From Siphlonurus alternatus (Eukaryota > Arthropoda > Insecta > Ephemeroptera > Siphlonuridae), in the NCBI GenBank assembly GCA_949825025.1, contig OX463779.1:43594249-43658248 (forward strand): 64,000 bases of DNA, written 5' to 3'. This document shows positions 1-64,000 of the stretch, one piece after another (the stretch's first letter is position 1; each line of letters starts with the position of its first letter). A program made the position numbers and the translations under genes. Under the pieces are notes generated by a model that saw only the letters and a list, made by a program, of their open reading frames with translations, was not told where the DNA came from and made no database searches.

Positions 1-1147
1 GTCCCTTAGGCAGCTTTAATATAGTACGGAGAGCTCGTTTCTGCAAAACAAAGCATCTATTTAGTAGGGCTGCCTTACTTCCCCAGTGAATAATACCATA
101 AGCCAAATGGGAGTAAATATATGCATAATAAATAGTTAAAAGAGTTTCCACTGAAACATGGTTTCTGATAGTATATAACATAAAATTTGCTGAATTGATC
201 TTTTTGCATACTGAGTTTACGTGCACACTCCAATCTAAACACTCGTTAACATGCAGACCAAGAAATTTAACAGACTCAGCTCTCTTAATGGTTTCATTAC
301 AAATTTGCAATAAGTAACTATGACTTGGAATTTGACGAGATGAGTGAAACTGTATAAACTCCGTCTTAGATATGTTAAGGATGAGTCTATTATCATTACA
401 CCATGATAGTATCTCGTTTATAGTTAATCTAGCTTTACGTACAAGTTCGTCTTCAGAATCAGCCGTAACTATAGCTGTGACGTCATCTGCATATTTAACC
501 AAGACAGCACTAGTTACATGTTCAGGTAAATCATTTGTGCCAGTGTTAAAAAGGGTCGTAGAAACCTTCCCTCCTTGTGGCACCCCTAAATTAACTGGCA
601 ATTTATTAGAGATAAAAGAAGAACAGTGTCCATCTAATATAGCATTAACCTCGACATATTGTTGCCGATCTGTCAAATAAGAATCTATTAAATTTCGACT
701 ATTTTCTTCAATTCCAATGTTATCAAACTTATGAAGAATAACATTTTTATTTAAACTGTCAAAAGCTTTTGACAAATCAAAAAATATAACAAGGCAGAAT
801 AGGTTTTGGTTCAATGCTGAATGAACATAACTTAGGAGATCAAACATGGCAGTATCAGTGGAGCGATTTTTTAAAAATCCATGCTGACAAGGGGTTATTA
901 AATTATTCTCAGTCCTATAATTAGTAATTTGATCATCCATTGTTCCTTCGAGTAGTTTAGCAAATACAGATGAATTCGTAATTGGTCTAAAATTATTAAT
1001 GACATTTTTTGGTCCTTTTTTATGGTTTGCATATACTTTCGATGTTTTAAGACAACTTGGAAAAACACCCTCCATAATTGAATGATTGATTAAGTTTGAG
1101 AGAGGGGTGGCTAATACATGAGCACAATATTTATGTATTGATTTAAT
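1..1147 (-). mobile_element. Non-LTR retrotransposon (LINE) reverse transcriptase, 5'-truncated
   Basis: Reading the minus strand gives one long open frame of a LINE-type reverse transcriptase running off the left edge of the window. Visible in order: a finger-region segment with HKKGPKNVINNFRPIT, a GFLKNRSTDTAMFDLL segment, catalytic motif A as FFDLSKAFDSLNK, the LGVPQGGKVS turn (about 571-588), the YADD catalytic box (about 482-496), then LNISKTEFIQF and VKFLGLHV thumb-proximal motifs. The pattern resembles the CR1/Jockey group; the exact clade is inferred. No endonuclease is seen and homology fades near 1147, as expected of a 5'-truncated copy. No stop codon was seen in the roughly 380 codons present, so the insertion looks fairly young. 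Confidence 0.85.
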
Positions 1148-1379
1148 AAATATAATAATATAATAAGTACACAAATACAATTGGTGGCAGATTTTAAGTT
1201 GAAATAATAAATTAATTCTACGAGATATATATAATAATAATTGCACCAAAAGGATGAAAAAGGTTGAAGAAAAATCACATTTAGTTGGCACTCGTACCCA
1301 CTCACGAGAGGTGAGTTTCATTAGTGCTAGACAGTGACAATTGATCGGGGGATTTTAGAGCGGGCAATAAAGTTATTTT

Positions 1380-1685
1380 ACAAAGGAGTCATCGTAGAAG
1401 GTTCAGTGGACAGTTCAATGGACTCGTGACAATGAGCTGGTTCCATTGAACTGGCTATTGAACGTTCTATGACAATTCCTTTCATGTATAACAAACAAAG
1501 AAAGAGTCATCATAGAAAAGTAGTAATTAGTTTATTGCACTGGCTGCTGAACTTTCTATGACAATTTCTGTGTAGAAAATAATGAATCATCATAGAAAGT
1601 TCAGTAGCCAGTTCAATAGACTCCTGATGATGAGCTGGTTCCATTGGACTGGCTACTGAACCTTTTATGACATTTTCTTTCACAA
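1380..1685. repeat. Tandem-hairpin repeat family, copy 1 (three hairpins)
   Basis: Three consecutive inverted repeats, each with a stem of roughly 30 bp around a short loop, built from the same sequence: an arm with TAGAAGGTTCAGT and CAGTTCAATGG, and the matching return arm ending CTGAACCTTCTATGA. They lie near 1390-1475, 1508-1566 and 1591-1672. The same unit occurs at 8478-8740 and 18153-18234, so this is a dispersed non-coding family. Its likely origin is a small foldback DNA transposon. Confidence 0.7.
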
Positions 1686-1699
1686 ACAACATTGTATGG

Positions 1700-3419
1700 C
1701 CTAAAATAACCCCACCATACGCTACTGGTGCTAGATTGATCTATGTGGCAGATCTAGCTAGGACTGCAGATCTATATCTTACAAACTAATCATTGGAATG
1801 TAGAGTAACACTAAACAGCCCGTAATCTGTCAAATCTAAAGTCACATCTCACCGTTACTTTTTATTCAAGTTGTCCGTTGGGATGCAAAGTTATATTTGA
1901 CAGACTATATTTACAAGAAATAAGGCTTATTTTGAAGGAAAAAACGTAACTTAATTTACAATATATAGAAAACCAATGTCATGGTAATACAGCACTGTAA
2001 TAAATAAAAGCAGCAAAATTTCAATATACACTGTATACATTACATGCTATATTTAATATCTTCCTATTTCTAAATAAATATTGAGTAAGTTTTACAATAT
2101 ACATAATTCTAATATTTCACACTTTAAAACAGCAATTTTGTATTTTGATAATTTGAATCATTCTTAAATTTGAATAATTCTGTAGTTATTTTGCAGAAAA
2201 ATTTACATTTAATAGGAGATATATTTGTACTGGTATGAAAAATATACAATCAGATTTTAAAATGATTCAAATTTCAATTAATTTTTACTCCATTTTGAAT
2301 ATTTGTAAACTCTGATATTTAAAAGTAGTTCTAAATCTTCTATTATTTAGAGGGGTAGACTGATGAATTTTAATTTTTAGCAAGCCAATGAATGGAAATT
2401 TAGTTTGACTCATTGCTGAATTTGATTAGACGGCATTTAAAAATTAACATTTATTTGTGTTCCCCTTTAACTAATAATTTAATATTACATGACATAAATA
2501 ACTTAAAAAGCAATATATTATATCTTAAGCTTTAAAAATAAAAATAGAATTTATAAATACAGCAAATAAAATATTTAAAATAAAAGCAACGCTTCAGGTA
2601 TAAATGTAAAAAGAAAAAAAAATGTGATAGAAACAGCCTCATCATATTTAGTTACAAATTAATAGATCTATAGGCCACAATTCATCATACTTCTGGACTC
2701 ACAGTAAAAAAAGATACTTTGGGAGGAATCTACAAGGATATCTTGCCTAAAGAAATGCTTGTAAAAAATATCAATGTTTCTAAAAAACGGTAATGTTGCT
2801 ATTTTTTATCGCTGCTCAAACAATGTGTTTATCCACCTTGAGCACACGTCTATCTGCACAATAATGTTCCCAGTTAGAAACAGCTGTGACAACAATTCTC
2901 AGACTTGTTAGAAGACAAAATACTTCAGCAGGGACCAGAAAAGATTTTAGGTAGACCCTTTTACTCTCTGGTGGTAGCATTTGGTGAAGCAGGCAGTGCA
3001 ATGTTTGCCTTTTATGACACAGGTAAATAAAGAAAACTTTGCATACCCGAGAATGCATTCAACCCAGGGCTAATCCTCTATTGAACATATTGAGGCCAAT
3101 TCTGAATTCTGATTGGCTTAAAGAAAATGCCCTCTTATTTGCTTTTTTTTTCCTTTTTTTTCCATTTACAAATTTCAACAATCAAACATTAATTTTTTAA
3201 TGAATGCCCATAACCTGTTCAATAGAAGATTCAACATTTCTTTACTTACCTATGAAATATAGGCAAACATTGCAGGGTGCACCACGCTACTGGTGATTGT
3301 AGAAATGAAATTGACTGAAGTTATCATTGCTACCAGACAAACGTATCAATAACTTTTTTTTACAAACATTCTTTAATGAAAAACTACTGAAAGTGATAGA
3401 ACCAAGGTTCGGAGGGAGC
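1700..3419. other. AT-rich stretch downstream of TPRA1-like gene
   Basis: No gene, RNA or clear repeat family is recognised here. The sequence is AT-rich with short homopolymers. Its right part should hold the 3' untranslated region of the minus-strand TPRA1-like gene, but no convincing polyadenylation site was chosen. Confidence 0.4.
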
Positions 3420-9108
<5,689 letters not shown>

Positions 9109-9130
9109 GGTGTCACCAGCTCAGCATTGT

Positions 9131-10471
9131 CTGCAAACAAAAACACCGTTAGATTGTTGAGAATACAGCACTTGTTCCTTATAGTAGAGTACAGTACTCT
9201 CTAGTTCCTAGCAGTGGAACCAATATGACTTTGCTTCAATTAATAGTAGCTACGTTATAGAAATGGTATGCAATGCGGGAATTTAAGGTCATGAAATGGT
9301 TCAATATATAGCTATATAAATTCAATAGACCCAGCTCATCAACAGGAGTACATTGAATTGGCTCAATATGATATGTACATGATGTAAAATATGCATATAT
9401 ACACAGTGCTCCCCTTCCTTCCATTCAAAATAATTCTATTGCCTGCAGTAAAATTATCTCTACAGTTTCAGAATTCAATTTAGCTGAATTATTTGCCATA
9501 TTGAAAAGTATACACTACACAATACTATATAAGCACGAGAAGTTGGACTAGGCTACTGTAGATCTTTAACCCACTGACACTTCAGCACAGTAGGTCAAGG
9601 TCTAAAATTCACCCACACAGATAAACACTGTTTGCATACCCTTTTTAAATAAGAAGCAAATACAATTATGCACTGTAAATATAGAGTTAAATAACAAGGA
9701 AGAACCTGTGAGGAGGATTTTCAGAGTTCTTTGCCCTGTTTGGCAGGCAGAATCAGAGCATGTAAATAATTTCCTGGGCTAGCTGTCAAATCCAGCTGAC
9801 ATGGAACTTACCTAACAAGATGAACTCTGAAGACCCCCAGCACTGCTAACAGCTTCTCAGAACGATTATTGTTTTAGTTCATCGCATATATCCTCTTTAA
9901 GTTGTACAAATTTAATTAAGACGTAGATTTTGGCATAAATATGTACAAATTTTCACTTTCAAGGATTTTCTTGCATAGAAACAAATTGAGCATCGTTTAC
10001 TGTAAAAAGCGCTAAAACTTCAAAAAGGTCGGCAAGTCCCGTTGCAGAAAACTTCAGAGACCCAGCCGTATTATATTACTCTCCAGATTCGACCCATTCC
10101 AGCAGACCCAGCTAGGTCTCTGTGAAAACTTGTCATTATTTGTCAACGACAAATAATTAATTAATTTAGTGGATTTGATTAACGAAGTGAACGAGTTTAT
10201 TGTAATCATAATTAATGTTTAAAAATTCAAGAATATAATTGCAGTGGGATTGTCGCATTTGCCTTTTATCAAAACGTATTAAATTAAATAAATTAAAATT
10301 TACCCATTAAGTAGGTTTGGCCTTTATTCAAATAAAAGCATCTAAAATTACTAAATAATTAATTAAAATAATTCAATATATTTTCTTTTCCATTTATTTT
10401 TTTTCTCGTCAGGTTAGTAAATTTTTCCTTCATTTCCAGTAAAATGTTTTGTCAAAACTATCAGAAAATGT
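9131..10471. other. 5' flank of TPRA1-like gene
   Basis: AT-rich sequence without a readable gene. The TPRA1-like promoter and any non-coding first exon should lie here; a splice acceptor at 9131-9136 (minus strand) points to one, but its donor and the start site could not be identified. Confidence 0.4.
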
Positions 10472-10479
10472 TTATATAG

Positions 10480-11098
10480 CAGGGATCGGATGCGGATGCA
10501 CACGGATGCGCAAAAATGGGCTTGCTTCCGCATCCGTGCATCCCAGATGCACAGGAAAAATGAATGCATCCGGATGCGCATCCCAGATGCACGGGGAATT
10601 AAAAATGAATGCATCCGGATGCGCATCCCAGATGCATGAAAAATAAATTTGCATCCGGATGCGCATCCACGGATGCACGAAAATAAATTTGCATCCATTT
10701 AACACTTTTTTTCTCTTTTTTATCAGGTTTTTTGCTAATTGCCTCTAAAAAAATCTTTAACACCAGGCATATTTTTTAACTTTATTTGCCACTTGTCGTT
10801 TAAAAATTACAAGAAACAAAGTGTATTATAAAAACCAAAGATCGGATGCAAGATGCACACGGATGCACAAAAATGGGCTTGCATCCGCATCCGTGCATCC
10901 CAGATGCACGGGCAAAAATTAATGCATCCGGATGCGCATCTCAGATGCATGGAAAATAAATTTGCATCCGGATGCGCATCCCAGATGCATGAAAAATAAT
11001 TTTGCATCCGAATGCGCATCCATGGATGCACGAAAAATTAATTTGCATCCGGATGTGCATCTCGGATGCACGAAAAACACGCGTGCATCCGGTCCCTG
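10480..11098. mobile_element. Non-autonomous hAT-type element packed with GGATGC motifs
   Basis: Termini are CAGGGATCGGATGC at the left and GCATCCGGTCCCTG at the right, an imperfect inverted pair, flanked by an exact 8-bp target duplication TTATATAG (10472-10479 and 11099-11106). CAGGG termini and 8-bp duplications are hallmarks of the hAT superfamily. The 619-bp body has two similar blocks (about 10485-10690 and 10849-11095) filled with GGATGC/GCATCC motifs, many joined as the 12-bp palindrome GCATCCGGATGC, separated by an AT-rich spacer. No transposase frame remains. The motif array probably represents amplified subterminal transposase-binding sites (inference). Confidence 0.88.
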
Positions 11099-11106
11099 TT
11101 ATATAG

Positions 11107-11944
11107 TGATGCAGTGACATATAATCAATATGATAGTGTCATTAATCCTATAATAAATTATTTAATTTGATTATATTTATCAAATTATATATGGATCAAC
11201 CATATGCACAATTTAAAAAAGACTGCAATTAATTAACATTGTAAATAATACAATAAGGAAATAATATACATTAAGTTATAGTGTTGTATGTGGCACTAGT
11301 GGTGCAAGGGACTAATACAAACCATGCTTTTTCACTTAAGCTCTCATGCATCATCAGTGAGTCAAAATAATTAAGGAACTGATATATGAGCTTTATATTA
11401 TAGCAATAAAAGCAATGTTTTATAAAAGTCCATTTGCACCACAGTGAATTTAACAACATCTTGAAAATAAAAGCTTCATTAACTCTTCATATAATTTATT
11501 TAGAGCCAAATCTCAAATAGGCAGTGACTGCACAATATTTGGTTATAATATTAATACAACATAACTCAATCACTGTTCACAATTTCAGATCAAACTTTAT
11601 ATATAACGCATACAACAACAAAGTGCTACTTCAATTCTACGTTCTGAATAAATTCCCTTATACTTTGGTGTATTTATCATCAAATAAAATTTTTATTTAA
11701 TCAACATTTTTCGTTTAATATATTTCCTTACGGAATTTAGACATATCACGGCTAGGATGTATTTTATCGAAGAAAAGAGATATGAGCCAGACAAAATTTT
11801 TAGCTTAATGACAAGGTGGATCTCGTTGACACAGACAACACAAATGTTTAAAATTGTCGTTGATGTTTCGGTTTAGTCATTTCTAACAGTGCTAAAAAGA
11901 CAGCAATGCCTCTTGTAAAAAAGTTCTATAATAAAGTATATTAA
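11107..11944. other. AT-rich intergenic stretch
   Basis: Nothing recognised between two insertions. Confidence 0.4.
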
Positions 11945-11948
11945 TTAA

Positions 11949-12591
11949 AGTAGAGTGAGCGATTGCATTTTTTTTAATATTTGACTTTCTAAAAATAGTT
12001 TAAGCTGCCCTCTATTGAGAAATGAAAACCAAAAAATTCCATCTGAAATAGTTTCACCACAAAAAAATTCCCAAAGTTGGTGTTTCGGAGGCCTTTAACG
12101 TGCAGCCTTATGTAACATAAAACCGCGTTTTACTCCAACATTTACTGAACTATGCTACCATTTAAAAAATACCTACGTAATCTATGATGAATTCTTTAAT
12201 GGATTTTTAAATAAAAAATTTTTTTACGGAGCCGTTTTTTCGGAAAAAATTCTTTAAGTTTTTGCGCGTTAATTCCCATAAGGATTTTCATGATTTTTTT
12301 CCAAGAAAACGACCCCGTAATTTTTTTTTTTTTTTTTTTGAAAATTCATTAAAGAATTCATCATAGATTACGTAAGTATTTTTTAAATAGTACCATAGTT
12401 CAGAAAAAGTTGGAGTAAAACGCGGTTTTATGTTCCATAAGGCTGCACGTTAAAGGCCTCCGAAACACCAACTTTGGGAATTTTTTGTGGTGAAACTATT
12501 TGAGATTGAAATTTTTTTGGTTTTCATTTCTCAATAGAGGGCAGCTTAAACTATTTAAAAAAAAAAAAAAAATGAACTCGCTCACTCTACT
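11949..12591. mobile_element. TTAA-flanked foldback MITE, family A, copy 1
   Basis: Long inverted repeats begin AGTAGAGTGAGCGA and end with the complement CGCTCACTCTACT, with TTAA on both sides (11945-11948 and 12592-12595). The arms pair for about 270 bp each around a central A/T-rich loop near 12180-12350. A near-full second copy lies at 62668-63312 and half a copy at about 32964-33300. There is no coding capacity. TTAA duplication is typical of piggyBac-like transposases, but the terminal sequence is not a standard piggyBac end, so the driving transposase is unknown. Confidence 0.85.
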
Positions 12592-12595
12592 TTAA

Positions 12596-13657
12596 TTAAT
12601 GATTTATTATACTTTTTAACATTTTTTTTTAACGAGTGACTTTAATAGAGTTATAGTTGATAAACATCAACGTAAACTATGTTGTATTATCTGTGGAAAC
12701 AATCAACAAAATTCACTGTCTATGTACACTCCTTGACTTAGGAAATGTTTATCATCTAATAGTGTTAATATTAATATATTCTTCAAAGAAAGAACATCCA
12801 AAGGACACATTGAATTTATTCTCAGGATTTTCTGAGGCAAGAAGTGTACATTTATTTTCACCATACATGAAGTGGAACTGGTCTCATTCTTTTCTTTCGA
12901 AACCACTACTGCATAGTATATCTACTGAACAAAGCTAGGGATACAATCTTTTATATCGATCTGTTGTTTCATTAAATGACCGTCCTAATTGCCTAAAGCA
13001 CACAATATTTTATATATATTATAATATGACACAATACTGTAATTAATTTTACATAAGTTATACATAACGATAGAGATAAAATAATCAACAATGATAAGCT
13101 GCTGGTAAAATAAACATCACAGATGCCTGCGGTGACATTTAGAAAATTTGAACAAAACCAAAACTCACTTTGTGAGAAATTATAAATACCAAAAAATTAT
13201 TCTGAGAGAAGCATCAAAAACAGGCGGCATTTCTCACAAAAAAAGAAAGTTATTCATAAAAATTAAAAATATTAAAAATACTTATTGCGGAAGAAATGCG
13301 GAGTAAGTTTTTGTAATAAGTAGAAATTAAAACTCTTGAGAGTTTTAAATAAATAAAAAAAAAAAAAAAAAAAAAAAAAACGCAGAAGTAAAACCTAAAT
13401 TAACGTACCCTTTACAGTACGTAATACAATTTATGATCCGTACTAATAAAGTTCAATAAAACAAACCACGAGACAAGCATTCTTATAATTTACAATTAAC
13501 ATTTATATTTAATATAACTGAATGTGCTTAAAAGTTAAATTTGATCTTAAAAACAATAAATAAAATAAAAAATAGTTCCACTCTGTTCGGTTGGTAAACG
13601 TCTAGCTTCACTATCAGTTAGCAGATCAAGGTTCAATGAACAGATTTATGGCTGCTA
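12596..13657. other. AT-rich intergenic stretch with A tract and tRNA-like fragment
   Basis: No gene seen. A run of 26 A residues ends at 13380, preceded by AAATAAATAAA; it may be the tail of an old retroposed sequence. At about 13583-13640 a stretch containing GGTTGGTAAACGTCTAGC and AGGTTCAAT resembles the A and B boxes of a tRNA-derived SINE. It is too degenerate to call a tRNA gene. Confidence 0.35.
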
Positions 13658-13661
13658 TTAA

Positions 13662-13999
13662 AGGCATACAGGCCTCAAAATACAAATCAGACAGTCACCA
13701 AGTGGGTTTAGAGTATATAATCAACATTCGCATCATTTTTTTCCACGCGTGATGCATCCGTGCGAAGTCGCAGTTCAAAGTAAGAAATTTAGTCCTTGAT
13801 GACGTCACAAAGTCCTTGATGACGTCACAACTCAATGCTAATCGGTGCTAGCTGTGAGTTGTGACGTCAGCAAGGACTTTCTTTATAGCGCGACTTCGCA
13901 CAGACGCACCGCGCGCAGATAAAAATAATACGAATGTTGATTATAAACTTGAGCAACACTTAATGTCTGTCTAATTTGTAATTTGAGGCCTGTATACCT
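13662..13999. mobile_element. TTAA-flanked MITE carrying three full CRE sites
   Basis: Inverted termini AGGCATACAGGCCTCAAA and the complement GAGGCCTGTATACCT, with TTAA at both sides (13658-13661 and 14000-14003). The 338-bp body contains three complete TGACGTCA palindromes (13800-13807, 13820-13827, 13862-13869) plus matching GCGAAGTCGC/GCGACTTCGC arms. TGACGTCA is the established CREB/ATF site. No coding frame. Confidence 0.82.
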
Positions 14000-14668
14000 T
14001 TAATAAGAAATGCACTACAGAATAAAATGCAGCTACACTGCATCACATATAGCTCTGAGCTCGAGAGAAAAGTTTGAAGGGCGTTCATGCAGCTAACGCA
14101 AATTTAAACAGACTGTTATCATGATTTTCTGTTAACTGAAAACTGGACCTCTGAAATAAGGATCGATCTAAATTTTTCTGGTTTTAGATTTTGCATTAAG
14201 AACACAAAATATCCAAATAATTTTACAATATTTCAGTAAGTTTCGCTTCGAAAAAAAGGTTGTAAATTTAGATCTCAAGTCCGAGTCATGTACGACTATG
14301 AATCAAATATGCTCAATTTTTTAACAAGTCCTTACGAAATATATATATATTTTTATTAACTTCTCTTCACCCTTTAACTTGTCTTTCAAAAACTCAGGTT
14401 GGATTTATCTAAAGTTAATTTGGTACAATATTTAGCACAAAAAGAATTTAACAAAAATGGAATCAGAAATAGAGGGGAGTGTATTGTAGTTGCTTGTCAA
14501 AAGCTTAATAACATTATATAGCCTGCATATAATTTATAATTAACTTTTTTAAGAAGACCCCCAATTATCAAACATGTGCATATTATACCAGAAACTTTTA
14601 TAGATCTTCAATATGATACTTGTGACCAAGCAAAAAAGAAAATCATCATAAGTGTAAATTTTGCATTA

Positions 14669-14912
14669 AGGGTAAGATAACGCCACCAATGTTAAAAAAA
14701 ATCCCTCACACAAAAATTCTGAAAAAAATTTAAAATGTTCTCCTCTACACCCCCTGTCAGTAGCTAAAATATCAGGGATACAAATACGATCTAGTTTTTG
14801 TATACCTGATATTTTAGCTACTGATAGGGGGTGTAAAGGAGAACATTTTAAATTTTTTTCAGAATTTTCGTGTGAGGGATTTTTTTTAACATTGATGGCG
14901 TTATCTTACCCT
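14669..14912. mobile_element. TA-flanked foldback MITE, family B, copy 1
   Basis: Inverted repeats AGGGTAAGATAACGCCA and complement, with TA on each side, as in Tc1/mariner-type MITEs. The arms pair through CCCTCACAC, TGTTCTCCTCTACACCCC and GCTAAAATATCAGG almost to the centre. Other copies: 21453-21800, 30949-31297, 29927-30285 (decayed), and the related AGGTAGAGATAA subfamily at 39635-40021 and 58441-58900. Confidence 0.82.
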
Positions 14913-14974
14913 TAAGGATTTTGTACAGTTTGAAAATTAAATTTTAGGACTTCTCTGTTTTAAAACTTTGCAGG

Positions 14975-15138
14975 CAGTGGCTTAGACCAAGGGAAGGGGA
15001 AAAGAGGGGGGAAGGAAGGTTTGGTGTACGTAGAAACACATGGTCTGGGGTCGGAAGGGTCTAATTCAATCCCCCCCCCCCCCAACCCCCTGAAGGCAAA
15101 GAACCCTCTCTGAACTTTTTTCCTGGCCACGCCACTGC
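14975..15138. mobile_element. Probable hAT-type MITE
   Basis: Left end CAGTGGCTTAGACC and right end TGGCCACGCCACTG form short inverted termini starting CAGTGGC, common for hAT MITEs. The inside is a purine-rich stretch followed by a C-run of about 14. The flanks CTTTGCAG and CTTTCAGA are only an approximate 8-bp duplication, so the boundaries are tentative. Confidence 0.5.
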
Positions 15139-15341
15139 TTTCAGATGTTGCAATATTAAGAACATAGTGTACAGGACTGCAGCTCTTATCTGAAAGTTTA
15201 AATACCTGGTTTTAAAACTGAAAGTCAAACTATGCATACAGATTTGAACTGCTGCAGACGGTCAAATTAGTTGAAATGCCGAATCTATGAAAATGTCCGA
15301 TTCTTGAGGGTCTTTGTGGTTTGAAAGCTTCTGAACATTAC

Positions 15342-15980
15342 TTAATTTTTGTCCAGTTTCTCAAAGATCTCGCGCACTGTTTGGAAAACCTGGTCTGCAG
15401 GAGAAGCAGCTTCAACGGAGCGAACCAAGCCCTGTGCCTCGTAGTGCTTAATTATCGACATCGTGTCGGTCATGTACGTTTCAAACCTCTTGCGAAGGCT
15501 CTCAAGATTGTCGTCCGAACGCCCACTTCCTGCAGCTCCCCGCTTCAAACAACGCTCCGTACAAATTTCTTGAGGACAATCAAAAAACAGAACAAACAGG
15601 AGTTTGACTTTTTCTGCCATAGCTCTGTTCCAGCCATCTAAATTATCTTGATTTCGTGGAAATCCATCAATGAGAAAACGATTAGATCCAGATTTATTCA
15701 TGGCTTTCTCAAGAAGACTGCAAGTTATTTCAACTGGAACGATGGTACCTCCAGTTATATGTCCTTCTATCAAATCTCCATACTGTGATCCCGGCGTGTT
15801 ACGTTCCTCGCGCAGTAAATCTCCGGCCGAGAGATGAACGAAGCCAAAATTTGACACGATTTGCTCACATTGCGTGCCTTTACCGGAACCTGGGGCTCCA
15901 AGAACGAACACAATTTCTGGCTTCTGACTCATTATAGACCGCGCGAGGAACTTTCCAAGAGATCGCAATACCATACACAA
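15342..15980 (-). CDS. CMPK1: UMP-CMP kinase, single exon
   Basis: A 212-residue uninterrupted frame with the full adenylate-kinase-family fold: P-loop GAPGSGKGT (residues 28-36), [11 protein letters not shown] and GTIVPVEIT of the NMP-binding region, [16 protein letters not shown], then [15 protein letters not shown] and the LID segment GRSDDN. This pattern is specific to UMP-CMP kinases, which phosphorylate UMP, CMP and dCMP with ATP in pyrimidine nucleotide synthesis. A second in-frame Met at residue 17 (15930-15932) matches the usual cytosolic start; the upstream 16 residues could be a weak targeting extension. All other complete genes in the window have introns and this one has none, so a retrocopy origin is possible. 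No adjacent A-tail is seen. It lies head-to-head with the next gene. Confidence 0.93.
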
Positions 15981-16764
15981 TTAGATTAGCGTCCTACGTG
16001 CCTACGTGGACGAGGGAGTGTCTTTTAACACTTCTTATCAGCAAAAACAGTAAAAAGACAAAAAAAAGTACGATGGATCGTCGACGAAGTTTTTTTTTTC
16101 TCTCAGCTGTTCTGGAGTTGGCAGTTGGCACCCTTGGCACTAGTGTTGTGAGTAAGTTAATAACCATTTGGTTATTTTGTTAATAACTCGGTTATTAACG
16201 GTTATTAACCCAATTCAAAATAACCTAACATAACCTCGGTTATTATGGAAATTTGGCAACATAGCAGTTAGAATTAATATCCAGAGGTTATTCTACATAA
16301 AAAGAATAGTGTAATTACTAAAAAAATACATGTAAAATCAAAATGCTATCCAGAGAATAATCTTTTGAATTCAAAATAAATTATTTAGAATTTAATTAAT
16401 TAACCGAGAAATGTGGCAACACTGTAGTTAAAGTCAAAATTATTAAAAATCGCTGTAAAATCTTTTCTATCAACTATTTTTACTCAAAAAAAAAAGTATT
16501 TTGGTTGTTTGATTGAAAAAAGAGGGTTGAAAGCACACTTGAAGCTACATTTAAAATTTGTTACCAGGGCCCTCAAAAAGGCAAAATAACCCAAAATAAC
16601 CTAACAAATGTTAATAACCTGTTAATAACCTCGGTTATTAACTTCGTTTTAAAATAACCGGTTATTTTACAACACTACTTGGCACCCCTGTGAAAAATCA
16701 GCTGTTCAGTGTTCACGTCCGCGCTCAAAAAATTTGTAAACAAATAATTTATTTGTTATGAAAG
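15981..16764. promoter_or_regulatory. Head-to-head promoter region of UMP-CMP kinase and FANCB-like gene
   Basis: The two divergent start codons lie 784 bp apart. Removing the 537-bp hAT insertion and one 8-bp target copy leaves about 240 bp, so the ancestral promoter was compact and probably bidirectional. No TATA box was identified with confidence. This is an inference from layout. Confidence 0.5.
16141..16677. mobile_element. Non-autonomous hAT-type element with GGTTATT motif arrays
   Basis: Termini TAGTGTTGTGAGTAA and the near-complement TTTTACAACACTA are flanked by an exact 8-bp target duplication CTTGGCAC (16133-16140 and 16678-16685). Both subterminal regions are full of GGTTATT/AATAACC motifs in both orientations, the expected arrangement of transposase-binding sites, while the middle is plain AT-rich DNA. 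No transposase frame. It sits in the shared promoter of two genes. Confidence 0.88.
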
Positions 16765-19700
16765 ATGCAAAACCGAGATTCTTCTAGTACTTGCACACTG
16801 TTTTTGTGTTCAATAAACAATACATGTAAAAAGAATAAAGCATTGCAATTAGATTTTGATTTTTCGTTAGTACCTGAGGAGTATCATAAAATTGTCAAAT
16901 GTGCACACATTTTTTCGACTAGTGAATTTGAAAATGGTGAGAACGTACGGTTGCAGAGTTACCCTGGAATCCCTGGATCGAGTTATGCATATCGATCATA
17001 AGGAAATTCCATCTCTGGCTCACAGTCGCCTTACTCTTTCCAAGGACAATACAGGGTACTGTGTCCTTCTTGACCAGAGAGAATTCTTGACTATTCCCCA
17101 ATCCCTATAAATCCTCCAAGGCGAGGGGGGGGCGTATATCGCCCTTCTCCCCCCCCCTCCATCTTTCCCCTGTCTAAAGGATGGAAGCCATATCTGCATG
17201 CTTACAGAGATGGTGCTAAAATGATGAGAGCTTTTTACCCCCCCCCTTCTTTAATTAAACATTACGGGATTATGACCTGCCTCTTCCCCCTCTCCTGCAC
17301 CCTTAGTCGAACGCACTAGCCTAATACAGTATCTTATTTTCATTAAAATGGCAAATAATTTTTTCAAATAAGCAAATTGTCATCATCATTGCATAATACC
17401 ACACCAGAGACCCTACAGAGACCTCCGTGTCTTATGGCCAGAAATTTGACCAGCTTGGCCGAGTTTCACTGTAACTGAGAGTGGCGGCGCCACTGAATCG
17501 CAGCGGCACGGCACGGTTCTTGATGGCTGCGCGGGCAGCAAGAACCGGAGTTTACCGGACGTTGCCGAACATTTAGCAGCGCCGCCACTCTCAGTTACAG
17601 TGAAGCTCTGATCAAATCCCTGGCCATATGTCACGGAGGTCTCTATAGGGTCTCTGATACCACACACATTAGATCTGTTCGTAAACCTTATGCAGTGCAC
17701 GCTTTCTGCACTTGGTTGGCCTTTACATGTCCTTACACAAGAAATCAAGTGCAGAAAACCTGCACAGTTCAGGGTTTATTCAGGGCTTGTACAGTATTGT
17801 ATCTGTAACAAAGAAGGAGTAATTTACCATGAAACACTTTTTTATAACATCTTTGTCTTATTTTTGTTACAGATGGTCAAATTTTGGACTGCGTTATATG
17901 CACAAATATTGGTCACATACTGGAGTTCCGAAAGAAGTGTCTCATTGATAGCTGTGAGCTGTCTAACAAAGATCCACAAAAAGTGAAACCAATGCTTACG
18001 TATGATCGTAACATTGGAATGTTGTACGTAGTGCAGCTACCAAACCATCAAGTGGAAATTATATCTCGGGTTCCCAGACTTAAAGTAAGATACTTATTTG
18101 GTATGGTTTCCGGACATTCACATAAAAGAAAAAAAAAAATCACATGAAAGGTTCATAGAAGGTTCAGTAGCTAGTCCAATGGAACCAGCTTGTCATCAGG
18201 AGTCCATTGAACTGGCTACTGAACCTTCTATGATGACTCCTTCCTTGTAGCAAGGAAGAATGCCTTAAAGGCACCCAATGTTTAAGGCCAAATTTAAACG
18301 AAAGCTAATGTAATGTCTGAAGGTGTGTACTTGAGGTGTGCGTACTTGCTCTAAGTTATTCTTGCAGGTGCACTTAACTCACTGGTACTGAAACAATTCA
18401 CTCTCCGACTGTCGTCCCTCTCTGATAACTCTCTGCATGCATAAAAACTCTCTCGACAGTCTTGAACACTCAATATAGTTGAACTCTCTAAATAAACTCT
18501 CAGATATCTCTCTATCTATTGTCTTCACTCTTACAATAGATTTTGGTCTCTCTGTATAATAACTACTTACTTCGTTATTATAGTCTCTCAGCACCTAGCT
18601 ATAAAACATTTATAAGAATAGGTGGAGTGATGAACAGAAACACTTCTTGTTCTTATCGTACTCGACGCATCACTCATTTATTGAAATTCCTTATTTTACA
18701 AATACACGGATAATCTGAACACGGTGCCATCTATGATATTTTAATGGAATCTCGATCTAATGGATCTTCGATTCCTAGACTATCTATGAAATATAATACC
18801 ATACTATTTTATATCAGTTGCATACATACCAGCTAACTCATTCTCTCTTCCAAATTCAGTCTGTTCGAGTAGAACAAGACGCCGTAGAATGGGAGGTTGC
18901 AGACGCCGCCAGGCTGGGATACCCGCAGCTCAGGGTGAAGGGTGGGGACGGAAGTTGGAGGAGAGTTCCGGTGACGGAAGAACGGCAGATGTTATCTGAC
19001 GGACTGAAGGAAATGAGCGTCCCGTTGGAAACTACTCTGCAGGTACATAATTTGACAGGGTATTGAACCAGGGTAGACCCTAGCGTAGTTTCCATTTCTA
19101 ATTAAAATGAAGAATCAAAAAAGATTTTTAAATTTCACTTATGAAAAGTTACCTAGTATGAATTTGACTCTGAATTTGCTTATCTATTATTATTATTTTT
19201 AGTTAGCTCAAGTTCAGTGTAAATTGCAACAATTTTAGCAATAAACAGTTCTCATTTTAAAAAATATTGCAAGAATGAATAGATGGTATAAAATTATGCT
19301 ACTCTTCAGATTCAGATTCTTTTAGGCACAGGAACCATTAAATAATTAAAGGCATCACTCCTGAAAATAATAAGGCCTGAATGCCTCCAGGGGGTGTGGC
19401 TGAACTTTTTAATATGTAACTACATATTTAAAAATAGTAACTGTGCTACAAAAACCTGAAAAAAAATCAAAGTTGCATCATTTTGTATGTACCCCCTTTT
19501 TTCCCGCCCTTTTCTTACTATTTATTTTATATAGCTATCTATTCTTTGAAAACATTATTTTATGTTCTGTAACTCTTTTAGTGTTTTTGTGTCTATAGTT
19601 CTACGTATGTTTCTGATCTATGTCTGTGTTATCTATATTTTATCTCTACTTGTATATGTGTCTAATTGTATGTGTACACTATTTGTGTTTAATAAAATCA

Positions 19701-22700
19701 AATAATTACTTTAAAAACATTTCTCTTACAATAATTTCTCTGTTCAGAACCTACGAGCAAAACTGCAGCGTTCTCGTGATCTTCTGGTGGAAAAGCGAGA
19801 GCTGCGATCTCGCACCATGGCCGCCATGATGGCAGACCAATCTGCAGTTGTGGTGCCTGTGACAGTGCTTGCCTGTGACTACGCCCTCCACCACGGTCGC
19901 ACCATCCTCGTAGTGCGGCTGCGTCACACCAGCAGGTCAGACCAAATTTATTCTTCTTGATGTTAATTACACTGCAAGCATGTGGCTGCGTGGAAGATTC
20001 CTAAAGCCAATTTAAAATTTAATCAATCAATTCACTGCAAGCAATGGACAACCTGCATGAAAAATTTTGCAGAAATGAATAAAGGGTACCAAATTATGCT
20101 ATTCTGAATTTTTTCAGAGTTTTTGGACTCCCGTAACTATTTTTAAATAATTTATTGAAAGTTATGAAAGTTAAGTTGGCACCCCTGAATCCTTAATAAA
20201 AAAGATAGGGACTAGACACGCCTATTGACGCCTCCAGGGGGCATGACCGTACTTTAAATAATTACATAAAAATAGTTCTGGGTCTGAAAAAAAAAAAAAA
20301 ATCTGAAAAAAATTCCAATTTGGTATAATTTGGTACCTTCTATTCATTTCTGCAATAAAAAATTTTCATTGCAAGTTCTCCACTCTTTGTTTCTGTTTTC
20401 ATTTTTTATTTTTACTTTTTCTAACTGAACCCAGTTGTAGGATACTGGTCACAAGTGACTTTGCATTTTTAACTTCAAATAACACTTTTAACCTAAAGTG
20501 ATCCTAAAACTTTCTCATCACAACAATCAATAACATTGTCTTAGTTTTAGGATTGCTGTTATTTAAAGACCCCCAGTTTCTTTTTGGTGAATTTCTTCCA
20601 AACCTAGTTATCATTGATCTAGTTATTTTTAAAAATAGCAATTTAAAAAAACTAAATTTGTGCTTGATGTATCCAAATTTTATTGATAGTAGAAATGGTT
20701 TTATCTGTATCAATTGTTTTTTTTCTTTTGTTTATGTGTTTGGTGCGACCTTTATTACAGAATATATAGACACACAATGCTCTTATTTATTTTAAATGTT
20801 AGCATGGTAGTTGTAACATTGCAACTTGCAAGCGCTATCCAGCAGACAATGTGAACTCAGTTTGGTAAATGCCAGCAGCACTTTTAAAAATTTTAACAGT
20901 TGATATATATAAAATTTCAAGCACGTTTTGAAAAATATTTAAAAAATTCAAGTAATTACTTACTTAATACAGTATATAATATATATTAGTACAACCAGAT
21001 TTATTCTTTTTAAATTGGGGACAAAATAAAACTCGTAATATTGTCAGTTGATGTTCATTGACATTTATAGTTAAGTTCTATGTACTTACGTGAAAAACAG
21101 TACATATATAAACATTTTCATATTTATTATTTCACATGTAACATAACATGATACTACATTTAACATGTTTTTGCCTGTATAGGGAGGTGGCATATATAGA
21201 AAGAACAAAAAGACTAGAGACATACATAGCATATCTTATCGTCACTTTCAATTCCAAAAGTTTCAGAGTGTGGCAGTTTTTAGGAAGGAATTTGCGCATT
21301 TTACACTAGGAAACTCATTCCATTGCTTTGCCAACCAATGCATGAGCAAAGCAATAGATGTGCAATCATCAATAGAGGCTTCAAGTCAGCTGATTTTGTG
21401 GTGTTCCCACCATTCTATCTAAAAACTCTAAAAATAACTCGAAATAGCATTAAGGGTAAGGTAACGCCACCAATGTTAAAAAAATCCCTCACACAAAAAT
21501 TCTGAAAAAAATTTAAAATGTTCTCCTCTACACCCCCTATCAGTAAGTAAAATATCAGGTATACAAATACGATCTAGTTTTTGAGTTATGAATTTTTAAA
21601 GTTGGCTATTTTAACATGAAGAAATGGAATTCCCATGTTAAATTAGTCAACTTTAAAAATTCATAACTCAAAAACTAGATCGTATTTTTATACCTTATAT
21701 TTTAACTACTGATAAGAGATGTAGAGGAGAACATTTTAAATTTTTTTCAGAATTTTTGTGTGAGGGACTTTTTTTAACATTGGTGGCGTTACCTTACCCT
21801 TAAAGAAATTTTTAGACAAAAATAAGTTCTTGGTTGAAAAATCAGAACAATCAACCTTAAATGTAAGAGATGTTTTAAAAAATTAATAATAATTTAATAA
21901 TTACAGAGATTTGTTTTAAATTCCTATCATATTATGGAGTAAAATTTTCCTACGGGGAACACTTGAAGCCTCTATGGAAACTACTACCATCCTGTGAAGT
22001 TTTTGAACTGGACTTAAGAGATATACTGTACATCTCTGGTGGTTTCTGGTCTCTAGAAAGAACATTATCATTGCCATAAAATATCCATTTATTTAAATAT
22101 TTGTGTCTAATACTTCTCAGTTTATCTCAGTCTTATTTTTTGCCTCTGTTTCTACCAATATTTTTCTGAGCTTACGTCAACATAAATATATATATTATTT
22201 TTTTAGCAGGAACTATTTTAGAACATTTAATACCAAAAAGCCAGAAAGATACATTTATATTCTATGCTTATATTTACTATTTAGCGTTGAAGACTTTTAC
22301 CCTGAGCAAACATCAGTTCAAGATTTAAAAGGGTAGCTACAGAATCAATGAGAAAAGAGGTCACCGCGAGTGGGAATTGTACATTAATATAAAACTACCG
22401 TATATACTAGTTGGAATAATAGAACACCCTACAAGAAGGTTCAGGCAATCAGGCCATTATTTTCTAAGCTTAAAGAAGCTAGAGCCAAGGATAAACAAAA
22501 TCGGACCGTAAAGAAAGCTTTATAGTTTGCTCGTAGTAAATAAGAAGGAGAAGATCACATGAGCAATGGACTATCGGTCTCAAAAAATTTACTGCTTAAA
22601 TAATTAAATATGAATAAAAATTGGAATGTTTAGAAGTGGAACAATTTGTATTATTTGTGTAAAAAGAAAACACTATTAAAACTTTTTATTAGTCGTGACC

Positions 22701-25700
22701 ATGCAAGTGCAGGCAAAGATTTATGATGAACCTTATGTTCCATGTACAGAAGGTTCATCACAAAAAATCGATTCTTTCTGATTGTGTATTTACGAACGGA
22801 CCTAATAGCAATAAAATAAAATAGCTTTTTCTGCGCTAAAAAAAAAACTCTTATGCAATAATTATTTTGAGATCGATAATCTCCGTATTTAAAATAGTCC
22901 CTGCCTTACAATACACCAAGAAAAAACGTTGAGTTATTTTTCCCCTAGGTACCCCTTTAAAGAGTACCCGAACAGTCGCATGTCCTCGGCGTAAAGTACC
23001 CCTAGTGCCCGCACGATTGCAGAGGGCAGCGACGAGAAGTATCGCGCAGACAGCTCGGACGTGGTGGGAACGCCTCGCCGGTTCGGGTGGCACCACTGAG
23101 CCGTCGCCCCCGCGTCTGCAAGGGCTGGTTCTGCCAGCAGCAGATACCGCTGGTCCGCAGCCAGGGTCTCAACCTGCAGGGTGGATTAGAATCAGGAGGG
23201 GCAAGATTTCTGCTGGCTCCATAAAATTTATAAAACAATTGGAGGGGGAAAATGCATAAATTTCCCATGTTAAATCCAAAATTTTGAGCAGGAAGGGGCT
23301 GGAAAACACCCTTAACCCCTCAGTAAAGTGGCAATAAAAGGTGTCACTTCTTAATAAAAAAATATGGATTAATTAAAAGACTAAAAGGGACGTACAAATT
23401 TGAACTTTGCCTAACTTTTTAGTAATACATCCTGGGCTCTAAAAAGTTTTAAAAAAATCAGAGTAGCATAACTAATGCCTCTGCAATAAAAAACGTCATG
23501 GAAGGTTGTCCAGTACGAATGAGCTACCTTCGCGATGTAGCCGAACTCGGCTGCGCACGGCGTGCAGAAGTTCGCGATGGGCATCCAGCGCGGGTCTGTG
23601 ATTGGCTGGCCGCTGGCGTCCTGGGCCAGCAGGTGCTGCGCGAAGGTGGGAAAGTCCGATACCTCGTCGATCTCCGCGTCCCGGAAGGCGGACAGCAGCC
23701 GGTCCAGCGGGTGCCGGACGATCAGCAAGCTGGGCGAGGTAGCAAGCGCGCGGGTCAGCTTAGAGGCCGAGGGGCGGGGGTAGTACTTTCGAACCAGCGC
23801 CACGGGGAGCTCGCTGGCACCGCGGCTAGCACGACCTGACGAGGAAAAACACGTCTGTTGGTTTTATAAAACACTTCTTATTAATCTTAGTGATTTTCTC
23901 TAGCTTGACTTTTATTACAATTAATAAAAATATACTTATAATAAGTCCACCACAACGTTAGATCTATAAACGGATATACATTTGCACCGAACGTTTTTAT
24001 ATTTATATCTTATAATTATTTTTAGTACGCGTTTTATGCCAAACTATCAGATCTGAATAAAAGTTGCCCTAAAAATTTGAAAATTTATTACAAGTAATTA
24101 TAATAAATAATTAACTTTTAATTATGTTTTAACTAGAATTATTGCAAATGTTAAATGAAGCATATTATATATATATAGAATATTTACGTTTTTTATTTAT
24201 TTATTTATTTTTTTTTTTGAAAGTTTGGATATTTTTTTCCCAATAAATCATTCATCGCGTACTGCATCACTCTTTTAACACGACAAAATCTACAGAGATA
24301 TTAGCTTCTCGTCAAAATGTGACACTCCTATATACCAACGTCATAGAATAGAACGTTTTCATTGTTTTTAAAGGAAATTCCAAAGTAGAAAAAATCGTCA
24401 GTTTCTTGTGATCATTGATATGACTATAAATTTTCAATCATGCACACTCACCACACGTGCGGGGCAGTCTGGAGCCTCGGAAGCGTAGCATGTTGGCCAG
24501 CCAGGTGGCGGAGGCGGCTCGGATGACGGGACAAAAGACGAGCGCGGGCCGGTCGCTGACCACGAACTCCTGCGGGTCGAGGTGCTGCTCGGGCAGGATG
24601 GCGGCGCACGCGTCGTTCAAAGTGCGCCTCCGGGCAGCCATGCGCTTGGAGCCCGCCTCCAGGGAGTCCATGGCGCTCGGAGCTGCCGTGAAGTGGGGCT
24701 CCGGAGCGCCCTCGCGAGCCTGCAGGACACGGAAAAAATCTTAAACCGCGCTCGGACTGACCATAAGGCTTGGTCAGGGATCCCTGACTGGCCTCCACTT
24801 TTTAACCCATGATATAAAGCATGTAATAAAAGTTGCCTCAGGTCCCCTTTGCCGCCTGCAATGCCTATATATGTGGCCTCTTTCTTGCCAGTCAGATCCT
24901 GCTGGGTGGCGTTACCAAGAAATTGAGGATCCGAAGTTGTTGTTTTTATGTCATTTAGGAAGGGTTTTGAATGTTTTGATAGAAAAGGTACCCGATGACA
25001 TGCATGCATGTGTTACTCCATATTTAAATTTGTGAATGGTTTCAAACCCCCAAACTGCTCCTATCTTTACATCACTGGTCGAAGTATTCAGTTGTAGACG
25101 TTGTAGTTGAAAGAAATTGAGCAGTGCATGTACTTTCTGATTCTCTGTGTCCACTTTTTATACCTAACTCGATCCGTTATATTACTTATATTAATACATA
25201 AAACTTGCCGTACACCATGCACCCGCGAAATACAGTATAGCGTTAAAATAAAATTTCAACGTAAATTATTTTTTATTTTTGTTACAATTATCTCCTTTTT
25301 TGTGACGATTTCATATAATTGTATAGATTATATTGATCAAAATTTATTCTACGTAATATAGGTAAATATTTTAAACAATAAAAGTTGCATCTAATTTACT
25401 ATATGATAGCTAGAATTTTATTTATTTTAGACTTTTGAGAAGTAAAGTATTTTGACATTTAAAAAAAAAAAATCGTTAATATTAATATTTTTAAAGCACA
25501 ATTCTGCATTAACCCAATAAACAATTATTATTATTAAATTAAAATTTAAGAAAATAAAGTAATATTATTACATGCCTAACAGCTGCATGATCAGCATACC
25601 TCAAAGTAGACAAAGTCGACACTCGTACTGGCATGTTTGTGGATGGTGCCTGGGTCACGAGAGGTCAACACCAGAGCTATGAACACCAGCACCATCGGCA

Positions 25701-28700
25701 TAGACATGATGCCCAGCATCAGCAGGATGGCACATCGGTAGGGGGACCATCGGAAACGCCATGCCACTCTGAGCCGCATCGATCCAGCTACAACTCGCTA
25801 GGTTGGACAACGGCTCGCATAACCAGCTGTAACTTTGAGATCGTAACAAACACACAACGTTCACATTAACACGACAAAGTTATTGTGTAGTGCGTGAACT
25901 AAATATTGACCGTTCATCTCAGTTGGGTGGCCAGCCTGGCAGATAGGCAACTTTTCGTGCAGCGAAGTTTAGCGGGAAACATAAATTTACGGCGCACGAT
26001 CAGATGCGAGTTTGCGCATGCCAGAAGAAAGAACGACCTCTTTTGTTAATCGTCGCTTGAACTGCTTGAAGTAACTATTACAATGAATAGAGTCATTTTA
26101 AATTTGTAATTTTAATAAAAATAGTAATGGGGGAAATAAAATGCGATTCCAAATCGATCATTAATAGAATTAATACACGTATTTCTCCTCAACATATTTA
26201 TTTTATAAAATTGACAGTATTTTTTTTTCCGTGAATTTGTGGTAGTATTATATTAATATTCTCTTTTATACCATAGAATAGTACACATTTAACATCATTT
26301 ATCAATTACAAATAATGATATCATTAATTTAAGTTACAAGCAAAGAAAGTGTATGTCATTTTTTATTGCTTTATGATAACAAATCTACAAAAAACAAAGG
26401 GGGGGGGGAATAAAGGCAGGAAATTTATGTAAAAAATTAACTATATTTACAGTGCAATTTTTTATAGTAGTGATTTTGTTATTTTCTAACATGAGGATTT
26501 GAATAACAGAAAATTTAGACTCAAGATTTTTTTTTGTATGGCAATGTTTAAATTTTGTTGGTTTTATGTTTATACGATGAACAAGAAATATATAGCGTCC
26601 AGTTTATGTTACATAATTATCAATTTTATTAGGACTGGAATATCAAACGCTGCTTGTCAGATAAAATGTTATCATTGAAAACATGAGATAATTTTAGATA
26701 ATCAAGTTTGCTGTAGACCGGCTATACCAACCGCATAATTTTGGCTACCCTTTTCTATGATCTTCTGAGCACAGTATTTATTACAAATTATCATCAAGTA
26801 TACTGTATATAAAAATGGTAATGCTCCTGTTCACTTTATATTATATACGCTCCTAGACCTGGTGCCTCTTGACCGAACACTGTGAGCTTGTCCTAGCGAC
26901 AGGTAGATCTCTGTCAGGAAGCATCTCTTCAGGGTAGGAGGTTCCTCGGGGGTACCTCTCAGGGACTTTTGGGGGTTACGACCTCCAGGGGGGTTCACTT
27001 GCGGCAGTTATTACAGGGGAGTTCAAACTTCAATTACATATGGATATATATAATATTATAATATATAAAAACATTCATGACATATCGCCATATCCCTTAC
27101 GGGGTAAGTCAGCAACATTATTATTATTACCTTGGCCGTCCATGATGCACAAATAAACCTCCACAGCACTATAAATAAATATATTGTTTATTTATTCGCG
27201 TATAACACACTGGAGTATATATCGACGTAAAAATGTAATAAATGTTCATCATTTCATCATGATTCAATTAAAAAGTTTCTCCCGCGATGTTTATAGTGTT
27301 CATACAAATATAATTTTGAACTATATTTTAAAAAAGTTTTTGACGATCGATTCTCTGTCCGGCATCTTTGAACATACATTTTAAGTTCAAAGTTAAAAAA
27401 GAAAAAAAGGGGAAAAAAGCAAGGACTGTAAAAAAAACAAAGAAAAAAGAAACAATAATTCTCTTTGAATATTAATTAAATGTTAATATATCGGTAAACT
27501 ATTAACAAAATATTTCAATATTTCAATACAATTTATTATTCATCTGAGATTTTGAGCACCTATCTAAATATAAAAATATAATATATATTATATTAATACG
27601 TCAACTATATTTCTTGATAAGACACTCATAATTTCAAAGTAATTAAAATTAAACAAATACACATCTAAGCAATAAGTTGACTTTTCTGTCTAAGAATCTT
27701 GAGCTAGCTTAAATAGAGTAAAGCGCGTCGTCATGATCCTGCAAGTAAACTGTGCTAGGATCAGTACACGATATACATTTTATAGGAAAGAACACTCACG
27801 CTAATTATAGAATAATTAAAGCTCTGTTTTTGTCAAACGTTATCCATCCCTTGCTTAATTGTTTTGATTTTAAGGGGTTCTCTAAAACTTACTCAGCAAA
27901 CCGATCTATGTAAATAAACCTAACGACTGGTATTTTGTTATCAGGACTCCGGTGACGGACCTGCGGCTCATGGTGACCGGGGCTGACACCCTGAGGCTGC
28001 ACCAGGCGGGGGCACCGCCTGTCCTGGACGAGGGAAACAACGCCTGCCTCGTCGGTAAGGACCTGCGACCTCTGCTCTCGACAATTCCGCTCACCTTTGT
28101 GTTCCTCAGGAGCCCTTTCGTCCTGCAATCCCTCGCCCAAGGTGGCCGTGGCGCTAACGTGCAAGTCGGGCAGCAAGGAGCACTTCGTCTCTCTGCCGCC
28201 GCCTCCGTCCATCAACCCTCTCAGTGAAGAGATGAAGCTGGAGAAGCTGGGTGAGATAACAGTTCTGTTATTTCTCGTCGTATTTCGTGTATATTAAATT
28301 TATATGAACATATATTATTTACTATTTTTCTAAAAAAAAATGTTTTTATTTTCATTAATACAGTTAGTAGCTTAATTATTATTTATTAAATTTAGTAAAT
28401 TGTTCATTATTATTTTTATTAAAAAGCTTGGTGAGATATATTCTAGTAAAATATAAGAGCCATTGTTGTTTATTTCCGTTGAATTTTCATGTATTTATTT
28501 TTTATTTATATATGAACATATATTATTTATACATATTATTTACTATTTTTTTAATAAACTATTTTTGTTTTACATACCATTTGATGTATGCTGGGCAATC
28601 TTCGCCGATCCTTTATTTTATGCAACACTCTACAATTAGCACTGATTTTAATAATATTTAAATTAAGTATATACATATGCATATGTTATTTTAATAATTA

Positions 28701-31700
28701 TTATTCACAAAAATAACATAATATATGCATATGTATATACTTAATTTAAATATTATTAAAATCAGTGCTAATTGTAGAGTGTTGAATAAAATAAAGGATC
28801 GGCGAAGATTGCCCAGCATACATCAAATGGTATGTAAAACAAAAATAGTTTATAATGTCTACTTCACCTGCTAAGTTTTATTATTCTATTTTTTTAATGT
28901 TTATTTTTAATTTCACTACTCATTATAATAATTTATAATAGCTTATTAATTATTAAATTTCATAAATTGTTATTTAATAGCTTATTATTTATTAAATTTC
29001 ATAAATTGTTCATTATTATTTTTATTCATTCATTTATATTTTCATTCAGTTATTTTAAAATGAATTAATAGAATTCTCAACTGTATAATTTTACAATCAT
29101 AATGGAGTATCGACCTCAAAATTTTTTAGTGCAGAAATGGATAGAACGTTCAAAATTATGCTACCCTGATTTTTTTCAGATTTTTTTGAGACCGGGAACT
29201 ATTTTTAAAAAATCATTGAAAGTCCTTTTTTTGGCGTCACACGGCAGTAAGTCCTATCTTTTTCTTCAGGAGCGGTGTCTCCTGACATCACAAAAAGAAC
29301 TTTCAATAATTTTTTAAAAATAGTTCCCGGTCTATAAAAAATCTGAAAAAAATCAGGGTAGCATAACTTTGCACCCTCTATCCATTTCTGCAATAAAAAA
29401 AAATTGAGGTCGATACTCCATAATAATTTTATTTTATTATCTCTTTATCTCTTTCATGGGCATAAAATATAAATATAGTACAATGCAAGTCAAAAGTATA
29501 AGTATAATATTAGCCCATTAAATTTAATTTATTACAAAATATAACAGTTAATTTTTATAGGAAAATTTATCAACTTCGATACTTAAATGCTGGCAGGCCC
29601 GGCTGAACTGTGTTCTGCGCTGACACACTGCAGTGGGGAGAGCCTGCATCTGCGACTAGGGTGTGGCGAGGGACTGAGGGCTCACAGTTGGGGGCTTCTG
29701 CAGCGCGGCCTGCCCGGCCTGATGACACTGGTGAGGGAGGGAAGGGACCGCAGCGTCTGGTGCTCGCAACAAGGAGGCGAGCTGGCGGGCAGCTACCTCA
29801 TCACCGAGACCACCAGGCAGTCTGTCGTGGCCTGTTGCAGGTGTGTGACCACCCCCCCCTCCCAAAAAAATGGATTTAACATGTGTAATGTAGGTATTTC
29901 CCCCATATACTATTTTTTTTATTTTGAAGGGTAAGATAACACACCCAATGTTAAAAATATTTTCACACGTGAAAGTTATGAAACATATATCTTAAAATGT
30001 TCTCCTCTACAACCCCTATCAGTAGCTAAAATATCAGGCATACAAATTCAATCTATAGTTTTCGAGCTATGAATTTTTAAAGTTGACTAATTTAATGGAG
30101 AAATGGAATTTCCATGTTAAATTATTAGTCAACTTTAAAACCTCAAAAAAACTAGATAGAATTTGTTCGTATACCTGATATTTTATTTAGCTACTGATAA
30201 TAGATTTTAGAGGAGAACATTTTTAAATATGTTTCTATAATTTTCATATCTAGGAATTTTTTTAACATTGAGCGTGTTACCTTTTAGCCGGCTTAACATA
30301 GAGGCTTCAAGTGATGCGCTTTCGCTGCGCAACTGTTTGTCGTTAAGGTCCATCTTGCACTTGAAAATGAAGCAAAGTGTTTTTTTTAACTTTTCTCGGT
30401 TATAAATCAAGTAAAAAATCTAAATCTTGAATTATCTACTTTATTTTTCAGTTTGGACCAAAGTTCCGCAAAGGAATTTTCCCTGAAAAATCTTATTCTT
30501 AGTGAAAAAACGAATTCACGTTTTTTTTTACATAGGTTTGGTATAGCGGGTGGGAACACCGAAAAATCAGCTGACTTGAAGCCTCTATTGGAATTAAATG
30601 GATCAGTTTCCCTTCCCCCTGAAATTTTGTTTAGTGCTGCCTGTGTGTGACCTAGCTGAGGTGTCATATGTAGAGGAATGAAGGGAGCTGGTGGACATTA
30701 GAATGCTGAATTAACATAACATTGAATTCCACTTACAGTTAGTTTGAGCTTGGCTATATAGTCTCAATGTTAAAATCTAAATGGAAAGGAAGGGCTTCAG
30801 CTTTTATATTTTTATTGTTTTAGAAATCCAATTGATGTCAAACTTTAGTGCAACAAAAAAAAAAGTCACCACCCGCCTCCAAACCTTGTACGATGCCTAG
30901 CAGTTAACATTTAAAAGCAATTTGAGCAAAGTGGGTCTTTGAATAGTAAGGGTAAGGTAACGCCACCAATGTTAAAAAAAATCCCTCACACAAAAATTCC
31001 GAAAAAAATTTAAAATGTTCTCCTCTACACCCACTATCAGTAGCTAAAATATCAGGCATACAAATTCGATCTAGTTTTTGAGTTATGAATTTTTAAAGTT
31101 GACTAATTTAACATGGGATTTCCATTTCTCCATGTTAAAGTAGTCAACTTTAAAAATTCATAACTCAAAAACTAGATCGAATTTGTATACCTGATATTTT
31201 AGCTACTGATAGGGGGTGTAGAGGAGAACATTTTAAATTTTTTTCAGAATTTTTGTGTGAGGGATTTTTTTTAACATTGGTGGCGTTACCTTACCCTTAA
31301 CTGCTGATAGAAAGAAGAGGGTGCCATATGGTGATTTTTTTTCCCCATTAACAAGCTTGACATTATTTATAACAGCACAAAAATATAAAAGCTGAAACCG
31401 TTCTCCTCCTTTAATGATTTAATTAAGTTGCTTGCCGCCAAAAAGCACTGAAACTCATTTCCTTCTCAACCTGCTGTATAACATGACCTCCTATGTTACA
31501 GGGACCTCCCTCAGCTGGGTCTGCTGCGACTGGCCTTGTCCTCGTTGCTGCCGGAGGACTGTCCGCTGCTGTCGTGCGACGAAGACGCCCCCAGCGTGGA
31601 GCCCAAGGACACAACCTCGGGGCTGGCAGCACTGCGTCACGAACTTGATTGGCTCTGCCAGCACTCGAGGCTCAGTGCTGGACCAATACCGTCCGAGCAG

Positions 31701-31769
31701 TACCGTGCCTTCTACCAGGAGTTGGCCAGCAGGAGCTCAGCCACAGACTCCCACTTCTCAACGTCTTAA
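16765..31769 (+). CDS. Eight-exon protein, possibly FANCB/FAAP100-like (tentative)
   Basis: Coding exons: 16765-16936, 17873-18084, 18860-19042, 19748-19935, 27945-28054, 28110-28250, 29597-29840, 31502-31769. All are GT-AG and all phases agree, giving 505 residues; the intron 28055-28109 is only 55 bp. Exon 2 reads like beta-propeller strands (DGQILDCVICTNIGHILEF, then MLYVVQLPNHQVEIIS). Exon 4 begins with a charged coiled-coil-like helix (NLRAKLQRSRDLLVEKRELR) followed by beta-strand-rich sequence. The C-terminus has a helical RHELDWLCQHSRL stretch. This order (propeller, coiled coil, beta domain, helices) and a weak resemblance near QSVVACCRDLPQLGLL suggest the FANCB/FAAP100 family of the Fanconi anaemia core complex. 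At about 860-880 residues those proteins are longer, so exons may be missing or the family may be wrong. A short upstream ATG (16758) overlaps the start. Confidence 0.5.
17405..17656. mobile_element. 252-bp MITE with long inverted repeats and 9-bp duplication (Mutator- or hAT-like)
   Basis: Arms of about 90 bp pair (left CAGAGACCCTACAGAGACC, right complement GGTCTCTATAGGGTCTCTG), including the GTTTCACTGTAACTGAGAG / CTCTCAGTTACAGTGAAGC segment. The flanks are an exact ATACCACAC on both sides (17396-17404 and 17657-17665). Nine-base duplications with long arms fit Mutator-like elements; a CAG-type end also occurs in hAT. It lies in intron 1 of the FANCB-like gene and is GC-richer than its surroundings, which suggests it is young. 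Confidence 0.82.
18153..18234. repeat. Tandem-hairpin repeat family, copy 3 (single hairpin)
   Basis: One 82-bp hairpin with a roughly 31-bp stem (TCATAGAAGGTTCAGTAGC and its complement), two or three mismatches, and a loop of about 20 bases. It is located 68 bp into intron 2 of the FANCB-like gene, on the transcribed strand. Same family as 1380-1685 and 8478-8740. Confidence 0.7.
18290..18610. repeat. CTCTCT-rich degenerate tract
   Basis: Intron 2 sequence with at least a dozen ACTCTC/CTCTCT words at irregular 10-30 bp spacing, mixed with AT-rich spacers. This is a decayed simple repeat or unknown element. No open frame of interest. Confidence 0.45.
19240..19480. mobile_element. Decayed copy of the TGGACAAC MITE family
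   Basis: Contains the family's GAATGAATAGATGG...AATTATGCTACTCT segment and a returning AATAGTAACTGTGCTACAAAAACC...AAAATCAAAGTTGC segment, with no preserved termini. In intron 3 of the FANCB-like gene. Confidence 0.4.
20045..20382. mobile_element. Foldback MITE, TGGACAAC family
   Basis: Left end TGGACAACCTGCATG, right end complement with GCAAGTTCTCCA. The inner arms pair through TTTTGCAGAAATGAAT and ATTCATTTCTGCAATAAAA. Located in the fourth intron of the FANCB-like gene. Confidence 0.65.
21453..21800. mobile_element. TA-flanked foldback MITE, family B, copy 2
   Basis: Termini AGGGTAAGGTAACGCCACC and complement, with TA flanks. The arms pair almost to the centre, where GGAATTCC forms the turn near 21625-21635. 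This copy is well preserved, so probably younger than the copy at 29927-30285. Confidence 0.85.
21801..22933. other. AT-rich intron sequence
   Basis: Part of the fourth intron of the FANCB-like gene and 3' flank of the nested sulfotransferase. A small inverted pair GATGAACCTT/AAGGTTCATC lies near 22725-22755. No gene recognised. Confidence 0.35.
22934..25779 (-). CDS. Carbohydrate sulfotransferase (CHST8-14-type), nested in intron
   Basis: Coding exons on the minus strand: 25600-25779, 24452-24719, 23528-23835, 22934-23173. All are GT-AG with consistent phase, giving 331 residues. A short basic cytosolic start (MRLRVAWRFRWSPYRC) and one hydrophobic segment (about residues 16-39) predict a type II Golgi membrane protein. 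The 3'-phosphosulfate-binding motif is clear (RHPLDRLLSAFR, residues 190-201), as are the family's RWMPIANFCTPCAAEFGYIAKVET and the terminal LYAEDMRLFGY. The 5'-phosphosulfate site reads CPVIRAASATW, with Arg127 where the family normally has Lys. Enzymes of this family move sulfate from PAPS to glycan chains; the acceptor cannot be told. The whole gene lies antisense within intron 4 of the FANCB-like gene. Exons are much GC-richer than the surroundings. Confidence 0.9.
23325..23512. mobile_element. Half copy of the TGGACAAC MITE family
   Basis: In sulfotransferase intron 3. It ends GGAAGGTTGTCCA at the right, with the family's AGAGTAGCATAAC and TCTGCAATAAAAAACG segments and GGGACGTACAAATTTGAAC inside. 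The left arm is missing or unrecognisable. Confidence 0.5.
25780..27944. other. Sulfotransferase upstream region and remainder of host intron 4
   Basis: The sulfotransferase promoter should lie just right of 25779; the CpG-containing segment up to about 26050 is the best candidate. A G-run (about 26400-26409) and an unclassified GC-richer block (about 26860-27020, with CAGGGACTTTTGGGGG and related C/G-rich text) follow. No gene recognised. Confidence 0.35.
28555..28852. mobile_element. Near-perfect 298-bp inverted repeat in intron
   Basis: Two arms of about 135-140 bp are almost identical complements (left TAAACTATTTTTGTTTTACA, right complement), around a short AT-rich centre near 28685-28715 (ACATATGCATATGT is itself palindromic on both sides). 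In intron 6 of the FANCB-like gene, so the transcript could fold into a long hairpin. Probably a young foldback MITE with TA flanks. Confidence 0.8.
29103..29420. mobile_element. Foldback MITE, TGGAGTA family
   Basis: Termini TGGAGTATCGACCTCAA and complement. Inner arms pair through GCAGAAATGGATAGA and AGCATAACTTTGC and through AACTATTTTTAAAAA. A close relative lies at 33969-34285 and shares its interior with the TGGACAAC copies. Confidence 0.78.
29927..30285. mobile_element. Decayed family B foldback MITE
   Basis: Resembles the family at 30949-31297 (AAGGGTAAGATAACAC at the left, GTGTTACCTTTTA at the right, TGTTCTCCTCTACAACCCC inside) but with many mismatches and small insertions. Confidence 0.65.
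30949..31297. mobile_element. TA-flanked foldback MITE, family B, copy 3
   Basis: Termini AGGGTAAGGTAACGCCACC and complement, flanked by TA (30947-30948 and 31298-31299). Very similar to 21453-21800, with the turn at CATGGGATTTCCATTTCTCCATG. Lies in the last intron of the FANCB-like gene. Confidence 0.85.
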
Positions 31770-32725
31770 CTTATCAGAGTGCACGATTTTTGTTTAATGT
31801 TTTAGCATAACTATATCATGGATATTTCATTTTTTTTTTTTTTTTTACATTTTTAATGAAAAATTTCTTCATGCAAGTCTTATTTTAGTACTCAAAAAGT
31901 CACCTGTGATGTTACAGAATTAAATTTGTCTTTCTTTATCTTTATATATTTTTCAGTTTTTTTTTTAAACAAACGGAAAAAAAACATTTATTGCTTTCTA
32001 ACTTTCTATTATAAAACAAGAAATCAGTTTTCCTATTATTTTGAAACTATGCTCTTATAAAAATGTCTGTAGTATAATGTAATAGCATAATAATCACTTC
32101 ATATTCAAATTCAAATATGTATCAATATCCTCCACAACTTTGATCAACCCTCAATCATTCATAATTTCCAATTTAAATTTGAATATCATACTAGCATGCA
32201 AGAGTTAATTTGCTTAGCAGTTAAGCTTTCACATCCCCTACTATATTGTAGACTTTTAAATTGCATGTATTTCCTATTACAATTATAGTAGCAATTAAGA
32301 TTAATATTTTTATAACTCTTTCATAAGATAAACAATAAATTCTAAGAAAAGTAAAACATTTTTTTTTAAAAATATGGTTTTATTTGTTGAAAAATTATAC
32401 AACACAATATTACCTGAACTTCTTTTATGGTATTGTTGCATAGAAAAAATTGTTTTAAATTTATAGCGCTTGGAATGTTTACTCTAAATTTTAATCTACT
32501 TTGTAATGACATGGAACTTATACCTCCAGGATAGCAATAATTGCTGCAAAATAAGATGCAAAGTTCAGTATTACATATGGTTCTCACTTATACAATATAT
32601 AGGAAACAATTTTTGTTAAAAACTAATTTATGAACAACCAATTAAAGATTCCACTATACATAACATTTAAATGTATAGCTAAATTTTTAACTTCAATGTG
32701 ACACTGGTAACGACAAATACACAGG
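31770..32725. other. 3' flank of FANCB-like gene
   Basis: AT-rich sequence after the stop codon, expected to hold the 3' untranslated region. An AATAAA lies near 32334. No other gene seen. Confidence 0.4.
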
Positions 32726-32963
32726 AATATAACCAGTGGTGAAAGTAATTTCAATTTCTTACCAGTGCGCTTCAGATAGAGGCCTGAAGGGCCCGAACCC
32801 CCGCCGGAGGCGCGATTTTTTGGGAAAAAGGGGCGTGTCTTAATTTTTTTCATTGAAAAGTTGCACGTACCATATAATAAAGAATACGGTTGCACTGAAA
32901 TTGATTTATAATATTTTCCTTTTTTTTTTTTTACAAGGATGCACCCCTAAGAGATTTTTCAAC

Positions 32964-33300
32964 TAGAGTGAGGGGTTATTATTTTTTTTTTTAAGAATTT
33001 GTTTTCTAAAAATATTTTAAAATGCCCTCTATCTAGAAATTAAAAACAAAAAATTCTTCAAGTTGCATGGTGTTTCGGAGGCTAATTTTTTAACATGCAA
33101 ATTTATGGCACAGAAAGCAGCATTTTACTGTTTACTCACACTTCATCTGAACTATGGAACCAATTAAAAAATATCTAACAATAAGTATAATCTATGATGA
33201 ATTTCTTTAATAGATTTTCGATTTACAAATAAAACATTTTTTTACTGAGTCATTTTTCTGGAAAAAATATTGGAAATCCTTATGAGAATTAACCCACAAG
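32964..33300. mobile_element. Half copy of TTAA foldback MITE family A
   Basis: Starts CTAGAGTGAGGGG and continues through the left-arm landmarks of 11949-12591 (ATGCCCTCTAT, GGTGTTTCGGAGGC, CTATGATGAATTTC, CTTATGAGAATTAACCC), then stops at the position of the loop. Strongly diverged. Nested in the hAT element 32734-34623. Confidence 0.6.
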
Positions 33301-33968
33301 TTAAGTAAAATTAAATACTTTTTCAAACTTTTTAACCGCGAAAAAAAATATAGTGCCACACTAAATTGATGAAAAAAATATTCAAAAATATTTTCTTGTG
33401 CTGCCTAATGAAAATTTAAATATAATTTGTTATATAAAAAAAAATCACAAACAAGCACTTTGTTGTTCATCGTTGTCTATGCATGTCTGGCAGCAGTGTT
33501 AATACTATAAAAATATTTTAATTAACTGTTTCACAATTTAGAATGTTTTATTTTTTTTAGTAAATTTATTGTTACATTTTTTTAAATAAATAAATTATTG
33601 CTTTAAATGTCTCGAAAATTAGTTTAAACAAAATTTTCCAAAAAGATGAAAGGTTACAATTTTAAAAAAGTTCTAACGATTTTACCACTTCCATGATCAT
33701 GTAATGAAACATCATGATCACTTCATATAAAAATTGAAAAAAAAAAATAGTAAACAATAAACCTACAGATATTTAAAAAAAATTAAAAAATATGTCTTTG
33801 ATTTAAAAAATATAAAAAAAATAATATAATAAATAAATCTGCTCTAAAAGGCTCGCCATAAAAAGTGCATTTATGATCAAATATTATAATTAACTTTTTA
33901 AACATATAGTCTTTTAATTTATAATAATGTTTGACTGCAGCACTTACTACTTATTTACAATGCAACAA

Positions 33969-34285
33969 TGGAGTACCGACCTCAAAATTTTTTATTGCAG
34001 AAATGGATAGAGGGTGTAAAGTTATGCTACTCTGATTTTTTTCAGATTTTTTAGGGACTGGGAAGTATTGCTAAAAAGTTTTGGCGAGGTCGGGTTCGAA
34101 TCCACGTCCCTTTTGGGTCCTATCTTTTATTAAGAGAGGCGGCAAGAGGCGGCACTTTTTCTGTACTTTCAATAATTTTTAAAAAATATTTGCCGGGCTC
34201 TAAAAAATCGGAAAAAAATCAGAGTAGCATAACTTTGCACCCTCTATCCATTTCTGCAATAAAAAATTTTGAGGTCAGTACTCCA
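33969..34285. mobile_element. Foldback MITE, TGGAGTA family, nested in hAT element
   Basis: Termini TGGAGTACCGACCTCAA and near-complement GAGGTCAGTACTCCA. The interior pairs as in 29103-29420. Its centre contains GGTTCGAATCC, the sequence of a tRNA B box. Confidence 0.78.
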
Positions 34286-34865
34286 TTTCATACCTCATAT
34301 TATTAATTCGTTTTTATTTTTTACGTAATGAAAAAATAAATATAAGTGAATAGATCGAGTAGATTTCAGTTATTTTTTTAGAACAAATTTTAAGAAGGTG
34401 CAAGTTAAAACTTCGTGAGAGAGAAAAAAAAATACAATAACTATCATGCATTGAGCATGATTATAATGTTATCTGTTCACACACTTGCAAATATTATTTT
34501 TTTCGTTAAAAATTGTTGATTTTTTTGGTAAATTTCGATCAGTGTCTTACCAGTGCGCCGCACTGGCGTCAAATGTCTTACCAGTGCGGCGCACTGGTGC
34601 GCACCGGCTTACTTTCACCACTGAATATAACACACAACAAGTTAAGATATATTATGGTGATTACAAAAATGGCACTTCTTTGATCCAACTGAAGATTAAA
34701 ATTATTTTATTACAATCTTCAGCTTAGGTGATTTTTTTTTTTATCGACCACCTTTACAAACAATTTAAAAATTATTGGAGTCTGGGTAAACTTAACATAG
34801 AAATTTAGCTAAAAGTATTACACAAGGTATTTAAAAGTAAAAAAGGTAGGCCAAATTTATGTTAA

Positions 34866-35570
34866 AGGCCTTATGAACCTTTGCACAATATTCAGTACAC
34901 GGTAAGCTTTGCTTTAGTATAATTCGGCTGAATAAATTTTTTTGTTTCAGCAGCACAAATATCAGAGATTATAGCCGATGAAAAGGAACCTGTGACGTCA
35001 CTCACGCTCATTCAGCGGCGACAATATAGGGAAATCCATGAAAAAGATCGGTTCACGCCCGCTGCAACCACGGCCACAATTTGACTTCTGTAATTTTGAA
35101 ACTTTACCATGACAGTCTTGATAGTATTTTTCAAATAGCCTGAAAGATTTTTTTTTTATGACATTCATACAAACTGAGTTATTGCGGTAGAAAGAGGAGC
35201 GAAAATGTTGTATAGGAAAACAATGTTAAATTTTTGGCTTATCTTGCTACCGCAATAACTCAGTCTGTACACATGCCACCAAAAAAATTCTTTCCGTCTA
35301 TTTGACAAATACTATCAAGACTGCCCTGGTAAAGTTTCAAAATTCCAGAAGTAAAATTGTGGCCGTGGTTGCAGCGGGAGTGAACCTATCTTTTGCAGGG
35401 ATTTCTCTATATTGTCGCCACTGAATGAGCGTGAGTGACGTCACAGGTGCTTCTTCATCGGCTATTATCTCTGATATTTGTGCTACTGAAACAAAAAAAA
35501 TTGTACAGCCGAATCACACTGAAGCAAAGCTAACCGTGTACTTAATACTGTGAAAAGGTTCATAAGGCCT
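34866..35570. mobile_element. TTAA-flanked foldback element of 705 bp
   Basis: Inverted termini AGGCCTTATGAACCTTT and complement, with TTAA on both sides (34862-34865 and 35571-35574). Arms of about 320 bp pair around a loop near 35200-35220. Each arm carries a TGACGTCA site within CTGTGACGTCACTCACGC. No coding frame. Confidence 0.85.
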
Positions 35571-35574
35571 TTAA

Positions 35575-36077
35575 GTTATAAAAGATACGTAACAGCCAAT
35601 ATACAGTGTGTCTAAAGGAATTTTCACGAATTGGCAGGCAAATTAAAACATGATGCACGATCGTAACATGAACATGTAATGCATCAAATGAAAGCTCAAA
35701 TATAAACATTTTTAAAACTTAAAAAAAAAAATACAAACAAAAACATTATGTGGACTTGTCTTTTAAGATGAAAAAGGAACAAAAATAGGCGTTTCTGAGC
35801 TCCAGAATCCGCAGAATCAGCTGTCATCTGATTATTTAATCTTTTGCTTGAATAAAAGTTTATCTACACAATTTACCACAAGGTTTCTCCACATGAGCAC
35901 AATGTTTGGAACTCTAGTTTTACAGGATTAATTTCTAAGATACAGCCGTACAAAGTTTTTTTACGAACATTCTCATTTGTTATCCTGTACTTTAAAAAAA
36001 CAAACAATTTTTTATATTTTTTTAACTGAAATTATTAATATTTATCAACTCTGCAACCAAAACTGAAAACAACTGAC
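35575..36077. other. AT-rich stretch downstream of Ku70
   Basis: No gene or clear repeat recognised. Confidence 0.4.
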
Positions 36078-36083
36078 TTTATT
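36078..36083 (-). terminator. Candidate polyadenylation signal of Ku70
   Basis: AATAAA on the minus strand, 74 nt past the Ku70 stop codon, a normal distance for a short 3' untranslated region. Confidence 0.45.
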
Positions 36084-36156
36084 AACTGTAATTTGATTGT
36101 TGTTTATAAATATCGAGAATGATGACTAATAATATTAGGAAGGTAGTTTTTCTCCT

Positions 36157-39100
36157 TCAACTCTCCAGGACTAAGTCCTCTTCCTTGATGGCAGTTGCTC
36201 GACCACGCCCCCTTCCTCTCCCTCCCGCTGCTCCCCGCCCTCTTTTGGAGCCTCGCGAGGACACACTGTCTTCATCAGACTCTGTCTTGGTACTGGACGC
36301 TCCTCGACCCCCCCTGGTCTTGCCTCCTCGCCCTCTCTTGGCCTTGGATTCTGCGTCAGACTCTGTCTTGGTGCTGGCCTTACTTCCCCTCCCAGAGCTC
36401 GTGGTTGACTCACTCTCCTCGAAGTCCATTTCTTGGTCTTCGTCGACCCCCACCACTTGCCAGAAGACGTTTGCCAGGGCCTCAATCCTGGTGTCCATGA
36501 CATCTTGGTCAGGGTCTGCAAGGTCATACATCAGCATTATCACCAAATAAAAAATTATATATGCAACTTACTTTCCTCTAGATATCAAGTGTTAAAGTGA
36601 TATCTCTATTTTCAAGAGGAAAGTGGAATTATTATTACAGGAAAAATAATTTACAAGCTGAACGATTTTTTAAAAAGTTCAAATAAATAATACGTAGTAT
36701 GTATACTGTAATTAACATACTGTAATTATTTTTTGACATGTCTTGTTTGAAGATGAATAAATTTTATTTGAACGGACGAGGACCTTTCTACGAAGGTCCC
36801 AAAATATACATGCACTCTTCGCTGTATACAAGTTTACAAGATGGAACCCCCTCACCCCACACACTCCTTTTCCCCTCCAATTAAAGCTCACTATAATATA
36901 AGCACTCTGCTGAGGAATGCTTGCTGAAAATTATTTTAGAGTGATACAAATATTATTCCTTATAAAAGAGGCTTAATAATAATAATAATAATATAGTTTT
37001 TATTGAGCAGAATAGACAAGATACATACATTGTCACATGAGCAAAGCACTCCACCTAACTTAACTAGGTGCATGATGGTGAAATTCTACTTTTAGATGCA
37101 AAAGTTTAAAAAAATTATATGAAAAACATAAAAAAAAGTGAGCGGAATAAATATTTTGGTTCTAAATTTGCAAACATTTGCTTACTTGATGTTTTTACTT
37201 ATTTTAATATTTTTATATTCTTTAATATTTTGTCCCATGATAAGGGTTGTACATAGGTAACTCAGAATCAGACGTCATATGCAACAGTCTATTTAATTTT
37301 TTAGCTGCTTCTCTCCATCCACAAATATTAAAACTGGGTAGCAAGAAAGATAAAGATTGTTTGATATATTACCAATGGTGTCAACGACCGGTGCTGGTTC
37401 GTCATAGCCGAGGGCAAGAGCTTCGATAGCACAGAAGTGAGTTTGTTGTTCTACGTTCTTGAAGAATGAATGGTTGAATGCCAGTCTCAATTTTCTGATG
37501 ATCCTCATTGCGATGGCCTTCATTTCGTCTGAACAGAATTGTGTTTCCTCCAACATTGGACCATACTCCCGGCACTCTCCTGAGTACGGCACGTAGATGA
37601 GGTGGAAGCAGGCGGTGCCCAGCATTCCCTCGGAGCCCTGGGCCTGGGGCAGCAGGTACACCAGGCGAGGGTTAACACCTGAACGCATCACCAAGCGACA
37701 CACTGCCACCACGTCACTTTCGAGGCATGCCTGCAGCAGCGCAAAGAACACCTGGCTGCTCCCTGCGAATAAAACAACACACCAACATTATCAGGTGAAG
37801 GTTTCTTGTGACAAAAAGTTCAGCTAGAGTCTTTAAAAAAAGTATATCACAGGAAAATTTTCTCTAGAATCTAGCATGTTAAAAAATTTTGAACTTTTCC
37901 TGGGTAACTTTTAAAGTTATTAATTTGAAAACAGCTCCCCCCTCCCATGTTTAAGGGTCTTCTGATTTTTAACCAAGAATTAATTCCCGGTAAAAAAAGC
38001 AGTAGAACGTGTGTAGTTGCATTATCTTACAGATTTTGATACATTTTGATACAAAGTACGTCTAAGCAATCATATCACTGACATTAGAAAATTAAAATAT
38101 CAAATTTTTATGCATAATGTGACAGAACATCAACATTAAACCACTCACCAGGCCGGTCCACATCAGAAGGCTGCACCAACATGCCCTGCTTGACGTGGTA
38201 CAACCACACCTGGGACAGGGGTTTGAAGCCAAGCAGGAACATGCCCACAGGGTACATGTCCCGCAACTCCACTTGCTCCCTCTGCAAAGGAGATTTAGTT
38301 TTTGACAGCTACTTTGAAGTGACATTTCTATTTTTAAATTTCAGCTGACATGAAAATAAATTCTAAATATTTAAGTATGATATCTTTTTATTGCTAAAAG
38401 AACTTCCGGTTTTGGTTCTTTTAATTAAGTAAGCTTATGATAATAAATTATACAATTTTTTTAAAAATTATAAGTAATTTATGCTTATTTATATAAGTAG
38501 TATATGCTGAGAAAGCATATATTAAATAATTTGCGTTAATGTGAGCTGTAATACCATTCTATTAATTGTATTTGTGCTTCTGTTTAAGTTGAAGGGTTTA
38601 AATTTGTTCGTGCTTATTTTTGTTTGTTTTTGTTTTTATCTTTTGTTAATGTTATTAATGTATTGTTTTGTATTGTTATTTTTAATAAATATAAGTAATT
38701 TTGTTTAAGCTTACTATACGTGTTGAAAAATTGTATATAACTCAGTTCCAACCGATAGGGCTTCATTTAGGGCCTTGGTTGGACTGTATTTGTACACAAT
38801 TTAATAATAAAAAACTTAAAAAAAAAAATAAATAAATGCATGTCTTGATTAAAATAAATTACTGTTATAAAATAGACGACTAATAATGCATGCTACCCAC
38901 AATACAAATTAATCAAACACTGATGTGTGTGTTTTTTTTTTATTTTTGTTCTTGCCGTTTTTCACTTAATAATATCTCATTCTTAGTTGCTACTAATTAC
39001 TTTAGTCAATCAATTTTGTTATACTAAAAATTGCTGTTAATCTGCTGAATTAGTTTCTCTAATTTTTGCTATTTGACTATGCCACATATGATTCCCTGCT

Positions 39101-42100
39101 AATCCAAACAAATTATTTGAATGATGATTAACTTTTTATTATGTTAACACAAACTTGCTGCATATTTAGAAGCATTTCCTACTGATGTTCTAAAGTGAAC
39201 TCACCGTGGTGAAGAAGGCAGCGCGATCGTCCACGGCTATTCCTTTGAAAAGAGTGTCATTCTTCAGCAAAGCTCCGGTATCCTGATGGAATGCAACAAG
39301 TCAGTAATGGTAATGGAGCCAGTAGGAAAGCTATACATACCCGGTCAAACTTTTTGTAGTGTGATCTGATCTGAGCGTTAGCACGCTTCTCCAGCCTCAC
39401 AATTTTCCTTCTCTCATAATTTTGGATCCGCCTGCAAACGGAGAAATATATTTGGTAAAAAACAAGGGCAATTTTAAACTGAGACATACCTTATTTATAT
39501 TTCGAAAATATCCATTGTATTTTGAAATTTATACTACAATACCGGTACTAATAATTACAGTTAAAAAAACTTGTAAAATCAGATTAAAATGTATTACTGT
39601 ATTAATTTTTGTTCAGTACCTTTTCTTCTTCTTAAGGTAGAGATAATGTCGAACAGCTGTTCGACGTAATCCCCTTTGATTAACATGTAAACCTTAGCAA
39701 ATTGACAAAAATTCTGAATTTTTTTTCAGAGGCAGATATTAGTGCCTAAAAGCCATAGCAAAAGTTTCAAAAACATTTAACGAGCCGATTTTTTTAAATT
39801 AATTTTTTAGTTTGGCTCTCCATGGGAAAGCCCTATGCTGAAAATTAAAAAAATTAATTAAAAAAAATCGGCTCGTTAAATCGTTTTGAAATTTTTTCTA
39901 TGGCTTTTAGTCACTAATATCTGCCTCTAAAAAAAAATTCAGAATTTTTGTCAATTTGCTAAGGTTTACATGTTAATCAAAGGGCATTACGTCGATCAGC
40001 TGTTCGGCGTTATCTCTACCTTAAAAAAAAAAATAATAATAATTGAAAACCTGAAGTTAAAAAAAAAAAAAAAAAAATTGGGAAAAAATTTTCTGTTTAC
40101 TGAAATAAGTTCTAAAATAAATACAGTAATAAATAAATAAGTAAGTTCTAAATTTAAAGAAAAATCAAGGTTCAGGTTAATGATGATTCTTATCCTCATG
40201 CAGAATTGAGCACCAGCACACTTCATCAATGATCAGGAAGTTAAATTGATAGTTCTACAATTGAACAACATGTAACGAGGGCGCCACTGACCTGAAGAGG
40301 GAGTAGAAGTTGACGGTGATGGCAAAGTCCTTGGCCAGGTTCCAGTCCGTTCTGTAGACGTGCCGGTTGAAGTTGGACCTCGTGAGAGCTGCGTCTGGGA
40401 CGACGTCAATGTTGGTGGCCGCAAACTTCTCGTCATCTGTGAAGTTGATGTTAGGGTGGGCAGCCACCAGCAGCTCCTACAACAAGATGTCATTACGTGT
40501 TTACATGTGCGTCCATATCATTTACGAATTCACTGATTTTTAGATGAATTAAACATTTATAAGAATTTTTTAAATATTTTTGATGATACCACAAGAGTAA
40601 GTGATAATTTTTGTCACTATTTATATTTTTGCAATGGCATCCAAGCGTATACCATTTTCTTGAGAGATCGTCAGAAAAAGTCGTTGACAAATCAAGGTGG
40701 TATTCATTGAGAGTTGTCTGCTTCACAAATACGTAAACTAACGTTTGAAATACTGTACAAGGTTCTGTAATCTGTAGCCAGCCTTGACAAAAAACTTATT
40801 GGCTACAGCTTTCTACAACAAATTCTTCCATAGGAAAAAAATATTGGGACCCCTAGGTTAAAATTCAACATTTCGGTAGACTTTACCTTGAAGAAGGGCT
40901 CCACCTCGAAGTTGTCTCCGAGGTATAGCAGACGTGTGGAGATGCCAGAGCGCATGATGGTGTCTGCTCGCTTGCACGCCTGACGTCGCAGGTCCACGGG
41001 CATGTCCCTCATGTCGTCACACGTCATCAGAAAGAGCTCTTTTGCGCCAAACTTGATAGTCCTGGAGGCAAGCAATTCCTAAAGTAGGGACAGTTTTGGT
41101 ACCCCCAAGTAACATCACTTACATATTGTCACTCCATGCTATTTTCCCCATAGCAAAAAAACAATAAAGCAATTGAAGAGGGGTACTTTAAGTCCCTTTT
41201 GGTCCGTATCACAAGTATTAAGACACTATTTAATGAGGTTAGAGTGAATTAAACTACATACTTCAAACTGTCAAAAATTATACATACTTCTTTATCTTTT
41301 TTACAGCAAAGTACTTTATTCTACACTTGTATTTTTTTTTGTGTGTTACAGATTTATGAAATTCAAGTTTTTCCATAACACAACATTGGTGTGCTTTCAA
41401 AAAACATCCCTTGACTTGCCATGATCATGCTCCCTCTTTAAGAGATTCTACACCAAAGGATATAATCATGAAAGGAAGATTTACTTTGAATGATAACTGT
41501 ATTGTCATCAATATGACATTAATACATTGTTCTATCAGCTCATTTGTATTGGTTCTATGCTTCTAGTTGATTACAGTATGTATTCTAAATGTTGAGGGGA
41601 CAGTCAAATCCCTAGTTTCATAAATTTGCAGTTCTTTTTTACATTCCTTGGGGTGTCTCATCTATCTAGAAAATTAACTTTGTCCTACGAGGAGTTGAAT
41701 TCCTTACTGGTATTTTTATTTCTAGGAGCATGTGTACTTACGTGGACAACAGCATGTTCTGAGACGTCCATATTCCATCAGATAATTGGTAGTCCAATTT
41801 GACATTGTAGTTTTTCATAAAGATCTCAGCAAAGTCTTCAGCTAGAAAATTTAAAAAAAAATAAGGAAAATATTATTTTTAAATAAAATAAACATTAAAT
41901 ACTCTTGCCTAACATAGGTATATTTTAATTCATACTATGGTGCCCTAATTTGTCATTTGAATAACACAGTGGCTAGATTTTGAACTACTAAATTTGGATG
42001 TAGGAGGCAACAATAATCAACGTAGATACTGACAACTAAATTCTTACAGTTAATATAAGCATCGAGCATAATCAGAATGTCTGCATTCGGTCTTGTCACT

Positions 42101-42936
42101 TCAAACATGATGGCGAGGTTTCGACTGTCTTGCAGACCGTCCAAAAGACCTCGAGGAGCAGCAGGCTGGTCATCAGTCGAGGTTCCGGCGACGGGGACAG
42201 GAGGAGCATGGACCACTTTGGTGGCACCCATGAACATGACGCCGATAAACTCCTTGTCCGAGACCATGATGTTATTCATCATTCGGTCCCGTACACACTG
42301 AAATCAATACAAATATTTTAAATAGTAGAAAGACCTTACTGTACAGTACAATTATTGTCAGACTGGGCCATTTGGCATGCGTGAGAATCATCAATACTGT
42401 ATTTCACTTGTTTTGTGCTGAAATGATAACGCTTCAGTATTTACGCTTTAAGATTACATGTGTAAAGTTGACATCTCCTTATGGCCGGAGTCACCTCACC
42501 TGAGCTACAACAGTGTTATTACATAATAAGCCGAGTTAGTCGACTTAGCACTCACAAGATTATGTATGTACATATATACTGTATTATGCATAATAATATA
42601 TTTATGCATACTGTACAGTATGCATACCAAAAGTTTTCCAGGTTCCTGTCTTTTTTACTTTGTATGATACTGTGTACTGTACCGGTAGTGTAATATAGCG
42701 CGCTTTATAATTTTAGTATTTTGTTAGGTGACAGCTAAATATGCATACACAATAATCCCGAGTAATGTAGCAAAGAAACTTACCTTCAAGCACCTTTGAA
42801 GATAACATTTTCCACTTTCATCCTCACCCTGGAACATTTTTTCCGTCGCATCGATACAAAAAATAAGACCCTGTCTGGTAGTCTCGTATGCAGGACTAAA
42901 ACCATCTGATTCTTGTTGTTCATCATCGATATCCAT
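36157..42936 (-). CDS. XRCC6: Ku70 (XRCC6), ten exons, without SAP domain
   Basis: Coding exons on the minus strand: 42784-42936, 42048-42297, 41742-41841, 40887-41061, 40292-40476, 39341-39431, 39205-39282, 38149-38281, 37373-37762, 36157-36515. All are GT-AG, phases agree, 637 residues. The N-terminal vWA-type domain is visible (GLIFCIDATEKMF, then a second acidic and hydrophobic part), followed by KELFLMTCDD, the Ku core (NFYSLFR, LFKGIAVDD, GFKPL, LLQACLESDVVAVCRLVMR) and the C-terminal arm (IRKLRLAFNHSFF, HFCAIEALAL). With Ku80 it forms the ring that binds broken DNA ends and starts non-homologous end joining. The usual C-terminal SAP domain is absent: residues about 560-625 are Arg-Gly and Ser/Thr/Glu-rich with two TKTESD repeats. 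The start codon lies 257 bp from the giant foldback element. Confidence 0.92.
39635..40021. mobile_element. TA-flanked foldback MITE, AGGTAGAGATAA subfamily, in Ku70 intron
   Basis: Left AGGTAGAGATAATGTCGAAC, right complement GGCGTTATCTCTACCT, flanked by TA. Arms of about 190 bp pair through CTGTTCGACGTAATCCC, TTTGATTAACATG and TAATATCTGCCTC. Located in Ku70 intron 5. Confidence 0.82.
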
Positions 42937-43192
42937 TGTAATTTATATCAGAATTTACAGAAGATTAAAAAAATCTTCAACAGATAAATCTATCCGGCAC
43001 ATTTGTAAACAAATGCAAATAAAAATGGCGCAGATCAAAATGCCAACTTCACAAAATAAAAACACTGAAAAAATATATTTTTTAATTTCAAGTTTTTTAC
43101 TAGTATTAATATTTTTTCAAGAAATTATTCAGTTAAAACAATTTTGATTATATTTATACTATTTTTTTTTTTGTGAGTTGTTTATTATTTTC
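42937..43192 (-). promoter_or_regulatory. Short Ku70 upstream region bounded by the foldback element
   Basis: Only 256 bp separate the Ku70 start codon from the terminus of the 15 kb element. No TATA box is certain. If Ku70 is expressed, its promoter is either here or inside the arm, which carries a CCAAT-containing segment (GACCAATCAGCG near 43443). Confidence 0.4.
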
Positions 43193-44000
43193 GGTACGAC
43201 AGGAGAATTCTTCGCTCTAACGTATACGAAAAGTAAGCACATGATAAAATTCTACGTGTAAATTGAAGGCCAATAAGAGTATTCATTAAGCGGCAAATTG
43301 CATAATTAGCGAGTAATTGAATTAATAAGATTACATGTTAATCATATGGAGGGATAAGAGGCCGCTAAATTTGGCAACGCAAGATGGATTCTCAACCACT
43401 TTGAACAGTCGTGAAGTTGGCATCGACACGAAAAAACCAATCCGACCAATCAGCGTTTAGATAGTTAATAGTTAAACCTTGTGCCAACAGATGGCCATAC
43501 TGTCCTCAAAAAGTGCGAAAGCGCACTAAAAATTTAAAAATCAAGGTTTTATCTACATTAAAATGTATTTTTGTTATTGTATATAATTATAATATTATAG
43601 TTTCATGACCAAATCGAAGCATGTTGCAAGATTACACGGCATATTAAATACATAAAAACGGCATTACTTAGAGAGAAACTCGCATAAAACGGAGATATAA
43701 TAATTATAAGTTTCTCAATTAGTTCACATAAGTACTTTATATGCATGTTATATATGCAATTAATTGCTGCATGGCATATAATTATGTGGCCGAGATTTAT
43801 TTCTTCCGACGGTTTCATTATAAAGAACTACTGCGTTGCCGAAATGATAATTTGAAACTATTATGTACCTAGCAAGCATGTTATATATAAATATCGATCT
43901 GTCCAAACATTTATTAAATATATATATATATATATATATATTAATATACATGGTATATAATTTTAAAATTAAATATTCACTTTATTTTAGATTAAATTGA
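43193..44000. repeat. Left outer arm of the giant inverted repeat
   Basis: Single-copy segment mirrored at 57240-58181. It includes a short frame of 71 codons (43603-43818, minus) whose mirror (57563-57778, plus) differs at two residues. No family is recognised, so conservation most likely reflects arm homogeneity rather than coding. It also holds an AT microsatellite (43918-43941). Confidence 0.8.
43918..43941. repeat. AT microsatellite, left arm
   Basis: About 12 AT units; the mirror site at 57406-57463 has about 29. Confidence 0.9.
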
Positions 44001-47000
44001 AATGTGGAATCAGATTTCTCCATGATGATTAAACATTGAATATAACTGTTGAGTTTTTATTAATCTAGTTTTTATTAATTCAATAATCTAGCATCCTGCA
44101 ATATTTTTCAACCATCTTTTTAACATTAATATGTTATATATTATATATCACAAATATTATATATTATAGCTCTCTGCAACTCATTATCTCAAAAAGTCAT
44201 TGCAAATATGGAGAATCTTAACAAATGAATTTAGAATGAAAATATTATACATAAAAAATTTTTGATTATACTACACAGGAGACATATATGAAACTCTTTC
44301 GAAGTTATTTTTCTAAGTTTTGAGGTTATAACAATTTACTGAACAAATTTAGTATGATATATATATATACGAATTAAATTTAATGTCGTTGTAATTAACA
44401 GCAGAGGAATCTTTTAAAATGATTCTGAAATGGCAATAAAGAATTTTCTGTTATATATTACAGGGAACAACTTTTTGATTCACATTTTTCTGAGTTTTAA
44501 TGTTAATATATTTGTTGAATTAGATTCCAATGTTTAAATATATAATCAAAATTTTCATGTCGCGTCGTTGAAAAAGCGGGAAATTTGTCGATTGATTGTA
44601 AAATGGTTTTAAACAATTTTCTGAGGTGGTGATGATCAACTTTCTCCCTGACATTTTCCTGAATTTTGATGTACTAATTAATGCATTATTTTACTATGTT
44701 AAAAATACTATTAAATATTCAAGGACGTTGTAACAGCAGGAAACTTGACGAATGAATCTAAATTGAATTTAAAGTAATTTCTGAGGTGGTAATGATCAAC
44801 TTTCTCCCTGACATTTTCCTGAATTTTGATGTTACCATTATAATTAATGCATTATTTAATTTACTTTGTTAAATACACTATTCAATATTCAAGACGTTGT
44901 AACAGCAGGAAACTTGACGAATGAATCTGAAATGAATATAAAGTTATTTCTGAGGTGGTAATGATCAACTTTCTCCCTGATATTTTCCTGAATTTTGATG
45001 TTACTAATTAATGCATTATTTTACTATGTTAAGTATCATACTATTATATATTCAAGGACGTTGTAACAGCAGGGAACTTGACGAATTGATCTAAAATGAA
45101 TATAAAGTAATTTCTGAGGTGGTATTGATCAACTTTTTCCCTGACATTTTCCTGAATTTTGATGTTACTAATTAATGCATTATTTTACTTTGTTAAATAC
45201 ACTATTCAATATTCAAGACGTTGTAACAGCAGGAAACTTGACGAATGAATCTGAAATGAATATAAAGTAATTTCTGAGGTGGTAATGATCAACTTTCTCC
45301 CTGACATTTTCCTGAATTTTGATGTTACTAATTAATGCATTATTTTACTTTGTTAAATACACTATTAAATATTCAAGACGTTGTAACAGCAGGAAACTTG
45401 ACGAATGAATCTGAAATGAATATTAAGTAATTTCTGAGGTGGTAATGATCAACTTTCTCCCTGACATTTTCCTGAATTTTGATGTTACTAATTAATGCAT
45501 TATTTTACTATGTTAAATACACTATTCAATATTCAAGGACGTTGTAACAGCAGGGAACTTGACGAATGAATCTGAAATGAATATAAAGTAATTTCTGAGG
45601 TGGTAATGATCAACTTTCTCCCTGACATTTTCCTGAATTTTGATGTTACTAATTAATGCATTATTTTACAATGTTAAATATACTATTAAATATTCAAGGA
45701 CGTTGTAACAGCAGGGAACTTGACGAATTGATCTAAAATGAATATAAAGTACTTTCTGAGGTGGTATTGATCAACTTTCTCCCTGACATTTTCCTAAATT
45801 TTGATGTACTAATTAATGCATTATTTTACTATGTTAAATATACTATTAAACATTCAAGGACGTTGTAACAGCAGGAAACTTGACGAATGAATCTGAAATG
45901 AATATAAAGTAATTTCTGAGGTGGTAATGATCAACTTTCTCCCTGACATTTTCCTGAATTTTGATGTTACTAATTAATGCATTATATTACTATGTTGAGT
46001 ACACTATTAAATATTCAAGGACGTTGTAACAGCAGGGAACTTGACGAATGAATCTGAAATGAATATAAAGTAATTTCTGAGGTGGTAATGATCAACTTTC
46101 TCCCTGACATTTTCCTGAATTTTGATGCTACTAATTAATGCATTATTTTACAATGTTAAATATACTATTAAATATTCAAGACGTTGTAACAGCAGGAAAC
46201 TTGACGAATGAATCTGAAATGAATATAAAGTAATTTCTGAAGTGGTAATGATCAACTTTCTCCCTGACATTTTCCTGAATTTTGATGTTACTAATTAATG
46301 CATTATTTTACTTTGTTAAATACACTATTAAATATTCAAGACGTTGTAACAGCAGGAAACTTGACGAATGAATCTGAAATGAATATTAAGTAATTTCTGA
46401 GGTGGTAATGATCAACTTTCTCCCTGACATTTTCCTGAATTTTGATGTTACTAATTAATGCATTATTTTACTATGTTAAATATACTATTAAATATTCAAG
46501 GACGTTGTAACAGCAGGAAACTTGACGAATGAATCTGAAATGAATATAAAGTAATTTCTGAGGTGGTAATGATCAACTTTCTCCCTGACATTTTCCTGAA
46601 TTTTGATGTTACTAATTAATGCATTATTTTACAATGTTAAATATACTATTAAATATTCAAGACGTTGTAACAGCAGGAAACTTGACGAATGAATCTGAAA
46701 TGAATATAAAGTAATTTCTGAAGTGGTAATGATCAACTTTCTCCCTGACATTTTCCTGAATTTTGATGTTACTAATTAATGCATTATTTTACTTTGTTAA
46801 ATACACTATTAAATATTCAAGACGTTGTAACAGCAGGAAACTTGACGAATGAATCTGAAATGAATATTAAGTAATTTCTGAGGTGGTAATGATCAACTTT
46901 CTCCCTGACATTTTCCTGAATTTTGATGTTACTAATTAATGCATTATTTTACTATGTTAAATATACTATTAAATATTCAAGGACGTTGTAACAGCAGGAA

Positions 47001-49578
47001 ACTTGACGAATGAATCTGAAATGAATATAAAGTAATTTCTGAGGTGGTAATGATCAACTTTCTCCCTGACATTTTCCTGAATTTTGATGTTACTAATTAA
47101 TGCATTATTTTACAATGTTAAATATACTATTAAATATTCAAGGACGTTGTAACAGCAGGGAACTTGACGAATTGATCTAAAATGAATATAAAGTAATTTC
47201 TGAGGTGGTATTGATCAACTTTCTCCCTGACATTTTCCTAAATTTTGATGTACTAATTAATGCATTATTTTACTATATGTTAAATATACTATTAAACATT
47301 CAAGGACGTTGTAACAGCAGGAAACTTGACGAATGAATCTGAAATGAATATAAAGTAATTTCTGAGGTGGTAATGATCAACTTTCTCCCTGACATTTTCC
47401 TGAAATTTGATGTTACTAATTAATGCATTATTTTACTATGTTAAATACACTATTCAATATTCAAGACGTTGTAACAGCAGGAAACTTGACGAATGAATCT
47501 GAAATGAATATAATGTTATTTCTGAGGTGGTAATGATCAACTTTCTCCCTGATATTTTCCTGAATTTTGATGTTACTAATTAATGCATTATTTTACTATG
47601 TTAAGTATCATACTATTATATATTCAAGGACGTTGTAACAGCAGGGAACTTGACGAATTGATCTAAAATGAATATAAAGTAATTTCTGAGGTGGTATTGA
47701 TCAACTTTCTCCCTAACATTTTCCTGAATTTTGATGTTACTAATTAATGCATTATTTTACTTTGTTAAATACACTATTCAATATTCAAGACGTTGTAACA
47801 GCAGGAAACTTGACGAATGAATCTGAAATGAATATAAAGTAATTTCTGAGGTGGTATTGATCAACTTTCTCCCTGACATTTTCCTGAATTTTGATGTACT
47901 AATTAATGCATTATTTTACTTTGTTAAATACACTATTAAATATTCAAGGACGTTGTAACAGCAGGAAACTTGACGAATGAATCTGAAATGAATATAAAGT
48001 AATTTCTGAGGTGGTAATGATCAACTTTCTCCCTGACATTTTCCTGATTTTTGATGTTACTAATTAATGCTTTATTATACTTTGTTAAATACACAATTAA
48101 ATATTCAAGACGTTGTAACAGCAGGAAACTTGACGAATGAATCTGAAATGAATATTAAGTAATTTCTGAGGTGGTAATGATCAACTTTCTCCCTGACATT
48201 TTCCTGAATTTTGATGTTACTAATTAATGCATTATTATACTTTGTTAAATACACTATTAAATATTCAAGACGTTGTAACAGCAGGAAACTTGACGAATGA
48301 ATCTGAAATGAATATAAAGTTATTTCTGAGGTGGTAATGATCAACTTTCTCCCTGATATTTTCCTGAATTTTGATGTTACTAATTAATGCATTATTTTAC
48401 TATGTTAAGTATCATACTATTATATATTCAAGGACGTTGTAACAGCAGGGAACTTGACGAATTGATCTAAAATGAATATAAAGTAATTTCTGAGGTGGTA
48501 TTGATCAACTTTCTCCCTAACATTTTCCTGAATTTTGATGTTACTAATTAATGCATTATTTTACTTTGTTAAATACACTATTCAATATTCAAGACGTTGT
48601 AACAGCAGGAAACTTGACGAATGAATCTGAAATGAATATAAAGTAATTTCTGAGGTGGTAATGATCAACTTTCTCCCTGACATTTTCCTGAATTTTGATG
48701 TTACTAATTAATGCATTATTTTACTATGTTGAGTACACTATTAAATATTCAAGGACGTTGTAACAGCAGGGAACTTGACGAATTGATCTAAAATGAATAT
48801 AAAGTACTTTCTGAGGTGGTATTGATCAACTTTCTCCCTGACATTTTCCTGAATTTTTATGTACTAATTAATGCATTATTTTACTTTGTTAAATACACTA
48901 TTCAATATTCAAGACGTTGTAACAGCAGGAAACTTGACGAATGAATCTGAAATGAATATAAAGTAATTTCTGAGGTGGTAATGATCAACTTTCTCCCTGA
49001 CATTTTCCTGAATTTTGATGTTACTAATTAATGCATTATTTTACTTTGTTAAATACACTATTAAATATTCAAGACGTTGTAACAGCAGGAAACTTGACGA
49101 ATGAATCTGAAATGAATATTAAGTAATTTCTGAGGTGGTAATGATCAACTTTCTCCCTGACATTTTCCTGATTTTTGATGTTACTAATTAATGCATTATT
49201 ATACTTTGTTAAATACACTATTAATTAAATATTCAAGACGTTGTAACAGCAGGAAACTTGACAAATTGATCTAAAATGAATATAAAGTAATTTCTGAGGT
49301 GGTATTGATCAACTTTCTCCCTGACATTTTCCTGAATTTTGATGTACTAATTAATGCATTATTTTACTATGTTAAATATACTATTAAACATTCAAGGACG
49401 TTGTAACAGCAGGAAACTTGACGAATGAATCTAAATTGAATTTAAAGTAATTTCTAAAGTGGTAATGATCAACTTTCTCCCTGACATTTTCCTGAATTTT
49501 GATGTTAAAATTTAATGGAATATCTTACTATGTTAAATTATACACTATTAAATATTCAAGGACGTTGTAACAGCAGGC
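44000..49578. repeat. Left-arm satellite array, monomer about 160 bp, about 31 homogeneous copies
   Basis: The landmark GACGTTGTAACAGCAGG recurs from 44724 to 49561 at intervals of about 160-169 bp (31 occurrences). Each monomer also has CTTGACGAATGAATCT, TTTCTGAGGTGGTA, TGATCAACTTTCTCCCTGAC and ACTAATTAATGCATTA. Left of about 44560 monomers become recognisable only by fragments (for example TTAACAGCAGAGGAATC near 44398 and AAAGCGGGAAATTTG near 44573), an edge-decay pattern typical of satellites. Larger duplicated blocks of about 480 and 803 bp are visible. Confidence 0.92.
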
Positions 49579-50664
49579 GAGCGGAAAACGTGATGCAACC
49601 TCCTCCCATAAGGATAACATGGGAAACGCATCCTTTTCCCGAATAACTTTTTTTTTACGTCATTGACATGGTGTTTTTCGACGAATCCTGTTAAAACTAG
49701 GCGTCTCACGCAAAAAAAATATGCGTTTCAAGAATGTGGGTCCTACGGGGCCCGCAGGGCCCCTCCTCGAATGTACGCGTTTTGGATCCATAATGGCGGG
49801 CGAGCGCAACGTCCCACAACTTTGTTGTGACATTTTATGGACTCTACACCATGTGCCCTTCAATTTGATACCCGACTCGACCCTCTGCGACTACCGGAAG
49901 TGCGTTTTTTCGAAAACGAAAGTTGGGTCTCAAATCCCCATAAGAATAACATGGGGCCATTTGATTAGCATTGCGGGCGGATCTGCCGGCCAAAATACCC
50001 GTTTTTTACGGGTTGCGCCAAACTCGGGGAAGAAATTTTTTTTCGAGCAAACTCTCGACGGGAAGTTGTAGAGGACCCAAAACAATGCCCAAAAACCAAT
50101 TTTGGGAATTTTCCGGCACATAGGGGGTCCACGCGGCCCGATCCAAGATACTAATTTTTCGATATCCAAAATCCCGATTTCGGGAAAGTATTTGTCCCGA
50201 AAATTTTTTTGTCCAAATTTTCTAGACCAGTTTTTTGAGCCGGACAAGATGCAGTCTTCAGATTTAAGCTGCGACCCATAGTTCTCGAGATTTTTGAATT
50301 TTTATGTTTTTGACAAAAATTTCAGAAGGAGTACGTACCCCTTCTCTCACCGCTTATACATGGGGAAGATAGGGGGAAAAATCGAAATTGAGTTTTCGAC
50401 GGTTTCTGACTATATCAAGCACGCTGATCACGAATCTGGCCTCGGATTTTGCAGATCTCGAAAAACAAGATGGCGGCGGGCGAAATACCTATTTTTCGTA
50501 TATGCACTATATTCTGCTCGAATTTCATGCATTTTTTTCAATGTACAGGTGTTTTTTTATGGGTAATTAAAATAATAAATTGACTTTCTATAGGTAAAAA
50601 CATCCCTGGAGTTTAAAAATGACCATTATTTAACGATAAGAAAAATACTTTAATTGTTATTCAA

Positions 50665-50850
50665 TTTTAAGCGAGGCGAGGAACGAGCCGAGCTGCGTAT
50701 GAGTTGGCAATGTTATTCATTGCCCTCACGCATCTATCAAAGAATTTTAAGCGAGGCGAGGAACGAGCCGAGCTGTATTTCGAAAGGCCAACACTATCTT
50801 ATTCCATTGTATGGATAGGCGAGGTCTCCGAAGGAGCCGAGCTGCGTATG
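50665..50850. repeat. Three short direct repeats, GCGAGGCGAGGAACGAGC type
   Basis: Copies at about 50665-50700, 50745-50775 and 50818-50850 share GAGGCGAGGAACGAGCCGAG, followed in two cases by CTGCGTATGA. The first two are preceded by TTTTAA. They sit inside the Helitron-like insertion. Function unknown. Confidence 0.7.
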
Positions 50851-50997
50851 AATGGCGGACCCGTGACGAACGCGCGCATGTTTTTTATTCTTACGCGTTG
50901 CGAGCCATATCAAACTTCCCTCTACAGTCCAGTTTCATGTTAAATTATGCCAGAAACTCGAATTTAGTTCTTTCGAGAACCGGAAATGAACGGGGAA

Positions 50998-51188
50998 GGC
51001 GGGAAATTCAAAAAAATAAAGCGGGCGGCAATATTTAAAGCTGCTGGCGATCATTATTGGGTGGGAAACACGTTTCATGCATATTATATCGCGCGTGCAC
51101 CGCGGTTTGAACGGTTTCCCGCCAACATTCAAGAGGCCCCGTAATGTGCATGACGTCACAGCTTGTGGATCGTCGTTGCCATGGCAAC
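50998..51188. promoter_or_regulatory. Cluster of E2F, CRE and X-box consensus motifs
   Basis: Within 190 bp lie GGCGGGAAA (50998-51006) and TTTCCCGCC (51115-51123), both E2F-type sites, a full CRE TGACGTCA (51151-51158) and a perfect palindromic RFX X-box GTTGCCATGGCAAC (51175-51188). The sequence is CpG-rich. About 140 bp downstream, CTTGCAAGGTAAAATG could be an exon end with a splice donor. This resembles a host promoter and first exon carried inside the insertion; which gene it came from is unknown. Confidence 0.45.
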
Positions 51189-51811
51189 GGGTAAACAAGC
51201 ATTGTTGGGAACGGCGAGGGGACGTGATTACAAAATTTCCGAGAATGTCGTTGACGTTCTCAACAGTCATTCGTTCTCTGACCGCCGACTAGCGAGGTTG
51301 ACTCAGATACAAAGACTTGCAAGGTAAAATGTGAATGGTTATATACTGAATTTATTTTAAATCTCTGTCCGCTACCAGGTTCCTTCTGATAAGCTTCCTT
51401 CCGCTTTTCGGTTTCCCGGTTTCATCCGATTAAAAAGTCCTACCGAATTCCGCTTTCCCGGTTTCATCCGATTAAGGAGCCCCACCTTCTACGATTCGCT
51501 TTGCTGTTGCTGACGACTTTGTAATAAATGGTGACAAAAGAAAGTGGAACTACTCGACTCAGAGGTGCTGTATCTTCGCTTTATTTATTATTTTTTATAA
51601 CTATTTTTATTTATTTTTTATTTCTGTATATTTTTTGATGCAAATATTTTTCACAACATGATTATTATCAAATCCAAGAACCCTATTAAAAACCCCTGCA
51701 ATTTCTTCGAACCCGTTGAAACTTTTTTTGAAAAATTAAGACTGCCATGGCATTGCAAATGATCACTGCACACTGATTTGGGGCCTTTTCGTAAAGGCCC
51801 CCCTGCCCTAG

Positions 51812-52080
51812 TTTTACTATGTTAAATATACTATTAAATATTCAAGGACGTTGTAACAGCAGGAAACTTGACGAATGAATCTAAATTGAATTTAAAGTAA
51901 TTTCTGAGGTGGTAATGATCAACTTTCTCCCTGTCATTTTCGTGAATTTTGATGTTAATATTTAATGGATTATTTTACTATGTTAAGTATACTATTAAAT
52001 ATTCATGGACGTTGTAACAGCAGGAAATTTGACACATGATTGTAAAATGATTTTAAACAATTTCCTGCGTTACTGATGAT
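51812..52080. repeat. Satellite remainder right of the insertion (two monomers)
   Basis: Two further copies of the 160-bp monomer, with landmarks at about 51847 and 52010. The second has the diverged form ATTTGACACATGATTG that is mirrored at 54026-54055 in the right arm. Confidence 0.85.
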
Positions 52081-52082
52081 CA

Positions 52083-52497
52083 ACTTTCTTCGGTATCCGG
52101 AGAACTCGGAGCGCGGTCAACTGGGAGCCGGACAGCTCGGAGCCAAACGTGCTTCTAGGACAACTCGGAGCACGGACAGCTCGGAGCGCGGACATCCTGG
52201 AGCCAAGGCAGGACAACTCGGAGCACGGACAGCTCGGAGCGCGGACATCCTGGAGCCAAGGCAGGATAACTCGGAGCACGGACAGCTCGGAGCGCGGCAT
52301 CCTGGAGCCAAGGCAGGACAACTCGGAGCACGGACAGTTCGGAGCGCGGACATCCTGGAGCCAAGGCAGGACAACTCGGAGCACGGACAGCTCGGAGCGC
52401 GGACATCCTGGAGCCTAGGTAGGAATACTCGGAGCACGGACAGCTCGGAGCGCGGACATCCTGGAGCCTAGCTAGGACAACTCGGGGCACCGCTTTA
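52083..52497. repeat. GC-rich tandem repeat, about 53 bp unit, left arm
   Basis: About six to seven copies containing CTCGGAGCACGGACAGCTC, GGAGCGCGGACATCCTGGAG and CCAAGGCAGGACAA. Some copies lack a base (for example GCGCGGCATCC near 52294). Mirrored at 53431-53833. The unit is not a multiple of three and all frames stay open on both strands, so long translations here are not proteins. Confidence 0.9.
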
Positions 52498-53430
52498 TTT
52501 AAATTACAATTAATGAATTTCAAAATAAAATTGATATATGCCGAGAATGTATCGTTAATCGTAACATTTATTGTTATATTTATATTACTTATATTTATTA
52601 CGTATGTACAAAAAAATTATCAAGTTTTCTGATCTGATGTATCTGATAAGAGATAATCCAAAAATTATATCATGAATTATTATTATATTATTAAATTTCT
52701 GCAAATTAATATTATACAACCTATTTTTTTTTTTTCTGCCAAAAAGATTTCATTTTGTTATATTTGCATGCTTTTAAACTTTTAACTTTTAAATATTTTA
52801 TGCAATATTGATTTTATAAAAAAAGAAAAATTATGAGTTGGACTTATCTAAAATATTTACAGAAATTATCTATCTACTTTTTAGTCTCCTTTCTCAAAGT
52901 TTACCAACTTAAATTCATTTTTAAGTTTATTGTATATCTAAATTTAGTAATTAAATAATACAGCACAAAGATTTTATCAAAACTGTGTACTTTATTATTT
53001 CACATAATATTATATTAGATTATCAAAATGATTCCTAACTTATGTAATGTCATTTACTATAAACAAAAGTATTCACAATGTTCAATTAACAATGATCGTC
53101 ATGGGAAAGTTGATACAGCATGTGTTGCGTTAACTTACTGCTAATTGAATCATTAATCAGCCTAGGAATTAATCAGTCATTAATCAGTAAGATAATGCCA
53201 CCAGTGTTAAAAAAAAAAAGTGAACATTTGACCGCATAAGGTTAACTTTACTTCCATATATTACACAGTAAAACGTACCTCACTGTTGCATCATCAGAAA
53301 CGTAATAAATATAATTAATAAATAATATAATATAAGTAATATAACAATAAATGTTACGATTAACGATACATTCTCGGAATATATCAATTTTTATTTTTAA
53401 ATTCATTAATTGTAATTTAAATAAAACGGT
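52498..53430. other. AT-rich inner stem and loop at the centre of the foldback
   Basis: The first and last roughly 110 bp still pair (TAATCGTAACATTTATTGTT against AACAATAAATGTTACGATTA), while the middle (about 52600-53320) is single-copy and AT-rich with no recognisable gene. A family-B-like fragment (AGATAATGCCACCAGTGTTA near 53189) is present. Confidence 0.75.
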
Positions 53431-53833
53431 GCCCCGAGTTGTCCTAGCTAGGCTCCAGGATGTCCGCGCTCCGAGCTGTCCGTGCTCCGAGTTGTCCTAC
53501 CTAGGCTCCAGGATGTCCGCGCTCCGAGCTGTCCGTGCTCCGAGTTGTCCTGCCTTGGCTCCAGGATGTCCGCGCTCCGAACTGTCCGTGCTCCGAGTTG
53601 TCCTGCCTTGGCTCCAGGATGACGCGCTCCGAGCTGTTCGTGCTCCGAGTTATCCTGCCTTGGCTCCAGGATGTCCGCGCTCCGAGCTGTCCGTGCTCCG
53701 AGTTGTCCTGCCTTGGCTCCAGGATGTCCGCGCTCCGAGCTGTCCGTGCTCCGAGTTGTCCTAGAAACACGTTTGGCTCCGAGCTGTCCGGCTCCCAGTT
53801 GACCGCGCTCCGAGTTCTCCGGATACCGAAGAA
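53431..53833. repeat. GC-rich tandem repeat, about 53 bp unit, right arm
   Basis: Inverted counterpart of 52083-52497, again about six to seven copies, ending TTCTCCGGATACCGAAGAAAG. Unlike the left arm, the shortened copy lies in a different base context (ATGACGCGCTCC near 53619), showing independent small changes. Confidence 0.9.
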
Positions 53834-53837
53834 AGTT

Positions 53838-53983
53838 TATTTATTTATTTATTTATTTTTATTTTGGAACTTCTTTTTGGTTGTACAAGACAAACATATG
53901 TTCAAGTCAAAATTGGACAAAATACAACATAAAAACATCAAACTTAAACACATTTACATAAGTTATTTAACACTAAGTAAGTT
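53838..53983 (-). mobile_element. Short LINE 3' tail inserted in the right arm
   Basis: A 146-bp segment absent from the mirror position of the left arm. On the minus strand it ends in an (AAAT)n-type tail (TTTATTTATTTATTTATT on the plus strand at about 53836-53862). AAGTT occurs on both sides (53833-53837 and 53979-53983), a likely target duplication. It is a heavily 5'-truncated retrotransposon insertion; the LINE family cannot be told. Confidence 0.6.
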
Positions 53984-56760
53984 GATCATAAGTAACGCAG
54001 GAAATTGTTTAAAATCATTTTACAATCATGTGTCAAATTTCCTGCTGTTACAACGTCCATGAATATTTAATAGTGTATTTAACAAAGTATAATAATGCAT
54101 TAATTAGTAACATCAAAAATCAGGAAAATGTCAGGGAGAAAGTTGATCATGATTACCACCTCAGAAATTACTTTATATTCATTTCAGATTCATTCGTCAA
54201 GTTTCCTGCTGTTACAACGTCTTGAATATTGATCGAATAGTGTATTTAACAAAGTATAATAATGCATTAATTAGTAACATCAAAAATCAGGAAAATGTCA
54301 GGGAGAAAGTTGATCATTACCACCTCAGAAATTACTTAATATTCATTTCAGATTCATTCGTCAAGTTTCCTGCTGTTACAACGTCTTGAATATTTAATTA
54401 ATAGTGTATTTAACAAAGTATAATAATGCATTAATTAGTAACATCAAAAATCAGGAAAATGTCAGGGAGAAAGTTGATCATTACCACCTCAGAAATGACT
54501 TTAAATTCAATTTAGATTCATTCGTCAAGTTTCCTGCTGTTACAACGTCCTTGAATATTTAATAGTATATTTAACATAGTAATATAATGCATTAATTAGT
54601 AACATCAAAAATCAGGAAAATGTCAGGGAGAAAGTTGATCATTACCACCTCAGAAATTACTTAATATTAATTTCAGATTCATTCGTCAAGTTTCCTGCTG
54701 TTACAACGTCTTGAATATTTAATAGTGTATTTAACAAAGTATAATAATGCATTAATTAGTAACATCAAAAATCAGGAAAATGTCAGGGAGAAAGTTGATC
54801 ATTACCACCTCAGAAGTTACTTTATATTCATTTCAGATTCATTCGTCAAGTTTCCTGCTGTTACAACGTCTTGAATATTTAATAGTGTATTTAACAAAGT
54901 ATAATAATGCATTAATTAGTAACATCAAAAATCAGGAAAATGTCAGGGAGAAAGTTGATCATTACCACCTCAGAAGTTACTTTATATTCATTTCAGATTC
55001 ATTCGTCAAGTTTCCTGCTGTTACAACGTCTTGAATATTGAATAGTGTATTTAACAAAGTAAAATAATGCATTAATTAGTAACATCAAAATTCAGGAAAA
55101 TGTCAGGGAGAAAGTTGATCATTACCACCTCAGAAATTACTTAATATTAATTTCAGATTCATTCGTCAAGTTTCCTGCTGTTACAACGTCTTGAATATTG
55201 AATAGTGTATTTAACAAAGTAAAATAATGCATTAATTAGTAACATCAAAATTCAGGAAAATGTCAGGGAGAAAGTTGATCATTACCACCTCAGAAATTAC
55301 TTAATATTAATTTCAGATTCATTCGTCAAGTTTCCTGCTGTTACAACGTCTTGAATATTTAATAGTGTATTTAACAAAGTATAATAATGCATTAATTAGT
55401 AACATCAAAAATCAGGAAAATGTCAGGGAGAAAGTTGATCATTACCACCTCAGAAATTACTTTATATTCATTTCAGATTCATTCGTCAAGTTTCCTGCTG
55501 TTACAACGTCTTGAATATTGAATAGTGTATTTAACAAAGTATAATAATGCATTAATTAGTAACATCAAAAATCAGGAAAATGTCAGGGAGAAAGTTGATC
55601 ATTACCACCTCAGAAATTACTTAATATTCATTTCAGATTCATTCGTCAAGTTTCCTGCTGTTACAACGTCTTGATTATTGAATAGTGTATTTAACAAAGT
55701 AAAATAATGCATTAATTAGTACATAAAAATTCAGGAAAATGTCAGGGAGAAAGTTGATCAATACCACCTCAGAAAGTACTTTATATTCATTTTAGATCAA
55801 TTCGTCAAGTTCCCTGCTGTTACAACGTCTTGAATATTGAATAGTGTATTTAACAAAGTAAAATAATGCATTAATTAGTAACATCAAAAATCAGGAAAAT
55901 GTCAGGGAGAAAGTTGATCATTACCACCTCAGAAATTACTTTATATTCATTTCAGATTCATTCGTCAAGTTTCCTGCTGTTACAACGTCTTGAATATTGA
56001 ATAGTGTATTTAACAAAGTATAATAATGCATTAATTAGTAACATCAAAAATCAGGAAAATGTCAGGGAGAAAGTTGATCATTACCACCTCAGAAATTACT
56101 TAATATTCATTTCAGATTCATTCGTCAAGTTTCCTGCTGTTACAACGTCTTGAATATTGAATAGTGTATTTAACAAAGTAAAATAATGCATTAATTAGTA
56201 CATAAAAATTCAGGAAAATGTCAGGGAGAAAGTTGATCAATACCACCTCAGAAAGTACTTTATATTCATTTTAGATCAATTCGTCAAGTTCCCTGCTGTT
56301 ACAACGTCTTGAATATTGAATAGTGTATTTAACAAAGTAAAATAATGCATTAATTAGTACATCAAAATTCAGGAAAATGTCAGGGAGAAAGTTGATCATT
56401 ACCACCTCAGAAATTACTTAATATTAATTTCAGATTCATTCGTCAAGTTTCCTGCTGTTACAACGTCTTGAATATTTAATAGTGTATTTAACAAAGTATA
56501 ATAATGCATTAATTAGTAACATCAAAAATCAGGAAAATGTCAGGGAGAAAGTTGATCAATACCACCTCAGAAATTACTTTAAATTCAATTTAGATTCATT
56601 CGTCAAGTTTCCTGCTGTTACAACGTCTTGAATATTGAATAGTGTATTTAACAAAGTAAAATAATGCATTAATTAGTAACATCAAAATTCAGGAAAATGT
56701 CAGGGAGAAAGTTGATCATCACCACCTCAGAAAATTGTTTAAAACCATTTTACAATCAAT
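53984..56760. repeat. Right-arm satellite array, about 17 copies of the 160-bp monomer
   Basis: The complement landmark CCTGCTGTTACAACGTC recurs from about 54042 to 56612 at intervals of about 160 bp (17 occurrences), then decays into CCCGCTTTTTCAACGACG near 56770, mirroring 44573. Copy number is about half that of the left arm. Confidence 0.92.
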
Positions 56761-57400
56761 CGACAAATTTCCCGCTTTTTCAACGACGCGACATGAAAAT
56801 TTTGATTATATATTTAAACATTAATTGGAATCGAATTCAACAAATATATTAACATTAAAACTCAGAAAAATGTGAATCAAAAAGTTGTTCCCTGTAATAT
56901 ATAACAGAAAATTCTTTATTGCCATTTCAGAATCATTTTAAAAGATTCCTCTGCTGTTAATTACAACGACATTAAATTTAATTCGTATATATATATCATA
57001 CTAAATTTGTTCAGTAAATTGTTATAACCTCAAAACTTAGAAAAATAACTTTGAAAGAGTTTCATGTCTCCTGTGTAGTATAATCAAAAATTTTTTATGT
57101 AATATTCTCATTCTAAATTCATTTGTTAAGATTCTCCATATTTGCAATGACTTTTTGAGATAATGAGTTGCAGAGAGCTATAATATATAATATTTGTGAT
57201 ATATAATATATAACATATTAATGTTAAAAAGATGGTTGAAAAATATTGCAGGATGCTAGATTATTGAATTAATAAAAACTAGATTAATAAAAACTCAACA
57301 GTTATATTCAATGTTTAATCATCATGGAGAAATCTGATTCCACATTTCAATTTAATCTAAAATAAAGTGAATATTTAATTTTAAAATTATATACCATGTA

Positions 57401-57466
<66 letters not shown>

Positions 57467-58181
57467 ATAAATGTTTGGACAGATCGATATTTATATATAA
57501 CATGCTTGCTAGGTACATAATAGTTTCAAATTATCATTTCGGCAACGCAGTAGTTCTTTATAATGAAACCGTCGGAAGAAATAAATCTCGGCCACATAAT
57601 TATATGCCATGCAGCAATTAATTGCATATATAACATGCATATAAAGTACTTATGTGAACTAATTGAGAAACTTATAATTATTGTATCTCCGTTTTATGCG
57701 AGTTTCTCTCTAAGTAATGCCGTTTTTATGTATTTAATATGCCGTGTAATCTTGCAACATGCTTCGATTTGTTCATGAAACTATAATATATGTACAATAA
57801 CAAAAATACATTTTAATGTAGATAAAACCTTGATCTTTAAATTTTTAGTGCGCTTTCGCACTTTTTGAGGACAGTATGGCCATCTGTTGGCACAAGGTTT
57901 AACTATTAACTATCTAAACGCTGATTGGTCGGATTGGTTTTTTCGTGTCGATGCCAACTTCACGACTGTTCAAAGTGGTTGAGAATCCATCTTGCGTTGC
58001 CAAATTTAGCGGCCTCTTATCCCTCCATATGATTAACATGTAATCTTATTAATTCAATTACTCGCTAATTATGCAATTTGCCGCTTAATGAATACTCTTA
58101 TTGGCCTTCAATTTACACGTAGAATTTTATCATGTGCTTACTTTTCGTATACGTTAGAGCGAAGAATTCTCCTGTCGTACC
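56761..58181. repeat. Right outer arm of the giant inverted repeat
   Basis: Mirror of 43193-44570, including decayed monomers, the AT microsatellite (57406-57463), a 71-codon frame at 57563-57778, and the terminal CGTATACGTTAGAGCG region. The arms differ by scattered substitutions and microsatellite length. Confidence 0.85.
57406..57463. repeat. AT microsatellite, right arm
   Basis: About 29 AT units, against about 12 at the mirror site in the left arm. Confidence 0.9.
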
Positions 58182-58440
58182 TTAATTTCCTCTATTTTCA
58201 AAGTTTTTGACTTTGAGATATTTTTTTAGCATTGGTACCTTTGTTTTTCAAATCATGCCTCGTTTCTATTGGTCGATACTCCCAATTTTCCACCAATTGG
58301 TGTTAAACGCGGCAATCAGATCCCAGTCCCAGTGGATAGAGGAATAAATTTCTTGCAAAATGCAATATGTTAAAACCCAACACAACTTCAGCTAATCTAT
58401 CCTTTCAGATAACAATATTGAGATCTCTGTCTATCTTTTA

Positions 58441-58900
58441 AGGTAGAGATAACACGGATCAGCTGACCCAATGTTAAAAAAAATCCCTCACACAAAAATT
58501 ATGAAAAAATTTTAAAATGTTCTCCCCTCTACACCCCCTATCAGTAACTATATTAGGTATACAAATATGCAAATACGATCTAGTTTTTGAGTTATGAATT
58601 TTTAAAGTTGACTAATTTAACATGGAATTTGCATTTCTCCATGTCAAATAAGTCAACTTCAAAAATTCATAACTCATTTAACATGGAATTTGCATTTCTC
58701 CATGTCAAATAAGTCAACTTTAAAAATTCATAACTTGAAAACTAGCTCGTTTTTGTATAACTCATGATATTTTAGATACTGATAGGGGGATGCATATATT
58801 ATGTAGAGGAGAACATATTTCATGTAATTTTTTTCATAATTTTCATGAATGCATGGGATTTTTTTAGCATTGGGTCAGCTGATCCGTATTATCTCTACCT
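58441..58900. mobile_element. Foldback MITE, AGGTAGAGATAA subfamily with family B interior
   Basis: Left AGGTAGAGATAACACGGATC, right complement ending ATTATCTCTACCT. The next bases CAGCTGACCCAATG / CATTGGGTCAGCTG also pair. The interior shares CCCTCACACAAAAATT and TCTACACCCCCTATCAGTA with family B. A local duplication of about 60 bp (TTTAACATGGAATTTGCATT twice, near 58617 and 58677) lengthens the centre. Confidence 0.78.
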
Positions 58901-59599
58901 TTAACCTTAAAAAAATGTACTAACAATTCTCATAAGTGACCAATCCTCTTATTCCATTTCATTAATGCATGAGCTTATCAGTATTATATATCATTATAAA
59001 TTAATAAAGCTGTTTTAAGGCCAATTATATAAATATAAGTTAATTTATAATGAATTTTGTACTCTTAATTTTTTTTAAACCTCTTTTAGGTATCTGGATA
59101 GAAAAATATATCAGTGTTTTGTTACAGATTTGCCTCTGAGAGACTTTTTTTATTTCATGGAAGTACAATATCAACATAACTATATTTCAACATTAATTTA
59201 TATTTAAGTTAAAATAAACGTTTTCTTTGAAAAATATATATGAATATACGGAGAGTTTCACTTCACAATGCATCAATCATACTTAACACCAAAACAATTA
59301 ACACTTCAGTTTTTGCATCTAAACCTGAACATTTAAACTGTAGTTAATAACTGAATGGTTTCACAGGAGACTGAAAATTTAACTAACAATTAAACAGCAT
59401 GATTTTTCAATACTGGTCAGAGATAGTACCTGTACTGTACTTAAGTCTTACATTATACACATGTGTGGAAATTGTGCTTTTCTGACTTTTTTTTTTTTTT
59501 TTCATTGTCAACTTTAACCCATAACCATAATTAAAATAATGTAATTTCTGGGTATGTAATCTAAGGCTGTAGTGGATGACAATTTAAAAAAGTAGAATA
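58901..59599. other. AT-rich intergenic stretch
   Basis: Nothing recognised. Confidence 0.4.
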
Positions 59600-59607
59600 G
59601 TAGAAAG

Positions 59608-59782
59608 CAGGCGCGGATCCAGAAAAAAAAATTTGGAGGGGGCTGCCTCATCTATAAGGCCAATGTTAAAAAATAATAAAAATGGAGTGGGGGAAATGTC
59701 TATATTGCCCATGTTAATACAAAATTTCGGAAGGGGGGGGGGGGATGCAGTCCCCCCAGCTACCCTCCTGGATCCGCGCCTG
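59608..59782. mobile_element. hAT-type MITE, CAGGCGCGGATCCAG termini
   Basis: Exact inverted ends CAGGCGCGGATCCAG and CTGGATCCGCGCCTG with an exact 8-bp duplication GTAGAAAG (59600-59607 and 59783-59790). The 175-bp body contains GGAGGGGGCTGCCTC and a G-run of about 12 followed by GCAGTCCCCCC. No frame. Confidence 0.92.
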
Positions 59783-59790
59783 GTAGAAAG

Positions 59791-61493
59791 GATAGAACAA
59801 TACAGAAATATAAATCTGACTTTTTGCAAAGTGGTGCAAGCAAATTTCATTTCACATAATTATATTACACTGGCTGTAATATTTAACTTGTTTTTCATCA
59901 CGTTTTTAATTTTCTCAGTCATGTAGAATCGCATTGGCCAGATATATGAGCTGAAGTATGTACAACAAAAAACAATTTAAATACGATAACCACTGTATTT
60001 TTCTTTTCTTTTCTTTTTTTATTTTTATTTTACTGCGACTCTTGACTTAAATTTTCAACCAATATTGTCTTTGATTCAAATCTAAACAACTTTCAGTCCT
60101 CAGCACTGTAAATGAGTATGCGAGGTTCAACAACGGGCAAGCAATATTTTGGAAAGGCAGGTGTTGTACTAAATATCAATTAATGTTATGTAAATATCTG
60201 AAGTTATAGTCGTGCATGTATTTTTTTCCTTTTATTTTACAAATGAAAATTTCAATTCTGAGATAAAATATTAATTACAGTAAATAAATTGATTGTAAAT
60301 AATTTAAGTGAAGAAATAAAAGTTCTTCAAAAATGTAAAACAACAATAAAGCATACAAGATTGACATCTCTGAACATTACTCAAATTAATTACTATACGA
60401 CAGAAAAATCCAATAGGCTAGCATAGTAACTATTTTTGTCACTTGTCCATGACACTTGTCCATGCTAAGCACAACAAAATAATATTTAAAAAAAAAAAAA
60501 AAAAAAAATCTATTAGCATGGAATGTATTACTAAAGTACAGTCTGTTTCAAAAAGAATGGAACAGAACAAAAGATTTAACACATCTTCAATCACACAAAT
60601 TAAGATGAAAAAAAAACTTACAAGTAAAAAAAATAATTTTTTAATAAAACACAAGAAACACTTTAAAACAAATGTAAAAAATATTTGTGCAATGTAATTT
60701 ATAAGATCCATTAAGAAAACTCGGTGAAAATTAAGTGATGTAACGAGATATAACTGAAATGGTTCATGATCACAGGTCAATTATATGACAACAACAAGCA
60801 TGATAGGCAACTGGTAGTTTGTTAACAATTGCAATACATAGCGAGTAGTTTACATGATTGGTTTTTAACAGTTGCAATTCATAGCAAGCGGTTTACATGA
60901 TTTAATATGGCTTGATTTGGTAGTATAAAATTCTAAGTCCTTAGCAAAAGGGGGCAACAAAAATACATTTTTTTACTTCCTGTGATTACTTTGTATTCTG
61001 TTACAGATTAATGACAAACAATCCCACGTAATTTAAAATTAAATTAAAATTCCATCAGGAAGTAGTTGTGAAAAGCCTCTGGCCTCTTTCTTTGTATTTT
61101 AATATTTGAAACTTTTAGAAATAGGCAGTAGAAGCACTGATCTACAGTATGTGGTTAATATCAATAATAAAAACTTCACACTTCATTCTATGTCCGAAGG
61201 GAATTAGAAATTGATTTTATTTAATTTTAATAATCATGTTTTATAACTAACAGGATTGTCTGTAGTCATCAAGCAATCACAGAATACAGTAACTATTATA
61301 AGAATAAAAAAGCAATTACTACAAAAGATGGAAAATATAAATTTAAGATTTTTTACAATAGCAGAGAATACTTTTTAGCAATGTTAATTTTTGAAAGAAT
61401 TTGCACAAAACAAAAATAATAATCTATATTTGTTAAAATCACCAATTCTTAGAATTATTGATACATTTACATGGATTCTTAATACCTGAACGA
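59791..61493. other. 3' flank of ZIP7-like gene
   Basis: AT-rich with homopolymer runs (20 A residues near 60488-60507). The 3' untranslated region of the minus-strand ZIP7-like gene should occupy the right part. No other gene seen. Confidence 0.4.
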
Positions 61494-63702
61494 TCACTCA
61501 TAGTCTGCAATAAGTACCATCATGTACACCCCAACAAGGAGGGCGATGATTTCCTTGACCGACTGTCCGAACTTTGTGTCCACCAACAGTTCGGGGATCA
61601 CGGACACCGTCGCTATGTAGATGAAACCTCCAGCAGTGAATGGCAGGATCCACTGAGTCGCAGCTCCGCCTGCAACGATTAGTCAAATTTCATTCAGGAA
61701 ACAAATGTAATGCTTGGAAAGAGGAAATTCGGGGTGTGATTATTTTAGACAAATAATAAAAAAATATATAATTACAGTACCACTGTATTCAATACATAAT
61801 TGGTTTTCTACCTGAGAAAAAATATCAAAACTGGTTGATACAGCTTACAGCACATAAATACTGAGGCAAAAATAAAGTTTATTATTATTACTTTTACTAA
61901 ATTAAATACGAATTCAGATCAGGTTAGAATAGACATATATTTTTTTATTTAATGTAATAAAAAAATTTTGTGGGCATTAAATGCTGCACTTAATTTAAGT
62001 GATTGTTGAGCCTATCAAGAGCATATATTTTACTTCAACAATGACTACACATTATGGTTATGGAGGTTTCAAAGAATCGTCAAAATTTCTCTAACCACAA
62101 TGAAACATGTCGTGCTTACCAATTCCCTCAGCCATCAGAGAGACTAGTGTGCCCGTGAGAGCTCCGACTGCAGTTGTCAGCTGCAGCAACATGGCCTGCA
62201 AACGAGAGAACAACATCAAGTCCGGCACCAAGTCCTCTCAGTACGCACTTGTCTGAGAAAAATGTCACCAACACTCTTATTTGTGATATAATTCTCAGCG
62301 TTTGGAATCAATGCATAGAATTATCACAGACAAGACATTCAATGCAATATTTAGAGCAACAAGACTCTTTTCTCTTTCTTCTCAGTATCTTTGGTTCTAA
62401 AAGATGTTTACGACAGTTCTATAACCACATCATTTTATGTAAATCAAAAGTTGATCCACATGACTTTACTATCAAGATAATAAATACAGTATCAGTTTCA
62501 TATTTTTAGCTACAGCTTACATTTAAGTAGAATTTTTTTACTAAAATTTCTTCTTACAATTATTCGAGTATGATAAAACAAAACTTTAATCAAGAAAAGC
62601 AAAATTTTACAACACTACATTCACACAACAGTGTTTACTTGATGACGCCTCATAAAAATAACATTAAAGTAGAGTGAGCGAGTTCATTTTTTTTAATATT
62701 TTATTTTTTAAAAATAGTTTAAGCTGCCCTCTATTGAGAAATGAAAACCAAAAAATTCCATCTCAAATAGTTTCACCACAAAAAATTCCCAAAGTTGATG
62801 TTTCGGAGACCTTTAATGCGCAGCCTTATGGAACATAAAACAGTGTTTTACTCCAACTTTTTCTGAACTATGGTACCATTTAAAAAATACTTACGTACGT
62901 AATCTATGATGAATTCTTTAATGAATTTTCAAATAAAAAAAAAAAAATAAGGGGTCGTTTTCTTAGAAAAAAATCATGAAAATCCTTATGGGAATTAACC
63001 CGCAAAAACTTGAAGATTTTTTTCCGATTTTTCGTATTTTTTTTTTTATTATTTAAAAATCCATTAAAGAATTCATCATAGATTACGTAGGTATTTTTTA
63101 AATGGTATCATAGTTCAGAAAATGTTGGAGTAAAACGCGGTTTTATGTTCCATAAGGCTGCACGTCAAAGGCCTCCAAACACCAACTTTGGGAATTTTTT
63201 GTGGTGAAACTATTTGAGATGGAATTTTTTGGTTTTCATTTCTCAATAGAGGGCAGCTTAAACTATTTTTAAAAAATAAAATATTAAAAAAAATGCAATC
63301 ACTCACTCTACTTTAACTGTCACCAACGAATACGTATTAAACATAGTCATGTAATAGTCATAGTGATTGGGCATCTGGTATGCAGACTAGGTATTAGGAG
63401 CCCCAGAGAACACTATGAACAAAGTTGAAAAAACAAATTCTGCAGTTATTAACCAAATACTAGTTAGATACTAGTTGAAACAAGTTGACATTAGTTAACC
63501 ACCTTCTTCCTGCTGCAGCCGGACTGGATGAGGATGGCGAAGTCTCCGATCTCATGTGGCACCTCGTGCAGGAGGATGGTGGCCGTGGTCACGATGCCGA
63601 CGCTGCGGCCTGCCAGGAAGGACGCTCCGATGGCCAGTCCGTCTGTGAAGTTGTGCGTGAAGTCCGCGGCAAGGTTCAGGTAGCCAGCCACCTTGATGTC
63701 TT
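61494..63702 (-). CDS. SLC39A7: ZIP7/Catsup-type zinc transporter, C-terminal exons (gene continues past window)
   Basis: Three minus-strand exons: 63503-63702, 62120-62195 and 61494-61669 (stop), GT-AG with agreeing phases, giving about 150 C-terminal residues. The metal-binding helices are plain: [20 protein letters not shown] (HNxxDG motif) and [16 protein letters not shown] (HExPHE motif), followed by [43 protein letters not shown] and a final hydrophobic helix [12 protein letters not shown]. The combination matches SLC39A7 (ZIP7, Catsup in Drosophila) better than ZIP13, which has NFTHGLA at the first site. Family members release zinc from the ER/Golgi to the cytosol. Upstream exons, including the histidine-rich N-terminal part, lie beyond the right edge; the first listed exon starts after a GCAG acceptor in phase 1. 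Confidence 0.92.
62668..63312. mobile_element. TTAA-flanked foldback MITE, family A, copy 2, in ZIP7-like intron
   Basis: Same termini as 11949-12591 (AGTAGAGTGAGCGA and complement) with TTAA on both sides (62664-62667 and 63313-63316). Length 645 bp against 643 bp. Arms are nearly identical to the other copy and the loop is slightly different. Lies in the intron between the first and second visible ZIP7-like exons. Confidence 0.85.
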
Positions 63703-64000
63703 CTGCAACCAAATGTGACGTCAACACCTGACAACTCTCTAAATCAAATTATCAATGTGCTACATGAACTTTTTTTATTGCATATTTGGATAGAGAAGAC
63801 CTCAATTTTTTCATGTTTTCTAATTTTTTTTTTTTTAACACTTTTAACAAATTGATCTGCAAATTAAATGTGATTTCATAGTCGAATATTTAACACACAA
63901 GCATGTAGGTTACATGACTGACGTCACATCAATTGATTTTAAGGGTGTTGAGACTGTTGAGCGTTAAAAAAAATATGTATATGGAAAAAACTGGAAAAAA
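63703..64000. other. Intron of ZIP7-like gene up to window edge
   Basis: AT-rich intron sequence; nothing else seen. Confidence 0.5.

What the first reader, a model, noticed from the sequence alone, without database searches (positions are those of the whole stretch)
43193..58181. A 15 kb foldback element with four mirrored layers, two of them tandem-repeat arrays
Arms mirror each other in order (single-copy end, 160-bp satellite, 53-bp GC-rich array, AT-rich stem) around a roughly 0.7 kb loop, with exact terminal complementarity and TTATTTTC/TTAATTTC flanks. FB elements of Drosophila have tandem repeats in their arms, but two distinct nested arrays and this size are unusual. It looks like a mobile or formerly mobile unit that carries and spreads a satellite. 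No transposase is visible.
Basis: partly seen in the sequence, partly recalled or inferred. Interest (0 to 1): 0.9.

Follow-up and report, generated by a model that had tools for sequence, protein, structure and literature searches.

The report
Giant mirror transposon pivoted on another
This is one of about two dozen copies of a very large jumping DNA element in a (probably mayfly) genome, and its two mirror-image halves likely arose when a second, hairpin-shaped jumping element landed inside it and served as the pivot around which one half was copied backwards.

Summary
The mirror is real and mobile, but it is two elements, not one. The ends of 43193-58181 match at 1351/1358 bases. Its 30-bp terminus occurs 53 times in the 456-Mb genome (control 0), giving 24 convergent pairs 9.3-29.6 kb long; 17 have perfect 8-bp target duplications (mispaired control 0/552), this copy 7/8. 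The 53-bp array, AT stem and loop are a separate high-copy foldback ("FB-B", 52092-53827) at the pivot.

Three core types were found: 6 asymmetric pairs (core + X), 9 mirrored around a palindromic MITE, 7 (with this one) mirrored around FB-B; 2 pairs are untyped. Sister copies lack each pivot at the same place. Beside FB-B one flank is lost and the other repeated inverted, without target duplication. MITE halves carry 7 side-fixed substitutions in 165 bp, the adjoining arms 0 in 420.

Best explanation: palindromic insertions likely acted as pivots for inverted duplication, twice independently, making giant foldbacks that then transposed. No transposase was found; GG ends and 8-bp duplications suggest Merlin.

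The parts
43193..58181 (.). whole giant foldback transposon (a subfamily B copy)
43185..43192 (+). left target duplication TTATTTTC (7/8 to the right one)
58182..58189 (+). right target duplication TTAATTTC
43193..44565 (+). left end domain, begins GGTACGACAGGAG; its inner part holds two diverged 160-bp units (44294-44450, 44465-44640)
44566..49577 (+). left 160-bp satellite array
49578..51811 (.). 2234-bp insert present in the left arm only; no Pfam family at its cut-off in the five ORFs tested
51812..52091 (+). innermost left satellite units, including the edge unit that ends GATCAACTTTCTTC at the pivot insertion point
52092..53827 (.). FB-B, an independent foldback element at the pivot (GGTATCC...GGATACC)
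52092..52489 (+). FB-B left 53-bp GC-rich array
52490..52600 (+). FB-B AT-rich stem, left
52601..53315 (.). FB-B loop; 148 candidate places genome-wide, 40 scored
53316..53429 (-). FB-B AT-rich stem, right
53430..53827 (-). FB-B right 53-bp GC-rich array
53836..53975 (-). ~140-bp retroposon-like insert with (TTTA)n, right arm only, splitting the mirrored edge unit 8 bases from FB-B (limits approximate)
53976..56785 (-). right 160-bp satellite array
56786..58181 (-). right end domain
39621..40033 (.). copy, outside the element, of the palindromic MITE family that is the pivot in subfamily A (about 95% identical)

Best explanation
The window holds one copy of a foldback DNA transposon family with 8-bp target duplications whose mirror symmetry likely arose by inverted duplication of one arm around a second palindromic transposon (FB-B) inserted in it. 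Shown: 22 of 24 copies fall into three core forms; those read share the end domain and the 160-bp satellite; sister copies lack each pivot element at the same place; in 5 of 5 FB-B copies read at the pivot the flank that should follow the insertion is absent and the retained flank is repeated inverted, with no target duplication (in the window that inverted flank is itself split by a later insert); and 17 of 24 copies have perfect 8-bp duplications. Inferred: the pivot's hairpin let repair synthesis (after a break or transposase excision) turn round, by snap-back or a hairpin-capped end, and copy the retained arm back to its terminus, giving an element with two identical ends that stayed mobile. 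This would have happened at least twice, once on a TTAA-type MITE (9 copies) and once on FB-B (7 copies). Within each arm the 160-bp array then turned over, presumably by unequal exchange. Movement would be by a transposase supplied in trans, perhaps of Merlin type.
For: Mobility: 53 termini, control 0; 17/24 pairs with a perfect 8-bp duplication, mispaired control 0/552 perfect and 2/552 at 7/8 or more. Core types: 6 asymmetric and 9 MITE-mirrored pairs by position, of which 3 asymmetric (L072, L074, L085) and 5 mirrored were read; 7 FB-B pairs by position, 5 read. Unfilled FB-B site: 8 of the 10 arms of 5 subfamily A copies, and 9 of the 10 arms of 5 subfamily B copies, share a near-identical 80 bp and then split into CTGATATTTTCC (A) or GGTATCC of FB-B (B) (L073 right arm lies outside the fetched stretch, L079 left arm did not match, window right arm is split by its insert). 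Unfilled MITE site: CCAAAAATTGGTTCAAGAAAGTGAC in L072 and L074 against CCAAAAATCGGTTTAAG + MITE in L071. Age contrast in subfamily A: MITE halves 95.2-95.9%, adjoining 400-bp arms 99.5-100%, in 5 of 5 copies read; 7 side-fixed substitutions in 165 bp against 0 in 420, Fisher 1.3e-4. Two indels in the arms go with side, not with copy, in 4 of 5 copies, and one edge-unit base does so in 4 of 5 FB-B copies, as expected if one event preceded dispersal. FB-B stands alone elsewhere, e.g. L083 with a 10-bp direct repeat CGTGTGATAT, read by eye.
Against: Two events only: the 9 and the 7 copies look like one event each, so the coincidence of turn-round point and palindromic element rests on n = 2, in a genome where palindromic elements fill about 12% of the rest of this window. 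The age contrast does not show for FB-B: satellite edge 96-100% against AT stem 97-98% in L080-L082, though in the window the stem is 95.5% against 98.75-99.5% for array and ends. Over 550 bp instead of 400 the subfamily A arms give 91.0-100%; the two low values (L075, L076) fall where an (AT)n run differs in length. The asymmetric copies are relatives, not ancestors (core pieces 83-92% to the subfamily A core), and the stretches searched (L072, L074, L077, L085) lack the exact edge unit in which FB-B sits, so B could derive from A. The asymmetric form already has mirrored satellite arms, whose origin these pivots do not explain. One pair (C2:17963849) has another core and one (C2:1994049) no duplication and unrelated sequence in its middle 5 kb. 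7 of 24 pairs lack a perfect 8-bp duplication. Subfamily A's TTAA junction alone cannot exclude insertion at the dyad of an existing palindrome.
Confidence: 0.72

Rival explanations
1. The arms were lengthened by ordinary repair between inverted TIRs, as proposed for Galileo: a break in one TIR was repaired from the other TIR and the copied tract ran on into internal sequence. The palindromic elements would be passengers, or merely the place where the tract rejoined.
For: Recruitment of internal sequence into TIRs, and an inserted TE transferred from one TIR to the other, are described for Galileo (PMC3573991 passages; PMC4168063 sections 6 and 10). The asymmetric copies have inverted satellite arms that could pair.
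Against: In both independent events the turn-round point lies inside a palindromic element and the mirrored tract reaches exactly to its termini. A free-running tract has no reason to stop there.
Confidence: 0.2
2. The palindromic element inserted exactly at the dyad of an already perfect palindrome.
For: Would give the same layout; the TTAA of the subfamily A junction is itself symmetrical.
Against: Beside FB-B the two flanks are CTTTCTTC and its reverse complement, so there is no direct target duplication; the unfilled FB-B site runs into core, not into an inverted arm; core runs into X in asymmetric copies.
Confidence: 0.04
3. Assembly or read artefact (foldback chimera).
For: Long palindromes are a known artefact class (recalled).
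Against: Arm-specific inserts and different array lengths; 24 pairs at separate sites, 17 with 8-bp duplications.
Confidence: 0.01
4. A single foldback element whose arms by design hold two nested arrays.
For: Layered arms exist in Tetris: flanking domain, tandem repeats, inner domain, middle (PMC4079207 section 10).
Against: Inner array, stem and loop occur without the outer layers (32 of 46 and 60 of 67 scored matches lie outside the pairs), and 15 of the 22 typed pairs have another core.
Confidence: 0.02

Closest known systems
Tetris (foldback transposon of Drosophila virilis, PMC4079207; abstract, sections 3 and 10 and part 1 of section 16 read)
   Same: Long TIRs made of a single-copy flanking domain, a tandem array of about 220-bp units with variable copy number, and an inner domain; no transposase; 8-10 bp TSDs; the array unit resembles part of the flanking domain, as two decayed 160-bp units lie in the end domain here.
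   Different: Tetris TIRs reach 1.7 kb while these elements are 9-30 kb; no second foldback at the pivot and no pivot comparison in the parts read.
Galileo (P superfamily; PMC4168063 passages and sections 6, 10; PMC3573991 passages)
   Same: TIRs extended by tandem repeats (~140 bp in the 9-kb copy), by recruitment of internal sequence, and by other TEs that end up in both TIRs.
   Different: TSDs 7-8 bp with consensus GTATTAC, not seen among the 17 here. The mechanism offered is TIR-guided repair; a palindromic TE as turn-round point was not mentioned in what I read ('palindrom' 0 and 'hairpin' 0 occurrences in PMC3573991; PMC4168063 was not searched for these words).
Merlin superfamily (PMC8101967, passages only)
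   Same: Termini 5'-GG, TSDs of 8-9 bp; some families hold tandem repeats.
   Different: Reported TIRs 24-462 bp; no Merlin transposase was found in or tied to this family (the genome search for it did not complete).
Palindrome- or hairpin-driven inverted chromosome duplication (PMC3315005, PMC10622511, PMC7467729; listing and start of abstract only)
   Same: A palindrome or hairpin at the centre of an inverted duplication.
   Different: Described there for chromosomes of E. coli and yeast, not as a route that remodels a transposon which then spreads.

Membership tests
Foldback-type TIR transposon (structural class) | very long inverted arms with internal tandem repeats | tested here: met
Foldback-type TIR transposon (structural class) | dispersed copies flanked by target duplications | tested here: met
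   17/24 perfect 8-bp, mispaired control 0/552
Drosophila FB / Mutator foldbacks | Mutator-type transposase relationship | not tested
   PF10551 search not answered
Drosophila FB / Mutator foldbacks | 9-bp TSD (recalled) | tested here: not met
   8 bp in 17/24 pairs; the pivot family FB-B shows 10 bp in the one standalone copy read
Merlin | termini 5'-GG | tested here: met
   GGTACGAC at 53 termini; criterion from PMC8101967
Merlin | 8- or 9-bp TSD | tested here: met
Merlin | DDE_Tnp_IS1595 transposase in an autonomous partner | tested here: inconclusive
   PF12762 search not answered; apart from the X ORF no ORF of 100 aa or more in the centres L078, L084, L085; a 127-aa ORF in the L071 core was not scanned
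Galileo / P superfamily | TSD consensus GTATTAC (D. willistoni) | tested here: not met
   the 17 TSDs listed show no such consensus (by eye)
Tetris | modular TIR: flanking domain, tandem repeats, inner domain, middle | tested here: met
   but inner domain and middle belong to FB-B
Tetris | sequence homology to Tetris | not tested
   no Tetris sequence was fetched

The most novel reading that the evidence does not exclude
Giant foldback transposons are made by parasitism of one transposon by another: a hairpin-forming element that lands inside a TIR transposon turns it into a double-headed mirror element, and because each such event creates a new, larger palindrome, the process can feed itself and package satellites into mobile units. 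This genome, dense in palindromic MITEs, would show it caught in three forms: asymmetric, MITE-mirrored and FB-B-mirrored.
Probability: 0.55. Interest if true: 0.87.

Novelty: new variant of a known kind. Interest (0 to 1): 0.8.

Why it matters
How foldback elements get arms that span almost the whole element is an open question; the published view read here is recombination between TIRs. This family offers asymmetric relatives, unfilled sites and two different pivots within one genome, so the origin becomes directly testable. It also shows satellite arrays being carried to new sites in 9-30 kb units and then diverging arm by arm.

Tried and rejected
The single-element and dyad-insertion readings were rejected (see rivals). 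Similarity of the terminal 100 bp to satellite, GC array, stem or loop: none above shuffles, and none between the 2234-bp insert and the GC array (that script then stopped with an error, and its remaining control was rerun). Pfam on five ORFs of the 2234-bp insert: one weak match below its cut-off. X ORF (211 aa, intact in L072 and L085, broken in L074): an OTU-like GGGDCFYAAVSWTLYG motif by eye (family recalled), but no Pfam family at its cut-off, no protein at E <= 0.01 among 52 word-sharing candidates of a 5.8-billion database, one insignificant PDB match (E 0.1) and a useless single-sequence model (pLDDT 34). The OTU idea is only a lead. Phage collection: no match. A long hairpin RNA role was considered; not testable here. 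Rows dropped: satellite-internal BLAST rows hidden; the 5 single termini left out of the pairing; partial satellite units left out (46 whole units used).
Full report
Observation. Left and right arms align from 43193 and 58181 inward. The end domains are 1351/1358 identical, the 53-bp arrays 395/400 with no indel and with variant units mirrored, the AT stems 105/110. The 160-bp arrays differ in length (30.8 and 16.8 copies by TRF) and are out of register: of 46 whole units 34 are nearer to a unit of their own arm, 14 of 555 within-arm pairs are identical and 0 of 480 between-arm pairs, and 0 of 2000 label shuffles reach the observed contrast. The edge units of the arrays remain mirrored. Each arm has its own insert: 49578-51811 on the left, about 53836-53975 on the right. 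Two decayed 160-bp units lie outside the left array, the outer at 21.8 bits against at most 1.0 in 200 shuffles. This is not a read artefact.

Where it is. The window lies in a 455.7-Mb genome of 102 contigs. For a kinase ORF at 15342-15980 the best-scoring named relative is a pseudoscorpion protein (69% identity), but the highest identities among the named rows are mayflies (Ephemera danica 87% over 79% of the query, Neocloeon 77%, Cloeon 76%). A mayfly is likely, not shown.

Mobility. The first 30 bp occur 53 times with at most one mismatch (26 forward, 27 reverse; reversed-pattern control 0). By adjacency I pair 48 of the 53 into 24 convergent pairs 9.3-29.6 kb long; 5 are single. In 17 of 24 pairs the 8 bases outside the two ends are identical; the window has 7/8, two pairs 6/8, one a 5-bp and one a 14-bp direct repeat, and two none. 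Mispaired flanks give 0 of 552 perfect and 2 of 552 at 7/8 or more. The family therefore inserted by transposition with 8-bp duplications. As the 40 scored terminal 201-bp matches all print as 100% identical, this was probably recent.

Two elements, not one. The loop has 148 candidate places in the genome (40 scored) and the GC array plus stem 290 (40 scored); 60 of 67 and 32 of 46 of the listed matches lie outside the 24 pairs. Of those 32 outside matches of array plus stem, 20 begin at query base 30-40, that is at or within a few bases of the satellite/array junction, 11 begin further in at 91-99, and one short match begins at 20; none begins at 1. A standalone copy (L083) has the same GGTATCC start and, by eye, a 10-bp direct repeat CGTGTGATAT outside its ends. 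So 52092-53827 is an independent foldback, here called FB-B.

Three core types. A search with core+X (L085:1-2347) places X in 6 pairs, in one orientation each, and nowhere else among the 40 scored of 2878 candidates. It places the core in 9 other pairs on both sides of a gap of about 385 bp. In the 5 of these 9 that I read (L071, L073, L075, L076, L079) the gap is a palindromic MITE of about 395-398 bp of the family seen at window 39621-40033. FB-B sits in 7 pairs, of which 5 were read at the pivot (window, L080, L081, L082, L098). In all, 22 of 24 pairs are typed. C2:17963849 has another core and C2:1994049, without target duplication, has unrelated sequence in its middle 5 kb.

Unfilled sites. 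For FB-B: 8 of 10 arms of 5 subfamily A copies and 9 of 10 arms of 5 subfamily B copies carry a near-identical edge unit ending GATCAACTTTCTTC; in A it continues CTGATATTTTCCGGACATTTG into the core, in B it continues into FB-B. Of the three arms not in that list, L073's right arm lies outside the fetched stretch, L079's left arm did not match, and the window's right arm is split 8 bases out by its own insert. On the far side of FB-B the CTGATATTTT flank and any direct duplication are missing, and the near flank appears again inverted. Insertion at a dyad would have left a direct duplication, so it does not explain this. For the MITE: L072 and L074 read CCAAAAATTGGTTCAAGAAAGTGAC straight into X, while L071 reads CCAAAAATCGGTTTAAG into the MITE, and beyond the MITE comes the inverted core, not X.

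Order of events. In subfamily A the MITE halves are 95.2-95.9% identical while the adjoining 400-bp arms are 99.5-100% identical, in 5 of 5 copies read; over 550 bp the arms give 91.0-100%, low in L075 and L076 where an (AT)n run differs in length. Sorted by MITE orientation, the halves differ by 7 side-fixed substitutions in 165 bp and the arms by none in 420; Fisher p = 1.3e-4. The MITE palindrome thus predates the arm duplication. Two indels in the arms go with side and not with copy in 4 of 5 copies, which fits one event before dispersal. In subfamily B one edge-unit base goes with side in 4 of 5 copies read (my reading), L080 having the same base on both sides; no age contrast is visible in L080-L082.

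Mechanism. Shown: a palindromic element at each turn-round point, loss of one flank, inverted copy of the other, copies with target duplications at many sites. Inferred: that the pivot's hairpin caused the turn-round, by snap-back of nascent DNA or by a hairpin-capped end, perhaps during repair after excision. Precedent for palindromes at the centre of inverted chromosome duplications comes from E. coli and yeast work seen only as listing and abstract starts. The main rival is TIR-guided repair as proposed for Galileo; it does not by itself predict that both tracts end exactly at a palindromic element. Core pieces of the asymmetric copies are 83-92% identical to the subfamily A core and the stretches searched lack the exact FB-B edge unit, so they are cousins; B may have come from A or from an unseen asymmetric form.

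Classification. GG termini and 8-bp duplications meet the stated Merlin criteria (PMC8101967 passages), but the transposase search did not complete, so membership is open. X holds a 211-aa ORF, intact in 2 of 3 copies read; the searches tried gave it no family.

Novelty. Layered TIRs and TIR extension are known (Tetris, Galileo). I saw no account of a palindromic transposon acting as pivot in the listings of searches or in the passages read; these cover open-licence full texts only, and 110, 111 and 128 listed 12 of 98, 12 of 31 and 10 of 18 papers.

Noticed in passing
window 11927-12611, 13656-14005, 14666-14915, 17405-17656, 21450-21803, 28554-28853, 29095-29428, 29933-30283, 30947-31299, 33967-34287, 34862-35574, 39621-40033, 58440-58901, 62661-63320: Fourteen near-full-length palindromic MITE-like elements, 5798 of 49011 bases outside the giant element; several ends carry TTAA. 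This window is unusually rich in hairpin transposons.
   Followed up: partly
window 17405-17656: Palindromic element starting CAGAGACC with a direct repeat ATACCACAC on both sides.
   Followed up: no
L072:3361-3993 (-), L085:1705-2337 (-): A 211-aa ORF in asymmetric copies with an OTU-protease-like motif by eye and no relative found.
   Followed up: partly
G000:C2:51396145-51405493: This copy has a 14-bp direct repeat TAGTACCTTCTGTA at its ends instead of 8 bp.
   Followed up: no
L085:730-1010: A 281-bp stretch of the asymmetric core belongs to a very common repeat; the query containing it had 2878 candidate places.
   Followed up: no
L094, L095, L097 (C9:1254725, C11:28674793, C1:41156218): Single termini sharing only roughly the first 24-47 bp with the family, possibly ends of other relatives.
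   Followed up: no
window 7414-7532 (-): 5S rRNA gene match.
   Followed up: no
window 37293-37784 (-), 15342-15980 (-): A Ku beta-barrel exon and an uninterrupted UMP-CMP-kinase-like ORF.
   Followed up: no
window 53187-53216: 30 bp of the FB-B loop match the end of the TTAAGGGTAAG MITE family.
   Followed up: no
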